DNA from: Micromonospora pallida
Lineage (GTDB): Bacteria > Actinomycetota > Actinomycetes > Mycobacteriales > Micromonosporaceae
DNA length: 64,000 nt
Direction of reading: 5' to 3'
Assembly (NCBI RefSeq): GCF_900090325.1
Contig: NZ_FMHW01000002.1
Location: 5,209,001 to 5,273,000 of the forward strand
A program made the translations under genes and the position numbers. The notes under the pieces are model-generated. The model ran no database searches. It had not been told where the DNA came from and worked only from the letters and a program-made list of their open reading frames with translations. This document shows, piece by piece, positions 1-64,000 of the stretch; the first letter of the stretch is position 1; every line of letters starts with the position of its first letter.

Positions 1-271
1 TCCCGGAGATGGACATCCAGCCCCGGGACAACTCCTCGACCACCAGGGCGTAGGTGAGCAGCGACTCGCCCAGGCCGCCGTACTCCTCGGCGATGGTCAG
101 CCCGAAGAGCCCCAGCTCCCGCATCCCGTCGAGGATGTCGGTGGGGTACTCGTCGGCGTGCTCGAGCCGCTGGGCGTGCGGGATGATCTCCTTGTCCGCG
201 AACTCCCGGACCGTCTCCAGGATCGACCGCTGCACATCGGTCAGGCCGGGCGTCTGGGCGAGTCGGGCCAT
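1..271 (-). CDS. Acyl-CoA dehydrogenase, N-terminal part (runs off the window)
   Basis: The first 90 codons of an acyl-CoA dehydrogenase are present; the gene continues beyond the left edge. The translation begins MARLAQTPGLTD and has the all-helical N-terminal domain of the family, including the motif GLTIAEEYGGLG and then YALVVEELSRGW. These FAD flavoenzymes introduce an alpha-beta double bond into acyl-CoA esters. The ATG at 271 is chosen because GGAGG lies 6 nt upstream on the minus strand. A perfect inverted repeat (292-309) sits just upstream and may be its operator. The catalytic Glu and C-terminal domain lie outside the window, so the chain-length class cannot be judged. Confidence 0.85.
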   Translation of the reverse strand, partial: MARLAQTPGLTDVQRSILETVREFADKEIIPHAQRLEHADEYPTDILDGMRELGLFGLTIAEEYGGLGESLLTYALVVEELSRGWMSISG

Positions 272-291
272 CTCAGCCTCCGGGTCCACGG

Positions 292-309
292 GATTACCCA
301 CCGGTAATC
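292..309. promoter_or_regulatory. Palindrome GATTACC-N4-GGTAATC, probable operator
   Basis: Perfect 7-bp inverted repeat (292-298 and 303-309) with a 4-nt spacer, about 20 bp upstream of the acyl-CoA dehydrogenase start. The core TTACC-N4-GGTAA occurs again at 43896-43909 before a fatty acid hydroxylase gene. Spacing and position suit a TetR-type dimeric repressor of lipid catabolism. The regulator itself is not identified. Confidence 0.55.
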
Positions 310-447
310 GAACGCTCGGGCCAGTATGTGTCGCCCATGTCGACCGGCCAAGGTGACCGGTGGGCAGAAGCCGTGTGAAATGCTTCACCGCTACTGTTAG
401 CGTCCGCAACAGACGAGCATCCGGCAACGGCCGGCGAGGAGGAAGTC

Positions 448-846
448 GTGAGTTACCCGCCACCGTCCGAGCCGGGTTGGGGCGAGCAGCCGTACAAGGG
501 CGAGCAGCCGCAACCGCACTGGGGTCAGCAGCCGCACTACGGCGAGCCGCCGCCGTACGCGCCCCCGCCGCCGTACGGACAGTTCGGACCGCCCCCGCCC
601 ACCAGCGGGAACACGAACGTGATGGCGATCCTGTCGCTGGTCTTCGCGTTCGTGTTCTCCCCGGCCGGCATCGTCCTCGGGCACATGGCCCGTAAGCAGA
701 TCCGGCAGACCCACGAGCAGGGCGAGCAGCTCGCCCTCTGGGGCATGATCCTGAGCTACGTCTTCACCGGGCTCTACCTGCTGTTCTGCTGCGGCTGGCT
801 CGGCCTGGTGGTGTGGGCCGGCGCGAACAGCGGCACCACCACCTGA
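448..846 (+). CDS. Pro/Gly/Tyr-rich DUF4190-like membrane protein
   Basis: A 132-residue protein. Residues 1-52 are a cytoplasmic-looking Pro/Tyr/Gln-rich tail. Two hydrophobic segments follow, around residues 56-76 (starting NVMAILSLVFAF) and 97-125 (LWGMILSYVFTGLYLLF), joined by the conserved loop GHMARKQIRQT. This layout is typical of actinobacterial DUF4190 proteins, whose function is unknown. The GTG at 448 is preceded by GAGGAGG. A paralogue with the same loop ([11 protein letters not shown]) lies at 1871-2500 on the other side of the intervening dehydrogenase. Confidence 0.8.
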   Translation: MSYPPPSEPGWGEQPYKGEQPQPHWGQQPHYGEPPPYAPPPPYGQFGPPPPTSGNTNVMAILSLVFAFVFSPAGIVLGHMARKQIRQTHEQGEQLALWGMILSYVFTGLYLLFCCGWLGLVVWAGANSGTTT

Positions 847-849
847 GTT

Positions 850-1749
850 TCAGCGGAACTGCGCCTCGCGGACGCTGTTCCCGCCGTCCACCACGAGCAT
901 CTGCCCGGTGATGTACGAGGCGGCCGGCGAGCAGAGGAAGACGATCGCGGCGGCCACCTCGTCGGGCGTACCGGGCCGCCCGACCGGGGTGCCGAGCCCG
1001 TGCTTGATCTCCGCCACGGTCGACGCCGCAGTGTGGATGGTGCCCGGCGCCACCGCGTTGACCGTCACCCCGTCGGCGATCATCTCCATGGCCAGCGCCC
1101 GGGTCAGCCCGACCACGCCCGCCTTCGCCGCCGAGTACGCCGCCTCGGTGGGCAGGGCGTTGACCGCCCCGGCGGTGGCCGCGAGGTTCACGATCCGTCC
1201 CCAGCCGCGCTCGGCCATGCCCCCAATGAACGCCCGGCTGCACAGGAACGCGGTGTTCAGGTTCCGGTCGATCTCCGCCCGCCACTCGTCGTAGCTGAGC
1301 TGGGCCACCGGACGCAGCACCTCCGGGCTCGCCCGGCTGGCCAGACCGGCGTTGTTGACCAGCACCTCGACCTCGCCGAGCTGCTCCGCGACGGCGTCGG
1401 CCAATGCGGCTACCTCGGCTTCGTCAGTGAGGTCGGCGACGAACCCGGTGGCCCCGAGTTCACTGGCCCGCTCGTGGATTCGCCGGGTGGTGGAGACGAT
1501 GGCGACCCGGGCACCGAGATCGGTCAGCCGGCGTGCCGTGGCGTAACCGATGCCGTCCGGGCTGCCGGCGCCGGTCACCAGCGCCACCCGCCCGTCCAGC
1601 CGCATGGTCACCGGCTCGGGCAGGGGCACCGGATCGTCCTGGTCGGCCAGTGCCGCCGCAAGCGAGGCACGGGTCCGTCGGGCCATCCCCGGGCGGCTCG
1701 CGTCCCGACGGGATCGGCTGGGACGGTCCGCGCGCGCGTCAATCGCCAT
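850..1749 (-). CDS. Short-chain dehydrogenase/reductase (FabG-like)
   Basis: NAD(P)-dependent oxidoreductase of the classical SDR family. Visible motifs are the dinucleotide loop [12 protein letters not shown], the NNAG motif, and the active-site Tyr-Lys in YSAAKAG with the catalytic Ser position replaced around NLAATAG. The C-terminus [13 protein letters not shown] is typical of FabG-like members. The substrate is unknown. The start is uncertain: ATG at 1749 gives 299 residues with an N-terminal extension of about 48, while ATG at 1605 ([12 protein letters not shown]) gives the usual 251. The gene is divergent from the DUF4190-like gene at 1871 and ends 4 bp after the 448-846 gene. Confidence 0.8.
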
Positions 1750-1870
1750 GCCGCCGATCCTGCCCTGCGCCACAGGGTCCGGGCAACGCGGCACCCGGTA
1801 ACGCGTTGCCCGGCTGTCGCCCGGGGTGACTACCCTGACGGCGCAGCCAGGACACGACGGAGATGACGCG

Positions 1871-2500
1871 ATGACATATCCCTCACCCTCGGAATGGCAG
1901 GACCCGGCCCGGTCGGATCCCTCCTCCGCCCCACCGGTCGACCCGACCCGGTCGATGACCGACCCGCCGGTGCCGGCGCAGCCGGCCGGGGTGGACCCGT
2001 ACTCCCCAGAGCAGCCGGCCGGGGCCGACCCGTACATTCCGGCGCAGCCGGCCGGGGCCGACCCGTACGTTCCGGTGCAGCCGACCTCGGGGCAGCCCGT
2101 CGCCGACGCGTACGGGACGCCTGGCTACGCCGCGGGCTACCCGACGCCCGGCTACGCCGCCCCGGGGCACCCGCCGGCCGGCTACCCTCCGGCCGGCTAC
2201 CCTCCGGCGGGCTACCCGGCGTACCCCTACCCGCCGGCCCGACGGACCAACACCCTCGCCCTGGTGGCGCTGATCATGTCGCTGGTGGGCATCGCCTCCT
2301 GCGCCACCGCACCGGTCGGCGCGATCCTCGGCCACGTCGCCCAGCGGCAGATCCGGGAGACGGGCGAGGACGGCGAGGGCATGGCGAAGGCCGCGATCAT
2401 CGTCGGCTGGGTGCTCACCGGCCTCATCGGCCTGGGGGTCGCGATCTACGTCGCAGTCATCGTCTTCGCGGTGTCGCAGTCGGGCGGCAGCACCTACTGA
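1871..2500 (+). CDS. Repeat-rich DUF4190-like membrane protein
   Basis: A 209-residue paralogue of the 448-846 product. The long N-terminal tail holds short tandem repeats: QPAGADPY units around residues 38-65 and GYPPA units around residues 95-120. Two membrane segments follow ([15 protein letters not shown] and [25 protein letters not shown]), joined by the loop [17 protein letters not shown]. The ATG at 1871 has GGAG 8 nt upstream; a GTG at 1826 is in frame but lacks this. Pro/Gly/Tyr-rich tails of this sort may mediate protein contacts, but no function is known. Confidence 0.8.
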
Positions 2501-2639
2501 TCCGCCGGGGCCGGTTCGTCCAGCGGGACCCGGCCCGCCGCCGCGCCGCGCTCGGGCAGGCTGACACGACCCGGACGGGCGCGCGTCGACGTACGGAGCC
2601 GGTTCGGTTGCCCACCCCGTCGACCACTGTGGCGGCGAC

Positions 2640-3596
2640 TCAGTCGGTCGGCGGGGTGAAGGTGGCGGTCCGGGTCATCCCGGCGGCCCGCCCCTTCGCC
2701 GCGACCACCAGCGCCATCTTGCGGGACGCCTCGTCGATCATCTCGTCGCCGAGCATCACCGCGCCGCGCCTGCCCCCGGCCTCCGAGGTGTAGTGCTCGT
2801 ACGCGTCGAGGATCAGCTCAGCGTGGTCGTAGTCGGCCTGGGCCGGCGAGTACACCTCGTTGGCGGCGTCGATCTGGCCCGGGTGCAGTACCCACTTGCC
2901 GTCGAAACCGAGCGCGGCGGACCGCTTCGCCACCTCGCGGAAGGCGTCGACGTCGCGGATCTGGAGGAACGGGCCGTCGATCGCCTGCTTGTCGTGCATC
3001 CGGGCGGCCATCAGGATCCGCATCAGGATGTAGTGGTACGGGTCGCCCGGGTAGTCCGGGATGAGCGCGCCCACCGCCAGGGACCTCATGTTGATCGAGG
3101 CCATGAAGTCGGCCGGGCCGAAGATGATGGTCTCGACCCGGGGCGAGGCGGCGGCGATCTCGTCGACGTTCACCAGCCCGGCGGCGTTCTCGATCTGCGC
3201 CTCGATGCCGATCCGGCCGACCGCCAGGCCGAGTGTCTTCTCCAGTTGGGTGAGGGTGAGGTCGAGCCACTGGACCTGCCCGGCGTTCTGCACCTTGGGC
3301 AGCATGACGCAGTCCAGGTTGGCGCCGGCCCCCTCGACCACGTCGATAACGTCCCGGTACGTCCACGGGGTGGTCAGGTCGTTGACGCGGACCACCCGGG
3401 TCTTGCCGGTCCAGTCGCCCTCGTTGAGCGCGGCGACGACGTTCTTCCGGGCGTCCGGCTTGGCCAGCGGGGCGACGGAGTCCTCCAGATCGAGGAAGAC
3501 CTGGTCGGCCGGGAGGCCCTGGGCCTTACCGAGCATCTTGACGCTGGAACCCGGCACCGCGAGGCAGGACCGGCGGGGACGCCCAACTGCGGCCAT
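2640..3596 (-). CDS. HpcH/HpaI aldolase/CitE-like acyl-CoA lyase
   Basis: A 318-residue member of the citrate lyase beta subunit/malyl-CoA lyase family, a TIM-barrel enzyme that uses Mg2+ to cleave or condense CoA thioesters such as malyl-CoA or methylmalyl-CoA. Motifs seen are DQVFLDLEDSVAP near residue 35, an Arg-containing strand RVVRVNDL, VMLPKVQNAGQV, the metal-ligand region GIEAQIENAAGL, and GFDGKWVLHPGQ near the C-terminal end. ATG at 3596 has AAGGAG just upstream. It is a monocistronic gene on the minus strand, and the exact substrate cannot be assigned. Confidence 0.85.
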   Translation of the reverse strand: MAAVGRPRRSCLAVPGSSVKMLGKAQGLPADQVFLDLEDSVAPLAKPDARKNVVAALNEGDWTGKTRVVRVNDLTTPWTYRDVIDVVEGAGANLDCVMLPKVQNAGQVQWLDLTLTQLEKTLGLAVGRIGIEAQIENAAGLVNVDEIAAASPRVETIIFGPADFMASINMRSLAVGALIPDYPGDPYHYILMRILMAARMHDKQAIDGPFLQIRDVDAFREVAKRSAALGFDGKWVLHPGQIDAANEVYSPAQADYDHAELILDAYEHYTSEAGGRRGAVMLGDEMIDEASRKMALVVAAKGRAAGMTRTATFTPPTD

Positions 3597-3679
3597 CGAT
3601 TGCGCTCCTTCTCCCGTCCGGCGAGGACTGCGGACGGGACGACACTGGGTGCTCGGCTACGTCACGGTAGCCTCGCGCC

Positions 3680-4519
3680 ATGACGCCGGAGAACGCACCT
3701 GTGGAAGATGTCACCCGACGGCTGGTGGTGGTCACCGGCGCCAGTTCGGGCATCGGGCTGGCCGCTGCGGTGGACCTGGCCGGCCGGGGTGACCAGGTGG
3801 TCCTGGTCGGACGTGACCCGGCCCGGCTCACCGCCGCCGGAGAGCGGGTACGGGAGGCGAGCGGGGAACGCCCCGAGCTGTTCCGGGCCGATTTCGCCGT
3901 GCTGGACGACGTACGCGGGCTGGCCGAGCGGCTGCGGGCCGCGTACGACCGGATCGACCTGCTGGCCCACAACGCCGGGGCCATCGTGTTGCAGCCGGTC
4001 ACCACGATCGACGGTTTCGAACTCTCCATCCAGGCCAACCACCTGGCCCCGTTCCTGCTGAGCAACCTGCTCCGGGACCGGATCGGCCGGATGGTGGTGA
4101 CTGCCTCCGCCGCGCACCGCAGCGGCGCACTCGACCCGGACGACCTGAACGCTCCCCTGCGCCGGTACCGGTCGATGGGTGCCTACGGCACCAGCAAGCA
4201 GGCGAACATCCTGTTCACCGCCGAGGCCGCGCGCCGATGGCCGGAGGTGCCGGCGCACTGCTTCCATCCGGGCGTGGTGCGGACCCGCTTCGGCAGCGAG
4301 AGCCGGCTGCTCTCGTGGAGCCTGCGGGTGCTGCCGTTCCGCAGCCCGGAACAGGGCGCGGACACGCTGGTCTGGCTGGCCCGCGAGGATCCCGCCCGGC
4401 TGGTCGACGGCGGCTACTACGTCGACCGGCGGCTCCACCGCCCGCTACCGAAGGCCGCCGACCGGGAGTTGGCCGCCCGGCTCTGGGCAGCCAGCGCGCG
4501 GGCGGTCGGCTGCGACTGA
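3680..4519 (+). CDS. Short-chain dehydrogenase (retinol dehydrogenase-like)
   Basis: A 279-residue SDR. It has the NADP-binding loop TGASSGIG near residue 20, the HNAG motif, TASAAH with the catalytic Ser, and the Tyr-Lys pair in YGTSKQAN. The C-terminal pattern HPGVVRTRFG is typical of the retinol dehydrogenase/WW-oxidoreductase-like branch, which acts on hydrophobic alcohols. The substrate is unknown. A TAGCCT box (3668-3673) lies 6 nt before the ATG, so the transcript is probably leaderless. The gene converges on cysN, with a bidirectional terminator between them. Confidence 0.85.
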   Translation: MTPENAPVEDVTRRLVVVTGASSGIGLAAAVDLAGRGDQVVLVGRDPARLTAAGERVREASGERPELFRADFAVLDDVRGLAERLRAAYDRIDLLAHNAGAIVLQPVTTIDGFELSIQANHLAPFLLSNLLRDRIGRMVVTASAAHRSGALDPDDLNAPLRRYRSMGAYGTSKQANILFTAEAARRWPEVPAHCFHPGVVRTRFGSESRLLSWSLRVLPFRSPEQGADTLVWLAREDPARLVDGGYYVDRRLHRPLPKAADRELAARLWAASARAVGCD

Positions 4520-4552
4520 GGTGCCCGGCCAGCCGGCTCGACTGCGGTGGTT

Positions 4553-4598
4553 GCAGGGGGCCCTTCCTCATCAAATAACGGTAGGAAGGGTCCCCTGC
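4553..4598. terminator. Bidirectional stem-loop terminator, dispersed repeat type 1
   Basis: A 16-bp stem with one G-T wobble: arms 4553-4568 and 4583-4598, loop of 14 nt (4569-4582). It lies between the convergent SDR and cysN. A closely similar element with almost the same loop sequence (one difference) occurs at 37992-38045, so this is a repeat family rather than an ordinary unique terminator. Confidence 0.8.
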
Positions 4599-4608
4599 TA
4601 CCGGTTTG

Positions 4609-5913
4609 TCAGGTGGTTTCGACGATCATCGCGGCGGCGACGGTGCGGTTGGTGGCCTCGTCGATGATGATGAACCCGCCGGTGGTGCGGTTTCGGCGGT
4701 ACTCGTCGGCGAGTAGCGGCACGGTGGTGCGGAGCCGGACCCGGCCGATCTCGTTCAACTTCAACTCGCCCGCGGTGTCGTCACGGTGCAGGGTGTTGAT
4801 ATCCAGCCGGTAGTGCAGGTCACGGACGATCGCCCGGGCGGTGCGGGTGGTGTGTTTGATCGTGTACCGGCCGCCGATCTGCAACGGTCGGGTCTCGTCC
4901 ATCCAGCACACCATCGCCTCCACATCCTGCGTCGGGGTGGGGGCGTTGTTCGGCCGGCAGATCATGTCCCCCCGCGAAATGTCGATCTCATCCGTCAGGC
5001 GGACGGTGACGGACATGGGTGGGAACGCCTCGGCGACCGGCCCGTCGGCGGTTTCGACCGACGCGATGCGGGAGGTGAACCCGGACGGCAACACCATGAC
5101 CTCGTCGCCCGGCTTGACCACACCGGAAGCGACCTGCCCGGCATAACCCCGGTAGTCGGTGACCGTCGTCGACTGCGGACGGATCACATACTGCACGGGG
5201 AAGCGGACGTCGACCAGGTTCCGGTCGGAGGCGATGTGCACCCGCTCGAGGTGGTGCAACAGGGACGGGCCTTCGTACCAGGGGGTGTTCTCCGACCGGG
5301 TGACAATGTTGTCACCCTTCAACGCCGAGATCGGCACCACGGCGAGGTCGGGGACGTCGAGTTTCGCGGCGAACGCGGTGAACTCGTCGGCGATCCGCTC
5401 GAACACCTCCTGCGACCAGTCCACCAGGTCCATCTTGTTCACGCAGAGCACGAGGTGCGGCACACGCAACAACGAGCAGAGGAAGGCGTGGCGGCGGGAC
5501 TGCTCCACCAGACCCTTCCTGGCGTCCACCAAAATCAACGCCAGATCAGCGGTAGACGCACCGGTGACCATGTTCCGCGTGTACTGGATGTGCCCCGGAG
5601 TGTCAGCAATGATGAACTTCCGCCGCGGCGTAGCGAAATACCGGTAAGCGACATCGATCGTGATGCCCTGCTCCCGCTCCGCCCGCAACCCATCCGTCAA
5701 CAAGGCCAGATTCGTGTACTCGTCACCACGAGCAGCCGAAACCGCCTCCACCGCCTCCAACTGATCCGTAAACAACGACTTCGTGTCATACAACAACCGA
5801 CCGATCAGGGTCGACTTGCCGTCGTCCACACTGCCCGCCGTGGCGAAGCGCAGCAGGTCCATGGCCCGGAACGCGGAATCGCTGTCGAGTAGCGGCATGG
5901 TGTCGGTGCTCAT
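4609..5913 (-). CDS. cysN: Sulfate adenylyltransferase subunit 1 (CysN GTPase)
   Basis: The large subunit of ATP sulfurylase, 434 residues. It is an EF-Tu-like GTPase that drives adenosine 5'-phosphosulfate formation by CysD. GTPase motifs are GSVDDGKSTL (P-loop, near residue 26), DTPGH (G3) and NKMD (G4). There is no C-terminal APS kinase domain, so CysC must come from elsewhere. The ATG at 5913 overlaps the cysD stop in TGATG, implying translational coupling. It is the last gene of the esterase-ABC-cysQDN unit and is followed by a stem-loop. Codons from about 5510 to 5810 shift strongly to T- and TTG-type codons, unlike the flanks. Confidence 0.95.
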   Translation of the reverse strand: MSTDTMPLLDSDSAFRAMDLLRFATAGSVDDGKSTLIGRLLYDTKSLFTDQLEAVEAVSAARGDEYTNLALLTDGLRAEREQGITIDVAYRYFATPRRKFIIADTPGHIQYTRNMVTGASTADLALILVDARKGLVEQSRRHAFLCSLLRVPHLVLCVNKMDLVDWSQEVFERIADEFTAFAAKLDVPDLAVVPISALKGDNIVTRSENTPWYEGPSLLHHLERVHIASDRNLVDVRFPVQYVIRPQSTTVTDYRGYAGQVASGVVKPGDEVMVLPSGFTSRIASVETADGPVAEAFPPMSVTVRLTDEIDISRGDMICRPNNAPTPTQDVEAMVCWMDETRPLQIGGRYTIKHTTRTARAIVRDLHYRLDINTLHRDDTAGELKLNEIGRVRLRTTVPLLADEYRRNRTTGGFIIIDEATNRTVAAAMIVETT

Positions 5914-6827
5914 CAGAAGTAGCCCTCCCGCTTGCGGTCCTCCATCGCGGCCTCACTCACCCGGTCGTCTCCCCGGGTCGCACCCCGCTCGGTGATCCGG
6001 GTCGCCCCGACCTCCTCGATCACCTTCTCCACCGTGTCCGCGTCGGAGCGGACGGCGGCGGTGCAGGACGCGTCTCCCACCGTCCGATAGCGGACCTGCG
6101 CCACGAACGGGGTTTCCGACGCCCGGGGCTGGATGAACTCGTTGACCGCGTAGAGCATGCCGTCCCGCTCGATGACCTCACGGTCGTGCGCGTAGTAGAT
6201 CGACGGCAGAGCGATCCGCTCCCGAGCGATGTAATGCCACACATCCAACTCGGTCCAGTTCGACAACGGAAACACCCGAATCGACTCACCCGGATGATGC
6301 CGACCGTTATACAACGACCACAACTCCGGACGCTGATTCTTCGGATCCCACTGCCCAAACTCATCCCGGAACGAGAACACCCGCTCCTTCGCCCGCGCCT
6401 TCTCCTCATCCCGACGCGCCCCACCAAACAACGCATCAAACCGATGCTTCTCCACCGCGTCCAACAGCACGGGGGTCTGAATGCGGTTGCGGGTGCCGTC
6501 CGCCGGCTCGGTGACCAGGCCCCGGACCAGGGCCTCCGGCACGCTGGCCACGATCAGGTGCAGGCCGAGTTCGTCGACCCGCCGGTCGCGGTACTCCAGC
6601 ACCTCGGGGAAGTTGTGGCCGGTGTCTACGTGCATCACCGGGAACGGAATGCTCGCCGGCGCGAACGCCTTCTCCGCGAGCCGGAGCATCACGATCGAGT
6701 CCTTGCCACCAGAGAAGAGCAGCACCGGCCGCTCCATCTCCGCCACCACCTCACGCATCACGAAGATGCTCTCCGCCTCCAACGCGTCCAGGTGGGACGT
6801 CTGGTACAGCGCCGATCCGCTGTTCAT
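5913..6827 (-). CDS. cysD: Sulfate adenylyltransferase subunit 2 (CysD)
   Basis: The catalytic small subunit of ATP sulfurylase, 304 residues. The PP-loop motif LLFSGGKDSIVML lies near residue 35. HVDTGHNFPEVLEYRD and FGGARRDEEKARAKER are hallmark CysD segments, and the C-terminus MEDRKREGYF is also typical. With CysN it makes APS from sulfate and ATP. ATG at 6827 has GGAAGGA upstream and overlaps the cysQ stop as ATGA. An internal block at about 6215-6450 uses many T-ending codons (GAT, CAT, TTT, GGT, TTG), with fairly sharp borders. Confidence 0.95.
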   Translation of the reverse strand: MNSGSALYQTSHLDALEAESIFVMREVVAEMERPVLLFSGGKDSIVMLRLAEKAFAPASIPFPVMHVDTGHNFPEVLEYRDRRVDELGLHLIVASVPEALVRGLVTEPADGTRNRIQTPVLLDAVEKHRFDALFGGARRDEEKARAKERVFSFRDEFGQWDPKNQRPELWSLYNGRHHPGESIRVFPLSNWTELDVWHYIARERIALPSIYYAHDREVIERDGMLYAVNEFIQPRASETPFVAQVRYRTVGDASCTAAVRSDADTVEKVIEEVGATRITERGATRGDDRVSEAAMEDRKREGYF

Positions 6828-7693
6828 CGCTCTTCCTTCCTGACCAGGGACGTCTCCGATGGGGCCGACCCGGCGTTGGCCGTCGACAACTGTCGGCTCA
6901 GCGCCGCCAGCAGCGGCGTGGCCAGTTCCGGACGGCAGACCAGCAGGTCGGGCAGGCGGGGATCCACCTCGTTGTAGGTCAGCGCAGATCCGTCGATCCG
7001 GCAGGCGTGGAAACCGGCCGCCGTGGCCACCGCCACCGGTGCGGCCGAGTCCCACTCGTACTGCCCCCCGGCATGGATGTACGCGTCCACCTCGCCGGTC
7101 ACCACCGCCGCGATCTTCGCCCCCGCCGAACCCATCGGCACCAACTGCGCGCCGATCTCCTCGGCCAGGTCGGTGAGGAACGCGGGGGGACGGCTGCGGC
7201 TCGCCGCCAGCCGGATCGGGGCGCCGTCGCCGGTCCGGTCGGCGCGGGACCGCAGCGGAAGCTCCGTGTTCAGCACCCGTCCCTGGGCGGGCAGACCCAC
7301 CGCCCCGGCGATCAGCCGGTGCGGGGTGGACGCGTGCCGGTGCCAGAGCGCCACGTGCACCGCCCAGTCCGAGCGGCCCTCCTCGGAGAACTCCCGGGTC
7401 CCGTCCAACGGGTCGATGATCCACACCCGGTCGGCGTCCAGCCGGGTCGGCCCGCCGCCGGCCGACACCGAACGGCGCGAGTCGTCGTCCTCCTCGGAGA
7501 GGACGGTGTCGGTCGGTCGCCACCGGGCCAACTCGGCGAGGAGGAACTCGTGGGAGGCCCGGTCACCGGCGGCCTTCAGCGCGGCCGGGTCCGCGTGGCC
7601 GTGCTCGGCGCGTACCGCGAGCAGCAGTTCGCCGGCGCGGGCCGCGAGCCACTTGGCGAGCCCGCCGTCGGACTCCGGTGGGTTGATCGACAT
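6824..7693 (-). CDS. cysQ: 3'(2'),5'-bisphosphate nucleotidase (CysQ-like)
   Basis: A 289-residue inositol monophosphatase-fold enzyme. Metal-site motifs are LSEEDDDS near residue 70, DPLDGTREF near residue 96 and WDSAAPVAVATAAG near residue 220. CysQ members hydrolyse 3'-phosphoadenosine 5'-phosphate (PAP), the by-product of sulfotransferases and PAPS reductase. Linkage to cysD and cysN by a 4-nt overlap supports this reading over a general inositol phosphatase. ATG at 7693 is preceded by AGGAGG. It lies 38 nt after the ABC permease, so exporter and sulfate activation genes are probably co-transcribed. Confidence 0.88.
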   Translation of the reverse strand: MSINPPESDGGLAKWLAARAGELLLAVRAEHGHADPAALKAAGDRASHEFLLAELARWRPTDTVLSEEDDDSRRSVSAGGGPTRLDADRVWIIDPLDGTREFSEEGRSDWAVHVALWHRHASTPHRLIAGAVGLPAQGRVLNTELPLRSRADRTGDGAPIRLAASRSRPPAFLTDLAEEIGAQLVPMGSAGAKIAAVVTGEVDAYIHAGGQYEWDSAAPVAVATAAGFHACRIDGSALTYNEVDPRLPDLLVCRPELATPLLAALSRQLSTANAGSAPSETSLVRKEER

Positions 7694-7731
7694 CTGCACT
7701 CCTCCTGCGGGATCGGGGCTGGTGGACGTGG

Positions 7732-8553
7732 TCACTGGACGGCCCGCCGGGTGAAGGACCGGACGCTGAGCCAGGTCAGGGCGGCGGCCATGCCGGTCAG
7801 CGCCAGCACGCAGACCCAGGCCGGCATGTGCGGTACGTCGGGCAGCATCGCGCCCCGTACCCCCTCCGAGACGTACGTCATCGGGTTGAACGCGGTGACC
7901 ACCTGGAACCAGCGCATCGACTCCAACCGGGGCCACGGGTAGTGGATGCAGCCGGTCCAGATGATCGGCGTGACGATCACCGAGAAGGTGACGTTGATCC
8001 GCTGGATCGGCAGGATGGTGGAGAGGGTCATCCCGATGCCACCGCCGACCCACGCGCCGAGCAGCGCCACCAGCAGGGCGGTCGGCAGGCCCTCCAGCCG
8101 CCACGGCGCGGAGCCGACGACCAGGGCCCCGAGCGGGTACATCAGCACCGCCGCGAGCAGGCCCCGGATGGTGGCGACCACCAGCTTGCCCACCGCGACC
8201 AGGCTGGTGGGGAGCGGGGCGAGCAGCCGGTCCTCGATCTCCATGGTGAAGCCGAACTCCTTCACCAGCGGCAGGGCGGTGCTCTGCAACGCGGTGGTGA
8301 GCGCGGCGAGGGCGATCACGCCGGGCAGGAAGAGGTTGGCGAAGGACCGCTCGACGATGCCCTGTCCACCGAGGATCGTGCTGAACACGAAGAGCATGAA
8401 CAGCGGGGTCATGCCGACCTGGAGCAGGATTACCCACAGTTCCTTGCCGGTGACCATCAGGTCGCGCCGGAGCAGGGCGAGGAAGACCCGGGCGGCGGGC
8501 GGGCGGCGCCGGGCCTCGCGGCGTACCGGGGTGGGGGTGTCGAGGGCGGTCAC
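7732..8553 (-). CDS. ABC-2 type transporter permease
   Basis: A 273-residue integral membrane protein of the ABC-2 (DrrB-like) family with about six hydrophobic segments. The conserved regions are FLPGVIALAALTTALQSTALPLV, ERLLAPLPTS-like EDRLLAPLPTS, and AFNPMTYVSEGVRGAML. These permeases pair with a DrrA-type ATPase to export drugs, lipids or polysaccharides. It overlaps the ATPase gene by 4 nt. Placement between a lipid/polyketide operon and sulfate-activation genes suggests export of the cluster product, but nothing in the sequence fixes the substrate. Confidence 0.9.
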   Translation of the reverse strand: MTALDTPTPVRREARRRPPAARVFLALLRRDLMVTGKELWVILLQVGMTPLFMLFVFSTILGGQGIVERSFANLFLPGVIALAALTTALQSTALPLVKEFGFTMEIEDRLLAPLPTSLVAVGKLVVATIRGLLAAVLMYPLGALVVGSAPWRLEGLPTALLVALLGAWVGGGIGMTLSTILPIQRINVTFSVIVTPIIWTGCIHYPWPRLESMRWFQVVTAFNPMTYVSEGVRGAMLPDVPHMPAWVCVLALTGMAAALTWLSVRSFTRRAVQ

Positions 8554-9686
8554 CGTGGGTCCCTTCCGGTGAGTTCGATGAAGACGTCCTCCAGGCTCGG
8601 CTCTCCGATGTGGATGTCGTTGAGCGCCGCCGACCGGGCGGTGAGCAGGGACAACGTCGGGCCGAGCAGGGCCGCGGGGTCGGTGGCGAGGTGCAGGCGT
8701 ACCCGGATCCGGCCCTGCCCGCCCGCCGCGGCCAGGGTAGCGGTCGGCGCGTTCCCGTTGGCCCGGGCTCGGGCGGCGAGCTTCGCCAGGGCGGCCGGCC
8801 CCAACTTGGCGAGCGCGGCCCGACCCGCGGCGCCCAGGGCGGCACCCCGACCCGCGCCGGCCGCACCCACCGGCAACGGCCGGCGCTCCGCCTTGCGTAC
8901 GCCGTCCATCTCGCGCAGCGCGGCGACCACCTCGTCGGCGTCGTCGCGGGCGGCCGGGGTGACCGTCAGGTCCAGGATGGCCTGCCCGGCCAGTCCCCGG
9001 ACGAGGTTCTGCGGGGTGTCCACGGTGAGCAGCTTGCCGTGGTCCACGATGCCCACCCGGTCGACCAGGTTGGCGGCGTCGTTCATGGCGTGCGTGGTGA
9101 GCACGATCGAGACGCCCCGCTCGCGCATCTCCCGGACCCGGCTCCAGATCAGCAGCCGGGTCTGCGGGTCCAACGCGTTGGTCGGCTCGTCGAGGAAGAG
9201 CACCTCGGGATCGTGCATCCAGGCTCGGGCGATCATGAGCCGCTGCGCCATCCCGCCCGAGTACGCCTCGATCCGCCGGTCCGCGCGCTCGGTGAGGCCG
9301 AAGCGTTCCAGCAGGTCCTTGGCCCGTTCCTCGGCCTCGGCCCGGGGCACCCCGTGGTAGGCGGCGTGGTAGACGAGGTTCTGCCGGGGGGTCAGCGCCC
9401 GGTCGAGGTTGTTGTGCTGGGGCACCACCGCCAGGTTGGCGCGGGCGCCGACCGGGTCCCGGCTGACGTCGACGCCGCCGACCAGGGCCCGGCCGCCGGT
9501 GGCCCGGAGCCGGGTGGTGAGGATGCCGATGGTGGTCGACTTGCCGGCCCCGTTCGGCCCGAACAGCCCGAAGGTCTCACCCGGCGCGACGGTGAACGAC
9601 AGTCCGTCGACGGCGTTGGTGGTGGCCCGGGGGTAGCGCTTGACGAGATCGACGACCTCGACCGCCGGACCGTCTCTGCTGGGCAT
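8550..9686 (-). CDS. ABC transporter ATP-binding protein (DrrA-like)
   Basis: A 378-residue ATPase. Walker A GPNGAGKST is near residue 42, the signature YSGGMAQRL near residue 140, Walker B VLFLDEPTNAL near residue 160, and the switch His is in LTTHAMNDA. An accessory C-terminal domain of about 130 residues includes an Ala/Gly-rich stretch around residues 280-320 (GAAGAGRGAALGAAGRAALAK). That stretch is longer and of lower complexity than is usual for DrrA-type proteins. ATG at 9686 has AGGAG upstream. Partner of the adjoining ABC-2 permease. Confidence 0.9.
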   Translation of the reverse strand: MPSRDGPAVEVVDLVKRYPRATTNAVDGLSFTVAPGETFGLFGPNGAGKSTTIGILTTRLRATGGRALVGGVDVSRDPVGARANLAVVPQHNNLDRALTPRQNLVYHAAYHGVPRAEAEERAKDLLERFGLTERADRRIEAYSGGMAQRLMIARAWMHDPEVLFLDEPTNALDPQTRLLIWSRVREMRERGVSIVLTTHAMNDAANLVDRVGIVDHGKLLTVDTPQNLVRGLAGQAILDLTVTPAARDDADEVVAALREMDGVRKAERRPLPVGAAGAGRGAALGAAGRAALAKLGPAALAKLAARARANGNAPTATLAAAGGQGRIRVRLHLATDPAALLGPTLSLLTARSAALNDIHIGEPSLEDVFIELTGRDPR

Positions 9687-9733
9687 GCCTTCTCCTGTTC
9701 TGGGGGGTGCGGGGTGCGGGGTGCCGGTCGGCG

Positions 9734-10813
9734 TCAGGCGCCGGCCGGTCGGGGGTGCGCGCTGAAGAACTTCCAGATCTCCGCGGTCGCGTCCAACGCG
9801 GTCGAGGGGGGTTCGAGGCCGAGAAGTTGCTCGGCGCGCGGGTTCGGCTTCCCGCCGGGCCACTGGTGACCGGCGTCGGCGATGGTAATCAGGTTGACGG
9901 CGCGGCCCTGCGCGCAGGAGGTCGTCGACCGGGTCACCGGCCCGTCGGCGCGTTCCGTCGGCGCGGCGCAGTCGTCCACCGTGCGCCACTTCGCCATCAG
10001 CTCGGTCAGCGGCGGCCCGTCGATCTTCACCGGGTTCCGGCCGGTGCCGCCGTTGTCGCGCTTGCCCGGACCACCCCGGTACGGCATGGTCTCGTCGCGC
10101 AGACCGTGGATGTGCAGCACGCTGGCCGGGGCCGGGGACGCGCACTCGCCGGCCAGCGTGGTCGCCACCGCACCGACCGCGGCGAAGAGGTCGGTGTCGC
10201 AGGCCAGCCGGTACGCCAGCAGCCCGCCGTTGGAGATCCCGGTGACGTAGGTGCGGGCCGGGTCCACCGGCATCCGCTCCCGGAGGGTGCCGACGAGCGC
10301 CTCGATGAAGGCGACGTCGTCGACCCCCTGCCGGACCGGCTGGCCGCAGCAGTGTTCGCTGACCGCCCAGGCCCGCTTCACGCCGTCCGGGAAGGCGACC
10401 ACGAAGCCACCCCGGTCGGCCTCCTCGGTCCAGCCGTACGCCTCCTCGGCCTGCTCGCCGGTGCCGGCCGCGCCGTGCAGCATGACCACCAGCGAGACCG
10501 GCTTGGCCAGGTCCAGTGCGGCGGGCCGGTAGAGGCGGTAGGTCCGCTCCCGGTCGTCGACGGTGAGGGTGTGCGCGCTCGACCCGGCCGGCACGGCGGA
10601 GCCGGACGCGGTGGCGTTCGGGGCCGGTGAACCGTCACCGCCGCGCCGCTCCGCGCGCCGGTCGGCGGTACAGCCGGCGACGCCGGTCAGGCCGACCAGG
10701 ACGGCGAGGAACCCGGCGAGCAGGAACGGGGGGCGGTGCCGGCGGGTGCCACCGGGGGCACCCGCGGGCCGGGAGGCCGTGGCCTCCCGGTGGAAGGCAG
10801 TCAAAGGCATCAT
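9734..10813 (-). CDS. Lipoprotein esterase, PHB-depolymerase/LpqC-like
   Basis: A 359-residue secreted alpha/beta hydrolase. A basic N-region and hydrophobic core end in the lipobox LTGVAGC (Cys about residue 46), so it should be anchored to the outer face of the membrane. The catalytic region shows MLHGAAGTGEQ (oxyanion region), the nucleophile elbow GISNGG, HIHGLRDE (acid) and GHQWPGG (His), the pattern of polyhydroxybutyrate depolymerase and feruloyl esterase families. The ester substrate is unknown. The start is uncertain: two adjacent ATGs at 10813 and 10810, with a further one at 10861. It lies 47 nt upstream of the ABC ATPase and is probably first in that unit. Confidence 0.83.
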   Translation of the reverse strand: MMPLTAFHREATASRPAGAPGGTRRHRPPFLLAGFLAVLVGLTGVAGCTADRRAERRGGDGSPAPNATASGSAVPAGSSAHTLTVDDRERTYRLYRPAALDLAKPVSLVVMLHGAAGTGEQAEEAYGWTEEADRGGFVVAFPDGVKRAWAVSEHCCGQPVRQGVDDVAFIEALVGTLRERMPVDPARTYVTGISNGGLLAYRLACDTDLFAAVGAVATTLAGECASPAPASVLHIHGLRDETMPYRGGPGKRDNGGTGRNPVKIDGPPLTELMAKWRTVDDCAAPTERADGPVTRSTTSCAQGRAVNLITIADAGHQWPGGKPNPRAEQLLGLEPPSTALDATAEIWKFFSAHPRPAGA

Positions 10814-10894
10814 ATGCCCACTTTCACCGGCAATTGTTCGAGGAGTGTCAGGACTTGCCATACACCGGGCAAGGAAATCCGGGTGGGGTCGGGC

Positions 10895-10930
10895 CCCGGC
10901 GGTGAAGTCTGCGGGCGCAGCACCGCCGGG
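10895..10930. terminator. Hairpin between the secreted protein and esterase genes
   Basis: Perfect 10-bp stem CCCGGCGGTG/CACCGCCGGG (10895-10904 and 10921-10930) with a 16-nt loop that itself contains CTGC/GCAG. It lies just after the stop of the 10954-12777 gene and probably separates that gene from the esterase-ABC-cysQDN unit. Confidence 0.65.
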
Positions 10931-10953
10931 ACCCGGTGAGGCGTGCCAACGCG

Positions 10954-12777
10954 TCAGTGGTGGCCTCGGGTGTCGTACCGGATCAGCTCCCAGCCGCCCT
11001 CGGGCACGTCGTCCGTCGGGTCGGCCCGCAGGTTCATCGGGTTGGCCGTGCCCAGGTAGAGCGTGGCCCCGTCGGTGACCATGTTGCGGATGCCGTAGTT
11101 CAGGTAGTTGCCGACACCGGAGTCGCTGACCAGCTTGGCCGGCTCCCTGGTGGACTCGAAGACCATCAGGTCACCGCCGTAGACCGGCTCCGGCAGGGCA
11201 GGGTCGTCGTCGGCCGTCGTCGCGGCCAGGGACGGTGCGCTGAGCGCCCGGGCGGCCGCCTCGACCGGCAGGCCAGCCATCGCGGCGGCCTCCTGGCTGA
11301 GTTCCTTGGCCAGGTAGCTCCAGTCCATCGTGCCGACGTAGAGCCGGCCGCCGGCCACCGCCATCTTCCAGGTGTAGTTCAGGTACGGGTTACCGAAGCC
11401 GGACGAGCCGTAGAGCGGGGTCTGCCCGGTCGAGACCTTCGCCCAGGCACCCGCACCACCGTTCGCCGCCGGGTCGTACGCGGGCAGTTCGGTCGCCCCG
11501 TAGAGCAGCTCGATCTTCTGCTTCCGCTCGCCCAGCTTCTTGCCCCGGTAGATGCTGATCGACCGCTGGGTGTTCTGGATCGTCGCCTGCCGCGCCTCGT
11601 CGCTGGCCGGCGGGTAGGCCAGCAGGTGCTGCCTCGTCGCCTTCAGCGGCACGTGCATGGTGCCCCAGTAGAGGTACCCGCCGTAGGAGACCATGCCGCC
11701 CAGGCCGTAGCCGGCGGCCACCACGGCGTCCGGCTCGTAGGTGGAGACGTCCCAGATCTGCTGCCAGGCGTCCACGTCCTCGGGGTTGAGGCCGGGCGCG
11801 CCGTGGGCGAGGACGGGGCTCATCCAGATCGAGGCGAGCTTGTTCGGCGGAGCCGGCTCGTCGGCGGCGGTGGCCAGGTCGGCGTCCGAGCCGGGCCAGG
11901 TGCTGACCACGACCCGCCCGTCGTGGACGGCGATGTCGGCGGCCTGCGCCGGCAGGTTGGCGACGATCTGGAAGTTGAACGGGTCGGCCTTGCTGCCGAT
12001 CCAGCGCAGCACGTGACCGCGCAGCGAACCGTTGGCGCCGACGCCGACGCCCCCGTACAGGGCACCCTCGGCGACGGTGAAGTGGCGGATGTTGCCGAAC
12101 TCGGGGAAGTTCCGCGAACCCAGGAAGGCCCCGGTGTCGGTGTCGAAGGCGAACAGGTTGATGGACTTGCCGATGGCCGGCCCACCGAGCAGGGCCACCC
12201 CGCCGAAGTTGCCGGCCGCCCGGATGCCGGTCGTGCTCCGCAGCCGGTCCGAGTGTTCCTTCGCGGAACCGATCACCAGGTCGGTCTTCTCGGTGAGCCG
12301 CTTCGCCTCGGTGTCGTAGGTGTAGAGGCGAGGCGTCCGGTGGTCACCCAGATAGCCCGGTAGCTGCGGGTTGGTCTTGACGATCTGGCTCTCCTGGTAC
12401 TCGCAGACCCAGTCGTCGTTGAGGACCGGCTCGTTGCTGCCCAACTGCCGTCCGCTGGTGAGGCAGTTGACGTTGGCGCCGCTGCCGAACCAGATGTCGT
12501 CGCCGGCCCGGGTCATCCCCCACAGATACCCATGGTTCACCTTGGCCTGCCCTGAGGCGCACGGCGGGCCCGCCGGGTAGGGCTGGCCGACGCCGGCGAA
12601 GCACTCGTCCGGCGCGGCCTTCGCGATCACCTGCGGATTCGGCTTCGGCTGGTGGTGCCGGTCGTCGCCAGCGGTCGGCGCGCCGAGCGCGGTTGTCGGG
12701 GCTGTCAGCGCGGCCCCGAGCCCCAGTACGGCGACGGCCGCCCAGAGCCGCCGCGAGTGGTTCCGGATGGGTTTCAC
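10954..12777 (-). CDS. Secreted protein of unknown function, propeller-like repeats
   Basis: About 607 residues with a GTG start at 12777; no clear ribosome site is seen. The N-terminus is a signal peptide (basic NHSRRLW, hydrophobic LGLGAALTA, probable cleavage after TALGA). The mature part has recurring strand motifs of the form GG-x-LY-x-GT, seen as YGGYLYWGTM, AGGRLYVGTM and DGATLYLGTA, plus EGALYGGVG. This suggests a beta-propeller. I do not recognise a family or catalytic site. It sits between the sulfotransferase and esterase genes and is bounded by hairpins on both sides, so it may be its own transcription unit in the same run. Confidence 0.7.
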   Translation of the reverse strand: MKPIRNHSRRLWAAVAVLGLGAALTAPTTALGAPTAGDDRHHQPKPNPQVIAKAAPDECFAGVGQPYPAGPPCASGQAKVNHGYLWGMTRAGDDIWFGSGANVNCLTSGRQLGSNEPVLNDDWVCEYQESQIVKTNPQLPGYLGDHRTPRLYTYDTEAKRLTEKTDLVIGSAKEHSDRLRSTTGIRAAGNFGGVALLGGPAIGKSINLFAFDTDTGAFLGSRNFPEFGNIRHFTVAEGALYGGVGVGANGSLRGHVLRWIGSKADPFNFQIVANLPAQAADIAVHDGRVVVSTWPGSDADLATAADEPAPPNKLASIWMSPVLAHGAPGLNPEDVDAWQQIWDVSTYEPDAVVAAGYGLGGMVSYGGYLYWGTMHVPLKATRQHLLAYPPASDEARQATIQNTQRSISIYRGKKLGERKQKIELLYGATELPAYDPAANGGAGAWAKVSTGQTPLYGSSGFGNPYLNYTWKMAVAGGRLYVGTMDWSYLAKELSQEAAAMAGLPVEAAARALSAPSLAATTADDDPALPEPVYGGDLMVFESTREPAKLVSDSGVGNYLNYGIRNMVTDGATLYLGTANPMNLRADPTDDVPEGGWELIRYDTRGHH

Positions 12778-12880
12778 ACTGTCTCGCTTTCGTGCCGGTT
12801 GTCGAAGACGGTTCGAGCCGGACGGCCGGACCGTGGCTGGGGTTCGACGCAGGTCAGGCGGCGACGCCTCGCGCGAGTGC

Positions 12881-12904
12881 CCCGTCAGCCGACCGGCTGA
12901 CGGG
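12881..12904. terminator. Hairpin at the sulfotransferase stop codon
   Basis: Perfect inverted repeat CCCGTCAGCCG-AC-CGGCTGACGGG (arms 12881-12891 and 12894-12904) overlapping the last codons and stop of the sulfotransferase gene. Its place at the end of the synthase-ACP-hydrolase-sulfotransferase operon suggests it terminates or attenuates that transcript. Confidence 0.55.
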
Positions 12905-13844
12905 ACCGGGACGGGTCGACGACCTTGTCGGCCACCTGCTCCGCCCACGTCTCGGGGTGGTCAAAGTCGAGGAAGCGGCCGAGTCGGCCCAGTTCGGCAA
13001 CCGGGTTGGCGACCAGTTCCTCGTACCGCATGGTCAGCAGGTGGGCCGGCTTCTCGTCGGCCAGCGCCTGCTCGGCCTGGGCCGCCATGAACGCGCAGAG
13101 GCCGAGGTAGCGGCGCAGGTCCTGGCCGCGCTCGCGGAGCGCGTCGGCGGTCAGCCGGTCCGGCAGGAACTGCTCCATCTCCGCCGGCACCTCCTGGCCG
13201 GGCTGCACCCGGAACGGGTCCAGCCCGCAACGGCCGAGGAACTCCACCCGGAGCTGGATGAGCTGGAACGACGAGTGCCGGCTCATCGACTTGGCGGTGG
13301 GCTCCCAGTCCCGGGTCAGGTAGACGATCTTCGCCTCGGGAAAGCCCCGGAGCAGGTACGGCGCCACGTGGCTGGAGCCGCCGGACCGCTCCACCCAACG
13401 CTTCCGGCCGGTCAGCACGGCCAGCAGGTCCAGGAAGTCCTGGTGGTGCCGGGCCACGCTCTGCTCGGGGAAGTCGGGCACCCGCCGGGCCAACTCGTCG
13501 AAGAGGGCGTCCGGGTCGTCGGAGACCTTCGACAGGGTGATCGCCAGGATCCGGGGCAGCTCGGTCATCCGGTCGCCCCACCGACCGGTCGCCGGGTAGT
13601 GCAGTTCCTTCGGCGGCAGCCCGATCCGGAACAGCGTGGACAGCTCCGCCTTGGGGCTGGACAGCACGTCCCAGTACTCGGCTCCGGTGATCACCTCGGC
13701 GCTGCGCGCCCACGGCGCCACCGACATGAAGAACTCCTGGGCGGAGAGCGTGTCCGGCTCCTCCGCGATCAGGTCGGAGAGGAGCGTCGACCCACACCGT
13801 CCACTGCTGATGATGATCGACCGGCCGGTGATCGGGGTGTCCAT
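12885..13844 (-). CDS. PAPS-dependent sulfotransferase
   Basis: A 319-residue soluble sulfotransferase. The 5'-phosphosulfate-binding loop SSGRCGSTLLSDLI is at residues 11-24, and the 3'-phosphate region is YLTRDWEPTAKSMSRHSS near residue 165. These enzymes transfer sulfate from PAPS to a hydroxyl. ATG at 13844 is preceded by AGGAGG with suitable spacing; an in-frame ATG at 13874 overlaps the hydrolase stop but would place the ribosome site inside the gene. The gene closes the operon after ACP and alpha/beta hydrolase genes. That is the same set of activities as the ACP-ST-TE end of CurM-type olefin-forming synthases. A sulfated lipid product is the alternative. Confidence 0.88.
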   Translation of the reverse strand: MDTPITGRSIIISSGRCGSTLLSDLIAEEPDTLSAQEFFMSVAPWARSAEVITGAEYWDVLSSPKAELSTLFRIGLPPKELHYPATGRWGDRMTELPRILAITLSKVSDDPDALFDELARRVPDFPEQSVARHHQDFLDLLAVLTGRKRWVERSGGSSHVAPYLLRGFPEAKIVYLTRDWEPTAKSMSRHSSFQLIQLRVEFLGRCGLDPFRVQPGQEVPAEMEQFLPDRLTADALRERGQDLRRYLGLCAFMAAQAEQALADEKPAHLLTMRYEELVANPVAELGRLGRFLDFDHPETWAEQVADKVVDPSRSRQPVG

Positions 13845-13870
13845 CGGGAGTCCTCCTGCGAGTTGCGTGG

Positions 13871-14755
13871 TCATGAGGTGGTGGTGTGGTCGACGGCGAG
13901 CCCACCGGCGACGGTGACCCCGTGCTCGGCGGGCGTCCCCGCCCCGACCGGCAGCACGCACTCGGCGGCCAACCAGTCGAAGACGTGCCGGCGGACCCGC
14001 TCGGGCTGGTCGATCAGGACGGTGTGCTTCTCTTCGGGTAGAACGACCGTGCGGGTCTGCGGCAGCACCCGCCGGACGACCGGGGCCAGCTCGCCCACCG
14101 CCGACCGGCCGCCGTAGAGGCAGAGCACCGGGCAGTCGATGGCCGCGAGCTGGCCGGCCGGCGGGAGCTGGCTGGCCGGCAGTTCCTCGGCAAGCGTGGT
14201 GTCGGTCAGCATCTGCCGGGTCTCGTCGGCCCGGCGGGCGGCGAGCCGCCCCCGCCGGGCCCCGATCTCGGCCACCGTGCCCTCCTTGGGGAGGCGGTCG
14301 GCGACCCGGGCGAGGCGGACCTTCACCCGGGCCATCCACTCCGGGACGGGTGGAGCGGACTCGACCGCCACGATGCCGGTGACCCGGTCCGGATGCCGCG
14401 CCGCGTACCCGAAGGCGATGGTGCCGCCGAAGGAGTTGCCGCAGAGCAGCAGCGGACCGGTCACGTCCAGCTCGGTGAGCAGTCCCGCTAGGTCGTCGAC
14501 GAAGTCGGCGAGGGCGTACCCGGTGGCCGGCCGGTCGCTGCGTCCGTGCCCGCGCAGGTCGTACAGGACCACCGGGAACCCGGCGGTGGCCAGCGGCTCG
14601 GCGAGGGTGAAGTACCAGCTCGCCATGGTGTCCGAGGCCATGCCGTGGATCAGCACGGCGGTCGGCATCGGCGCTGACCGGTCCGCCGGTGGCGGGTGGG
14701 GCGGGTCCAGGCGCTGCGCGTGCAGCGTGATCCCGTTCGCCCGGACCATGGTCAC
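13871..14755 (-). CDS. Alpha/beta hydrolase, probable thioesterase of the lipid synthase
   Basis: A 294-residue alpha/beta hydrolase. Motifs are LIHGMASDTMASW (oxyanion strand), YDLRGHGRSD, the nucleophile elbow GNSFGG and the His in EKHTVLIDQP. The usual acid after strand 7 is absent: the expected GxxD is GGRS. A Glu 24 residues after the nucleophile Ser (in VAVESAPP) could serve instead, as I recall for the CurM thioesterase. Such a Glu also occurs in MenH-like hydrolases, so this is suggestive only. GTG at 14755 overlaps the ACP stop (GTGA). A role in releasing the acyl-ACP product is inferred from context. Confidence 0.82.
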   Translation of the reverse strand: MTMVRANGITLHAQRLDPPHPPPADRSAPMPTAVLIHGMASDTMASWYFTLAEPLATAGFPVVLYDLRGHGRSDRPATGYALADFVDDLAGLLTELDVTGPLLLCGNSFGGTIAFGYAARHPDRVTGIVAVESAPPVPEWMARVKVRLARVADRLPKEGTVAEIGARRGRLAARRADETRQMLTDTTLAEELPASQLPPAGQLAAIDCPVLCLYGGRSAVGELAPVVRRVLPQTRTVVLPEEKHTVLIDQPERVRRHVFDWLAAECVLPVGAGTPAEHGVTVAGGLAVDHTTTS

Positions 14756-15066
14756 CGGGCGGCCACCTCGACCGTGCCGCCGGCCTTCGCGTCGAGCGCG
14801 TCGGCGATGTGCGTGACCAGGTGCCCGACGGTCAGGTCGGCGACGTTCTCCAGGTCCAGCTTGGCGACGAAGTGCGCGAAGTTGACGGTGTCCCCGTACC
14901 GGGTCTGGAGTCGGCCGGCGAGCGAGACCACGTCGATGCTCTCCATGCCGAGCTCGTCCCGGAAGGTGGTGTCCATGGTGATCTCCTGGTCGGCGACGAA
15001 GTCACCGAGCACGGCCTGGATCATCTGGGTGATGTCGGCGAGGACCTTGGCCTGCGTCGCGGACAT
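14752..15066 (-). CDS. Free-standing acyl carrier protein
   Basis: A 104-residue ACP with the phosphopantetheine site in DELGMESIDVV (Ser about residue 44). It differs from the three integral ACPs of the synthase, which carry DLSIDSIKRAE, so it probably serves a separate step. The ATG at 15066 has AAAGGAG upstream. It starts 39 nt after the KS-AT-DH-PPTase gene and overlaps the hydrolase gene by 4 nt. This position suggests it carries the finished or beta-hydroxy chain for the sulfotransferase and hydrolase. The phosphopantetheine arm is probably added by the C-terminal domain of the upstream protein. Confidence 0.9.
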   Translation of the reverse strand: MSATQAKVLADITQMIQAVLGDFVADQEITMDTTFRDELGMESIDVVSLAGRLQTRYGDTVNFAHFVAKLDLENVADLTVGHLVTHIADALDAKAGGTVEVAAR

Positions 15067-15105
15067 GGGGTTGCTCCTTTTCGGATCGGCTGATCGGTGC
15101 GCGGG

Positions 15106-18100
15106 TCAGATTCGGGTGCCGTCGGGGGCGGTGGCGGGCTCCGGACCCCAGGTCCAGGCCACGACGTACCGCCGGGGCGGCAGGTCGTCGGGGTTGGCGA
15201 CCTCCCGGTGGCCGACCCGGTAGGTGCGGCCGGCCGTCTCGACGGTGAGCGCCTCGTCGGTGGCCGCCCGGACGGCGATCGGGTGCGGGCCGCCGGCCGG
15301 GCCGACGCCCTCCGCCTTGCCGACCGCCTCGCGGGCCGCCCGGAAGCGGGTCGCCCAGTGCTGGCGTCGTGCGGCGTCCGCGCCGGCCAGCGAGGCCAGC
15401 AGCGTCGTCTCCGCCGGGTCGAGCACGCAGCCCGCCGGCAGGTCGGCGACCTCGGCGACGTCGATGCCGACACCCGGTCCGCCGACCGGTTCCCCCGGGG
15501 TACGCGGCTTCGCGATAGCCACGCCGATCTCCTGGCAGTGCGCCAGCGACACGTCGCAGTCGCGCCAGCCCCGACCCTCCCGGGCCTGGACGAACGGTCG
15601 GCCGGTCGGGTCGTTGCCGACGGTCAGCTCGATCGGGTAGATGTCGGTGTGCCCGTCCGCCCAGAGGCGGGACCGGACGGCGTCCTTGGCCGCGATCCGG
15701 CCGAGCATCCACTGCTTGCGGGTCTTCGCCGGGTGCCGTTCGTACTCGGCGTTGGCGGCGCCACCGAGGATGCCCCGGGCCGCCATGCCCCGGGTGACCA
15801 GGTCGGTCCAGCAGTCGAAGGCCATCGTCCAGCCCTCCGGCTGGAACAGCGACATCGGGTACTTCTCCGGGAATCGCTCGGCGACCCGGGCCTGCGGATG
15901 GCTGTCGAAGCGCCGGTCCACCGCGCCGTTGATCTGCGCCCAGACCCGGCCCTGGTAGCTGAGCTGGGTGTCCGCGATGAGCTGCCCGTCGTCGATGGAA
16001 CGGACCCGGGCGACGCATTCGAACGCCCGCCCGGCCGGCGGGGGCGGCCCGAAGAACTCGACGTGCCGGAGACCGACCGGCAGCGCCACGGTCCGGATCG
16101 GCTGGGTGGTGATCAGCCAGTTGCCGATGACCTGGAGCGCGTTGTCCAGCAGCGCGCCGGGCGGCACCGGGGCGGTGACGACACCCCGGACGTGCATGTC
16201 GCCGATGGCGTGGATCTCGCTGACCCCCTGGAACTGGGGACCGTGGAACATCAGCCGCTCGGCGTACATCTCGTCCGCGGGGAGCGTGGTCGGCCGCTCG
16301 GTGGCCGGGTCGTGCGTCCAGGGCTGCTCGGTCGGCTCCGGGTAGGCGCTGCTCATCTCGACGGTGGCCCGGGCGTACGAGCCGATCGCGCAGGTGTACC
16401 GGTTCGACCCGGCCTCCCGCACGGTGATCTCGACGTCCTGGGCCGGTTCGGCGATCAGCCAGCGGTTGAACTTGGCGTCGTGCACCGCGATCACCCGCTG
16501 ACCGGGCAGGAGCTGCTCGGCGGCGTCCATCATGTGCTGGACCAGGGCGGTCGCCGGCACCACCGGCCAGCGGTCCTCGATGTTCGGCCAGTCGTCCGGC
16601 TGCACGAAGAAGCAGTGGTCCCGCAGGTACGGCATGGTCTCGATGGAAACCCGCAGGGTGATCCGACCGACCTCCTTGGCGGCCGGAGCGGGACGGACGG
16701 CCGGCGGTGCGGCCGGCCGCTGCGGCGCGACGGCCGGCGTGCCGGGACGGGCTCCGGCGACCGCCGGGCCGCCGGTCCGGGCCGGGGCCGCCGGTGCGGC
16801 ACCCGGTCGGGGCGCGACGGCCGGGGTGGTGCCGGCACGGGGAGCGGTGACCGGCGTGGTGCCCGGTCGGGGCGCGACGGCCGGCGGTACCACCGGCGGC
16901 CGGGGAGCAGCGGTGGGACGCGGCTGGACGGGCGCGGCCGTGCCGCCCGCCTTGGCCAGCACGTTCGCCGTGCCCTGGGCGGTGTCCCGGAGCAGGGCGG
17001 CGAGTTCGGCGGCGGCCCGGGAGTGCCCGGCGAGCTGGCTGAGCGCGGCCAGCGCCCCGGCGGCTTCGCCGGTCGCCGCCGGTGCGGCGGGCTGGGCAGC
17101 GGCATCCGGCGCCGCGGCGGCCGGGGAGCCGTTGCCCGAGGCGGGCAGGCCGAGTAGACCGGCCGCGTCCTCGCCGAGCCGGACCAGCGGTCCACCCAGG
17201 TCGAGCTTGATGGTCGGACCACGCTTGCCGGTACCCACGGTGCTCTTCGCCGCCGGAGCGCGACCACCCGGGGTGGACAGGACGCGCAGGTCCGGCGAGC
17301 CACCCTCCACCCAGAGCGCGGTCGCCACCCGGCGGAGCTGGTTGAGTCCGCCGCGGTGCGAGACGTTGACCGGAATCGCCAGGTGGTCCTTGCCGCGCAG
17401 GTTGTCGTCGATGAGCGAGGCGAGCTGGCCGGCACCGACCTGGAGGAAGACCCGGAAACCGGCGTCGTACATGTTGGCGACGGTCTGCCGGAACCAGACC
17501 GGCTCCATCATGTGCCGGATGAACAGGTGCCGGACCTCGTCGAGATCGTCGGGGCACGGTGCGGCCAGGGTGCCCGACCAGATCGGAAGCTGGCTCGGCT
17601 GCACCCGCAGCCGGCCCAGCGCGTCGCCGATCGAGCGGAGCCCGTCGCCGAAGATCGGGGTGTGGAACGCCGACTTGAAGGGCAGCTTCTGGCAGAAGAC
17701 GTTCCGCCCGCGCAGCACCTCCACCAGGCGGTCGACCTCGGTCTCCGGCCCGTTGACCACGCACTGCTGCGGGGCGTTGTCGTGCGAGAGCACCACCCCG
17801 GGAAAGTCGGGCAGCAGGGGCGTGACCTGGTCCGCCGCCGTGGCGGCGGCGGCGAAGACGTACCCGGAGATCTCCACCGACTCGGCGCTGAACATGGCGA
17901 GGAACTCGTCCATGCTGGCCCCGTCGGCCTGGCCGCTGACCGCGGCGGCGGTCCACTCGCCGATGCTGTGCCCGGCGACCGCGTCGGGCGTCACGTTCAT
18001 CCGACTCAGCGCATCGTGCAGCATCTTGCCCACCTCGATCAGGCCGGCGCCGTGCTGCCCGAGATCCTCCATCGACCAGGGGCGGTCCGGCATCCCGAAG

Positions 18101-19917
18101 TGGGCGGCCATGTCGGTGGTCCGCGGCGAGAACTCCGCCTCCAGACCGGGGAAGACCGAGATGAGCTTGCCGCCGCCGGCCAGCAGCGGGTCCGGGGTGA
18201 ACCAGATGTCCCGGCCGCCCCGCCATGCCTGGCCCCGGGCCACCGTCTTGCGGGCCACGGTGAGCAGCTTGTCGCTGGGGTTGACGATGCCGAGCCGGAC
18301 GCGTTCGGCCCCGTCGACCGGGCCGGGTGCGGCCTGGGCCCGCTCGGCGCCGAGCCGGCGTACCGTCACGTCGTCCTTCGCCAGGAGTTCGGCGAGCGCG
18401 GCCGAGGTCGGCGCGGCGAGCCAGAGCACCTGGTCCGGCTCGTCCACCACGACCTTGCCGTCGGCCGTCGCGGTCAGTCCGGACGTCGGCAGGGCCACCC
18501 CGGCCGAGTCGGTCACCTGCTCGACGATCACGTGGGCGTTGATCCCGCCGAAGCCGAAGGCGTTCACCCCGGCCCGGCGCGGGCCGTCGGTCTCCCACGG
18601 CTGGGCGGAGGTGATCGGCGCGAACCGGGTCTGGGCCATCTCGGCCCGCGGGTTGTCGCAGTGCAGGGTGGGCAGCAGCACGCCCCGGTAGACGGCGAGC
18701 GTCGCCTTGATCAGGCCGGCGGCGCCGGCCGCCGGCATGGTGTGGCCGATCATCGACTTCACCGAGCCGATCACCGGCTTCGGCCCGCCCCGGTGCGCCC
18801 CGAAGGTCTGCCCGATGGTGGTCAGCTCGGCGGCGTCGCCGGTGGGGGTGCCGGTGCCGTGCGCCTCCAGCAGGCCGAGGGCGTCCGGGGCGGTCGGGTC
18901 GAGGCCGGCTGCCGCCCAGGCGCGCTCGATGGCCAGCACCTGACCGGAGACCGCCGGGTTGAACATGCTCGCCGACTTGCCGTCGCTGGAGACCCCGCTG
19001 CCCCGGATCACCGCGTAGACCCGGTCGCCGTCGCGCAGCGCGTCGGCGTACCGCTTGAGCACCACGATGCCGGTGCCCTCGCCGATCAGCAGGCCGTCGG
19101 CGTTCGCGTCGAACGGCCGAATCTCACCCTGCCGGGACAGCGCCCGGAGCTGGTTGAACACCGACCAGAAGCTGATGTCGTGCACGTGGTGCACGCCGCC
19201 GGCCAGCACCGCGTCCAACCGGCCGTTCTGCAACTCGGTGATGCCCTGGTCGACCGCGATCAGCGACGAGGCGCAGGCCGCGTCGATGGTGTACGCCGGG
19301 CCGCGCAGGTTGAGCCGGTTCGCCACCCGGGACGCGGCCAGGTTCGGGACCAGGCCGATCGTCCCCTCCGGCTGGTACGGGCCGAGCCGCTCGTCGAACT
19401 TCTTGCGGAGCATCTCCAGCCGGGCCGGGTCGACGTCCGGGATCAGCTCCCGGAGGATGCTGATGACCTGGCTGGACATCCGGACCCGCTGCGCGTACCG
19501 GGCCTGGGCGGGGCTGAGGATGCCGCCCCGGCCCAGAATCACCCCGACCCGCTCCCCCGACGGGAGCTTGTCCGGGCCGCCCGCGTCGTCGATGGCCTTC
19601 GCGGCCACCTCGAGGGTGATGAGCTGGTCGGGCTCGATCTCGTGCACCGACGCGGGCATCACGCCGAACTTCAACGGCTCGAAGGTGGCGTACTCGTCGA
19701 CGAAGCCACCCCGCCGGCAGTACATCCGGTCCGCCCGGTGGGCCTGCTCGGGGTCGTAGAACTCCTCGTCCCAGCGGTGCTCCGGGACGTCGGTGATGGC
19801 GTCCACGCCGCTGACCAGGTTGCGCCAGTAGCTGTCCAGGTCACCGGCCCCGGGCATGAGCGCGGCCATACCGACGATCGCGATCTGCTGATCGGGCTTG
19901 GTCACGGCGGTCACCAC
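15106..19917 (-). CDS. PUFA-synthase-like protein: KS-AT-DH-PPTase
   Basis: A 1603-residue iterative synthase subunit. KS, residues about 8-470: active Cys in DAACASS near residue 212, and His residues in EAHGTGT and IGHTMPAAG. AT, about 590-880: GHSIGE near 648 and FKSAFHTP, but the usual N-terminal FPGQGSQ is replaced by FPGLEAE. An Ala/Pro-rich linker at about 930-1080 has no ACP. A hot-dog dehydratase starts at about 1085 (LRDHCFF, then FHGPQFQG and LDNALQ). The C-terminal Sfp-like phosphopantetheinyl transferase, about 1380-1600, has RIAAKDAVR, GIDVAEV and FRAAREAVGKAEG. It overlaps the preceding synthase gene by 7 nt. This is the PfaB/PfaC-like partner with a built-in ACP-activating enzyme. 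Confidence 0.88.
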   Translation of the reverse strand: MVTAVTKPDQQIAIVGMAALMPGAGDLDSYWRNLVSGVDAITDVPEHRWDEEFYDPEQAHRADRMYCRRGGFVDEYATFEPLKFGVMPASVHEIEPDQLITLEVAAKAIDDAGGPDKLPSGERVGVILGRGGILSPAQARYAQRVRMSSQVISILRELIPDVDPARLEMLRKKFDERLGPYQPEGTIGLVPNLAASRVANRLNLRGPAYTIDAACASSLIAVDQGITELQNGRLDAVLAGGVHHVHDISFWSVFNQLRALSRQGEIRPFDANADGLLIGEGTGIVVLKRYADALRDGDRVYAVIRGSGVSSDGKSASMFNPAVSGQVLAIERAWAAAGLDPTAPDALGLLEAHGTGTPTGDAAELTTIGQTFGAHRGGPKPVIGSVKSMIGHTMPAAGAAGLIKATLAVYRGVLLPTLHCDNPRAEMAQTRFAPITSAQPWETDGPRRAGVNAFGFGGINAHVIVEQVTDSAGVALPTSGLTATADGKVVVDEPDQVLWLAAPTSAALAELLAKDDVTVRRLGAERAQAAPGPVDGAERVRLGIVNPSDKLLTVARKTVARGQAWRGGRDIWFTPDPLLAGGGKLISVFPGLEAEFSPRTTDMAAHFGMPDRPWSMEDLGQHGAGLIEVGKMLHDALSRMNVTPDAVAGHSIGEWTAAAVSGQADGASMDEFLAMFSAESVEISGYVFAAAATAADQVTPLLPDFPGVVLSHDNAPQQCVVNGPETEVDRLVEVLRGRNVFCQKLPFKSAFHTPIFGDGLRSIGDALGRLRVQPSQLPIWSGTLAAPCPDDLDEVRHLFIRHMMEPVWFRQTVANMYDAGFRVFLQVGAGQLASLIDDNLRGKDHLAIPVNVSHRGGLNQLRRVATALWVEGGSPDLRVLSTPGGRAPAAKSTVGTGKRGPTIKLDLGGPLVRLGEDAAGLLGLPASGNGSPAAAAPDAAAQPAAPAATGEAAGALAALSQLAGHSRAAAELAALLRDTAQGTANVLAKAGGTAAPVQPRPTAAPRPPVVPPAVAPRPGTTPVTAPRAGTTPAVAPRPGAAPAAPARTGGPAVAGARPGTPAVAPQRPAAPPAVRPAPAAKEVGRITLRVSIETMPYLRDHCFFVQPDDWPNIEDRWPVVPATALVQHMMDAAEQLLPGQRVIAVHDAKFNRWLIAEPAQDVEITVREAGSNRYTCAIGSYARATVEMSSAYPEPTEQPWTHDPATERPTTLPADEMYAERLMFHGPQFQGVSEIHAIGDMHVRGVVTAPVPPGALLDNALQVIGNWLITTQPIRTVALPVGLRHVEFFGPPPPAGRAFECVARVRSIDDGQLIADTQLSYQGRVWAQINGAVDRRFDSHPQARVAERFPEKYPMSLFQPEGWTMAFDCWTDLVTRGMAARGILGGAANAEYERHPAKTRKQWMLGRIAAKDAVRSRLWADGHTDIYPIELTVGNDPTGRPFVQAREGRGWRDCDVSLAHCQEIGVAIAKPRTPGEPVGGPGVGIDVAEVADLPAGCVLDPAETTLLASLAGADAARRQHWATRFRAAREAVGKAEGVGPAGGPHPIAVRAATDEALTVETAGRTYRVGHREVANPDDLPPRRYVVAWTWGPEPATAPDGTRI

Positions 19918-22900
19918 CCCGACGCGGTGTAGACGACGGAGGTGTCACCCGGCTCGGCCCAGGCCAGCTCGCGGAGCAGGCTGAGCGCGCCCTCCTCCGG
20001 GTCGATCAGGCCGATGCCGCGACGGGCGTACTCCCGGCTCAGCTCGGCGGTGACCATGCCGCCGTGGCCGGCACCCGGCGCCCAGGGGCCCCAGTGGACG
20101 GTCACGCAGCGGATCCCGGTCTGGGTGTTCCAGCGGGTGCCCATGCTGTCCAGGGCGTCGTTGGCGGCGGCGTAGTCGGCCTGGCCCCGGTTGCCGTAGG
20201 CGGCGGCGATGCTGCCGAAGAAGACCACGAACTTCGGCTGGTCGGGCAGCTCGTCGAGGCCGGCGAGCACCGCGCGGGCCCCGTTGACCTTGACGTCGAA
20301 GACCCGGGTGAAGGATGCCGGGTCCTTCTCGGCGATGAGCTTGTCCTCGATGATGCCGGCCGCGTAGACCAGGCCGTCGAGCCGGCCGTGGTGCTGGTGG
20401 ATCTGGGCGAGCAGCACCTTCGTCGCGTCCGCGTCCCGCACGTCGAGGGTGTGGTAGCGCACCTCACCGCCGAGTTCGGTCAGCTCCGCGATGGTCGCCT
20501 CGACCTCGCGGCCGGCCATGATGGCCTGCGCCCGACGCTCGATCTCGGCCGGGGCGCGCAGCCCCTGCTTCACCAGCGCGGCGCGCAGCGCGGTCTTGTC
20601 CCGGGCGGCGGCCAGCTCCGGGTCCTCCGGACCCGCCGGTCGCGGCGTACGGCCGACCAGCTCGATCCGGCACCGGCCGGCCGAGGCGAGGGTCCGGGCG
20701 AACCAGGGGGTGATGCCCCGGGCCCCACCGATCAGCACGACCACCGACTCGTGGCTGAGGCCGAGTGCGGCAACCTCCGAGGCACCCTCACCGGCCGGGC
20801 CGGCGCCCCGGGAGGCGAGTGCGCCCAGGTCCACCTGGACCAGGTCGGCGACGTACCGCTCGTCGCCGCGTCGAGCGACGACCGGGGGCTTCTCCTCCCC
20901 GACGGTCAGCAGTTCGTCGAGCAGTTGCAGGGCCAGGACCTCCGGCTCCGCCTCGGCCTCCAGCGCGACGTAGCGGGCGGTCAGCTCCGGGTACTCCCGG
21001 GCGATGGTGCGGAACAGGCCGGGCATGCCGTCGGCGGTACCACCGGCGGCGGGGGCACCGGCCCCGATCAGCCAGCGCGGGTTGGTCGCCAGCACCCGCT
21101 GGACCAGCGGAAAGACCGACGGCAGCAGGGGCCCTTCGGTACGGGTGAGTCCGTCGAGCAGCAGGAACCCGTCGAAGCCCTGGTCGGCCTGCTCGCTGTC
21201 GAGGACGCCGATCTGTCCGCCCGCGCCGTACTCACCGAGCAACTCCGCGAGGTACGCCCCGACCGCACCGCCACCGGTGATCAGGAACTGCTTGCCGGCG
21301 AGGATCTCGGCGGGGTCGCCGACGGACGCGGGCCGGACCGACTCCTGGGGCACCAGCCGCTTCGGCGGGATGCCAGGGTTCGCCAGTTCCTCGGCCGCTG
21401 CCGGGGCGGCGGCCGGGGCCGGCGTCGCCTCGACCGGGGCGGCCGTGGCGTTCATCTTCTGGTCGAGCCAGGCCACCATGGCGCGGACCGTGCGCGCCTT
21501 GACCAGGTCCTCCAGCTCCGACTCGTCACCCTCCACCGCCAGATCCAGCCGAGACGCGACCTCACCGGCCACCTCAGCCCGCTTGATCGAGTCGATCGAC
21601 AGATCCGCCTCCAGATCCAGATCCAACTCGATCAGATCCACCGGATAACCCGTCCGCTCACTGATCACCGCCAGAATCGCGGCCTGGAAGTCCGCCAACG
21701 ACGCACCACCCGCCGGAGCAGCCATCGTCGCGGCGGCGGGCGCGGCGGCGACCGGCGCCACGGCGGCGGCCGGCGCGGACACCGTGACGGTGGCCGACAT
21801 CTTCGCCTCGAGCCAGGTCACCATGGCGCGGACGGTGCGCGCCTTGACCAGGTCCTCCAGCTCCGACTCGTCACCCTCCACCGCCAGATCCAGCCGAGAC
21901 GCGACCTCACCGGCCACCTCAGCCCGCTTGATCGAGTCGATCGACAGATCCGCCTCCAGATCCAGATCCAACTCGATCAGATCCACCGGATAACCCGTCC
22001 GCTCACTGATCACCGCCAGAATCGCGGCCTGGAAGTCCGCCAACGACGCACCACCCGCCGGAGCAGCCGGAGCCGCGACGGGTGCCACGGCGACGGCGAC
22101 CGACACGGCGGTGCTGCCCATCCGCTGGTCGAGCCAGGTCACCATGGCGCGGACGGTGCGCGCCTTGACCAGGTCCTCCAGCTCCGACTCGTCACCCTCC
22201 ACCGCGAGACTCAGCCGCTGTGCGACCTCACCGGCCACCTCAGCCCGCTTGATCGAGTCGATCGACAGATCCGCCTCCAGATCCAGATCCAACTCGATCA
22301 GATCCACCGGATAACCCGTCCGCTCGCTGATCACCGCGAGGATCGCGTTCTGGAAGTCCGCCAGCGACGGACCGGCCGGGGCGACCGGGGCGGGCGCGGG
22401 CGGGGCGACGGCCGGCGCGGGAGCGTAGGCGGTGGCCACGGCGGAACCGCCGTTGGTGGAGACCGCCATCGCCGGGACTGGGGCCGGCTCGGCTACCGGG
22501 ACGTACTGCGCCGGAACGAACTGCGCGGGCGCGACCTCGGCCGGGGCGTACGCCGAGCCGTTCGGGTACCCGTCGGTCCGGTGCTGCGGTTCGGCCGGCT
22601 GCCAGACCAGGCGGCCGCCGCTGCCGCCGTCCCCGAGGAAGGCGAGCATGATGTCCCGCTGCGAGGCGATCATGTCCCGGGTGGTCCGCAGGAACTCGTG
22701 CAGCAGCTCGCCCCGGATGTCCTGGACGACATGCTGGACGGGCGCGGCCGCGGGGGCGGTGGCGGGTGCGGGTGCGGGTGCGGGGACACCGTTCGAGGGG
22801 CTCATCGGCAACTCCTTGATGCGTCGGGGAGGCGTCATGCCGCCGGGGAGGCAGTCGCCGTTCTGGTCGCGGACGAGTTGTCCGTCGACCGTCCAGACCG

Positions 22901-25900
22901 GTCGGCGGTTCGGCGCGGCGGGCCGGGGCCGGCCGTCGACCCGTCCGTGGAACAGCCAGTCGGTGCGCACCGGCACGCCGGCGCAGGCGATCTCGCCGAC
23001 CGAGACGAGGAATCCGCGCAGTCCGTCGGCGGGGCCGCGCTCGGTGGCGATGGCCCGGTACGGCCGGTCGCCGAGCACCGCCTTCACCAACCTGCTGAGC
23101 ACCTGGCCGGGGCCGACCTCGACGAAGGTGCGGGCACCGGCGGCGTACATGGCCTCGATCTGCTCGACGAAGCGGACCGGTTCCCCGATCTGCTCGGCGA
23201 GCTGCTGGCGGAGCTGGTCGAGGTTGTCGACGTAGGGGGCGGCGGTCAGGTTGGACCAGACCGGGATGCGCGGCTCGCTGATCCGTCGGGTGGCGAGCAC
23301 CTCGGCGAAGCGCTCCACCGCGCCGGCGACCAGCGGGCTGTGGAAGGCGCAGGCCACCGAAATGATCTTCGCCGAGATCCGGGCCTCCTTGAGCGCCACC
23401 ACCGCCGCCTCGACCTTGGCGGTCGGGCCGGAGACGACGATCTGCTTCGGCGCGTTCCGGTTGGCGAGCACCACCTCGCTGGTCAGCCCGGCACTGGCCA
23501 GCACCTGGGCCACCTGCTCGGGCGTCGCGCTGACCGCGGCCATGGTGCCCGGGTCGTCACCGGGGGTCGCGCCGAGGATCGCCGCAGCCCGCTCCCGGCT
23601 GAGGTCGAGCAGCGTCCGGGCGTCGAACGCGCCGGCGACGCAGAGCCCGACGAGTTCGCCGTAGCTGTGTCCGCCGGTCATGTCGGGGCGGACGCCGAGG
23701 CGGCGCAGCAGGTGGTCGACGGCGAGGCCGCCGATACCGAGCACCGGCTGGGCGACCCGGGTGTCCCGGACCCGCTCCTCCTGCAGTCTGCGGTGGGCCT
23801 GGTCGAAGGCGGTCGGCGGGAAGAGCAGCTCCGCCGCGTCGCGGTCCAGCTCCAGGTAGTGCCGCAGCTCGGGGAAGGTGACGAAGAGTTCGGCGAGCGC
23901 GCCGGGGCGCTGGCTGCCCTGGCCGGGGAAGAGGAAGGCAACCTGGCCCGGGTCGGCGTCCCCGGCCGGCTGCACCAGCCCCTGGGCGGGGTCGTGCTCA
24001 CCGGCGAGGGCCCGCCGCAGCAGGGCCTCCAGTTCCGCCACGTCCCGGGCGACGACCGCGACCCGGGTCGGGCCGCGTCGTCCGGCGGCCTCCCCGGCGA
24101 CCTGGGCGGCCAGCTCGGCCAGCCGGCCCGGCCGGTTCCGGTCTCCGTCGGCGGCCAGCCGGTCGGCGAGCTGGAGGATCGCCTGATGGGCGGCGGCCCG
24201 GTCCACCCCGGGGAAGCAGAACAGCTCGGCCGGCCAGGTACGACGGGCGTGCCGGGGCTCCGGCGCGTCGCCGTACGCGGCGAGCACGGTGTGGAAGTTG
24301 GTTCCGCCGAACCCGAAGGCGCTGACCCCGGCGATCCGCTCCTGGGCCGGGACCGGCCAGGGGCGGGCCTCGGTGTAGAAGGCGAACGGGCTCTGCTCGG
24401 GATGCCAGGCCGGGTTGGGCCGTTCCAGGTGGATGGTCGGCGGGCGGATGCCGTTGTAGAGGGACAACGCCACCTTGATCACGCCGGCCAGGCCGGCGGC
24501 GCACTTGGTGTGCCCGATCTGCGACTTCACCGAGCCGAGCGCGCAGTTCCCGGGCTCCGCGCCGGCCTCGACGAACATCCGGGTGAGCGTCTCCAGCTCG
24601 GTCCGGTCGCCGACCACCGTGCCGGTGCCGTGCGCCTCGACCAGGCCGACCTCGCGCGGCGAGATGCCGCTGCGGCGGTACGCCCGGTCCAGCGCCCGGC
24701 GCTGCCCGTCCGTCCGGGGCGCGGTGAGGCCGAGCGCGCGTCCGTCACTGGAGCCACCGAGGCCCTTGACCACCGCGTAGATCCGGTCACCGTCCCGCTC
24801 GGCGTCGGCGAGCCGCTTCAACACGATGCAGGTCACCCCCTCGCCGAGGGCGATGCCGTCGCCGGTGCTGTCGAACGGGCGGGACCGGCCGGTCGGCGAG
24901 AGCGCGTGCGCGGAGGTGAACATCAGGTAGTCGTTGACGCCGTTGTGCAGGTCCGCGCCGCCGCAGATCATCATGTCGCTGTCGCCGCTGGCCAGTTCCT
25001 TGCAGGCGGCGTCCATGGCGGCCAGCGACGAGGCGCAGGCCGCGTCGATGGTGTAGTTCGGGCCGCCTAGGTCGAGCCGGTTCGCCACCCGGCCGGCGAT
25101 CACGTTCGCCAGCACGCCGGGGAAGCTGTCCTCGGTGACCCTGGGGAGCAACTCCTGCATCTCGTCGGGCACTTCGCCGAGGTACGCCGGAAGCATGGTG
25201 CGCAGGGTCTGCGCGTGCCCCATGTCGCTGCCGGCCTCCGCGCCGAACACCACACCCGTGCGGCCGTGGTCGACCCCCGGGGCGTCGTAGGCGTAGCCGG
25301 CGTCGACCAGTGCCCGGTGGGAGATCTCCAGGGCGAGCAACTGGGTCGGGTCGATGCTGGCCAGGGCGGCTGGGGGATGCCGTAGCCGATCGCGTCGAAG
25401 GGCACCGGCTCGATGAAGCCGCCCCACTTGGAGACGCTGATCCGGCCGGTCTGCCCGGGGCCGACCTCCGGGGCGTAGTAGAGGTCGGTGTCCCATCGCT
25501 GCGGGGGCACCTCACCGACGGCGTCCGCGCCGCTGAGCACCGTACGCCAGAAGCTGGCCAGGTCCGGTGAGCCGGGCAGGATGCAGGCCATCCCGACGAT
25601 GGCGATGTCCAGCGGCGCGGGCGCGTCCTCGATCTCGGCGGGCGGCGCCAGCCGTTCCCGGATCGCGTCGAGGCTGTCCCCGTGGTACGCGCGCGCCCCG
25701 GCGCTGACCGCGTCGTGCAGCCCGGCGATGGTGGTCGCGTCGTCGCGCAGCACGACGATCTGCCCGGCCATGAACATGCCCTCGGCGGCCTGCTCGTCCT
25801 CGCCGACCGAGCGCAGCGTGTCGCCCTCGCGCACGATGCCCTTGCTGGCGATCCGCGCCCGCCCGATGTTGAGCTTCTCGAGCTCCTGCCACGCGTCGCG

Positions 25901-27576
25901 GCTCTCCATGCCGGAATCGCGCAGCTCGTCGCGGCGCCGGTAGAAGTCGTCGACGAACGGGGTGGGCAGGCAGCGGGTGACGTGTCCGGGGGCGGTCTCC
26001 AGCAGCGCGGTCCGCTCGGCGGCGATCGCCTCGCGCTGGAAGAGCGGCTGGACCGCGTTGTGCTCCACCGCCTCGGCGGTGAAGAGGTACGCGGTGCCCA
26101 TCAGTACGCCGATCCGCGCGCCCCGGTGGGCCAGCGGCGCGGCCATGGTGGCGACCATCGCGGCCGAGCGGGCGTCGTGGATGCCGCCGGCGAAGAACAC
26201 CTGGATCGCGGTGGCCGCGTCCGGTTCGGCGTCGAGGTACTCCTCGAGCACCATGAGCTGGGCCTCCCAGAGCGGGAAGCTGGCCCGGGGTCCGGTGTGG
26301 CCGCCGCACTCGGCGCCCTCGAAGATGAACCGGCGGGCCCCGGAGCGCAGGAACTGCCGCAGCAGTCCCGGCGACGGGACGTGCAGGAACGTGGTGATGC
26401 CCTGCTGCTCCAGCGCCTTGGCCTGGGGTGGCCGACCACCGGCGATGATCGCGCAGGCCGGGCGCAGCTCCCGGATGACCTCCAGTTGCGCCTCTCGGAT
26501 CTCCTCGGGGGCGAAGCCGAGCACGCCGACACCCCAGGGCCGGTCGCCGAGGCGGGCGGCGGTCTCGGTGAGGATGCGGCGGGTCGGTCCTGCGCCGTTG
26601 AGGGCGAGCGCGACGAAGGGCAGGCCACCGTCCTCGGCGACGGCGGCGGCGAAGCCGGGCTCGTCGCTGACCCGGGTCATCGGCCCCTGGGCGACGGGCA
26701 CCCGGATCTGGAGGTCCACGGCCAGCGGCGAGCCCGGTGCCAGCACCTCACCGGCGGCGGGGTCGTTGGCGGCGTCGAGCAGCGCGTCCCGGATGCCCCG
26801 GACGGCGGCGGCGGTGTCCGGCCAGCGTTCGGCGAAGACGGCGGCGAGCCAGCCGTCCTGGCCGATCGGCAGCAGCTCGGAGGCCTCGTCGTGCGGGCCG
26901 CCACGCCGGATTCCCCGGACACCGTCGACCAGTACGGTCTCGGAGCCGTCCATCCGTCGGATCGCGGCCTGCACGTCGGTGGGCAGTTCGGATTCGGGCA
27001 TGAGCGCGAGCTGGCTGTCCAGCACGACGCCGGCCGCGCCGCCGACCAGGCAGGCGCCCGCCGTGCGGGGACCGACCCCACCGGCGACCCAGACCGGCAG
27101 GTCGAGGGTCTCGTCGGCGACGAGTTGCTGGAGCAGGACGAACGAGCTGAGGTCGCTGCCCCGCCCGCCGGCCTCCATCCCCGGGCGATCAGGCCGTGCG
27201 CGCCGGCAGCGGCGGCGGCGCGGGCCTCGTCCCGGCTGGTCACCTCGACCAGCACCCGGTAGCGCGGGGTGGTCTCGGCCAGCGACCAGGGCGAGTCCGG
27301 GGTCAGGACGACCAGGTCGACCCCACCGGGCGCGACCCGCTCCACCTCGTCCAGTGTGGCCTGGCACCCGGCCGGCACCCGTATCCCGAGAGGCCCGGGC
27401 GACCACGTGACGGCCTGGGCCAGCGCGCGCAGCACCCAGTCGTCGCCGCCCCCGAGGTCCAACACTCCCAAGCCACCACCGACCCGGGCGGCAGCGGCCA
27501 TCCGCGGGGCGGGCTCCAGGGCACCGCCGGGGTTGACGACCATGACGAGGTCGCGCTTGTACGTTGCAGTACTCAT
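19911..27576 (-). CDS. PUFA-synthase-like protein: PfaD-KS-AT-ACP3-KR (two apparent frameshifts)
   Basis: One gene of about 2555 codons once a missing base is restored at each of two C/G runs (27179-27182 and 25372-25376). The N-terminal 650 residues are a PfaD-type FMN enoyl reductase (GPRTAGACLVGGAAGVV, FIFEGAECGGHTGPR). KS follows from about 655 (Cys in DAACASS near 845, EAHGTGT, IGHTKCAAG), then AT (FLFPGQGSQ near 1215, GHSYGE near 1305). Three ACPs lie at about 1750-2010, each with DLSIDSIKRAE. A C-terminal KR has VVLIGGARGI near 2285 and YAAAND. It iteratively builds and reduces a long acyl chain. PfaD is usually a separate protein, so this N-terminal fusion is notable. No stop or ribosome site separates PfaD from KS. 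Confidence 0.85.
21481..22330 (-). repeat. Triplicated ACP coding repeats
   Basis: Three direct repeats encode the tandem ACPs, starting at 21481, 21826 and 22147. The stretches 21481-21723 and 21826-22068 (243 nt each) appear identical apart from one base near the start. The 22147 copy is more diverged. Codons here are rich in GAT, TTG and GGT compared with the rest of the gene. The near-identity implies recent duplication or gene conversion. Confidence 0.85.
25372..25376. other. Apparent frameshift in the KS domain (G5 run)
   Basis: Upstream codons end at the KS residues AIGYGIP and the KS resumes one frame over at ASIDPTQLL. Adding one base to this run restores a continuous IPPAALASIDP, the expected KS sequence. 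A sequencing undercall is more likely than a true mutation, because the reading frame is otherwise intact on both sides. Confidence 0.85.
27179..27182. other. Apparent frameshift in the PfaD-like domain (C4 run)
   Basis: The frame changes between GAHGLIARG and MEAGGRGSDL. One added base in this run joins them into the normal enoyl reductase sequence. This is the same kind of one-base loss as at 25372-25376. Confidence 0.85.
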
Positions 27577-28403
27577 CGGGCTCCCACTTCGTTCGCGAGG
27601 GTCTCGCGGTGGCGACGGGCTGGATCGGTCAAACCGAGAGTGACCAGAACCGAATTTGCATGATTCGATGTTGCGCTCCGTAACAAGCTAGTAGCCGCTT
27701 GTTGCCGAATGATTAACACCGACACGAACGTGAGGAACGCTCGGAATTCCTACTCGGCAGGCGGGATATGTCTGAACCGCTGCCAGGAAGAACCAACGAG
27801 GATCGGTCGAGGATCGCTCGAGGTGCCCCCGGAACGGGCGGCGAGAAGGTTGTTAATTACTCACGAAACAATTAGCCGCCCGAGCCCCGCAATGACCTGA
27901 ATCACGACAGGAATCCACCCATCTCAATATTCGGACGGGCTCTTGTCAGGGCGACCGGCGACCGGCGACGATCCCTTTCCGTCTCGCATCCGCCATTCCC
28001 TATCGAATTGCTCTGACTTACGCGAGAGCGAGGTGAGCCACCCGGACGAACCGATGCCCACGACCACCGACCCGACATGACCGCCCACCTGCGATTAAAG
28101 GTCGATCAACGACCCACAGGAGCGCCCGGGTCGCCGGAGCCCCCCTCCCCCACACCCCTTCCATCTGGTGGTACGTGGCTCCCGTCACAGATCAACAAGA
28201 GTCACTTCACCCATTAACGATCGTTTTTGTCCGTCTCGGGCAGCGATCGCCCCTTCGGCCACCCCCGGCACCCGCCGAGGTTCGTCGCCGACACCCCCCA
28301 CCACCAGCACAAACACCCGGCCGGCCCACGCCAAACGGATTGGCGTGCACCCGCGTATCGGGTCTGTTAACCCTGTTTACCTCTTTATGATCGGCGGTTA
28401 AAA
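27577..28403. promoter_or_regulatory. AT-richer divergent regulatory region of the synthase operon
   Basis: These 827 bp separate the synthase operon (minus) from the TauE gene (plus) and contain no convincing gene. GC is visibly lower than in the flanks. An inverted repeat AACAAGC-N8-GCTTGTT lies at 27682-27703, about 105 bp upstream of the synthase start, and could be an operator. On the plus strand TATGAT at 28386-28391 could be the -10 box for the TauE gene. Short open frames at 27709-27900 and 28168-28401 lack ribosome sites and protein-like composition. Confidence 0.5.
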
Positions 28404-29327
28404 GTGCGTAAACTCATCCTGCTCGCCCTGGTGGGCTTCGGTGCCCAACTTGTCGACGGCAGCCTCGGGATGGCATACGGAGTGACATCCACCACATTGC
28501 TGCTCGCCATCAACACCAGCGCCGCCAGCGCGTCGGCAACCGTTCACCTGGCCGAAATCGGCACGACACTGGTCTCTGGTGCCGCCCACTGGCGGTTCGG
28601 CAACGTGGACTGGCGGGTGGTGTTCCGGGTCGGCGTGCCGGGAGCCCTCGGGGCCTTCCTCGGCGCGACCTTCCTCTCCGGGATCTCCACGGCGGCGGCC
28701 GCCCCGATCATGTCGCTGATCCTGCTCACCCTCGGCTGCTACCTGCTGATCCGCTTCACCGTCGCCGGTCTGCCGACCGGACGGGTGGGGCTGCCACTGC
28801 GCAAGCGGTTCCTCGGCCCACTGGGTCTGGTCGCCGGCTTCGTCGACGCCACCGGTGGTGGCGGCTGGGGCCCGGTCGGCACCCCCGCCATCCTCGCCAG
28901 CGGCCGGATGGAGCCGCGCCGGGTGATCGGGTCGATCGACACCAGCGAGTTCCTGGTGGCGGTGGCCGCCAGCCTCGGCTTCCTGGTTGGGCTCGGCTCG
29001 GAGAACATCGACTACGGCTGGGTGCTCGCCCTACTGCTCGGCGGGATGGCCGCCGCGCCGATCGCGGCCTGGCTGGTCCGGAAGGTCCCGCCCCGGGTGC
29101 TCGGCTCCGCGGTCGGCGGCATGATCATCCTCACCAACGGGCGGACGCTGCTGCGCAGCGAGTGGGTCGACGCCCCGGACATCGTCCGGTACGCCTGCTA
29201 CACGGTCGTGACGGCGCTCTGGGCAGCGGCGGTGGTGTGGTCGGTCCGGCAGCACCTCGCCACCCGGAACAGCGCGCCGGCCGCCAGCGCGGAGCGGACC
29301 GGGATGGCCGACGAGGTCGCCTCCTGA
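28404..29327 (+). CDS. TauE/SafE-family sulfite/anion exporter
   Basis: A 307-residue polytopic membrane protein of the TauE/SafE family, members of which export sulfite, sulfonates or related anions. It shows the N-terminal signature VGFGAQLVDGSLGMAYGVTS, the mid-protein repeat GFVDATGGGGWGPVGTP, and about eight hydrophobic helices. GTG at 28404 is the only start near the 5' end of the frame. It is divergent from the synthase operon across an 827-bp regulatory region. A link to sulfate or sulfite released by sulfotransferase chemistry is possible but rests on position alone. Confidence 0.85.
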   Translation: MRKLILLALVGFGAQLVDGSLGMAYGVTSTTLLLAINTSAASASATVHLAEIGTTLVSGAAHWRFGNVDWRVVFRVGVPGALGAFLGATFLSGISTAAAAPIMSLILLTLGCYLLIRFTVAGLPTGRVGLPLRKRFLGPLGLVAGFVDATGGGGWGPVGTPAILASGRMEPRRVIGSIDTSEFLVAVAASLGFLVGLGSENIDYGWVLALLLGGMAAAPIAAWLVRKVPPRVLGSAVGGMIILTNGRTLLRSEWVDAPDIVRYACYTVVTALWAAAVVWSVRQHLATRNSAPAASAERTGMADEVAS

Positions 29328-29363
29328 CGGCTGCCGGCCGGACCCGCACATTGCCCTCGGGGT

Positions 29364-29393
29364 CGGCCGGGGCCACCCACGTGGCTCCGGCCG
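29364..29393. terminator. Bidirectional terminator between TauE and EamA genes
   Basis: A 13-bp stem with one wobble (29364-29376 and 29381-29393) and a 4-nt loop CCAC, in the gap between two convergent genes. Confidence 0.7.
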
Positions 29394-29437
29394 GCCCGGT
29401 CCCGCCCTCTGAGACGGCGGGCAGAACCCACCGGTCC

Positions 29438-30397
29438 TCATGGCGGTGGCGGCCCGACCTCGCCGGGCAGGGGCACCGGAGCCCGCCGCCCGGCACGTGC
29501 CCCGCCCAGCACCACCACGACCGTGCCGACCAGCAGCACACCCAGGCCGGGCAGGGCGAGCGGCTGCGGGAGCTGACCCAGCCAGAGCCAGCCGATCAGC
29601 GCCGCGCCCGGCACCTCCAGCAGGATCAGCACGCTCACCGTGGTGGCCGAGACCCGCCGCAGCGCGTAGTTGAACATCGAGTGCCCGAGTAGCTGCGCCC
29701 CGGCGACCAACGCGAGGATCACCAGCCAGGTGTCGGTGTCGTACCCGCCCAGCCGTACCCCGCCGACCAGACAGACGACCAGCAGCACCGACGCGCAGAC
29801 GCTGTAGCAGATCGTGGTGTAGGTGGTGGTGCTCAAGGTGACGCGGGCCCGCTCGCCCAGCGCGGTGTAGCCGGCGATGAAGATCGCACCCGCGACGGCC
29901 AGCAGGTCGCCGGCGAAGGCCCGGCCGGAGACGGCGAAGTCGGCACCGCTGGCCAACACCGCGCCGAGCACCGCGATCCCGATGCCGGCCCACACCGTGC
30001 GCGGCAGCCGCCGGCCCTGCCACCGGGCGATCAGCCCCTGCCACACCGGCTGGGTGGCGCCCAGCGCGGTCGCGGCGGCGACCGAGGTGAGCTGCGCGCT
30101 CGGCATCCAGGTGGCGAAGTGCCCGGCCAGCGCCACCCCGGAGAGCACGCAGTACCAGCCCTCCCGCCGCCCCGCACCGGACGCCAGCAGCCGGAACTCG
30201 GCACGTCGCCGGACCAGCGCCCACGGAGCGATCACGCCGGTCGCCAGCACGTTCCGCCAGAAGGCGATGGCCAGGGCGGGGGCGGTCGCGAACGCGATCA
30301 GCGGGGCCGACGAGGAGACCGCCGCGACGGCCAGCACGATCGCCCCGGTGGTCAGCGGGTCGAGGGGCGGGTGACCCGGTGGGGACTGCCCGGTCAG
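29438..30397 (-). CDS. EamA-family (DMT) transporter
   Basis: About 319 residues with ten hydrophobic segments in two homologous halves, the layout of EamA/RhaT drug-metabolite transporters that export small metabolites. Typical parts are SSAPLIAFATAPALAIAFWRN in helix 1-2, LTSVAAATALGATQPVW in the first half and LEVPGAALIGWLWLGQ in the second. The start is unresolved. No ATG is available, and a CTG at 30397 overlapping the upstream stop (CTGA) fits coupling, while a GTG at 30337 would cut into the first helix. The C-terminal tail is Pro-rich. Confidence 0.78.
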   Translation of the reverse strand: MTGQSPPGHPPLDPLTTGAIVLAVAAVSSSAPLIAFATAPALAIAFWRNVLATGVIAPWALVRRRAEFRLLASGAGRREGWYCVLSGVALAGHFATWMPSAQLTSVAAATALGATQPVWQGLIARWQGRRLPRTVWAGIGIAVLGAVLASGADFAVSGRAFAGDLLAVAGAIFIAGYTALGERARVTLSTTTYTTICYSVCASVLLVVCLVGGVRLGGYDTDTWLVILALVAGAQLLGHSMFNYALRRVSATTVSVLILLEVPGAALIGWLWLGQLPQPLALPGLGVLLVGTVVVVLGGARAGRRAPVPLPGEVGPPPP

Positions 30398-30909
30398 CGG
30401 CGACGCACCCGGTGCAGGCGGAACGGCTTCCGGGTCCGGCGCACGGCGGGGGTGTCCCGGGGCGGCTCGGCCAGCGAGTCGTCCGGCAGGGCGGATCCGG
30501 CCAACGGCGTCCCGGCCGGCACCAGCCGGTTCAGCGTGCAGCCGTCCGCGACCCAGCGCCGCACCAGGTCGGCGATGGAGCCGGGGGCGTTGAGCCGCTT
30601 GCCGGCCACCGCCGGAGCCACCGTCGCCCACAGCTCGCTCTCCGGCTCGACGCGGGAGACCCGCGCCGGAAAGGTCACGATCCGCCCGCCGTGGTCGCCC
30701 CGCAGGGTGACCTCGACCTCCGACGCTTCGGCCAGGTCGGGCGCCGTCTGCTCCCCCGGGCCGCTCACCACGAACAGCGCCCCCTCCAGGGGTACGCACC
30801 AGAGCGCGAGCGCCGGGCCGTCGGGCACCCGCACCCAGGCCACGGCGGCCTTCTTCAGCGCCTCGTCGACCAGGGGCGTGGTCGCCCGCTCCTCCACCTC
30901 GTCGCTCAC
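30394..30909 (-). CDS. Conserved protein, pyridoxamine-oxidase-like fold suspected
   Basis: A 171-residue soluble protein beginning VSDEVEERATTPLVDEALKKAAVAW at a GTG (30909). The core ALWCVPLEGALFVVSGPGEQ followed by VEVTLRGDHGGRIVTFPARVSRVEPES resembles the split beta-barrel of flavin/pyridoxamine-oxidase-like proteins. I cannot name a family with certainty. The C-terminus is Arg-rich (RRTRKPFRLHRVRRR). It appears to be translationally coupled to the EamA gene. Confidence 0.7.
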   Translation of the reverse strand: MSDEVEERATTPLVDEALKKAAVAWVRVPDGPALALWCVPLEGALFVVSGPGEQTAPDLAEASEVEVTLRGDHGGRIVTFPARVSRVEPESELWATVAPAVAGKRLNAPGSIADLVRRWVADGCTLNRLVPAGTPLAGSALPDDSLAEPPRDTPAVRRTRKPFRLHRVRRR

Positions 30910-31006
30910 ACCCGGAATCCTGCCGTACCCCGCCCACGCCCGCTGGCCGGACCTCCCGGCCCGGATCTCCGGCGGCGGGCTTCCCGGGGCCCGGTACCGG
31001 ACGGGG

Positions 31007-31876
31007 TCAGCCGAGGAAGGGCGGGATGTTGATCTCACCACGGGCCACCGGCATCACCTGGCCGCTGACCGTCGCGCCCACGGCTACGCCGCCGACCGCG
31101 GTGACCGTACAGGTCAGCACGGACGGGCGGTTCATCTCGTAGCCCTGCTCGACGGTGTACGCCGACCGTCCCTCGCCGGGGAGCAGGCCGCTGGCGACCA
31201 GCCACACCCCCAGACCGAGAGCGGCCGAGCCGGTGGCCGGGTCCTCGGGAACACCGAGCCCGGGCACGAAGACCCGGGCGCGGGCGGTTTGCGTACCGGC
31301 ATCCCAGGAGAAGACGCTGACGTGCTCCACTCCGTACCGCTCCGCCACCGCCGCGTTGACCCGGGCGCGGGCCAACGCGTCCGGACGCACCGGGAGGTAC
31401 GGGAACTCCAGCCCGCAACCGGCCACCCGGGGCGCCGGGCCGGCGTGGTCGGCGGCCCGCAGGCCGGCCAGCTCCAGCAGGGGTTCCACGTCCAGCTCCG
31501 GCCCCAGGGTCGGCATGCCGCCGGTCAGCGTGGCACCCGCGCCGGTCACCTCGACCGGCAGCACCCCCGCCCCGCACTCCTGGGTGACCTGCCCGGTGTC
31601 GAACCAGCCCCGACGGCACGCGGTCACCGCCGCGCCCACGCTCGGGTGGCCGGCGAAGGGCAGCTCCGCCGCCGGGGTGAAGATCCGGGCCCGGTAGGTC
31701 GCGCCGACCTGGGTGGCGGGCAGCACGAAGACCGTCTCGGAGAGGTTGAACTCCCGCGCCAGCGTCTGCATCTGCTCGGTGGCGAGCCCTTCCGCGCCGA
31801 ACACCACAGCCAGCGGATTGCCGGCGAACGGGCGGTCGGTGAAGACGTCCACGATCTCGTAGGCCAAGGTCGACAT
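31007..31876 (-). CDS. PhzF-family isomerase-like protein
   Basis: A 289-residue protein of the PhzF/diaminopimelate-epimerase fold. Hallmarks are YEIVDVFTDRPFAGNPLAVV at the N-terminus, REFNLSETVFV with the proposed catalytic Glu, ELPFAGHPSVGA, and EDPATGSAALGLG near residue 220. PhzF itself isomerises a phenazine precursor; most homologues have unknown substrates, and nothing here implies phenazine synthesis. ATG at 31876 lies 8 nt from a TAGTGT box (31885-31890), fitting a leaderless transcript. Divergent from the MgtE-like gene. Confidence 0.85.
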   Translation of the reverse strand: MSTLAYEIVDVFTDRPFAGNPLAVVFGAEGLATEQMQTLAREFNLSETVFVLPATQVGATYRARIFTPAAELPFAGHPSVGAAVTACRRGWFDTGQVTQECGAGVLPVEVTGAGATLTGGMPTLGPELDVEPLLELAGLRAADHAGPAPRVAGCGLEFPYLPVRPDALARARVNAAVAERYGVEHVSVFSWDAGTQTARARVFVPGLGVPEDPATGSAALGLGVWLVASGLLPGEGRSAYTVEQGYEMNRPSVLTCTVTAVGGVAVGATVSGQVMPVARGEINIPPFLG

Positions 31877-31909
31877 GTTGATAAACACTAGGCGCATAGG
31901 CTGGTCGAC

Positions 31910-33268
31910 GTGAGCACGCCGACCCGGGTCTACATCGCCCGACTCGCCGGAGTGGCCGTCTTCGACCCGAACGGCGACCAGGTGGGACGGGTACGCGACG
32001 CGGTGGCCCGCCTCCGGACGACCAACCGCCCGCCCGAGGTGGTCGGACTTGTCGCCGAGATGCCGATGCGGCGGCGGATCTTCCTCTCCATCAACCGGGT
32101 CACCTCGCTCGACGCGGAGGCGGTCGTGCTCGGCACCGGGACGCTGAACCTGCGTCGCTTCGAAAAGCGCCCCAACGAGCTGCTGGTCCTCCAGGAGTTG
32201 CTCGACCGTCGGGTGCACCTCGACCCGAACGGGCAGGCCGGCACCGTGGTCGACGTGGCGATGGAGTGCCGGGGCCGCGAGTGGTCGCTGAGCCGGGTGG
32301 CGGTCCGGGAGCAGACCGGCCGGCTCAGCCGCCGGGGGCACCTGCACCAGGTCGAGTGGGACAAGGTCCGGGGGCTGACCGGCTTCGCCGACACCCGGGG
32401 TACGGCCAACCTCCTCGCTGTCCTGGAGGACATGCGCCCGGCCGACCTGGCCAACGCCCTCCAGGACCTGCCCGACCTGCGCCGCAACGAGGTGGCGGCG
32501 GCCCTGGACGACGAGCGCCTGGCGGACGTGCTCAGCGAGTTGCCCGAGCACGACCAGGTGGAGATCCTCACCGCGCTGGGCCGGGAACGGGCCGCCGACG
32601 TGCTGGAGGAGATGGACCCGGACGACGCCGCCGACCTGCTCAACGAGCTGCCGGCGCCGGAGCAGGACGTACTGCTCGACCTGATGGAGCCGGACGAGGC
32701 CGACCCGGTCCGCCAACTGCTCAAGTACACCCCGGGCACGGCGGGCAGCGTGATGACCTCCGAGCCGGTGATCCTGCCGCCGGACGCGACCGTCGCGGAG
32801 GCGCTGGCCCGGATCCGGGAGCCGCAGCTCTCCCCCGCCGTGGCGGCGCAGGTCTTCGTCTCCCGCGCCCCGATGACCACCCCGACCGGCCGTTACCTCG
32901 GGATGGTGCACTTCCAGCGGCTGCTCCGGGAGCCGCCGGCCGACCTGCTCGGCGGCATCGTGCTCAACGACATCGACCCGCTGCGGGAGACCACCCCGCT
33001 GCCCGAGATCACCCGCCGGATGGCCACCTACGACCTGGTCGCGATGCCTGTGGTCGACCGCAACAACCGGCTGGTCGGCGCGGTCACCGTGGACGACGTA
33101 CTGGACCATTCCCTGCCCCGGGACTGGCGCGACCGGGACGCCCCGGCGGAGCCCCTCGCGCAGCCGCAGCCCGACCTGACCGCCGGGGCGGCCGCTGGCG
33201 AGGCTGGCACGACCGCCGTGGGCGGGACGACCGGCGAAGACCGGACGACAGGCGGTGCGCATGGCTGA
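31910..33268 (+). CDS. MgtE N-domain/CBS protein without membrane domain
   Basis: A 452-residue soluble protein. Residues about 1-190 hold two PRC-barrel-like halves. An MgtE intracellular N domain follows (about 200-290, acidic helices such as LADVLSELPEHDQVEIL and DPDDAADLLNELP), then two CBS domains (about 290-415, GSVMTSEPVILPPDATV and VDRNNRLVGAVTVDDVL). The MgtE Mg2+ channel domain is absent, so it is probably a regulatory Mg2+ or nucleotide sensor. TAGGCT lies 7 nt before GTG 31910 (leaderless). The DUF1003 gene overlaps its 3' end. Confidence 0.85.
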   Translation: MSTPTRVYIARLAGVAVFDPNGDQVGRVRDAVARLRTTNRPPEVVGLVAEMPMRRRIFLSINRVTSLDAEAVVLGTGTLNLRRFEKRPNELLVLQELLDRRVHLDPNGQAGTVVDVAMECRGREWSLSRVAVREQTGRLSRRGHLHQVEWDKVRGLTGFADTRGTANLLAVLEDMRPADLANALQDLPDLRRNEVAAALDDERLADVLSELPEHDQVEILTALGRERAADVLEEMDPDDAADLLNELPAPEQDVLLDLMEPDEADPVRQLLKYTPGTAGSVMTSEPVILPPDATVAEALARIREPQLSPAVAAQVFVSRAPMTTPTGRYLGMVHFQRLLREPPADLLGGIVLNDIDPLRETTPLPEITRRMATYDLVAMPVVDRNNRLVGAVTVDDVLDHSLPRDWRDRDAPAEPLAQPQPDLTAGAAAGEAGTTAVGGTTGEDRTTGGAHG

Positions 33269-33788
33269 GCAGCGCCGCTCCGAACGGCTGGACCAGCCGG
33301 CGGAGCCCCGCAAGGTCAAGCTGCCCCGGTTCGACCCGGAGGCGTTCGGACGCTGGTCCGAGGGGATCGCCCGGGGCATGGGTACGGCGAACTTCATCGT
33401 CTACATGACGGTGGTGATCTCGGCCTGGTTCGCCTGGAACACCCTGGCCCCGGCGGACCTGCGCTTCGACCCGTACACCTTCACCTTCCTCACCCTGGTC
33501 CTGTCGTTGCAGGCGTCCTACGCGGCCCCGCTGATCCTGCTCGCCCAGAACCGGCAGGCCGACCGGGACCGGGTCTCGCTGGAGGAGGACCGCCGCCGCG
33601 CCACGGCGCAGAAGGCGGACACCGAGTACCTGGCCCGGGAGATCGCCGCCCTGCGGATCGCCCTGGGCGAGGTGGCCACCCGGGACTTCGTCCGCTCCGA
33701 GCTGGCCCGGCTGGCCGAGGAACTCGACGAGGCCCAACAACGTCGCCACCGTCTGGACCGCCGCCACCACGACCCCGCCCACGACTGA
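33261..33788 (+). CDS. DUF1003 membrane protein
   Basis: A 175-residue protein with two hydrophobic segments near residues 45-90 (NFIVYMTVVISAWFAWN and FTFLTLVLSLQASYAAPLILLAQNRQ), the core of DUF1003, then a charged helical C-terminus likely to form a coiled coil (residues 95-165). ATG 33261 overlaps the MgtE-like gene by 8 nt. This pairing suggests the soluble sensor and the membrane protein act together, perhaps in ion homeostasis; this is inference. Confidence 0.85.
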   Translation: MAEQRRSERLDQPAEPRKVKLPRFDPEAFGRWSEGIARGMGTANFIVYMTVVISAWFAWNTLAPADLRFDPYTFTFLTLVLSLQASYAAPLILLAQNRQADRDRVSLEEDRRRATAQKADTEYLAREIAALRIALGEVATRDFVRSELARLAEELDEAQQRRHRLDRRHHDPAHD

Positions 33789-33892
33789 CCCCGCCCGCTC
33801 TCGCATTGATGTCGTCCCGGTGACGCAAACCTCTTGATCAACGGAGGCGGCGGGCGGTGGGCGCGGAGGGGCACCGACGTAGCATTGCGGGC

Positions 33893-35047
33893 ATGTCCGC
33901 ACCCGTCAGCACCGTCTCCGACGCCGTCCACGCCGCGCTGGCCACCGTCGACGACCCCGAGATCCGCCGGCCGATCACCGACCTCGGCATGGTCCGCTCC
34001 GCGGTCGTCGGTGACGACGGCGTCGTCCGGGTGGAGCTGCTGCTCACCGTCGCCGGCTGCCCGTTGAAGGAGAAGCTGCGCGCCGACATCACCGCCGCCG
34101 TCGGCGCCGTGCCCGGGGTCACCGGCGTCGAGATCGAGTTCGGCGTGATGAGCCCCGAGCAGCGGCAGTCGTTGCAGGCGAAGCTGCGCGGCGGTGCCGG
34201 CGCGGCCGGCGGGGAACCGGTCATCCCGTTTGCCCAGCCCGGCTCCCGGACCCGGGTGTACGCGGTGGCCAGCGGCAAGGGGGGCGTCGGCAAGTCCAGC
34301 GTGACGGTCAACCTGGCCGCGGCGCTCGCCGCCCGGGGGCTCTCCGTCGGCGTGGTCGACGCGGACATCTACGGCCACTCGGTGCCCCGGATGCTCGGCA
34401 CGGAGGCCCGCCCCACCCGGGTGGAAGACATGATCATGCCGCCCGAGTCGCACGGCGTGAAGGTCATCTCGATCGGCATGTTCACCGCCGGGAACGCCGC
34501 CGTGGTCTGGCGTGGCCCGATGCTGCACCGGGCGTTGCAGCAGTTCCTCGCCGACGTCTACTGGGGCGACCTGGACGTCCTCCTGCTCGACCTGCCCCCG
34601 GGCACCGGTGACGTGGCGATCTCGCTGGCCCAGCTCCTGCCGAACGCGGAGATCCTGGTGGTCACCACGCCGCAGGCCGCCGCCGCCGAGGTGGCGGAGC
34701 GGGCCGGGGCGATCGCCCTGCAAACCCACCAGCGGGTCGTCGGCGTGATCGAGAACATGTCCTGGCTGGAACTGCCGGACGGCTCCCGGATGGAGGTCTT
34801 CGGTGCCGGCGGCGGGGCCACGGTCGCCGAGTCGTTGACCCAGACCATCGGCGCGCAGGTGCCGCTGCTCGGGCAGATCCCGCTGGACACCCGGGTCCGC
34901 GAGGCCGGCGACGCCGGCACCCCGATCGTGCTGGCCGAGCCGGCGGCCCCGGCCGCGAAGGCGCTGGGCGCGGTCGCCGACCGGCTGGCCGTACGCCGCG
35001 AGTCGCTGCTCGGCAAGCCGCTCGGACTCAAGCCCGCCGGTCGCTGA
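33893..35047 (+). CDS. mrp: Mrp/NBP35-family ATPase, iron-sulfur cluster carrier
   Basis: A 384-residue P-loop ATPase of the Mrp/ApbC family, which binds and transfers Fe-S clusters. The N-terminal MIP18-like domain (about 1-90) contains VDDPEIRRPITDLGMV and TVAGCPLKEKL. The deviant Walker A ASGKGGVGKSS is near residue 126, with DADIYGHSVPRMLG and LDLPPGTGDVA following. The usual C-terminal CxxC cluster motif is not evident (VIENMSWLELPDGS where many have ENMS-x-F-x-CP), as in some actinobacterial members. ATG 33893 has a TAGCAT box 6-7 nt upstream, suggesting a leaderless transcript. Confidence 0.88.
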   Translation: MSAPVSTVSDAVHAALATVDDPEIRRPITDLGMVRSAVVGDDGVVRVELLLTVAGCPLKEKLRADITAAVGAVPGVTGVEIEFGVMSPEQRQSLQAKLRGGAGAAGGEPVIPFAQPGSRTRVYAVASGKGGVGKSSVTVNLAAALAARGLSVGVVDADIYGHSVPRMLGTEARPTRVEDMIMPPESHGVKVISIGMFTAGNAAVVWRGPMLHRALQQFLADVYWGDLDVLLLDLPPGTGDVAISLAQLLPNAEILVVTTPQAAAAEVAERAGAIALQTHQRVVGVIENMSWLELPDGSRMEVFGAGGGATVAESLTQTIGAQVPLLGQIPLDTRVREAGDAGTPIVLAEPAAPAAKALGAVADRLAVRRESLLGKPLGLKPAGR

Positions 35048-35171
35048 CCGGATCGTTCAGCCCGCCGGCCGGTCCCGACCGCTCGACTCGAGCCCGCCGG
35101 CCACCCGGCTCACAACCCGCCGGCCGCTGACTGACGACGCTGCCCGACCCGTACCCGCTCGAGGGTGCGGG

Positions 35172-35582
35172 TCAGGTGGCGTCGCCGTCGTAGCTGCGGG
35201 GCCGGGGCGCCGGGGCGGGGGTGGACGGGTTGGCACCGGAGCGCAGGTCCGCCGCGGTGGCGACGTCCTTGAGCTCCTTGTGCACGCCGTTGACGTCGGC
35301 GCGCAGGTCGTCGTACATGCCCTGCAACGGCTTCCGGATCGCCTGCTCGTCCTCTTCGCTGAGCAGGTGCTTGCGGATGAACGCCTTGGGGTGCAGGTCT
35401 TCCAGTTGGATGTCGGTGCCCAGTTCCCGGCTCAGGTCGGTGGTGGCATTGCGGGCCATGTTGCGCAAGTTGCGCACCATGCGCAGGCCGTCACCGATCA
35501 CCGTGGGCAGCTTGTCGCCGAAGATCAGCAACGCGAGCAGCAGCAGAGCGCCGATCTCCCACCAGTTCAGGTTGTCGAACAC
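35172..35582 (-). CDS. tatB: Sec-independent protein translocase TatB
   Basis: A 136-residue protein with the TatA/B architecture: a short N-terminal membrane helix (WWEIGALLLLALLIFGDKLP, with Glu at residue 9), an amphipathic helix (DGLRMVRNLRNMARNAT), then a charged cytoplasmic tail. The length and the extended tail favour TatB over TatA. TatB recognises twin-arginine signal peptides with TatC. The neighbouring HtrA-like protease and Mrp genes match a common actinobacterial order. Confidence 0.85.
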   Translation of the reverse strand: MFDNLNWWEIGALLLLALLIFGDKLPTVIGDGLRMVRNLRNMARNATTDLSRELGTDIQLEDLHPKAFIRKHLLSEEDEQAIRKPLQGMYDDLRADVNGVHKELKDVATAADLRSGANPSTPAPAPRPRSYDGDAT

Positions 35583-35655
35583 GGGGCCTCCTCCTCGGCG
35601 TCTGCCTGGCCAAGGGTACGCACGTAGGAGGGGTTCCGGGAGGGGTGGCCCCCGC

Positions 35656-37011
35656 CTACTTGGCGTCTGCGGCGAGTGTCACCGAGGCGTTCTGCACCGA
35701 CGATCCACGCCGGTACTCGACCGTCACCACCGACCCGGGGGCGAACTTGCGGACCAGGGCGATCAGGTCCGTAGGCTCGGACAACGGACGCCCGGCGAGC
35801 CGGAGGACCACGTCCCCCGCCTTCAGCCCGGCCCCGGCCGCCGGGCCGGAGGGCTCGACCGCGACCAGCCGTACGCCCCCAGTGCTGCTGGGGGCCGCGC
35901 CCGGCCCGGGCACCTCGGCGCCGATCACCGTCCGGCGGGCCTTGCCGGTGCCGATGATGTCCTGGGTGATGCGTTTCGCCTGGTTGATCGGGATGGCGAA
36001 GGCGAGGCCGATGTTGCCGGCCTCCTGCCCGTCGGCGACCAGCGACTTGATCGTCGAGTTCACCCCGATCACCCGGCCCGCGCCGTCCACCAGCGGTCCG
36101 CCGGAGTTGCCGTGGTTGACCGCCGCGTCGGTCTGGATCGCCGCGTAGTAGCGCACCGGTCCGCCCGGTTCCCCGGCCCGCATGGTCCGGTCCAGGGCGC
36201 TGACGATGCCCGCGGTGACGGTGTTCGCCAGGGAGAGCGGGGAGCCGATGGCGAGCACTGGGTCCCCGACCGCGAGGCTGTCCGAGTCGCCGAACTCCAC
36301 CGGCCGCAGTCCGGTCCGGGAGACCTTGATCACGGCGATGTCGGACTCCGGGTCCTGGCCGACCACGCTGGCCGGGGCGGAGGACCCGTCGTTGAAGATC
36401 ACCGTCGGCTTGCCGTTCCCGCCGGCGATCACGTGGTCGTTGGTGATGACGTGCCCGTCGGCGCTGGCAATGAAGCCGGAACCCTCGCTGGTGCCGGCGT
36501 GACCACCCACCCGGACGGTTACCACGCTGGGCAGGACCTTGGCGGCGACCCCGGCCAGGGAGTCCGGCCGGCGCTGGGCGGCCACCGGCGCCTCCTGCGG
36601 CGGGGCCCCGAGCACCGTCCCGCCCGCACCGCCGCGCACCGCGAACGCGTAGCCCAGCGCACCGCCGAGGGTGCCGGCGAGCAGGGCGGCGACCACCGCG
36701 ACCAGCAACACCTGCCGCAGCACCGGCCGGCGGGGCAGGTCCGGGTCGGCCACTGGTTCCGGTTCCGTCCCCCGTACCGGCGCGACCGGCAGCACCACGG
36801 CGGTGGGGGCGGTCGGGTCACGCCACGGGTCGGCGAGCGCGTCGGACCACCATGGCGAGGTGGTGCCCGTGGTGGCGGGGCCGCCGCCCGGCACGCCCCG
36901 CGCGCCACCCGCCGGTCCACCGTGGGTGCCCAAGGGCGCTCTCCCGGCCACCGGCGGTTGCGGCGGTGCGGGGGTCGCGGCGGGCTGGCGCCAGTCCCAG
37001 CCGTCGGTCAC
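35656..37011 (-). CDS. Membrane-anchored HtrA/DegP-like serine protease with PDZ domain
   Basis: A 451-residue S1C protease. Residues 1-120 are a Pro-rich cytoplasmic tail, and one membrane helix (VLLVAVVAALLAGTLGGALGYAF) follows at about 122-145. The protease domain carries the triad His in TNDHVI, Asp in ESDIAVIKV and Ser in GNSGGP. A C-terminal PDZ domain (about 350-450) has PAAGAGLKAGDVVLRLAG. Such enzymes degrade or sense misfolded extracytoplasmic proteins. It is encoded 70 bp upstream of tatB on the same strand. Confidence 0.92.
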   Translation of the reverse strand: MTDGWDWRQPAATPAPPQPPVAGRAPLGTHGGPAGGARGVPGGGPATTGTTSPWWSDALADPWRDPTAPTAVVLPVAPVRGTEPEPVADPDLPRRPVLRQVLLVAVVAALLAGTLGGALGYAFAVRGGAGGTVLGAPPQEAPVAAQRRPDSLAGVAAKVLPSVVTVRVGGHAGTSEGSGFIASADGHVITNDHVIAGGNGKPTVIFNDGSSAPASVVGQDPESDIAVIKVSRTGLRPVEFGDSDSLAVGDPVLAIGSPLSLANTVTAGIVSALDRTMRAGEPGGPVRYYAAIQTDAAVNHGNSGGPLVDGAGRVIGVNSTIKSLVADGQEAGNIGLAFAIPINQAKRITQDIIGTGKARRTVIGAEVPGPGAAPSSTGGVRLVAVEPSGPAAGAGLKAGDVVLRLAGRPLSEPTDLIALVRKFAPGSVVTVEYRRGSSVQNASVTLAADAK

Positions 37012-37253
37012 GTCGGTGCCTCCCAGTCCGTCCCGAGCCCCGTACGCCGGAAAGGACCGGCGGAACCGGCCCGGCCGGAGCGGACGGGATCACCATCCAG
37101 GATTGCACGGATGTCCCGTCCCGGGTCAGCGGTCATACCGGCGTAGGCCACACCAGCCGACCGCGTGGCTGCGCCCCTGAGCCGTCGCCTCTAGGCTCTT
37201 ACGGCGAACCCGCTCCGCTCCACTATCGCCGCCCCCCCCCCCGGAGGTGTCCC

Positions 37254-37904
37254 ATCGTCGCCGCCGCCAGTTCCGGCAGTTCGACGGCGCAGGCCCTGCA
37301 GTTCGCCGAGTCGTACGTCGCCGAGGACCTCGTCCTGCGCACCGCCCGCAGTCTCGCCGAGGAGGTGGGCGTCGACGCGGTGACCACCGGTGCCGGTGCC
37401 GCCCTGCGACTGCTCGCCGCCGCCGGCAGCGCCCGGGCGGTGGTGGAGATCGGCACCGGCACCGGGGTCAGCGGCGTCTGGCTGCTGCGCGGCATGCGTT
37501 CCGACGGTGTGCTGACCACGATCGACGTCGAGGTCGAGCACCAGCGGATCGCCCGCCGGATCTTCGCCGAGGCGGGCTTCCCGTCGGGGCGTACCCGCAT
37601 CATCGCCGGACGGGCCCTGGACGTCCTGCCCCGCCTCGCCGACGGCGCGTACGACATGGTGTTCGTCGACGCCGAGGTGACCGGGGTCAGCGCCTGCGTG
37701 GACGCCGCGCTGCGGCTGCTACGCCCGGGCGGGGTGCTCGCCGTGAACGGCGCCCTGGCCGGTGGGCGGATCGGCGACCCGGCCGCCCGGGATCTGGAGA
37801 CGGTGACCCTGCGCGAGACCATCAAGGCGCTCCGGGAGTCGGACGAGTGGGTGCCCGCCCTGCTCCCGGTCGGTCACGGCCTGCTGGCGGCCATCCGCTG
37901 CTGA
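37254..37904 (+). CDS. SAM-dependent O-methyltransferase (class I), start unresolved
   Basis: About 216 residues of an O-methyltransferase_3-type protein. It has SAM-binding VVEIGTGTGVSGVWLL near residue 63, LTTIDVEVEHQRIAR, FVDAEVTGVSACVDAALRLLRPGG, and a metal-dependent catechol-methyltransferase-like order of elements. It contains no conventional start. A good GGAGG (37243-37247) is followed 6 nt later by ATC (37254), and the GTG at 37247 is in another frame. An 11-base C run lies at 37232-37242. Either an ATC start or a small sequence error here is possible. TAGGCT near 37192 could be the -10 box. Confidence 0.78.
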   Translation: MVAAASSGSSTAQALQFAESYVAEDLVLRTARSLAEEVGVDAVTTGAGAALRLLAAAGSARAVVEIGTGTGVSGVWLLRGMRSDGVLTTIDVEVEHQRIARRIFAEAGFPSGRTRIIAGRALDVLPRLADGAYDMVFVDAEVTGVSACVDAALRLLRPGGVLAVNGALAGGRIGDPAARDLETVTLRETIKALRESDEWVPALLPVGHGLLAAIRC

Positions 37905-37935
37905 CCATCCCACCCGCTGCCTGCTCCGAACACCG

Positions 37936-37997
37936 CCGGCTCTGGGCGCCTGCGCCGCCAACTCTGGGTGCCCGTGCCACCGGCTCTGGGCGCCTGC
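37936..37997. repeat. Short tandem repeats before the terminator
   Basis: An 18-bp unit CCGGCTCTGGGCGCCTGC occurs exactly at 37936-37953 and 37980-37997, with a degenerate copy between them (37958-37977). It lies in the gap between the methyltransferase and aminopeptidase genes and abuts the stem-loop. Confidence 0.7.
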
Positions 37998-38045
37998 AGG
38001 GGTCCCCTCCTCATCAAAAAACGGTAGGAAGGGTCCCCTGCAGGC
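37992..38045. terminator. Bidirectional stem-loop, dispersed repeat type 1 (second copy)
   Basis: A 20-bp stem with two mismatches (37992-38011 and 38026-38045) and a 14-nt loop that differs by one base from the loop at 4569-4582. It lies between convergent genes, as does the first copy. Confidence 0.8.
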
Positions 38046-38063
38046 ACCTGACAGGCGTCCGGC

Positions 38064-39563
38064 TCAGCCCAGCGTCGCCAGCCAGCGCAGCAGCCCCCGT
38101 ACGCCCCAGCCGGTGGCGCCCTTGGCGAGTTCCCCCTTGGCGTCGGACGACCAGGCGGGCGCGGACATGTCGAAGTGGACCCAGCGGTCCCGCAGGTCAC
38201 CGGTGAACTCGCGGAGGTACAGGGCGGCGACCACCGAGCCCGCGCCCCGGGCGGGGGCGCTGTAGAAGTCGGCCAGGTCGCTGCCGAGGTACTCGACGTA
38301 GTCGCCGACCAACGGCATCCGCCAGGACTTCTCGCCCGCCTCGGCGGCGGTGCTGACCAGTGCCTCGGCCAGCCCGTCGTTGTCGGTGTAGAGCGCCGCG
38401 GTCCGCGAGCCCAACGCGATCGAGTTGGCGCCGGTGAGGGTGGCCAGGTCGACCAGCACGTCGGGGGCGAGGCGGTCCACCGCGTACGCGAGCGCGTCGG
38501 CGAGCACCAGCCGCCCCTCGGCGTCGGAGTTGGTGGACTCGCTGGTCAGCCCGCCGTAGTGCTGGATCACGTCGCCCGGGCGGAAGGCGGAGCCGCTGAC
38601 CGCGTTCTCGGCCAGCGGCGCGAGGGCGGTGACCCGCACCGGGAGGCGCAGCGCGGCGGCCCCGAGGGCGGCGCCGACGACGGCGGCCGCCCCCGCCATG
38701 TCCTTGCGCATGAGCTTCATCCCGGACAACGGCTTGATCGAGATGCCGCCGGTGTCGAAGGTGATGCCCTTGCCGACCAGCACCACGTGGGTCGTCGCGC
38801 CCTCCGGGTTCCAGCTCAGCTCGACCAGGCGCGGTCCCGTGGCCGAGCCGCCGCCGACGGCGAGGATGCCGCCGAAGCCCGCTTCGGCGAGCTCGTCGGG
38901 CTGCCAGACCCGCAGGTTCACCTCGGGCAGGTCGGCGGCGACCGCGGCGACCTGGCCGGCGAACCACTCCGGGTTCTTCACGGAGGACGGCATGTTGGTC
39001 AGGTCCCGGGCGAAGCAGGTCATCCGGGCGGTGGTCCGGGCCGTGTCGAGGACGGCGGCGTACCGCTCCGGCTCGTCCACCGCGATCTCCAGCTCGGCCA
39101 GCGCCGGGGTCGGCTTGGCGTCGGTCAACCGGAACCGGTAGGAGCCCAGCAGCGCCCCCTCGGCCAGACCACGCACCGCTGCGGGCGGGGCGTCGGCCGG
39201 CAGGGCCACCGTGGCCCCCGGTTCCTCGGCGAGGGTGCGGACCAGCGCGGCCCCGGCGGCCCGCCAGCCGGCCTCGTCGCCGTCGCCGACTCCGAGCAAC
39301 AGCAGCCGTACGGGGGAACGCAGGGGGCGGAGGTGCACGCGGGTCTCACCGGCGGCCCCGGTCAGCGCCGCCGCCGGCAGCAGGGCGGTGGCCTCGGCGA
39401 CCAGGTCGTCGGGGAGCGTTGTCGCGGTAGGGATCAGCGCCGCCGGGACCTCCGCCCCCTCGACGCTTCGGACAGGCAGAACGAGGGTGTCGAACCGGTC
39501 GGAACCAGTTACCAGACGGATGTCCAGCACGCTTTGCCGTACCTCCAGGGATTCCAGGGACAC
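38064..39563 (-). CDS. pepA: Leucyl aminopeptidase (PepA)
   Basis: A 499-residue M17 metallo-aminopeptidase that removes N-terminal residues, mainly Leu, from peptides in the cytoplasm. The catalytic C-terminal domain shows VGKGITFDTGG near residue 265, the metal-binding MKLMRKDMAGAAAV, and the family signature NSDAEGRLVLADAL near residue 345. The C-terminal WVHFDMSAPAW is also conserved. The N-terminal macro-like domain is Ala-rich. It converges on the methyltransferase gene across repeat-type terminators. Confidence 0.95.
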   Translation of the reverse strand: MSLESLEVRQSVLDIRLVTGSDRFDTLVLPVRSVEGAEVPAALIPTATTLPDDLVAEATALLPAAALTGAAGETRVHLRPLRSPVRLLLLGVGDGDEAGWRAAGAALVRTLAEEPGATVALPADAPPAAVRGLAEGALLGSYRFRLTDAKPTPALAELEIAVDEPERYAAVLDTARTTARMTCFARDLTNMPSSVKNPEWFAGQVAAVAADLPEVNLRVWQPDELAEAGFGGILAVGGGSATGPRLVELSWNPEGATTHVVLVGKGITFDTGGISIKPLSGMKLMRKDMAGAAAVVGAALGAAALRLPVRVTALAPLAENAVSGSAFRPGDVIQHYGGLTSESTNSDAEGRLVLADALAYAVDRLAPDVLVDLATLTGANSIALGSRTAALYTDNDGLAEALVSTAAEAGEKSWRMPLVGDYVEYLGSDLADFYSAPARGAGSVVAALYLREFTGDLRDRWVHFDMSAPAWSSDAKGELAKGATGWGVRGLLRWLATLG

Positions 39564-39647
39564 GAAGAGCCTGAGCCACCGGCGGACCGGTGGCTCAGGT
39601 TCTTCCGGACCACCCGGGCGGCGGACGCCACCCGGGCCACTCCTCCA

Positions 39648-39815
39648 TCAGCCGGCGGCTGCCTTCAACGCGTCACCGAGCGCGTTGGCCTCGTCGGGAG
39701 TCATCTCGACGACGAGCCGGCCACCACCCTCCAGCGGAACCCGCATGACGATGCCCCGGCCCTCCTTGGTGACCTCCAGCGGACCGTCGCCCGTCCGCGG
39801 CTTCATCGCCGCCAT
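39648..39815 (-). CDS. DUF3117 small protein
   Basis: A 55-residue protein beginning MAAMKPRTGDGPLEVTKEGRG and ending EANALGDALKAAAG. This small domain is almost confined to Actinobacteria; its function is unknown. ATG 39815 has GGGGAG 9 nt upstream, which favours it over an in-frame start further upstream. It lies just upstream of pepA on the same strand. Confidence 0.9.
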   Translation of the reverse strand: MAAMKPRTGDGPLEVTKEGRGIVMRVPLEGGGRLVVEMTPDEANALGDALKAAAG

Positions 39816-40005
39816 GTTGTCTCCCCTCAGACCTACACCAGGGTCGGTGGGTTGCCCCACAGCCACTACGCGTTAACCCACCACGCGCCGACGCGCGGTG
39901 CTGACCAACGATTTTCCCTGATGAACACCGCCGGACCCAAACCGAAGCAGCATTGATGTAACAGCGACTAGCATATCCCGAGCCGGGCTGTCACAATGTG
40001 CGGTC

Positions 40006-40824
40006 ATGCAGGCACGGTCGGCACTCTTCGACCTGTACGGCGACCACCTCCGCCCCCGGGGCGGTCGGGCACCGGTTGCCGCCCTGGTCAAACTGCTCGC
40101 GCCCCTCGGTATCGCACCCCCGGCCGTGCGTACCGCGGTCTCCCGAATGGTGCGTCAGGGCTGGCTGGACCCGATCCGACTCGCCACCGGACCGGGTTAC
40201 ACGATCACCCCGAAAGCCGCCCGCCGGCTGGACGAGGCCGCCTCCCGGATCTACCGCACCGCCCGGTCCGGCTGGGACGGCCGGTTCGACCTGGTCGTGC
40301 TCGACGCACCAGCCGGCCGGCGGGAACGGCAGCGGCTCGCCACCACCCTACGCTTCCTGGGCTACGGCACCCTCGACGAGCAGACCTGGATCGCCACCCG
40401 GGCCGCCGAGGACGTCGAGGCCGTGCTGGTCGAGGCCGGGGTCCGGTTCGAGCGGTTCGCGGCCATCCACGCCGCCGGCACGCCGGGCGCGGTGGCCATG
40501 GTCCGGCGCGCCTGGGATCTCGCCGAGATCGGCCAGGCGTACGAGGACTTCGTCGCCGAACAGCGCCCGCTGGTGGGCACGATCAATGCCCGCAGCGGTG
40601 ACGAGGAGGCGTACGCGGCGCGATTCCGGCTCGTGCACGCGTGGCGTACCTTCCTGTTCAAGGATCCGCAGTTGCCCCCGGCCCTGCTGCCCGAGCGCTG
40701 GCCCGGTACCAGCGCCGCCAGTTTCTTCGACCGGCACGCCGCCCGGCTCCGTCCGGCCGCCGACCGGTACGTGGAGCAGTGCCTCGACCTCGGCAACCGT
40801 GCCGTACGACAGAAGGGTCGTTAG
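40006..40824 (+). CDS. PaaX-family transcriptional repressor
   Basis: A 272-residue PaaX-like regulator. The N-terminal winged helix (residues 1-70) has ALFDLYGDHLRPRGG and IAPPAVRTAVSRMVRQGWL, a central domain contains GRFDLVVLDAP, and the C-terminal helical domain contains VHAWRTFLFKDPQLPPALLPERWPG. PaaX represses phenylacetate catabolism genes in response to phenylacetyl-CoA. The next gene, 4 nt downstream, is an enoyl-CoA hydratase/isomerase, which fits. A CACAAT box lies 9 nt before the ATG. Confidence 0.9.
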   Translation: MQARSALFDLYGDHLRPRGGRAPVAALVKLLAPLGIAPPAVRTAVSRMVRQGWLDPIRLATGPGYTITPKAARRLDEAASRIYRTARSGWDGRFDLVVLDAPAGRRERQRLATTLRFLGYGTLDEQTWIATRAAEDVEAVLVEAGVRFERFAAIHAAGTPGAVAMVRRAWDLAEIGQAYEDFVAEQRPLVGTINARSGDEEAYAARFRLVHAWRTFLFKDPQLPPALLPERWPGTSAASFFDRHAARLRPAADRYVEQCLDLGNRAVRQKGR

Positions 40825-40828
40825 AGAC

Positions 40829-41620
40829 GTGACCGAGCCGCTCCTGGTCGACCGCACCGACGCGGTCGTCACCCTGACGCTGAACCGCCCCACGGCCATG
40901 AACGCGCTCGACGTCGCGCTCAAGGAGGCCCTCCGGGACGTCCTGACCGAGCTGGAGGTCGACCGGTCCTGCCGGGCGGTGGTGCTCGCCGGGGCGGGCG
41001 GCCAGTTCAGCGCCGGTCAGGACCTGCGCGAGCACGTGACGACCCTGGAGACGACCAAGGGCAACCCGCTGGCCACCGTCGGCGCCCACTACAACCCGAT
41101 CGCCGCCCGCCTGGCGAACCTGCCCAAGCCGGTGGTGGCGGCGGTACGGGGCATGGCCGCCGGGGCCGGGGCGTCGCTCGCCTTCCTCGCCGACATCCGG
41201 ATCGGCGGGCCGAAGACCAGCTTCCTGATGGCGTTCGCCAAGGTGGGGCTGGCCGCCGACACCGGCGCGTCCTGGACGCTGCCCCGGCTGGTCGGCCACG
41301 CCAAGGCGATCGAGCTGCTGATGCTGGCCGAGCCGGTACGCGCCGAGGAGGCCCGCCATCTCGGGCTGCTCAACCAGCTCGTGGACGACGACGAGCAGGT
41401 GCTGCCGACGGCACAGGAGTTGGCCGCCCGGCTGGCCGCCGGTCCGACCGTCGCGTACGGGGCGATCAAGCGCCAGCTCTCCATCGCCGACGCCGGCACC
41501 CTCGCCGACGCGCTGGCCGCCGAGGCGCAGGCGCAGACGATCTGCGGTGGCACCGTCGACCACCGCGCGTCCACCCTCGCCTTCGTACGCAAGGAGAAGC
41601 CGGTCTACGAGGGGCGCTGA
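40829..41620 (+). CDS. Enoyl-CoA hydratase/isomerase (PaaG/PaaB-like)
   Basis: A 263-residue crotonase-fold enzyme. It has NRPTAMNALD, AGAGGQFSAGQDLREH (oxyanion hole), GMAAGAGASLAFLADIRI (second oxyanion hole) and FAKVGLAADTGASWTLPRLVG with the catalytic acidic position replaced by Asp. This GLAADTGAS segment is typical of the phenylacetate-pathway PaaG/PaaB-like group. GTG at 40829 follows the paaX-like stop by 4 nt, so the two genes are probably one operon. Confidence 0.87.
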   Translation: MTEPLLVDRTDAVVTLTLNRPTAMNALDVALKEALRDVLTELEVDRSCRAVVLAGAGGQFSAGQDLREHVTTLETTKGNPLATVGAHYNPIAARLANLPKPVVAAVRGMAAGAGASLAFLADIRIGGPKTSFLMAFAKVGLAADTGASWTLPRLVGHAKAIELLMLAEPVRAEEARHLGLLNQLVDDDEQVLPTAQELAARLAAGPTVAYGAIKRQLSIADAGTLADALAAEAQAQTICGGTVDHRASTLAFVRKEKPVYEGR

Positions 41621-41642
41621 CCCTCCAGGGCGGTCCGTCGAG

Positions 41643-41735
41643 CCCGGCGCTCCGCCGGGTCGGGCGCTCCGGCGGTCGGGCGATTTTGCGGCAGGTCGGG
41701 CTCATTCCGACGCGGGACACCCCGACTTGCCGCAA
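41643..41735. terminator. Two stem-loops between convergent genes
   Basis: The first hairpin is CCCGGCG-CTC-CGCCGGG (41643-41659). The second is a 15-bp stem with one G-T wobble, arms 41686-41700 and 41721-41735, with a 20-nt loop. The second is preceded by TTTT and reads as a terminator on the minus strand too. Its long, exact arms suggest another dispersed repeat family. Confidence 0.7.
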
Positions 41736-41752
41736 CCGGAGTGGATCACGGG

Positions 41753-42505
41753 TCAGCGGGCGACGTAACCGCCGTCGATCGGGACGGTGTGCCCGGTGAT
41801 CCAGGCCGCGTCGTCGGAGGCGAGGAAGGCGACCACGGCGGCGACGTCCTCCGGGGTGGGGATGCCGGGCTTCGGGTTGAACGACTCCATCTCCTGGCGC
41901 ATCTGCGCCGGATCCGGCGCGTTCTCGATGAAGTTCTCGACCAGCGGGGTCATGACCACGGTCGGGGCGATCGCGTTGATCCGGATGTTGCGGGCCGCGT
42001 ACTCGACCGCCGCCGACCGGGTCAGCCCGACGATCCCGGCCTTGCTGAAGGTGTACGGCGAAATGTTCTCCTGGGCGGCCAGCGCGGTGGTCGACGAGGT
42101 GTTCACGATCGCCCCGCCCCCAGCGTGCAGCAACGCCTCGATGCCGTACTTGAGCACGTAGAAGACGCCGTCGCCGTTGATCCGCCGGACCCGTTCCCAG
42201 TTGTCCAGGTCCATCTCGTGCAGGGGCTGCTGCCGGCCGTCGATACCTGCGTTGTTGAAGATCACGTCGATCCGGCCGTACCGCTGGAGGGCCTCGGCGA
42301 TGCCCTGCTCGACGGAGGCGGGGTCGCCGGTGTTGACCGTCACCGCCTGGGCGTCCGGCAGCTCCCCGGCCATCCGCGTGGCGCCCTCGGTGTTGATGTC
42401 GGCGATCGCCACGCGGGCCCCCTCGCTGGCGAACCGCCGCGCGGTGGCGGCGCCCAGCCCGGACGCGCCGCCGGTGACGAAGACGACCTTGTCCTGGAAG
42501 CGCAT
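41753..42505 (-). CDS. Short-chain dehydrogenase (glucose dehydrogenase-like)
   Basis: A 250-residue classical SDR. NAD-binding TGGASGLGAATAR is near residue 12, then NNAGIDG, NTSSTTAL with the catalytic Ser, YTFSKAG with Tyr-Lys, and the C-terminus TGHTVPIDGGYVAR. The family reduces or oxidises sugars, steroids or acyl carbonyls; no specific substrate can be assigned. It ends close to the terminator shared with the enoyl-CoA hydratase gene. Confidence 0.88.
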   Translation of the reverse strand: MRFQDKVVFVTGGASGLGAATARRFASEGARVAIADINTEGATRMAGELPDAQAVTVNTGDPASVEQGIAEALQRYGRIDVIFNNAGIDGRQQPLHEMDLDNWERVRRINGDGVFYVLKYGIEALLHAGGGAIVNTSSTTALAAQENISPYTFSKAGIVGLTRSAAVEYAARNIRINAIAPTVVMTPLVENFIENAPDPAQMRQEMESFNPKPGIPTPEDVAAVVAFLASDDAAWITGHTVPIDGGYVAR

Positions 42506-42609
42506 CGGCGCCCCTCTCCCGCGCCCACGCGGTCAGCCCGCTGGTCGCGTACCGGGAGAGCCGACGGTGCGCCGGCTCCTCGCCGGCCCGTTACCCGCGC
42601 GCCGGGACG

Positions 42610-43233
42610 CTAGTCGTCCTCCTCCGGGTCCTGGTTGGCCTCGGCACCCAGCACGTACGCCTGCATGGCCAGTTCGTCCCCGCTCGGCGAGACGTACGCG
42701 GGCAGCTCCCGGGGACCCAGCTCGCGCACGTACGACCAGAAGATCCGGACCGCCTCGGCCGGGCTCGCCGCCTCGATCGGCAGGTCCAGGCTGACCAGCC
42801 AGGTCCGTCGGGGTGGCGGTGGCCCGAGCCGGTCGGCCAGCGCCCGCCAGCGGTCGGCGGTGAGCGGGGTGAGCGAGTCGTGGAACACCAGCCCGTCGAC
42901 CGGCAGCGGCTCGTCGAGGAGCCGCCGGGTGTACGCCACCACCAGCGGCGTCACGTCCTCGTCCGGATCGGGGTCGTCCGGGTCCCGCTCGACGCCCACC
43001 CCGGACTCGACCCGGCCGAGCGCCACCAGGTACGCCGGTTCACCGTCGACGACCACCGCGACCGGGTCGCCGGGGGACGGCCGTCGGTCGGTCTCCAGCC
43101 CGGTCAGCTCGAGCGTGTCGTGCTGGACGAGCCGCTCGGCCTCGTACCGGTCGGCGGAGATCAGCACCGCCCAGGCGCGGTCGGCGCCGGGGACGGTCAG
43201 TCGCCCCGGGTCGGCGAGGTCGATTTCGGTCAT
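42610..43233 (-). CDS. Hypothetical acidic protein
   Basis: A 207-residue soluble protein, not recognised. The N-terminal part (DRAWAVLISADRYEAERLVQHDTLELTG, then GDPVAVVVDGEPAYLVALGRVE) has the look of a small beta-barrel domain. The C-terminal half is conserved-looking (FWSYVRELGPRELPAYVSPSGDELAMQAYVLG), followed by an acidic tail DPEEDD. ATG 43233 is used; ATG 43242 is nine bases upstream. It lies 13 bp after the glycosylase gene and is probably co-transcribed with it. Confidence 0.7.
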   Translation of the reverse strand: MTEIDLADPGRLTVPGADRAWAVLISADRYEAERLVQHDTLELTGLETDRRPSPGDPVAVVVDGEPAYLVALGRVESGVGVERDPDDPDPDEDVTPLVVAYTRRLLDEPLPVDGLVFHDSLTPLTADRWRALADRLGPPPPRRTWLVSLDLPIEAASPAEAVRIFWSYVRELGPRELPAYVSPSGDELAMQAYVLGAEANQDPEEDD

Positions 43234-43246
43234 ACCCGCCATCCCA

Positions 43247-43837
43247 TCACGCCGCCGGGGCGAGGACGACGTGACAGCCGGTCAGGTGGTCGTCGACCAT
43301 GCCGGTGGCCTGCATCAGCGCGTACGCGGTGGTCGGCCCGACGAAGCGGAAGCCGCGCTTCTTGAGCGCCCGGGCAAGCGCGGTCGACTCGGGCGTCACC
43401 GCCGGCACGTCGGCCAGCCGACCCAGCCGGGACACCCGGGCGGGTGGGGCGAAGGACCAGAGCAGCGCGGAGAGCCCCTCGGGCAGGTCGAGCGCGGCCC
43501 GCGCGTTGGCGATCGCCGCCTCGATCTTGGCCCGGTTGCGGACGATGCCCGCGTCGGCGAGCAGACGGGTCACATCGGCCTCGCCGTAGCCGGCGACGGC
43601 GGCGATCCGGAAGTCGTCGAAGGCATGTCGGAACGCGGCGCGCTTGCGCAGGATGGTCAGCCAGGAGAGGCCGGACTGGAACGCCTCCAGCGTGATCCGC
43701 TCGAAGAGGGCGTCGTCACCGCGCAGCGGCCGCCCCCACTCCCCGTCGTGGTAGGCCGCGTAGTCCGGGGCGCCCGCTCCCCAGCCGCAGCGGGCCAGGC
43801 CGTCCGCGCCGGTCACCAGGTCGTTCACGGCGTCCAC
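43247..43837 (-). CDS. tag: DNA-3-methyladenine glycosylase I
   Basis: A 196-residue Tag enzyme, which excises 3-methyladenine from alkylated DNA. The N-terminal RCGWG with Cys, YHDGEWGRPL with His, FQSGLSWLTILRKR and the C-terminal DDHLTGCH provide the Zn-binding Cys/His set and the base-recognition regions of the family. GFRFVGPTTAYALMQATGMV is also conserved. Confidence 0.93.
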   Translation of the reverse strand: MDAVNDLVTGADGLARCGWGAGAPDYAAYHDGEWGRPLRGDDALFERITLEAFQSGLSWLTILRKRAAFRHAFDDFRIAAVAGYGEADVTRLLADAGIVRNRAKIEAAIANARAALDLPEGLSALLWSFAPPARVSRLGRLADVPAVTPESTALARALKKRGFRFVGPTTAYALMQATGMVDDHLTGCHVVLAPAA

Positions 43838-43895
43838 CGTAGGTCACCTGCCCCTGGGCCATTGCCTCGGCCCGCCGGCCTGCCTATCGTTCTTG

Positions 43896-43909
43896 TTACC
43901 GGCTGGTAA
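43896..43909. promoter_or_regulatory. TTACC-N4-GGTAA inverted repeat, probable operator
   Basis: Arms at 43896-43900 and 43905-43909 with a 4-nt spacer, 25 bp before the fatty acid hydroxylase start. The same half-sites and spacing occur at 294-307 before the acyl-CoA dehydrogenase gene. Confidence 0.5.
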
Positions 43910-43934
43910 ATCCGACGGTGAGGGGCGCGGCCCG

Positions 43935-44780
43935 ATGAAGGAGTTCCCGGACGTCATTGCCTGGTCGATTCCGGCCTTCCTGCTGCTGATCGTGCTGGAA
44001 CGGGTCTCCTACCTGCTGCATCGCGACGACGGCGAAGTCGGCTACTCGGCGGCGGACACCGCCACCAGCCTGGCCATGGGGCTGGGCAGTGTCGGGGCGG
44101 ACCTGCTCTGGAAGATCCCGATCGCCGCCGCGTACGCGCTGCTGTACGCGCTCACCCCGCTACGGGTGGTCGAGGTCTGGTGGACCTGGCCGCTCATCCT
44201 GGTCGCGCAGGACTTCTTCTACTACTGGTCGCACCGGGGCCACCACGTGGTCCGGATCCTCTGGGCCACGCACGTGGTGCACCACTCCTCGGAACGGTTC
44301 AACCTCTCCACCGCGCTACGCCAGCCCTGGACGAGCGTGGCGGGTTGGCTCTTCTACGTGCCGCTGGTCCTCGCCGGGGTGCATCCCGCGGTGGTGGCCT
44401 TCTGCGGTTCGGTCAACCTGCTCTACCAGTTCTGGATCCACACCGAGCGGATCGACCGGATGCCCCGGTGGTTCGAGGCGGTCTTCAACACTCCGTCCCA
44501 CCACCGGGTGCACCACGCCTCCCAGGGCGGCTACCTGGATCGCAACTTCGGCGGCATCCTGATCGTCTGGGACCGGCTCTTCGGCACCTTCGCCCCGGAG
44601 CGGGAACGCTGCGTCTACGGCCTGACCACGAACATCGCCACCCACAACCCGCTGCGGGTCGCGTTCCACGAGTACGTCGCGATCGCCCGGGACGTCCGGG
44701 CCGCGATGTCCTGGCGGCACCGTGCCGGCCACCTACTCCGCTCTCCCGGCTGGCACCCCGACCCGGGCGACGGTTCCTGA
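43935..44780 (+). CDS. Fatty acid hydroxylase/sterol desaturase family membrane protein
   Basis: A 281-residue di-iron membrane enzyme with about four to five hydrophobic segments. The histidine clusters that bind iron are present: HRGHH near residue 101, HVVHHSS near residue 115, and HRVHH near residue 195. The family hydroxylates or desaturates fatty acyl or sterol chains using O2. ATG 43935 is chosen with GAGGGG 9 nt upstream; an earlier in-frame GTG-type start would cover the operator. The possible shared operator with an acyl-CoA dehydrogenase suggests lipid-responsive control. Confidence 0.88.
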   Translation: MKEFPDVIAWSIPAFLLLIVLERVSYLLHRDDGEVGYSAADTATSLAMGLGSVGADLLWKIPIAAAYALLYALTPLRVVEVWWTWPLILVAQDFFYYWSHRGHHVVRILWATHVVHHSSERFNLSTALRQPWTSVAGWLFYVPLVLAGVHPAVVAFCGSVNLLYQFWIHTERIDRMPRWFEAVFNTPSHHRVHHASQGGYLDRNFGGILIVWDRLFGTFAPERERCVYGLTTNIATHNPLRVAFHEYVAIARDVRAAMSWRHRAGHLLRSPGWHPDPGDGS

Positions 44781-44859
44781 CCGGCCGGCAGTTCCGACCG
44801 GGCCCGCCGTTCTCGACCGCAGCCCGCCGGCCGGGGACACCCCGACCCGGGCGTCCCGG

Positions 44860-45357
44860 TCAGGGCAGGCGGCCCTGCTCGACGAGCCGGCCGAACTTCT
44901 TCAGGGCCCGGGTCAGGCTGATCTTCGAGCCGGGCCAGAGCACCGGCCAGGCGACCCGGCCAGCTGCCCCACCGGGCAGGTGGAACCACTCGTGCCACAC
45001 CACCTGGGTCCGGTTTCCCTCCATCGGGGTGCAGCGCAGCACACCGGGGCCGCGCAGCAGCCGCCCGCAGTGGACCACCCCCACCTCGTACGGCGCGTCG
45101 ACCCGGACCACCCGCATCTTGTCGCGGAGCGCCGCCGGCCCGATCGCGGTGACCGCCTCGATCAGGCTCCCCTCGCCGCCGTCCCCCTCGACGACCCGGA
45201 CCCGGGTGAACGGAATCCAGTCCGACTGTCGTTCCCAGGCGGTGAAGGCGGCGAACACCCGCTCGGCGGGCGCGTCGATGATCACTGTCGCGGTGACCTC
45301 ACCGGCTCCGGGCTGGGCCGCCTGACGGAGTTCCCCGCTGCCTTCCGCCGCGGTCAC
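44860..45357 (-). CDS. SRPBCC/polyketide cyclase-like protein
   Basis: A 165-residue START-like domain protein. The segment EVTATVIIDAPAERVFAAFTAWERQSDWIPFTRVRVVEGDGGEGSLI is the typical first half, and the C-terminal helix LTRALKKFGRLVEQGR closes the hydrophobic pocket. Members bind lipids or aromatic ligands, and many are of unknown function. GTG at 45357 overlaps the upstream stop as GTGA, so it is translationally coupled to the DivIVA-like gene. Confidence 0.82.
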   Translation of the reverse strand: MTAAEGSGELRQAAQPGAGEVTATVIIDAPAERVFAAFTAWERQSDWIPFTRVRVVEGDGGEGSLIEAVTAIGPAALRDKMRVVRVDAPYEVGVVHCGRLLRGPGVLRCTPMEGNRTQVVWHEWFHLPGGAAGRVAWPVLWPGSKISLTRALKKFGRLVEQGRLP

Positions 45358-45896
45358 GCCGGCTCCGACCGCACGACCGCGTCGGGCTGGCCCGGCCGCT
45401 GGTCCGCCTCGGCGCTGCCCGTACCACCGGTCCCGGCCGGGGCACCGGCACCCGTACCGTCGGCGATGTCGGCCTCGGCCGCTGGTTCTCCCTCGATGTT
45501 CGCGGAGGCTCTTGGGTCGGCGGCGGCCGGTGCGACGGTGACGGCGGCCAGCCGGGTGTCCCGCAGCTGGTCGGCCTCGGCGGTACGTCCCTTCCGCAAG
45601 GCGTCGACCTCCGCTTCCAGCACCCCGATCAGTTCGGACTTGTACCCGATGTCGTAGGCCGCCCGGCGCAGCGCCTGGTCGACCTGGTCCATCCGGTACC
45701 CCCGCAGCCCGGTGTCGAAACGAACCGCGCCGATGTCCGACTCGGCGAGCGGACGGCCGCCGGGCAGTGGCACCGCCCGACCGTCCGGTTCCGCCGGGAC
45801 CAGACCCGGATCGCGGCCGGTGACCAGGACCGTCACGCCGAACACCACCGCCGCGGCGGTCAACGCCACGACCAGCAGGAGCAGAAGCTGACCCAT
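45354..45896 (-). CDS. DivIVA-domain membrane protein
   Basis: A 180-residue protein with an N-terminal membrane helix (LLLLLVVALTAAAVVFGVTVLV) followed by a short DivIVA-like motif FDTGLRGYRMDQVDQALRRAAYDIGYKSE and a brief coiled coil. The rest is an Ala/Gly/Pro-rich disordered tail. In Actinobacteria such proteins are found near folP2-type genes and are thought to relate to cell-envelope growth; the precise role is unknown. ATG 45896 lies in a divergent region shared with the dihydropteroate-synthase-like gene. Confidence 0.82.
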   Translation of the reverse strand: MGQLLLLLVVALTAAAVVFGVTVLVTGRDPGLVPAEPDGRAVPLPGGRPLAESDIGAVRFDTGLRGYRMDQVDQALRRAAYDIGYKSELIGVLEAEVDALRKGRTAEADQLRDTRLAAVTVAPAAADPRASANIEGEPAAEADIADGTGAGAPAGTGGTGSAEADQRPGQPDAVVRSEPA

Positions 45897-46038
45897 GCAC
45901 AGATCGTGGCATGACGATCGCCGTCGAGCGACCCCGGACCACATCGTGCCGCCGCCTCGCGCCGGTCAGTGGACCGGGGCGCGGGGCGACCGACTAGCGT
46001 CGGGACGGTCGGTGACGGGCGGGACTCGGGAGGCGGAC

Positions 46039-46908
46039 ATGGCCGGCACGCTGCGACTCGGTGCGCGTACGTTCGCCCCGGGCGAGTTGGTGGTGATGGC
46101 GATCGTCAACCGCACCCCGGACTCGTTCTTCGACCGGGGGGCCACCTACGCCGCCGACAGCGCGCTGCGGGCCGTCGAGCGGGCGGTAACCGAGGGCGCC
46201 AAGATCATCGACATCGGCGGGGTGAAGGCCGGACCCGGCGACGAGGTGGACGTCGCCGAGGAGATTCGCCGTACGGTCGACACCATCGCCGCCGTCCGGG
46301 CCGCCTTCCCCGAGGTGGTCATCTCGATCGACACCTGGCGGGCCGAGGTGGCGGTGGAGGCGGTGGCCGCCGGGGCGGACCTGCTCAACGACACCTGGTC
46401 CGGCGCGGACCCGGCGCTGGCCCGGGTCGCCGCCGAGACCGGCGCGGGACTGGTCTGCTCGCACGCGGGTGGGCTGGCGCCGCGTACCCGGCCGCACCGG
46501 GCCGCCTTCGACGACGTGGTGGCGGACGTGCTGACCACGGTGACCGGGCTCGCCGACCGCGCGGTCGCGCTCGGGGTACGCCCCGACGGCATCCTCATCG
46601 ACCCGGCGCACGACTTCGGCAAGAACACCCGACACTCGCTGGAGATCACCCGTCGGCTCGGCGAACTGGCCGGTACCGGGTGGCCGCTGCTGGTGGCCCT
46701 GTCGAACAAGGACTTCATCGGGGAGACCCTCGACCTGCCGGTGACCGAGCGGCTGGAGGGGACCCTCGCCGCCACCGCCGTGTCGGCCTGGCTGGGCGCG
46801 CGGGTGTTCCGGGCGCACCAGGTCCGGCAGACCCGCCGGGTGCTGGACATGGTGGCCTCGATCCGGGGCGACCGCCCACCCGTCCTGACCCGGCGCGGCC
46901 TGGCCTGA
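46039..46908 (+). CDS. folP2: Dihydropteroate synthase paralogue (FolP2-like)
   Basis: A 289-residue TIM-barrel protein of the dihydropteroate synthase family. The N-terminal MAIVNRTPDSFFDRG corresponds to the DHPS loop 1, and DTWRAEVA, NDTWSG and DPAHDFGKNTRHS are conserved. Loop 2, usually GGESTRPG, is GGVKAGPG here, losing residues used for catalysis. This matches the FolP2 group, which in mycobacteria is reported not to act as a DHPS. The true function is unknown. ATG 46039 has GGGAGG 5 nt upstream. Confidence 0.87.
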   Translation: MAGTLRLGARTFAPGELVVMAIVNRTPDSFFDRGATYAADSALRAVERAVTEGAKIIDIGGVKAGPGDEVDVAEEIRRTVDTIAAVRAAFPEVVISIDTWRAEVAVEAVAAGADLLNDTWSGADPALARVAAETGAGLVCSHAGGLAPRTRPHRAAFDDVVADVLTTVTGLADRAVALGVRPDGILIDPAHDFGKNTRHSLEITRRLGELAGTGWPLLVALSNKDFIGETLDLPVTERLEGTLAATAVSAWLGARVFRAHQVRQTRRVLDMVASIRGDRPPVLTRRGLA

Positions 46909-46991
46909 TCGAATCCGCTCCGACTCCGCTTCGGCAGTGCGCCGTCCTGCGCTGCCCCGGCCAGCCGGCCCGGTCGACTTCAGCGCGGGGC

Positions 46992-47369
46992 TCAGGTCCA
47001 GCGCAGGATGTTCCGCCGCCAGGCGTAGAGGACACCGAGCGCGAGCACGGCCACGAAGATGCCCATCTCGGCCACAGTGACAAGCCCGAACCCGGGTCGG
47101 TCGAAGACCACCGCCCAGGGGAAGAGGAAGACCGCCTCGACGGCGAACAGGACGTACAGGTACGCGTAGACGTAGTACCTGATCTGCATCTGCGCCCAGT
47201 CGCCGCCCACCGGGTCGAGGCCGCACTCATAGCTGGCGCGCTTGCCCGGCGGATCAGCCGGACGGGCAGGACGTAACACCCGGTTGGCCGTGAACGCCAT
47301 CACGAAGAAGAGGACGCTCGCGCCCAGCAACAGCCCGAGTGTCGCGTACGAGCCGAGGTAGCCGTCCAT
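46992..47369 (-). CDS. nuoA: NADH-quinone oxidoreductase subunit A (orphan)
   Basis: A 125-residue NuoA with three membrane helices. KRASYECGLDPVGGDWAQMQIRYYVYAYLYVLFAVEAVFLFPWA is the hallmark region. No other nuo gene is adjacent; the neighbours are folP2 on one side and a surface-protein gene on the other, with korAB about 2 kb away. Streptomyces carries a partial second nuo set near korAB, so this may be a remnant of or link to that arrangement. The start at ATG 47369 nearly abuts the divergent gene. Confidence 0.9.
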   Translation of the reverse strand: MDGYLGSYATLGLLLGASVLFFVMAFTANRVLRPARPADPPGKRASYECGLDPVGGDWAQMQIRYYVYAYLYVLFAVEAVFLFPWAVVFDRPGFGLVTVAEMGIFVAVLALGVLYAWRRNILRWT

Positions 47370-47400
47370 GGTCCGAGAGCCTACCGGCCGCCCACCCGTT

Positions 47401-48843
47401 GTGACCGGAGGAGAGTTGACGCCCATCGACCCGCCACGCCCTGGTGGACGTTTCCGCGACCGTTGGGTCGTACCCCTGCTGTCGGTCTCGCTGGCCATAG
47501 CCGTGGCGGCGTTGCTCCCTGGGCTGGCCGCGGCGGCAGTGTCCCCCGGGCTGGCCGCCGCCGCGCCGATGGCGGCCGGGCAGGCGTACGGGCCGGTCAC
47601 CGAGCCGGCGGAGAACGGCGACCCGGAGGCGTCGACGGACCCGCCCGACCCGACCGAGCCGGCGCCCAGCACCCCACCGCCGACCGGGGAACCGCCGGGC
47701 GAGACACCACCACCGACCACCGGCGCCCCCGATCCACTCCCCACGGCGACCACGGCGGGCCCGCTGCCCACCGTCACCCGGACCTCGACGCCACGGCCGC
47801 CGCTGCCGACCCACGCTCCGCCGTCGACGTCCGCCCCGGGCCAGCCGGCGCCCGCCCGGCTCGGCGTCCGGGTCACCACCGGGGACGTCCGCCTGACTGC
47901 CAGGTACTGGAACGCGGCGCACACCACGGCCACCCTCCGGGTCACCGTGACCAACACCGGCGGGGTGACCGGGCGGCTCAGCCTGGCGTACACCCTGCCG
48001 ACGGGGGTCACCGACGCCGGTACGCCGGGGTGCGCGCCGGCCGGCGACCGCGGCTACCGGTGCGGCGCGTGGACGGTTGCACCAGGCGCCCGGTTCAGCA
48101 GCCTGGTCCGGGTTCGGGTCAGCGGGGACGCCTGGCGGCGGATCCCCCTCGGCGGCACCGTGACGGTCACCGGAACCGCCCCGGGTCAGACCGCTCCGGT
48201 ACGCGACGACGAGGGCTTCGCGGTCCTCTTCCCGCCCGGCCCGCCGGTGCCCGGTATCGATCTGGCGGCCGACGAGGTGGCCTTCGACGTCGGCGGTGGG
48301 CCGAGCACGCTGGAGGTCCGGCTCGGCAACACGGGCCGGGCCGACGCCGCCGGCATGGTCGAGGTGGTCCTGCCCGACGGGGTGAGCGTGTCCGACCCGC
48401 CGGACGGCTGCACGACCCTGCCCACCGGGCGTACCCGGTGCGCGGCGGGAACGGTGCCGGCGGGCCGGACGGCTGTGCTGCGGCTGCCGGTCGCCGCGAC
48501 GCCCGGGGCGCAGCGGCTGGCCCCGCTCTCCGGTGGCGTGGTCGGCCAGCTCGACCCGCGCAACGGCCCGAACCGGCGGGTGCAGATGAGCTTCCGGATC
48601 ACCGCCGCCGCCTCGGTCGCCGGGGTGGACCAGTCGACCGGCTCAGCGGACGTGCTCACCGGTTCGACCAGAAGCTCGGGCCCGGATGGCGGATGGAGTT
48701 CGGCGCAGCGGACCGCGATCATCCTCATCGGCGCCTCCGGTTTCCTGGTGGTGCTGGCGCTGACCCTGGCGACCACGTCGCTGCGGCGCCGGCTGGCTGG
48801 GCCATCGGCCGGATCAGCGAGCACCGGCGGTGAGACTAAGTGA
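47401..48843 (+). CDS. Cell-surface protein with Pro/Thr-rich stalk and C-terminal anchor
   Basis: About 480 residues. An N-terminal signal (WVVPLLSVSLAIAVAALLPGLAAAA) is followed by a Pro/Thr-rich linker (about 60-150), then two DUF11/CARDB-like beta domains (LRVTVTNTGGVTGRLSLAYTLP and LEVRLGNTGRADAAGMVEVVLP), each with paired Cys. A C-terminal membrane helix (TAIILIGASGFLVVLALTLA) ends with basic RRRL. It is probably a surface-anchored protein of unknown role. The start is ambiguous: GTG 47401, ATG 47368, or TTG 47416 behind GGAGGAG. Confidence 0.78.
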   Translation: MTGGELTPIDPPRPGGRFRDRWVVPLLSVSLAIAVAALLPGLAAAAVSPGLAAAAPMAAGQAYGPVTEPAENGDPEASTDPPDPTEPAPSTPPPTGEPPGETPPPTTGAPDPLPTATTAGPLPTVTRTSTPRPPLPTHAPPSTSAPGQPAPARLGVRVTTGDVRLTARYWNAAHTTATLRVTVTNTGGVTGRLSLAYTLPTGVTDAGTPGCAPAGDRGYRCGAWTVAPGARFSSLVRVRVSGDAWRRIPLGGTVTVTGTAPGQTAPVRDDEGFAVLFPPGPPVPGIDLAADEVAFDVGGGPSTLEVRLGNTGRADAAGMVEVVLPDGVSVSDPPDGCTTLPTGRTRCAAGTVPAGRTAVLRLPVAATPGAQRLAPLSGGVVGQLDPRNGPNRRVQMSFRITAAASVAGVDQSTGSADVLTGSTRSSGPDGGWSSAQRTAIILIGASGFLVVLALTLATTSLRRRLAGPSAGSASTGGETK

Positions 48844-49067
48844 TGTCGGTCGATATACTGCCGGCAGCCCCGATCGGTGATTTCGATTACGGCTGTAGCC
48901 CCAAAACGCCACAAAACCGTACAGTTTATGGGGTGCGGCGGTCCCATTCGGCGGACCTGCGGCCCGACGGCGCCCCCTGCCCGACGTAGGCTCCTAGATG
49001 TTGATGCGGAGCGGGTCCGGTCGGTCACCCGAAGGGCCCGCCACAGCAGTGCGTCCAAGGAGGTCAG
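48844..49067. promoter_or_regulatory. Upstream region of korAB
   Basis: An AT-richer gap of about 220 bp between the surface-protein and korA genes. TAGGCT at 48987-48992 is a good actinobacterial -10 box for the korA leader. No protein-like frame is seen before the leader ORF at 49068. Confidence 0.4.
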
Positions 49068-49145
49068 GTGACCGGGCAAGGCGAGGTCAGCATCAGGTTC
49101 GGCCGCCCCGGCGACCGGGCCACGCGAAGCGAGGTGCAGGCGTGA
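49068..49145 (+). CDS. Putative 25-residue leader peptide of korA
   Basis: A short frame VTGQGEVSIRFGRPGDRATR... of 25 residues has a near-perfect AAGGAGGT (49057-49064) 3-4 nt before its GTG. It ends at TGA 49143-49145, overlapping the korA GTG as GTGA. The tight coupling to korA and the strong ribosome site suggest a translated leader. The alternative is that the AAGGAGGT is coincidental and korA is initiated from its own weaker GAGGTG. Confidence 0.45.
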   Translation: MTGQGEVSIRFGRPGDRATRSEVQA

Positions 49146-50986
49146 CCAAGCAACTCCGTCAGCTCGACCGAGTGGTCATCCGGTTCGCCGGTGACTCCGG
49201 CGACGGCATGCAACTCACCGGCGACCGGTTCACCTCGGAGACGGCGCAGCTCGGCAACGACATCTCCACGTTGCCGAACTTCCCCGCCGAGATCCGGGCC
49301 CCCGCAGGCACCCTGCCCGGGGTGTCCAGCTTCCAGGTGCACTTCGCCGACTACGACATCCTCACCCCGGGCGACGCGCCGAACGTCCTGGTCGCGATGA
49401 ACCCCGCCGCGCTCAAGGCCAACCTGCACGACCTGCCGCGAGGCGCGGACATCATCGTCAACACCGACGAGTTCACCAAGCGCAACCTGGCCAAGGTCGG
49501 CTACCAGGCCAACCCGCTGGACGACGACACGCTCGCCGGCTGGGTGGTGCACCCGGTGGCGCTGACCTCGATGACGGTCGGCGCGCTCGCCGAGCACGCC
49601 GTCTCGAAGAAGGACGCCGAGCGGGCCAAGAACATGTTCGCCCTCGGCCTGCTCTCCTGGATGTACTCCCGGCCGTACGAGTCCACGCTGCGGTTCCTGG
49701 AGCGCAAGTTCGCCAAGCGTCCCGAACTGGTCGCCGCGAACATCGCCGCCTTCAAGGCCGGCTGGAACTTCGGCGAGACCACCGACTCCTTCTCGGTGCG
49801 GTACGAGGTCAAGCCGGCCAAGATGCAGCCGGGCACCTACCGCAACATCACCGGCAACGCGGCGCTGTCGCTGGGGCTGGTCGCCGCCGGGGTCCGCTCC
49901 GGGCTGCCGGTCTTCCTCGGGGCGTACCCGATCACCCCGGCCTCGGACATCCTGCACGAGCTGAGCAAGCACAAGCGCTTCGGCGTGACCACCATGCAGG
50001 CCGAGGACGAGATCGCGGCGGTGGGCGCGGCGCTCGGCGCGTCGTACGGCGGGGCGCTCGGCATCACCACCACCAGCGGCCCGGGGGTGGCGCTGAAGAG
50101 CGAGACGATCTCCCTGGCGGTGGCGCTGGAGCTTCCCCTGGTCATCGTCGACGTGCAGCGGGCCGGCCCGTCCACCGGCATGCCCACCAAGACCGAACAG
50201 GCCGACCTGAACATGGCCCTGTACGGCCGGCACGGCGAGGCCCCGGTCGCGGTGATCGCCCCGAAGTCACCGTCGGACTGCTTCCACGCGGCCATCGAGG
50301 CGGCCCGGATCGCGCTGACCTACCGCACCCCGGTCCTGCTGCTCTCCGACAACTACGTCGCCAACGGGTCCGAGCCGTGGCTGCTGCCGGACGTGGAGAC
50401 CCTGCCCGACCTGCGGGTCGAGTTCGCCACCGAGCCCAACGGCGAGGACGGCAGCTTCCTGCCGTACCTGCGTGACCCGGAGACGCTGGCCCGGCCGTGG
50501 GCCATCCCGGGCACCCCGGGGCTGGAGCACCGCATCGGCGGTCTGGAGAAGGCCGACAAGACCGGCGACATCTCCTACGACCCGACCAACCACGACTTCA
50601 TGGTCCGTACCCGGGCCGCCCGGATCGAGACCATCCCGGTGCCGGACGTCGAGGTGGAGGACCCGGACGGCGACGCCCGGGTGCTGGTCCTCGGCTGGGG
50701 CTCGACGTACGGGCCGATCGGCGCGGCCTGCCGGGGGCTGCGGCAGCGTGGGCTCTCCATCGCCCAGGCGCACCTGCGGCACCTGGCCCCGATGCCGGCC
50801 AACCTCGGCACGGTGCTGCGCTCCTACGACCGCGTGGTCATCCCCGAGATGAACCTCGGCCAGCTCGCCCAGGTGATCCGGGGCCGCTACCTGGTCGACG
50901 CGATCGCGTACAACCAGGTCCGGGGCCTGCCGTTCACCGCTGCGGAGCTGGAGACGATGCTGGAAGAGGTCCTGAAGAATGTCTGA
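49142..50986 (+). CDS. korA: 2-oxoacid:ferredoxin oxidoreductase subunit alpha (KorA)
   Basis: A 614-residue fusion of gamma and alpha domains. The gamma part, residues about 1-190, begins VVIRFAGDSGDGMQLTGDRF. The alpha domain starts near residue 240 with YPITPASDILHELSKHK and TTTSGPGVALKSE. With KorB it decarboxylates 2-oxoglutarate (or another 2-oxoacid) with CoA and ferredoxin. This size and order match the actinobacterial and mycobacterial KorA, which gives an alternative to 2-oxoglutarate dehydrogenase. GTG 49142 overlaps the leader ORF stop; korB overlaps its end by 8 nt. Confidence 0.93.
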   Translation: MTKQLRQLDRVVIRFAGDSGDGMQLTGDRFTSETAQLGNDISTLPNFPAEIRAPAGTLPGVSSFQVHFADYDILTPGDAPNVLVAMNPAALKANLHDLPRGADIIVNTDEFTKRNLAKVGYQANPLDDDTLAGWVVHPVALTSMTVGALAEHAVSKKDAERAKNMFALGLLSWMYSRPYESTLRFLERKFAKRPELVAANIAAFKAGWNFGETTDSFSVRYEVKPAKMQPGTYRNITGNAALSLGLVAAGVRSGLPVFLGAYPITPASDILHELSKHKRFGVTTMQAEDEIAAVGAALGASYGGALGITTTSGPGVALKSETISLAVALELPLVIVDVQRAGPSTGMPTKTEQADLNMALYGRHGEAPVAVIAPKSPSDCFHAAIEAARIALTYRTPVLLLSDNYVANGSEPWLLPDVETLPDLRVEFATEPNGEDGSFLPYLRDPETLARPWAIPGTPGLEHRIGGLEKADKTGDISYDPTNHDFMVRTRAARIETIPVPDVEVEDPDGDARVLVLGWGSTYGPIGAACRGLRQRGLSIAQAHLRHLAPMPANLGTVLRSYDRVVIPEMNLGQLAQVIRGRYLVDAIAYNQVRGLPFTAAELETMLEEVLKNV

Positions 50987-52013
50987 GCCCGTCGCCCTGA
51001 AGCTCACCGCCAAGGACTTCAAGTCCGACCAGGAGGTGCGCTGGTGCCCCGGCTGCGGTGACTACGCGATCCTCGCCGCGGTGCAGCAGTTCATGCCCGA
51101 GCTGAAGATCCCGCGCGAGAACATCGTCTTCGTCTCCGGCATCGGCTGTTCCTCGCGCTTCCCGTACTACATGAACACCTACGGGATGCACTCGATCCAC
51201 GGCCGGGCCCCGGCGATCGCCACCGGGCTGTCGGTGAGCCGACCGGACCTGTCGGTCTGGGTGGTCACCGGCGACGGCGACGCCCTCTCCATCGGCGGCA
51301 ACCACCTCATCCACGCGCTGCGCCGCAACGTCAACCTCAAGATCCTGCTCTTCAACAACAAGATCTACGGGCTGACCAAGGGGCAGTACTCGCCCACCTC
51401 CGAGGTCGGCAAGGTCACCAAGTCGACCCCGACCGGCTCGGCGGACGCGCCGTTCAACCCGGTCTCGCTGGCCCTCGGCGCGGAGGCGTCCTTCGTCGGC
51501 CGCACCATCGACTCCGACCGCAAGCACCTCCAGTCGGTGCTGCGCGCCGCCGCCGAGCACCAGGGCTCGGCGCTCGTGGAGATCTACCAGAACTGCAACA
51601 TCTTCAACGACGGCGCGTTCGACCAGCTCAAGGAGCCGGGCACCCGCGACGACTTCCTGATCCGGCTGGAGCACGGGCAGCCGATCACCTTCGGCGCGGA
51701 GGGCCGGTTCTGCGTGGTGCACCCGCCGGGCGGCTTCGGCCTCGAGGTACGGGAGACCGCCTCCACCCCGGCCGAGCAGATCGTCGTGCACGACGCGACG
51801 GTCGCCGACCCGGCGTACGCCTTCGCGCTGAGCCGGCTGCCCGGCGCCGACCTGAGCAACACCCCGATCGGGGTGTTCCGGTCGGTCGACCGCCCCACCT
51901 ACGACAGCGTGGTGCAGAGCCAGGTCGCCGAGGCAAAGGCCGCGGTGACCGAGACGCCGGAGCAGCAGCTCGCCGGCCTGCTGAGCAGCGGCGACACCTG
52001 GACCATCCTCTAG
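50979..52013 (+). CDS. korB: 2-oxoacid:ferredoxin oxidoreductase subunit beta (KorB)
   Basis: A 344-residue beta subunit that binds thiamine diphosphate and the [4Fe-4S] cluster. EVRWCPGCGDYAIL near residue 20 supplies Cys ligands, VSGIGCSSRFPYY another Cys, and VVTGDGDALSIGGNH near residue 90 is the ThDP motif. NNKIYGLTKGQYSPTS is also diagnostic. It forms the KorAB complex with the upstream gene and ends at a hairpin terminator. Confidence 0.94.
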   Translation: MSEPVALKLTAKDFKSDQEVRWCPGCGDYAILAAVQQFMPELKIPRENIVFVSGIGCSSRFPYYMNTYGMHSIHGRAPAIATGLSVSRPDLSVWVVTGDGDALSIGGNHLIHALRRNVNLKILLFNNKIYGLTKGQYSPTSEVGKVTKSTPTGSADAPFNPVSLALGAEASFVGRTIDSDRKHLQSVLRAAAEHQGSALVEIYQNCNIFNDGAFDQLKEPGTRDDFLIRLEHGQPITFGAEGRFCVVHPPGGFGLEVRETASTPAEQIVVHDATVADPAYAFALSRLPGADLSNTPIGVFRSVDRPTYDSVVQSQVAEAKAAVTETPEQQLAGLLSSGDTWTIL

Positions 52014-52032
52014 GCCAGGACGACACGCGAGG

Positions 52033-52062
52033 CAGGGGCGGTCCCGGACAGGGCCGCCCCTG
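52033..52062. terminator. Hairpin terminator after korB
   Basis: A 9-bp stem CAGGGGCGG/CCGCCCCTG (52033-52041 and 52054-52062) extended by three more pairs after one mismatch. It lies between korB and the convergent K+ channel gene. A TACCGGTCAGGG repeat follows at about 52068 and 52131. Confidence 0.7.
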
Positions 52063-52137
52063 TGCCGTACCGGTCAGGGAGTCGCCTACCGGTCGTGGGC
52101 TCCTATCGGTCAGCGGGCCGCCCTTTCGTCGTACCGG

Positions 52138-53151
52138 TCAGGGGGTGGTTGCCGCCTGCGGCCGGTCGTCCCGGACGTACACCAGCATGTCGCCGGTCTC
52201 GACCACGGCCCCGGCCTGGTCGGAAAGGGTGACCACCTTGCCCCGGCGGACCAGGGCGATGACCAGCGTGTCCAGCTCCCGGGGTGAGCGGCCGACCTCG
52301 GCCCGTTCCGCCGACCGCATCGCCAGCGCCATGCCCTGACCGGGGGTGAGCAGGTCCTCGACCACGTCGATCAACGGCGGCGCGGAGGTGGAGAGGCCGA
52401 GCAGCCGACCGGCGGTGGCGGAGGAGACGATCACGTGGTGCGCGCCGCTCTGCTTGAGCAGCGGCGCGTTCTCCGCCTCCCGGACGGCCGCGATGATCCG
52501 GACCTGCCCGGCGGTGAGCTGCCGGACGGTCAACGCCACCAGCACGGACGCGTCGTCGCTGTCGGTCGCGATGATCACCGCCTTGGCGGTACGGACGTGC
52601 GCCTCGTTGAGCACCGCCGACCGGGTGGCCGAGCCCTCGACGGTGACCAGCCCGGCCGAGGTGGCCTGCCGGATCGCCGCGCCGCTGCGCTCCACGACGA
52701 CGATCCGGGACTTGTCCATCCCGTTCTCCAACAGGGCGGAGATCGCGCTGCGCCCCTTGGTGCCGTAGCCGCAGATGATGACGTGATCCTTCACGGTTCT
52801 CCCCCACCGGCTCAGCCGACGGCCGGTCCGGTACTGCTCGGTCAGCACTTCCAGGGTGGTGCCGACCAGGATGATCAGGAAGAGCACCCGGGCCGGCGTG
52901 ACGAAGAGGACGTTGATCAGTCGGGCCGATTGAGAGGCCGGCGTGATGTCGCCGTACCCGGTGGTGGAGAGGGAGACCACCGCGTAGTAGAAGCAGTCGA
53001 GGAGGGTCAGGCCGTCCTCGTTGACGTCGCGGTAGCCCGCACGGTCCAGGTACACCACGCCAACCACGGTGCAGACCAGAGCGAGCGCGGCGGCCAGCCG
53101 CAGGCTCAACGCGCTGAGCGGCCCCCGCCGCTGCGCCGGAAAATGGATCAC
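52138..53151 (-). CDS. Two-TM potassium channel with RCK (TrkA) domains
   Basis: A 337-residue K+ channel. Two membrane helices ([14 protein letters not shown] and [15 protein letters not shown]) flank the pore helix and selectivity filter STTGYGD near residue 75. A TrkA-N Rossmann domain follows ([15 protein letters not shown] near residue 125), then a TrkA-C domain. These channels are gated by ligands such as Ca2+ or nucleotides on the RCK ring. GTG 53151 is preceded by GGGGGA; an upstream in-frame ATG (53208) would add an unlikely Gly-rich extension. Confidence 0.9.
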
Positions 53152-53348
53152 CAGCGGTCCCCCGCCTCCGCTGCCACCTGCACGTGCACAACATAGCCGG
53201 TACGCCACAGGTCGGCCGGCCAGGTGACGACGTAACCCCTGGGACCCGTTGCCCCGCTCCGGACGCCGGCCCGGCGCGGGTCACCGGAACCAGCGGAAAC
53301 CGGCACAATGGGCAGAGTCGGAACCGCCACACCGCCGAGGAGGCCGGG

Positions 53349-53963
53349 ATGTCGTTGCTACGGCGAGTGATCGGCGGGGTCCTGCGCCGACTCCGCACCC
53401 GCCAGGGCCGCACCCTGCGTGAGGTCGCCGGGGCGGCCGGCGTCTCGGTGCCCTACCTCTCCGAGATCGAGCGAGGGCGCAAGGAAGCCTCGTCGGAGGT
53501 GCTCGCGGCGATCTGCCGCGCCCTCGGGATCCGCCTCTCCGACCTGCTCGAGGAGGCCCGCGACGAGCTGCGCCGGGTCGAGCCCCGCACCCCGGTCGCA
53601 CCGCCCCGGGTGCCGACGAGCCGGGTGCCGACGAGCCGGCGGGTCCTGCCGGCCAGCCTCCGTCCCACCCCGGCCGCGTCCCGCCCCGCCCCGGTCACCC
53701 GCCCCGTGCCGGGTGGACCCACCTCTCCGACGAACCGGGCACCGATCGCCCGCGCGACGGTCGGTCGTCGCGCAGGCGTGGCCGGCCGGCAGGTCGGCGT
53801 TGGCCGCCGTCGCGTGGGTGCTGGCGGCCGGCACCTGGTCGTCGGCGGCCGGCACGCGAGTGTGGGCGGCGCCGGCTCCTCCGTAGGGGTCGTCCGGATC
53901 GGGCAGGGCGCTCTCGGCGACCACCGCGTCCTGCTCGCCGTCGGTCCCGCACCGCGCTGCTGA
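53349..53963 (+). CDS. ClgR/PopR-like HTH transcriptional regulator
   Basis: A 204-residue protein. Residues 1-75 are an XRE-type helix-turn-helix ([39 protein letters not shown]) very like the ClgR/PopR activators of clp genes. The remainder (about 80-204) is a Pro/Arg then Gly/Val/Arg-rich low-complexity tail, longer than I expect for this family, so a frame disruption in the tail cannot be excluded. The next gene on the same strand is clpP, with inverted repeats between the two, supporting direct regulation. Confidence 0.82.
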
Positions 53964-53969
53964 CCGGGC

Positions 53970-54001
53970 TTCTGCCCTCAGCAGATATGCGGCTGGCAGA
54001 A
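53970..54001. promoter_or_regulatory. TCTGCC/GGCAGA half-sites, candidate PopR-type operator
   Basis: Half-site TTCTGCC (53970-53976) and inverted GGCAGAA (53995-54001) lie 18 nt apart, with another GCAGA (53981-53985) between. They resemble, from memory, the TGTCTGCC-N3-GGCAGACA repeats bound by Streptomyces PopR upstream of clpP3. Position is about 100 bp before clpP. Confidence 0.4.
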
Positions 54002-54098
54002 ACGCTCGGCTGACGAGCCGTGTCGCCCGCACGCTTGACGGGCCGGTCCACCGGGTGGCGGGCCGCCATCCGCCGGCAGGCGCGCAGGGAGGTCCACG

Positions 54099-54701
54099 GT
54101 GACGATCGGGCACACGGTACGCATGCTGGAGGTCAACCAGCCGCCCTTCGGTGACCAGGTCTTCGAGCGGTTGCTGCGGGAGCGCATCGTCTTCCTCGGC
54201 ACCGAGGTGACCGAAGCGTCGGCCAACCAGGTGTGCGCACAGATCCTGTTGCTCGCCGCCGAGGACGCCGAGCGGGACATCTTCCTCTACATCAACTCGC
54301 CGGGCGGCTCGGTCAGCGCCGGCCTGGCCATCTACGACACCATGCGTTACGTCAAGAACGACGTGGCCACCCTGGCGCTCGGCTTCGCCGCCTCCATGGG
54401 ACAGTTCCTGCTCTGCGCCGGCACGGCCGGCAAGCGGTACGCCCTCCCCCACTCGCGGATCATGATGCACCAGCCCTCCGGGGGCATCGGCGGGACCGCC
54501 GCCGACATCCGCATCCAGGCCGAGAACATGCGGTACGTCAAGCGCACCGTCCAGGAGCTGATCGCCGAGCACAGCGGCCACCCGGTGGCCGACATCGAGC
54601 GCGACTCGGACCGGGACCGCTGGTTCACCGCCGAGCAGGCGCGGAATTACGGGCTGATCGACCAGGTGCTGGCCCACGCCGCGCAGCTTCCCGCGAACTG
54701 A
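54099..54701 (+). CDS. clpP: ATP-dependent Clp protease proteolytic subunit (ClpP3-like)
   Basis: A 200-residue ClpP serine protease. The catalytic triad is Ser99 in AASMGQF, His124 in MMHQPSGG and Asp171 in DSDRDRWF. The YINSPGGSVSAGLAIYDTM segment forms the substrate groove. It forms a tetradecamer that works with Clp ATPases. Pairing with a PopR/ClgR-like regulator suggests it is the stress-induced copy rather than the housekeeping clpP1-clpP2 pair. GTG 54099 is preceded by GGGAGG. No second clpP follows. Confidence 0.93.
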   Translation: MTIGHTVRMLEVNQPPFGDQVFERLLRERIVFLGTEVTEASANQVCAQILLLAAEDAERDIFLYINSPGGSVSAGLAIYDTMRYVKNDVATLALGFAASMGQFLLCAGTAGKRYALPHSRIMMHQPSGGIGGTAADIRIQAENMRYVKRTVQELIAEHSGHPVADIERDSDRDRWFTAEQARNYGLIDQVLAHAAQLPAN

Positions 54702-55144
54702 CCGTCCCGGCAGATCTTCCCGCCCGGCCGGCACGGGGCAGCCGGGCGGGAACCCGTGCCCGGCGGGGACGGGGATGGGCGTGCCGCGTTTCCGGCAACC
54801 GTCGTCACCCGCCGTCCCCGGCCGGGCACGTCGTGCTGCGGTCTCCACGCCCGCGCCCGGGTCACCCGGTCCGGTCACGCTCACGCATCGTTTTGGTAGA
54901 GATTACGTTCCGCTGCGCTGCTTCATGAGGAGTCCACGCAACGCAAGGATTCGAGCCAAAATTTTCTCAGTGCGTTGCATCGGACTGTCAGCTACCTGAC
55001 AGTGAAAAATCGACCCTTGTGATAGCCGCCCGGCAGGAGGATGCTCTAACGGTCGAACGGCACAGCGCCGCCCAAAAAGAGGCGGCGCCCGGCTGGCACC
55101 GGACGCCGCATTCGACTCGACCGCACGCAACGGAAGGAGTCAAG
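54702..55144. promoter_or_regulatory. Intergenic region with 8-bp palindrome
   Basis: 443 bp without a convincing gene. An AT-richer stretch (about 54885-55010) contains a perfect inverted repeat ACTGTCAG-CTAC-CTGACAGT at 54984-55003. It could be an operator of the small membrane protein gene at 55145 or a terminator for a transcript from the left. Confidence 0.45.
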
Positions 55145-55321
55145 TTGACTGTAGCCCCTCCCGGGCCAGACTTCGAGACGACGGAACCCGACGAGGAGGA
55201 GGTCGCCTCCGAGCAGGAGGAGCGGCACCGCCTCATCCTGGCGTACATCAAGGCGCTCAGCCCCATCATCGCCGCGCTTGTCGCCAGCATCGGGACGTTG
55301 GTGGGGGTCCTGGTCCGCTGA
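55145..55321 (+). CDS. Small single-pass membrane protein
   Basis: A 58-residue protein. The first half is very acidic (ETTEPDEEEVASEQEERHR), the second a membrane helix (IKALSPIIAALVASIGTLVGVLVR). The start is TTG 55145 with AAGGAG about 8 nt upstream; an earlier in-frame start at 55019 lacks a ribosome site. The acidic tail plus C-terminal helix suggests a membrane-bound small protein of unknown role. Confidence 0.65.
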   Translation: MTVAPPGPDFETTEPDEEEVASEQEERHRLILAYIKALSPIIAALVASIGTLVGVLVR

Positions 55322-55506
55322 CCAGCGCGCCCCGCGCCCCGGTCCGACGGGTCGCGGGGCGCCTCGGTGCCTCCCGCCCGGCCCTCGCTTCCTCCCGCGT
55401 CCCGTTGCCTGCTGGCCCCGGGCGGGCACCGCGCCCGGCCGACGGTCGGACCCACCCCGTCCGGCGGGTTCCCGGCACCGACCGGGAACCCGCCGGACCA
55501 CCGGAC

Positions 55507-57483
55507 CTACCGGGGCGCCCCCACGGCCGAGGGCAGGAGCTGCACGTCGTCGCGGTTCACGAACATCACCCGGTGACCGAACTGGATCTGCACGTACTCC
55601 ATCTCGCCCCGGACCACCGTCCAGTCGCCGGGCGAGGAGCCGTCGAAGGTGGTGGCCCGGTAGTACTCACCGGGCAGCACGTTGCCGACGGCGTACCGCT
55701 GGCCGGCCGAGAGCGTGTACTGGAGCGGCGAGATCGTCTGGTACGGCACACCCGCCGGGTACGCCGCCGCCTCCGGGTACGCCCGCCCGTACACCGGGAT
55801 GGTCGCCTTGCCGGGCTTGGGGGTGGCGACCAGGCCGACGGTCCACTTCCCGGTCGGCGCGTCGGCCGGGTTGTGGAACCACGCCTTCTGGCCGAGATAC
55901 CAGATCGCCGTCCAGTCACCCTGCCGGTCCGCGATCGCGTACGTCTGACCGGTCGACGCCCGGGCGCCGTGGTCGGAGATGTGCATCGTGTTCGGGGTGC
56001 CGTTCGGACGCAGCGCGATGTCGTTGACCAGCGGCGCGGTGTGGCTCGGCGCGCTACGCAGGATCACCGCCGACGAACCACGCGACGGGCAGGGCACCCC
56101 GGCGGTGACACAGCCCGTGAAGGCCGGCCGGTTCGTGGCGAAGTCCGGGTCGATGCGGACCAGACCGGTCGACGGGGTCCCGGTGTCGATCTCCGGCGCC
56201 TTCATCAGGTCGAAGTAGTGGTCCCAGTCCCAGTACGGTCCCGGGTCCCAGTGCATGCCGCGCACGTTCGCCGCGACCGTGCCGGGCACGTTGTCGTGGC
56301 CGATGATGTGGTGCCGGTCCAGCGGAATGCCGAGCCGCGTCGCGAGATACCGCACCAGCTTCGCGGAGGTCCGGTACATCGCCTCGGTGTACCAGGTGCC
56401 CTGGGCGGCGAAGCCCTCGTGCTCCAGGCCGATCGCCTTGGCGTTGACGTACCAGTTTCCGGCGTGCCAGGCGACGTCCTTGGCCTTGACATGCTGGGCG
56501 ATGTGCCCGTCGACCGAGCGCAGCGTGTAGTTCCAGCTCACGTACGTCGGGTCCTGGACCAGCCGCAGGGTGGTCGCGTAACTGCCCTCGGTGTCGTGGA
56601 TGACGATGTACTCGATCTTCTGCCGGCCGGGCCGGTCGGAGAGGTCGTGGTTGCCGTAGTCCCCGTTGCCGAGATCCCGGTAGGGCGCCGGAATCCACTC
56701 GCAGGAGATGTCCTCCGGGCACTCCAGGCCGTCCGGGCGGGCCAGCTTCCGCAGGCCGAGCCGGTCCAGCCAGGACGTGACCGGGACCAGGTCGGCGTGC
56801 GGGGCGAGCGCGATCTGCTGGCCGTCGTCGGTGGTCCGGCTCGCGCCCTCACGGATCGTGCGGTACACCTCGTTGGCGAAGGCCGCCGCCGCGTCCGCGC
56901 TGTCCGCGCCGGAGTAACGGGCCACCGCGCCGTACCAGGCCGCCGGATCGCTCGCGCTCCCGGTCGGTCCGGCCAGATCTCGCTGGTACGACGAGAGCAG
57001 CGCCGCCCCGCCCCGGATGTTGGCGACCGGGTCGTCCCGTAGCGCCTCCTCGCTGACGCCGGTGAGCCCGGCGGCGGTGTCGAGGGTCTGCAGGGACGCG
57101 GCGGGTGGCGCGTCCGGCGCCGAGTCGACGTCGCGCGCCGGTCGCGAGTCGTCCCCGCGCGGATCCTCGTCCCCGTCGTGGTGGTGTCCACCGGGCAGGG
57201 ACAGCACGTACTCGGCGTCGGTCAGGTGCATCGGACCATAGCCGCCGCTGGTGCTGGGCGTGCCGGCGTTGGTGTCCCACCGGGACTGTAGGTAGGAGAC
57301 GCCGAGCAGCACGCTTTCCGGTACGCCGTACTCCGCCGCCACGGCGGCGTACTGCTGCTGCCGGGTGGCGGACGTGTCGGCGGCGGCCGGGGCGGTGGTG
57401 GTGAGCGGAACGATCGTCGTGGCACCGGCCACGACGGCCGCGAGCAGGATGCGTCTGCTCGTCGGAGACGTCAGGATGGGCAT
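55507..57483 (-). CDS. Secreted N-acetylmuramoyl-L-alanine amidase
   Basis: A 658-residue exported cell-wall hydrolase. It has a signal peptide (residues 1-35, cleavage near APAAAD). A lysozyme-like/SLT-type region lies at about 40-215 (AAVAAEYGVPESVLLGVSYLQSRWD). An amidase_2 domain at about 290-430 has Zn-ligand regions YIVIHDTEG, IGLEHEGF and HHIIGHDNVPG. SH3-like segments fill the C-terminus (YAIADRQGDWTAIWYLGQKAWFHN). It cleaves the amide between MurNAc and L-Ala in peptidoglycan. ATG 57483 is preceded by GGAGG. Confidence 0.9.
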   Translation of the reverse strand: MPILTSPTSRRILLAAVVAGATTIVPLTTTAPAAADTSATRQQQYAAVAAEYGVPESVLLGVSYLQSRWDTNAGTPSTSGGYGPMHLTDAEYVLSLPGGHHHDGDEDPRGDDSRPARDVDSAPDAPPAASLQTLDTAAGLTGVSEEALRDDPVANIRGGAALLSSYQRDLAGPTGSASDPAAWYGAVARYSGADSADAAAAFANEVYRTIREGASRTTDDGQQIALAPHADLVPVTSWLDRLGLRKLARPDGLECPEDISCEWIPAPYRDLGNGDYGNHDLSDRPGRQKIEYIVIHDTEGSYATTLRLVQDPTYVSWNYTLRSVDGHIAQHVKAKDVAWHAGNWYVNAKAIGLEHEGFAAQGTWYTEAMYRTSAKLVRYLATRLGIPLDRHHIIGHDNVPGTVAANVRGMHWDPGPYWDWDHYFDLMKAPEIDTGTPSTGLVRIDPDFATNRPAFTGCVTAGVPCPSRGSSAVILRSAPSHTAPLVNDIALRPNGTPNTMHISDHGARASTGQTYAIADRQGDWTAIWYLGQKAWFHNPADAPTGKWTVGLVATPKPGKATIPVYGRAYPEAAAYPAGVPYQTISPLQYTLSAGQRYAVGNVLPGEYYRATTFDGSSPGDWTVVRGEMEYVQIQFGHRVMFVNRDDVQLLPSAVGAPR

Positions 57484-57658
57484 CGAACCTCCAGGTCGGA
57501 TTGGTGGCTCCGTGGCCCACCCTGCTCCGGCAGCCAGTCCTGGTCAATACCCTCCGAGATACAGCCTCCCAACGAAGGAAAGCTTCAACGGAGTGGCCAG
57601 GCCCCCAGCAGGGGCCCCGGTCCAGGCAGGAGCAGGCAGCGACTGCGAGCATTCGCGT

Positions 57659-57958
57659 ATGCCCCGGTCCGCCCGCCAGCATCTGACCAAGGCCCTCCAC
57701 CTGCTCGACCGCGGCGACGCCGAGGGCGGGGAAACCCTGCTACGCGACACCGTCGCCTCGGCTGCCGGTGAGGCGGACAGCGTGACGACCGTAGTCGCCC
57801 TCTGCTGCCTCGGTGAGCTGCTGGTCGAGCAGGGTCGACGGGAGGAGGCCGTCGGCACGCTGCGGTCGTGTCTCGCCGTACCGGTTCCGGAAGATGTCGC
57901 GGAGGTGTGCGCCGTCGAACGGGCAACGGCGCAACAGCTCCTCGCCCACATCACCTGA
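57659..57958 (+). CDS. Small TPR-like helical protein
   Basis: A 99-residue helical protein with two TPR-like helical hairpins (LTKALHLLDRGDAEGGETLLRDTVASA and VVALCCLGELLVEQGRREEAVGTLRSCL). ATG 57659 is the first in-frame start; a GAGCAT box 6 nt upstream fits a leaderless transcript. Function unknown; TPR repeats usually bind other proteins. Confidence 0.68.
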   Translation: MPRSARQHLTKALHLLDRGDAEGGETLLRDTVASAAGEADSVTTVVALCCLGELLVEQGRREEAVGTLRSCLAVPVPEDVAEVCAVERATAQQLLAHIT

Positions 57959-58028
57959 CCGCCGACCATTCACTCTGCTTCCCCGCTGTCCGCCGACTTC
58001 GTGCCGGCCGGATGCGGGCCGCACGTGC

Positions 58029-58232
58029 CTACGGCCGGAAACGCCGCCAGATCGAGCTGGCTTTCAGCCCGGCGTGGGCGACGCCGACGTAGACCGCCAT
58101 GGGGCCGAGCACGGCGATCACACCTCCCAGGCACGCCAACAATGCGCCGACGACGGGTACATCGGTTGCTACTGCGACGAGAGCCACGTAGATCGCGGCC
58201 ACCACGGCGGCGACAGCAAGGGCAACCAGCAA
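58029..58232 (-). CDS. Possible small membrane protein
   Basis: The frame ends with two hydrophobic segments (LLVALAVAAVVAAIYVALVAVATDV and VVGALLACLGGVIAVLGPMAVYVGVA) and basic KASSIWRRFRP. No standard start is seen; TTG 58232 is a guess, and the frame is open further upstream. The composition is membrane-protein-like, but the start problem keeps confidence low. Confidence 0.4.
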   Translation of the reverse strand: MLVALAVAAVVAAIYVALVAVATDVPVVGALLACLGGVIAVLGPMAVYVGVAHAGLKASSIWRRFRP

Positions 58233-58346
58233 CTCGGGACTGCCCCCCGATTCGGTTGACTCCTGATCCGTCTGGAGACATTGGGCGGCCGGGTGCGCAG
58301 TGCCTACGTTCTCGTATGCCGATAGTGTTCTCGCTACTCTCGCTCG

Positions 58347-58673
58347 GTGGCCGACGACTTCACCATCAACCTGACCCGCGATCAGGCGCTGGTGCTCTCC
58401 GACTGGCTCTACAACGTGATCGGCACAGAGCGGTTCGATGCCATCGCCAACGAGGACGTCGCTGTCTGGTCGGCACTGCACCGCATCAGCGGCGCTCTTG
58501 AGACGTCGCTCGTGGAAATCTTCATGCCCGACTACGCCGCACGCCTGGAAGCCGCCCGTGCGCGTCTCCGCGCTGGCCTCGGGGACTACTTCGTACAGAA
58601 GTGCCAGCCGAAGCGAGACGCCGAGCAACACAACGGTGGCGACCAGGACGGCTGCGAAGAGCCCGGAGCTTGA
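58347..58673 (+). CDS. Hypothetical protein
   Basis: A 108-residue soluble helical protein beginning VADDFTINLTRDQALVLSDWLYNVIG. It resembles small actinobacterial proteins of unknown function. A TACTCT-like box lies a few bases before GTG 58347, fitting a leaderless transcript. It lies just before the tRNA fragment, on the chromosome side of the presumed island border. Confidence 0.65.
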   Translation: MADDFTINLTRDQALVLSDWLYNVIGTERFDAIANEDVAVWSALHRISGALETSLVEIFMPDYAARLEAARARLRAGLGDYFVQKCQPKRDAEQHNGGDQDGCEEPGA

Positions 58674-58754
58674 CCAACCCAGCGAGCACGACCTGGGAAA
58701 ACGCCTGCAATACCAGTCCGCGAGTGGGTAGCGAGCACCTTTGTTGATCATGAA

Positions 58755-58803
58755 GGTGCCCCCGGCAGGATTCGAACCTGCGACACACGGTTTAGGAAAC
58801 CGT
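58755..58803 (-). mobile_element. tRNA-Arg(CCT) 3'-fragment, candidate att site
   Basis: On the minus strand this is the 3' part of a tRNA: the anticodon arm with loop TTCCTAA (58787-58803), the variable loop, the T arm with GGTTCGAATCC, then acceptor strand CGGGGGC plus A and CC. The matching 5' acceptor (GCCCCCG) and D arm are missing: the upstream sequence is unrelated and can pair only by chance. A 3' tRNA half is the usual footprint of tyrosine-integrase elements inserted in tRNA genes. The intact gene and integrase are not in the window. Confidence 0.7.
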
Positions 58804-58992
58804 ATAGCGCCTGCTAAGGCACCTGTTGTCTCATCAGGGAATACGCGCGACGGCGCCTCAGCGGAGCGCTTGATCGTTCCGCGCATATTCCGGATCTTGC
58901 CGTGCCGCCGCAGCTCCTATACGCCACCCTGGTGGACGTCCCTACGCCCACTGCAGCCTGCCATGTCACACCGTCGCCCTAGCCTGCCGGTC
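58804..58992. other. Non-coding gap next to the att-like site
   Basis: No convincing gene. A frame that starts at 58741 reads VPPAGFEPATHGLGN, which is the common artefact of translating a tRNA 3' end. The only signal is the TAGCCT box at 58980-58985 that serves the next gene. Confidence 0.5.
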
Positions 58993-59319
58993 GTGAGTAA
59001 CATCAAAATTGAGTGCCCCGCCTACTTTGAGCCGACCAAGGAGGAGATCTCCTGGCTGGGCTCGCTACCCGACGCCGCTCATGAGGTGCAGACCCGGCTG
59101 TACTGCGAACTTGAACTTGGGCACTCTGGGCGGCACTGCAGTCTCGGTCAATCCCAGGATGTCGGTACAGAGCAAACGTGCTGGTGGGTCTGGTGGTCGG
59201 ACGGCACCGGCAGGGCCATCGAGGAGTGCGACCCTTGCCCTGCTGCTGGCTCTGATGGTCTTGAGGAGGATCTGCTGTGCCTACTGCCGGTAGGCCATGT
59301 GGGCAAACACCGCTTCTAG
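58993..59319 (+). CDS. Protein with duplicated C-x4-GHxGxH motif
   Basis: A 108-residue unknown protein. The motif C-x4-G-H-x-G-x-H occurs twice: CELELGHSGRH near residue 45 and CLLPVGHVGKH at the C-terminus. Two more Cys and several Trp lie between them (TCWWVWWSDG). This suggests a small metal-binding fold, perhaps zinc, by inference only. GTG 58993 is 7 nt after TAGCCT (58980-58985), so it is probably leaderless. It is the first gene inside the presumed island. Confidence 0.65.
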   Translation: MSNIKIECPAYFEPTKEEISWLGSLPDAAHEVQTRLYCELELGHSGRHCSLGQSQDVGTEQTCWWVWWSDGTGRAIEECDPCPAAGSDGLEEDLLCLLPVGHVGKHRF

Positions 59320-60052
59320 CAGAGCGCGACATCTCGCTTACAAGGTCGGCGCCTCGCGTCCGCACGCGCGTCCGGCAACGGCTGCACGCTCGGAGCTTCA
59401 TCCACGCCACCGCTCCTCAGCGTGCCTCCGTCTGGCGGCGCTGCTGCCGAGAGCCTTTCCGCCAGGGACCCGGGCCGACCCTGGAAGAGGATGCGGTCTC
59501 AAGCTGCCAGTCGGTGGCGGCCGCGTCGGCGAGCACGTGCCGGCCCTCGTCCGTTGATGTTCGGAATCGCCCCCGTCAACGCTCGCACTGCTTGCCGCCT
59601 CACTGCCTGGCGTCTCGCTTACAAGCTCTGTCACCACGTCTGCTACGTCCCGGAAAGCTACCCGCTCGGACCATCGTCTGCGCCAGCGCTCGTCAGCCTG
59701 CCGGCCGCCGGCGCAGCTGCTGTCACCTGATAGCGGCCTGCGGCGGTAGGTGCCCGCCCTCATCCCTTGCCTGCCAGAGCTGGTCCTGATCCAGGTCCCG
59801 CAGCACGAGGTCGGCGGGGACTGTACCGCAGTGCTGATGATGCAGGTCCTCGCGACAGTGCGCCTACCAAGCGGGGCAGCCCCCTAGCATGCCGTGATGC
59901 TCCCACGACACGGCGCCCGCGCGACCCAGCACAGCCTATAGTTCCACCGGTGTAATTTATAGGATCAAGCCTGATCCTATAAATCTGGCCCGGAGATTGT
60001 AAGGTTCGTTGAGGCCGTCGCCGCCGCTGCTGCGGCCTGCTCGGAGGCAAGC
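59320..60052. other. Gene-poor stretch, with promoter/operator of the Fic gene at its end
   Basis: 733 bp with no gene I can support. A 12-bp word CTCGCTTACAAG occurs twice (59331-59342 and 59614-59625). The part at about 59760-59890 reads as a protein-like scrap (ELVLIQVPQHEVGGDCTAVL) without a start, possibly a decayed gene. The last 100 bp turn AT-rich and hold a perfect palindrome at 59955-59984. Confidence 0.45.
59955..59984. promoter_or_regulatory. Perfect 13-bp inverted repeat upstream of fic
   Basis: ATTTATAGGATCA, spacer AGCC, then TGATCCTATAAAT: arms 59955-59967 and 59972-59984 with no mismatch. It is AT-rich in a GC-rich genome and lies 68 bp before the Fic start. TATAGG and TATAAA inside it could be promoter elements, so a bound repressor would block transcription. 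Confidence 0.65.
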
Positions 60053-61227
60053 ATGGACATCGACGCGTTCAGGAAGTCACCGATGGGTGAACTTCGGCCC
60101 ATCTCTGGACATGACGCCTACCTAGGACAAGACTATAGGCACTTCGCATTCGTGCCACACCCGCTGCCGCCCAGCATCCCGCTGTCCGAGCGCACCTACA
60201 GCCGGGTGGCCGAAGCAAGCATGGCGGTCGGACGCTTGGACTTCGCCGTCCAGCGCCTACCAAACCCCTCCTTGCTCGCACGCCCAGCTCTCCGGCGCGA
60301 GGCTCAAAGCACCTCGGCACTCGAAGGAACTTACGCCCCACTCGACGAAGTTCTTGAGGCTGACTACCTCGACGAAGCCCAACAAAGCGCCGAACTGCGA
60401 GAAGTCATGAACTACGTCAGAGCAGCGGAGAAAGGATTGAGGCTTATCAATGATAGGCCGATTTGCCTCAGTCTAATAGCCGAACTTCAGCACATTCTTG
60501 TACGCGGAACGCGAGGCGACGGATACGATGCAGGACGGCTGCGCGAGCGACATGTTTACATCGGCGAGAGGCATCTCGGGATCGAACAGTCACGTTTCGT
60601 GCCACCGCCTCCAGGCGAGGATCTTATAAATGGCGTCAGCGAGTGGGAAAAGTGGATCAACGCCGAAGACCACATTCCCATACTAGTTAAAGCCGCCGTC
60701 GGCCACTACCAGTTCGAGACACTACATCCATTTAGCGACGGCAACGGCCGCATGGGCAGGCTCGTAGTCACACTGCAACTCGTGGAAGCAAAGTCCCTGA
60801 GCTACCCCGTGCTAAACCTTTCGCCTTGGCTTAAAGAGCGCGAAGATCAATATAAAGACGAAATGCTCAGGGTAAGCATCACGGGCGACTACAATGCTTG
60901 GGTTTCTTTCTTCTGCGAAGGAGTCATCGCCCAGGCAAACAATGCAGTTAAGAAAATTGAGGACCTACTAGCGGTACGCGCAGAGATGATAGACATGCTG
61001 CGCCAGAAGAAGGTGCGCGGCGTTGCCCTCGATATCGTAGATTCATTAATCGGATATCCCTATATCACCGTTTCGCAAGCAGCCGAGCTTCATAAGGTGA
61101 CATATCCCCCGCCAACAATGCCATCGCCAAACTAGTCGAGATGGGAATATTGCAGGAGGTGACGGGCGAGCGCTATGGGAGAATGTTCGTCGCCCCACGA
61201 CTGAGAGCGATCTTCACGTCTAGATAG
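60053..61227 (+). CDS. Fic-domain AMP-transferase-like protein with C-terminal winged helix (one apparent frameshift)
   Basis: A Fic protein of about 391 residues once one base is added at the C5 run 61106-61110. The active motif is HPFSDGNGRMGR near residue 225. The N-terminal inhibitory motif TSALEG near residue 90 fits [S/T]xxxE[G/N], placing it in the self-inhibited class. Fic enzymes transfer AMP or other moieties to protein side chains. Without correction the frame ends at 61135 after AAELHKVTYPPP. With it, the protein continues with a winged-helix segment (NNAIAKLVEMGILQEVTGERYGRMFVAPRL) to the stop at 61227. Codons are AT-richer than the core genome, suggesting transfer. Confidence 0.85.
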
Positions 61228-61483
61228 CGGTACATCATCACCGTTGGTCGACGTTCCACGGCCTGGGCGACAGTCTGAACCCGATCCCAACTGAAGGGCG
61301 CCCCAGCCCCTCGATTGTAGGCTCTGCACGCCCTGTCCGAGGGCGTCCACGCACGTCACTGACGTCGGCGGGCTTGATTCTCAGCCCTCCGACTCTGACC
61401 TCCACGTCCGGCCCTGTTGCTGTCACCGTTGCTGCCGGCAGCACAGGGCCACGTTCGGTAGACCCCACTCGGAAGGGTACAAG
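61228..61483. other. Intergenic, nothing clear
   Basis: A gap between convergent genes. A 76-codon minus frame (61238-61468) contains GPDVEVRVGGLRIKPADVSD but has no ribosome site or family resemblance, so it is not called. Confidence 0.35.
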
Positions 61484-62062
61484 CTAGGATCTGATGTGAC
61501 TCGGCACTTGATCAGACAACCCCATTCGATAAGGCAGTTCATCCATAGCTTCCATAAGAACGTCCGCTAGTTTCTCAAGCCAGGACGAGTACAAGCAATC
61601 CCCCTTGCATTTGGAGGCAATCTGCTTAGCAGTACCCCCGGTCGGCAAATACCCGAACACTCTGTCGACGGCGGACTGCGCGTCCCTGGTCAGATATCCG
61701 CCATACGTTGTCAAAACGTGATTCAATTCCTGCCGCCAACTCTTTGCGTGAGCCACCGAACCGCGACAGAAAGCGTCCCCTCTACACATCAGCCCATCCC
61801 CATGTTCCGGCTGATCGTGAATCTGATACAGTTCTTCCACTTTCATATTGACGCTTTCAAGGCCAGCGGTCACTTGCATTACGGCCCATTGCTTCATCGC
61901 GAGTAGTGCACTAATCGACTGCTGCTCGATCATTGCGTTAACCTGAAGCTGGGCAGCCTGCAACGACGCCTTCACTTGGGTTCTAACGCCAATGGTTGTG
62001 AAGACACCACCAATAACAGCGCCGATCAAACCACTTGCTACGCCAGACCAGAATTCGGACAC
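61484..62062 (-). CDS. Hypothetical N-terminally anchored protein
   Basis: A 192-residue protein. A glycine-rich membrane segment at the N-terminus (GVASGLIGAVIGGVFTTIGV, residues 6-25) is followed by a helical region (QVKASLQAAQLQVNAMIEQQ) and a Cys-containing C-terminal domain (MCRGDAFCRGS and SKCKGDCLYSSW). GTG 62062 lies 6 nt after a CACAAT box, a leaderless pattern. GC is lower than in the flanks, which fits foreign origin. Not recognised. Confidence 0.65.
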   Translation of the reverse strand: MSEFWSGVASGLIGAVIGGVFTTIGVRTQVKASLQAAQLQVNAMIEQQSISALLAMKQWAVMQVTAGLESVNMKVEELYQIHDQPEHGDGLMCRGDAFCRGSVAHAKSWRQELNHVLTTYGGYLTRDAQSAVDRVFGYLPTGGTAKQIASKCKGDCLYSSWLEKLADVLMEAMDELPYRMGLSDQVPSHIRS

Positions 62063-62705
62063 GCTGGCATTGTGGCACCGGCTCACCACCGCTCCGCCAT
62101 CCCGTCTGCCGTCGACCCGCACTTCTGTGGAGCGGGCCTCCGCCCGGCCCGCCACGTCAAGACGGCCTTGACGGCTCGTACGGACGCTGGCGGGTCGGGC
62201 GGTGGTCTGCTCGGCTCGCCCGGGTCGACGGCTGGCGGGATGGCTCCCCCACCGCAACCACCCACGGACCGCGAGCCGCCGACGGAGCCCCGGCCATCCT
62301 GGAGCCGGAGCGCCCCCGCCGGAGGCGCAGTAACCGCAACCCCGCCACCACCCGGCAGCCGCCGACGGACCCGGCGTGCGCTCCCCCACGCCGCGCGGGT
62401 GTCGGCCGCGCGGTCCGGCCGGCTGCCGGCCTACCACCCCACCGGACACGGCCTGTCGTCATGCGGCGGCCCATCGGGCTACCCGCTGTCCGCGCCAGCC
62501 GCCGGGCGTGTTGCGTGGCCGGAGTCGGAGCGCCAGCGGAGCGACGGGCGCGCGCCCTGGCGGCGGCGCGTGCGGCCCGTTCAGGGCCGCCTTGAAGACG
62601 TACAGAAAGTTTGAACAACATCGCCGGCAGCCGGCCGCCACCTCGGCCCGATCGCCCGGCGGACACGGGATGGCGCGAGTCGTGCGCGCTCCGTACGCTG
62701 ACCGC
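62063..62705. other. Very GC-rich gap without a supported gene
   Basis: 643 bp between divergent genes. Open frames exist on both strands but are Arg/Pro/Ala-rich and mutually overlapping, the usual result of high GC. A GGCCCGTTCAGGGCC-type palindrome lies near 62576. TACGCT (62694-62699) serves the next gene. Confidence 0.4.
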
Positions 62706-63272
62706 ATGGCCGGCCTCGTCGATACCGCGCGGGAGATCGCGCGACGCAAGCTAGAGACCTCGCTGCCTCGTCGGTGGAGTCACGTCCGAGCGGTCGCCGC
62801 GAAAGCGCAGACGGTCAGCAAGGCGGTTCCGGCTGAAGACCGTGATGTCCTCGTGGCGTCCGCATGGCTGCATGACGTCGGTTACAGTCCCGGCCTCGTT
62901 GATACGGGGTTTCACTCGCTCGATGGTGGTCGGTGGCTGAGGCGGGAGCACTTCGACGAGAGGATTGCCGCCCTGGTGGCGCATCACTCGTGCGCCTGGC
63001 TGGAGGCTGAAGAGCGCGGGCTCGGTGACGTCCTGGCGGCGGAGTTCCCCCGGGAAGAGTCGGCCGTGGCTGACGCGCTTTGTTGCTCGGACATGACCAC
63101 CGGGCCGGACGGGCAGGACTTCGAGGTACTGGAACGCCTGGCGGAGATTCGGTCGCGGTACGGGCCGGATCACCTGGTGACCCGGTTCATCATTCGGGCG
63201 GAACCGGAGATGGTCGCGGCGGTGCGGCGGACTGAGGGCCGTCTCGCCGGCCGGGTCCGTCAACCGATGTAG
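62706..63272 (+). CDS. HD-domain metal-dependent phosphohydrolase
   Basis: A 188-residue HD protein. HVRAVAAKA (His), SAWLHDVGYSP (HD pair near residue 55), and IAALVAHHSCAWLE followed by ADALCCSDMTTGPDG (later His/Asp ligands) form the family set. It probably hydrolyses a phosphomonoester or nucleotide; the substrate is unknown. ATG 62706 is 6 nt after TACGCT, a leaderless pattern; ATG 62670 is an alternative. Its end overlaps the convergent NUDIX gene by 13 bp. Confidence 0.83.
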   Translation: MAGLVDTAREIARRKLETSLPRRWSHVRAVAAKAQTVSKAVPAEDRDVLVASAWLHDVGYSPGLVDTGFHSLDGGRWLRREHFDERIAALVAHHSCAWLEAEERGLGDVLAAEFPREESAVADALCCSDMTTGPDGQDFEVLERLAEIRSRYGPDHLVTRFIIRAEPEMVAAVRRTEGRLAGRVRQPM

Positions 63273-63729
63273 GGCTTCTTGCGGTCGTCGTAGCCGTGGG
63301 TGATGCGGAGCAGGGTCGACGGGTGCACGTTGAGGTTCGCCAGCTCGTCGCGGGTCACCCACCGGACCTCGGTTGACTCGTCGCTTGGCGTCGGCTCGCC
63401 GCTGATCGGTACGGCACGGAAGCAGAGCGAGAACTGTTGCCGTATCTCGCCGTCGGAGTACTCGACGACGTGTCGGGGTCGGAGTAGACCCCGACCAGGC
63501 CGACCACCTCCACGCCGACCCCGGTCTCTTCGAGGGTTTCCCTGACCGCTGTCTGCGCGACGGACTCCCCGATCTCCTGCCCGCCACCCGGTAGCGACCA
63601 CAGCCCGTTGTCGGTGCGCTGGATGAGCAGCACCCGCCCCTGCGCGTCACGCACGAAGACGGACACGGCTACGACGATGCTGTTGGCCTTCGGCGCGTTC
63701 GGGTCGTGGTAGTGCTCGATCCTCGCCAT
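63260..63729 (-). CDS. NUDIX hydrolase (one apparent frameshift)
   Basis: A NUDIX protein of about 156 residues once one base is added at the G4 run 63475-63478. The NUDIX box is [26 protein letters not shown], near residues 48-73, matching GX5EX7REUXEEXGU. The frame changes after LVGVYSDP and resumes at [15 protein letters not shown], giving the normal C-terminal part to YIG. Members hydrolyse nucleoside diphosphates linked to other groups. ATG 63729 is 4 nt after the upstream regulator stop, so the two genes are probably co-transcribed. Confidence 0.83.
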
Positions 63730-63733
63730 GTGT

Positions 63734-64000
63734 CTAGGCTGCCACCTCGTCATCCCACTGCAAGACAGAGGCGGCGCGGACCCGGTCAAGGGTGTCGACG
63801 TAGGTGCCGAAGAGGTCACCGCCGGACAGCTTCCGCAGGTGCATCACGGGCGCGTGCGGTGCCGGAAGCCCGAGAACATGCATGTTGACAAGCATCTCGT
63901 CGTCAAACCGGTAGATCGAGTTGTAGAGCGTCGTCTCGTGGTAGCGGACCTCGGCACCGGACCCCTTTAGGCGGTCGTAGTACTGCTGGACCTGCCGGAT
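63734..64000 (-). CDS. C-terminal part of a probable regulator (runs off the window)
   Basis: The last 88 codons of a gene that continues past the right edge. The visible sequence ([27 protein letters not shown], then [27 protein letters not shown] end) resembles the C-terminal domain common in actinobacterial XRE-type regulators (DUF5919-like, from memory). The DNA-binding part is outside the window. It lies directly upstream of the NUDIX gene, a frequent pairing. Confidence 0.6.

Follow-up and report, generated by a model that had tools for sequence, protein, structure and literature searches.

Organisation of the gene cluster

The window, a 64,000-nucleotide stretch of the Micromonospora pallida genome, carries on its minus strand five co-directional genes for a two-protein lipid synthase, a free acyl carrier protein (ACP), a thioesterase (TE) and a sulfotransferase (ST). 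Seven further genes follow on the same strand, and a divergent transporter gene lies upstream. The features are listed below with the evidence for each assignment.

19911-27576, minus strand: gene 1, PfaD(ER)-KS-AT-ACP-ACP-ACP-KR synthase (ORFs, Pfam; three frames in the window strain)
15106-19917, minus strand: gene 2, KS-AT-DH-PPTase synthase (ORFs, Pfam, active-site motifs)
14752-15066, minus strand: free acyl carrier protein, motif GMESID (PF00550)
13871-14755, minus strand: alpha/beta-hydrolase thioesterase, Ser108-His244-Glu132 (Pfam, homolog alignment)
12885-13874, minus strand: PAPS sulfotransferase (PF13469/PF00685; CurM ST profile and fold match)
12881-12904, minus strand: hairpin spanning the ST stop codon (terminator scan, folding)
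10954-12777, minus strand: protein X, about 600 aa, signal-like N-terminus, without known family (ORF, Pfam, PDB and homolog searches)
9734-10861, minus strand: protein Y, lipoprotein-like esterase of the PHB-depolymerase family (PF10503)
8550-9686, minus strand: ABC transporter ATPase (PF00005)
7732-8553, minus strand: ABC-2 permease (PF01061)
6824-7693, minus strand: CysQ-like PAP phosphatase (PF00459)
5913-6827, minus strand: CysD-like sulfate adenylyltransferase subunit (PF01507)
4609-5913, minus strand: CysN-like sulfate adenylyltransferase GTPase subunit (PF00009)
28404-29327, plus strand: divergent TauE/SafE-family membrane transporter, upstream (PF01925)

ORF translation and Pfam searches recovered the overlapping or closely spaced five-gene set with the domains assigned in the initial annotation. 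The overlap is 7 nt between genes 1 and 2 and 4 nt between the ACP and hydrolase genes, and the hydrolase stop codon overlaps with the first ATG of the ST gene. The ACP, TE and ST genes are translationally coupled, the ST being coupled to the TE and not to X.

The operon had been described as closed by a hairpin. The hairpin exists, with perfect 11-bp arms, and folds only modestly better than shuffled sequences (z = -1.8). In the terminator scan no T run followed it, and the cluster continues for seven co-directional genes, down to position 4609, with gaps of -4 to 107 bp. X starts 107 bp beyond the ST and is followed by Y, the ABC ATPase, the ABC-2 permease, CysQ, CysD and CysN; one unit hence holds the ST together with exporter and sulfate-activation genes. 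Pfam recognised in the unit no isomerase or cyclase family and, beyond the AT domains of the synthase itself, no trehalose-related or acyltransferase gene. For X, neither a Pfam family nor a PDB match was found at the thresholds used. It has 537 homologs at E 1e-5 or better; among the best 120 of these, those with names are called hypothetical or uncharacterized.

Synthase features and frame breaks in gene 1

All of the KS, AT, KR, DH, ACP and PPTase motifs looked for were present in the synthase genes. The PPTase of gene 2 was recognised by its motif and by a holo-ACP synthase match below the cut-off, and intact gene 1 of the closest relative (G266) scored 1002.2 bits against the PfaA model, whose cut-off is 1010.1. 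A PfaD fused to a PfaA-like protein, with a PPTase ending the second protein, corresponds to the fused pfaDA/pfaBC-PPTase pattern. Two traits of canonical PfaABCD systems, a KS-CLF pair and tandem FabA-type DH domains, were not found in genes 1 and 2. Both KS domains retain the active Cys in the motif DAACASSL, so neither looks like a chain-length factor, and the DH of gene 2 is of the PKS type alone (PF14765; PF21089 below its cut-off). The label 'PUFA-synthase-type' was therefore kept as a statement of family resemblance and not of a canonical PUFA synthase.

Gene 1 had also been treated as encoding a single protein. In the window strain it is split into three frames (26677-27576, 25100-27406 and 19911-25496), with single-base frame changes near 27178 and 25376 relative to G266, in which the gene is whole. 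Among relative loci with the operon, 25 of 26 carry gene 1 as one ORF of about 2270-2710 codons; in the exception, L055, gene 2 is split as well. The window gene 1 is either a damaged copy or the product of assembly errors. In the former case the pathway may be inactive in the window strain, where the other genes of the unit have open frames.

Distribution and conservation in Micromonosporaceae

Of 27 relative loci covered over 20 kb (L020-L026, L050-L069), 26 retain the five-gene order, so the arrangement is not due to chance. The 27 are a subset of the loci with an ST of at least 56% identity; the exception, L066, has the ST alone, and a locus with a distant ST (L027) and a 10-kb contig (L028) fall outside the count.

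In searches of 354 Micromonosporaceae genomes, which scored at most six candidates per genome and may therefore have missed some copies, the synthase DH piece (at least 53% identity), X (E 7e-78 or better) and the ST (at least 56% identity) were each found in 56 genomes. DH and X occur in an identical set of 56 genomes; because the genomes are related, the hypergeometric values for this co-occurrence are much too low to serve as probabilities. The ST set differs by two genomes: G265, a draft assembly in about 780 contigs with the cluster on short contigs (L142, L143), is missing from it, and G262, in which the ST is alone and adjoins a TauE-family gene, is added. Three further genomes gave weak X matches. 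X thus represents a large unannotated protein family that tracks the synthase genome by genome.

Flank clustering of 32 stretches (31 from relatives plus the window, with one place counted twice as L011 and L020) found X next to the operon in 27 of them, with Y present in 21 and TauE in 13, and relatives have one to three tandem copies of X. Twenty downstream stretches, among them a second copy and one from the ST-only genome G262, yielded X in 15 cases, CysD in 11 and the ABC pair in eight. Other Micromonospora clusters also contain the ABC-2 pair, X, Y and CysQDN within the unit. At Actinoplanes-like loci, the downstream stretches read showed no ABC pair, and CysQDN sits on the far side of glmU-prs-rplY, which looks like its ordinary place. 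G000 has a second CysQDN copy at such a place, with a CysN 99% identical to that of the window. Given this second copy and the distant CysQDN of the Actinoplanes-like loci, cluster-linked sulfate activation is a feature of the Micromonospora form, and neither export nor linked PAPS supply is shared by all forms of the cluster.

Relation of the sulfotransferase and thioesterase to CurM

The ST contains the PSB loop GRCGST, Glu45, Arg186 and Ser194 (residues numbered from 13868), and its PAPS-site residues are invariant in the best 120 of 655 homologs. Its closest named homolog among the matches listed is from M. echinospora (97%). The CurM ST was both its best PDB profile match and its top predicted-fold match, which upholds the proposed resemblance to CurM/Ols ST domains. 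A single-sequence PDB search gave weak matches (glycopeptide STs and a cytosolic sulfotransferase), and CurM was reached by the profile alone. Distant ST homologs of about 26-40% identity (L070-L082, L027) lie in different surroundings, in part close to PKS genes, and were uninformative.

The hydrolase had likewise been compared with CurM/Ols TE domains. The catalytic set Ser108-His244-Glu132 is CurM-like, with the Glu on strand 6 and a Ser at the usual Asp place. Among the best 120 of 2100 homologs, all from ST-type clusters, Ser, Glu (after strand 6) and His were each conserved in 120 of 120, and the usual Asp place held Ser in 116 and Ala in four. However, the 18 TEs from ST-less relatives had nearly the same residues: Ser in 18, Glu in 17 (Asp in one), Ser in 16 or Thr in two at the usual Asp place, and His in 18. 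Because Glu also occurs in 17 of the 18 ST-less TEs, the CurM-like triad is not diagnostic of alkene release and is a property of the wider TE family. The CurM-like acid was accordingly dropped as support for an alkene, the same active site being present in ST-less sister clusters.

Under a rule requiring at least 95% conservation in the 120 ST-type TEs and occurrence in under a quarter of the 18 others, W47, F85 and S195 were the only markers of ST-type TEs. None is charged, and the TE hence gives no sign of having acquired a sulfate-reading residue along with the ST. Arg205, Asn211 and Asn267 of the CurM TE, which we take to be its sulfate/carboxylate residues, had no counterparts in the TE alignment. 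The Arg205 column contained Ala 85, Thr 13, Val 7, Ser 6, Asp 2 and Gly 2 of 120 among those listed, and the Asn267 column Thr 65, Ser 47, Arg 3, Ala 2, Tyr 1 and Gly 1 of 120 among those listed; the Asn211 column is Glu in the window TE. The CurM TE ranked 24th among the TE profile matches, and the fold search listed generic hydrolases, with the CurM TE (3qit) not among the 50 structural matches listed.

Sister clusters with a glycosyltransferase in the sulfotransferase slot

In 16 of the 18 ST-less relatives examined, a glycosyltransferase gene directly follows the TE on the same strand; these are all of the examined ST-less relatives with a DH of about 34-49% identity. Nine of these loci are in Micromonosporaceae genomes (DH 35-45%; L115-L119, L136-L139) and seven in genomes of other families of the phylum (L129-L135). 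The wider phylum search, with at most six candidates scored per genome, covered 396 genomes and gave matches at E 1e-15 in nine, of which two are of the ST type. All 16 loci have the synthase, then the ACP and TE, and then a UDP-glycosyltransferase-like gene within 63 bp (aligned ends), which matched PF00201/PF06722 in the four examples tested with Pfam. The free ACP is conserved in both types of cluster, and none of ST, X and Y turned up in the sister-cluster stretches read. In L140 and L141, the most distant of the 18 (DH about 31%), the ACP and TE genes are separated and no glycosyltransferase adjoins them. A third such distant genome (G036) and four weaker DH matches lie outside the 18 loci read. 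In a separate observation, a 36% ST match was located in G122 about 14 kb outside its stretch.

In a KS-AT tree with the KS domains of gene 1 as outgroup, all 25 ST-type rows grouped in a clade of their own (99/98), apart from the ten sister rows. All ten non-ST rows, including L131, L132 and L135, are of the glycosyltransferase type; L133 and L134, from which the gene 2 KS was not recovered, are absent from the tree. Because the glycosyltransferase form has the wider taxonomic spread, these data suggest that the sulfate cap is the derived state, the KS-AT tree alone being silent on which cap is older.

Proposed function and alternative explanations

As read from sequence, the gene content, the common core, the exchange of a glycosyltransferase gene for an ST gene, the presence of CysQDN and the ABC-2 genes in the unit and the co-occurrence of X with the synthase are properties of this cluster. 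A hydroxyl can serve as acceptor for a sulfotransferase as well as for a glycosyltransferase of this type, so the exchange of caps points to a hydroxy-lipid. Our preferred reading is that this conserved lipid-synthase cluster, with the ST in the glycosyltransferase slot of its sister clusters, caps a released hydroxy-lipid with sulfate and probably yields an exported sulfolipid. In such a pathway, the two KS-AT proteins would act iteratively with the KR, DH and ER (PfaD) domains on the tandem ACPs, reduction by PfaD being optional, and the KR would leave one hydroxyl in place, at the beta or another position. After handover to the free ACP, the chain would be hydrolysed by the TE; the ST would then move sulfate from PAPS onto the hydroxyl and CysQ would remove PAP. 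The ABC-2 pair could then export the anionic lipid, and X, perhaps with Y, might bind, anchor or process it outside the cell. A fuller version, to be held more tentatively, is that an old synthase-ACP-TE cassette swapped sugar for sulfate and recruited secreted X, which binds or anchors the sulfolipid on the cell or spore, giving a previously undescribed, clade-specific sulfolipid system of Micromonosporaceae.

Several findings stand against a sulfolipid: the closest profile and fold match of the ST is the alkene-forming CurM enzyme, the translational coupling of ACP, TE and ST is as expected for joint action on an ACP-bound chain, L140 and L141 lack the adjacent glycosyltransferase, the Actinoplanes-like stretches read showed no ABC pair and only a distant CysQDN, and gene 1 is broken in the window strain. 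The first two recall the pathway proposed in the initial annotation, a CurM/Ols-like release by separate proteins in which the ST sulfates a beta-hydroxyacyl chain on the free ACP and hydrolysis by the TE, accompanied by decarboxylation and sulfate loss, yields a long terminal alkene. This proposal stays in consideration because the substrate of CurM-type STs is likewise a beta-hydroxyl and a TE can serve both outcomes. It nevertheless appears unlikely, since the same TE active site (17 Glu, one Asp) occurs in the 18 ST-less clusters, the CurM Arg205 and Asn267 columns are filled mostly by other residues in the best 120 TE homologs (their roles being presumed), the CurM TE ranks 24th among the profile matches and is not among the 50 structural matches listed, and the unit includes an exporter and secreted partners. 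We consequently favour a sulfolipid over an alkene. Sulfate could instead be a transient leaving group in the formation of an unsaturated acid, a cyclised ether or a lactone, the exported product being sulfate-free. The TauE/SafE transporter and CysQDN would fit a high sulfate turnover and the ST is CurM-like, but with the ST occupying the glycosyltransferase place and no isomerase or cyclase family recognised, we regard this route as improbable.

It is more improbable still that the ST acts on a protein, for example on tyrosines of X, and merely hitch-hikes with the lipid genes, given its coupling to the TE, its position in the slot of a UDP-glycosyltransferase-like gene and its weak match to the TPST profile (E 0.14 and above). 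A different type of explanation, whose likelihood is independent of the other alternatives, is that the cluster is decaying and makes nothing in the window strain. Two frame breaks in gene 1, the split synthase genes of L055 and the retention of the ST alone beside a TauE-family gene in G262 are consistent with decay; however, the remaining genes of the unit are open, G266 has an intact gene 1 and the breaks may be assembly errors, and decay is considered rather doubtful.

Comparison with known systems

Parts of Shulse and Allen (2011; PMC3098273) describe uncharacterised types of secondary lipid synthase, with Type M in Frankia, Actinosynnema, Renibacterium and Streptomyces avermitilis, and a passage of PMC13291983 describes fused pfaDA and pfaBC-PPTase genes like those of the Renibacterium cluster. 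As presented there, the Renibacterium-like synthases share with the Micromonospora cluster the fusion of PfaD to a KS-AT-ACPn-KR protein and the PPTase ending the second protein, and their product is uncharacterised; the Micromonospora cluster differs in the sulfotransferase that follows. A word search of the main texts of these two papers gave no occurrences of sulfo-/sulfotransferase or Micromonospora, and the passages of PMC3364876, PMC8698034 and PMC8146288 retrieved by word search contain no description of this cluster. No published description was found among the matches listed in open-licence PMC full text.

The release of terminal alkenes by ST-TE pairs is described in passages of PMC6274090 and PMC3903477. 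CurM/Ols systems resemble the Micromonospora cluster in having a PAPS ST of the closest known fold, an alpha/beta TE with Ser-His-Glu and a nearby ACP. They differ in that the Micromonospora proteins are separate, ordered ACP-TE-ST and attached to an iterative-type synthase with no FAAL seen, and in that its TE type is common to glycosyltransferase clusters and lacks the presumed sulfate-handling residues. The tempting inference that a Ser-His-Glu TE beside an ST signifies an alkene is corrected here as non-diagnostic. If the alkene reading were true, the cluster would represent the first such hydrocarbon route in actinomycetes, as we know of no terminal-alkene ST-TE route in this group.

The comparison of sister clusters suggests a head-group logic for orphan lipid synthases, with a sugar-transfer gene in five families versus a sulfate-transfer gene in one Micromonosporaceae clade. 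Heterocyst glycolipid synthases parallel the sister clusters in that a glycosyltransferase cap comes after a PUFA-like synthase, whereas the Micromonospora cluster has an ST and linked sulfate-activation genes. Mycobacterial sulfolipid-1 is an exported polyketide-type lipid with sulfate on trehalose; the predicted Micromonospora product would resemble it as a sulfated, exported, polyketide-type lipid, although the synthase differs and no trehalose-related gene was recognised in the Micromonospora unit.

Duplicated genes and gene variants

CysN, a sulfate-activation-type gene at the downstream end of the cluster (window 4609-5913), has a second copy elsewhere in the M. pallida genome (C2:5148487-5149758). 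The two CysN copies lie ~64 kb apart and are 99% identical, whereas the copies of CysD and CysQ linked to them are only ~92-93% and ~70-73% identical, respectively. This disparity in sequence identity suggests that CysN has undergone gene conversion or recent exchange.

The whole operon was present as a second copy in two relatives (G266 and G273; loci L068 and L069), with a sulfotransferase 58-59% identical to that of the window and a protein X gene located upstream in divergent orientation. Protein X (window 10954-12777) belongs to a large family without annotation, in which an alignment of 16 members revealed four invariant cysteines. Unlinked paralogs were identified in M. pallida itself (C2:3849646-3850551 and C2:6244323-6245288), and Actinoplanes-like clusters carry as many as three copies of the gene in tandem.

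Variation was also observed among the thioesterases. In the G013 enzyme (L026:14905-16020), a short SDAAELTSRL-like repeat was tandemly expanded in the lid region. In L131, a glycosyltransferase-type sister locus without a sulfotransferase, a second thioesterase (L131:7888-8625) adjoined the first; it had the same Ser-Glu-Ser-His set and carried a GGHSLHVD motif close to the GGHNLHID of the CurM thioesterase.

Other features of the window

A gene assigned to the fatty-acid-hydroxylase family (PF04116) was located at 43893-44780, ~16 kb from the synthase genes. The GC content of 60001-62000 was 56%, compared with mostly about 70-75% in the rest of the window, and gene calling with a crude caller yielded no gene there; this stretch is possibly a recent insertion.
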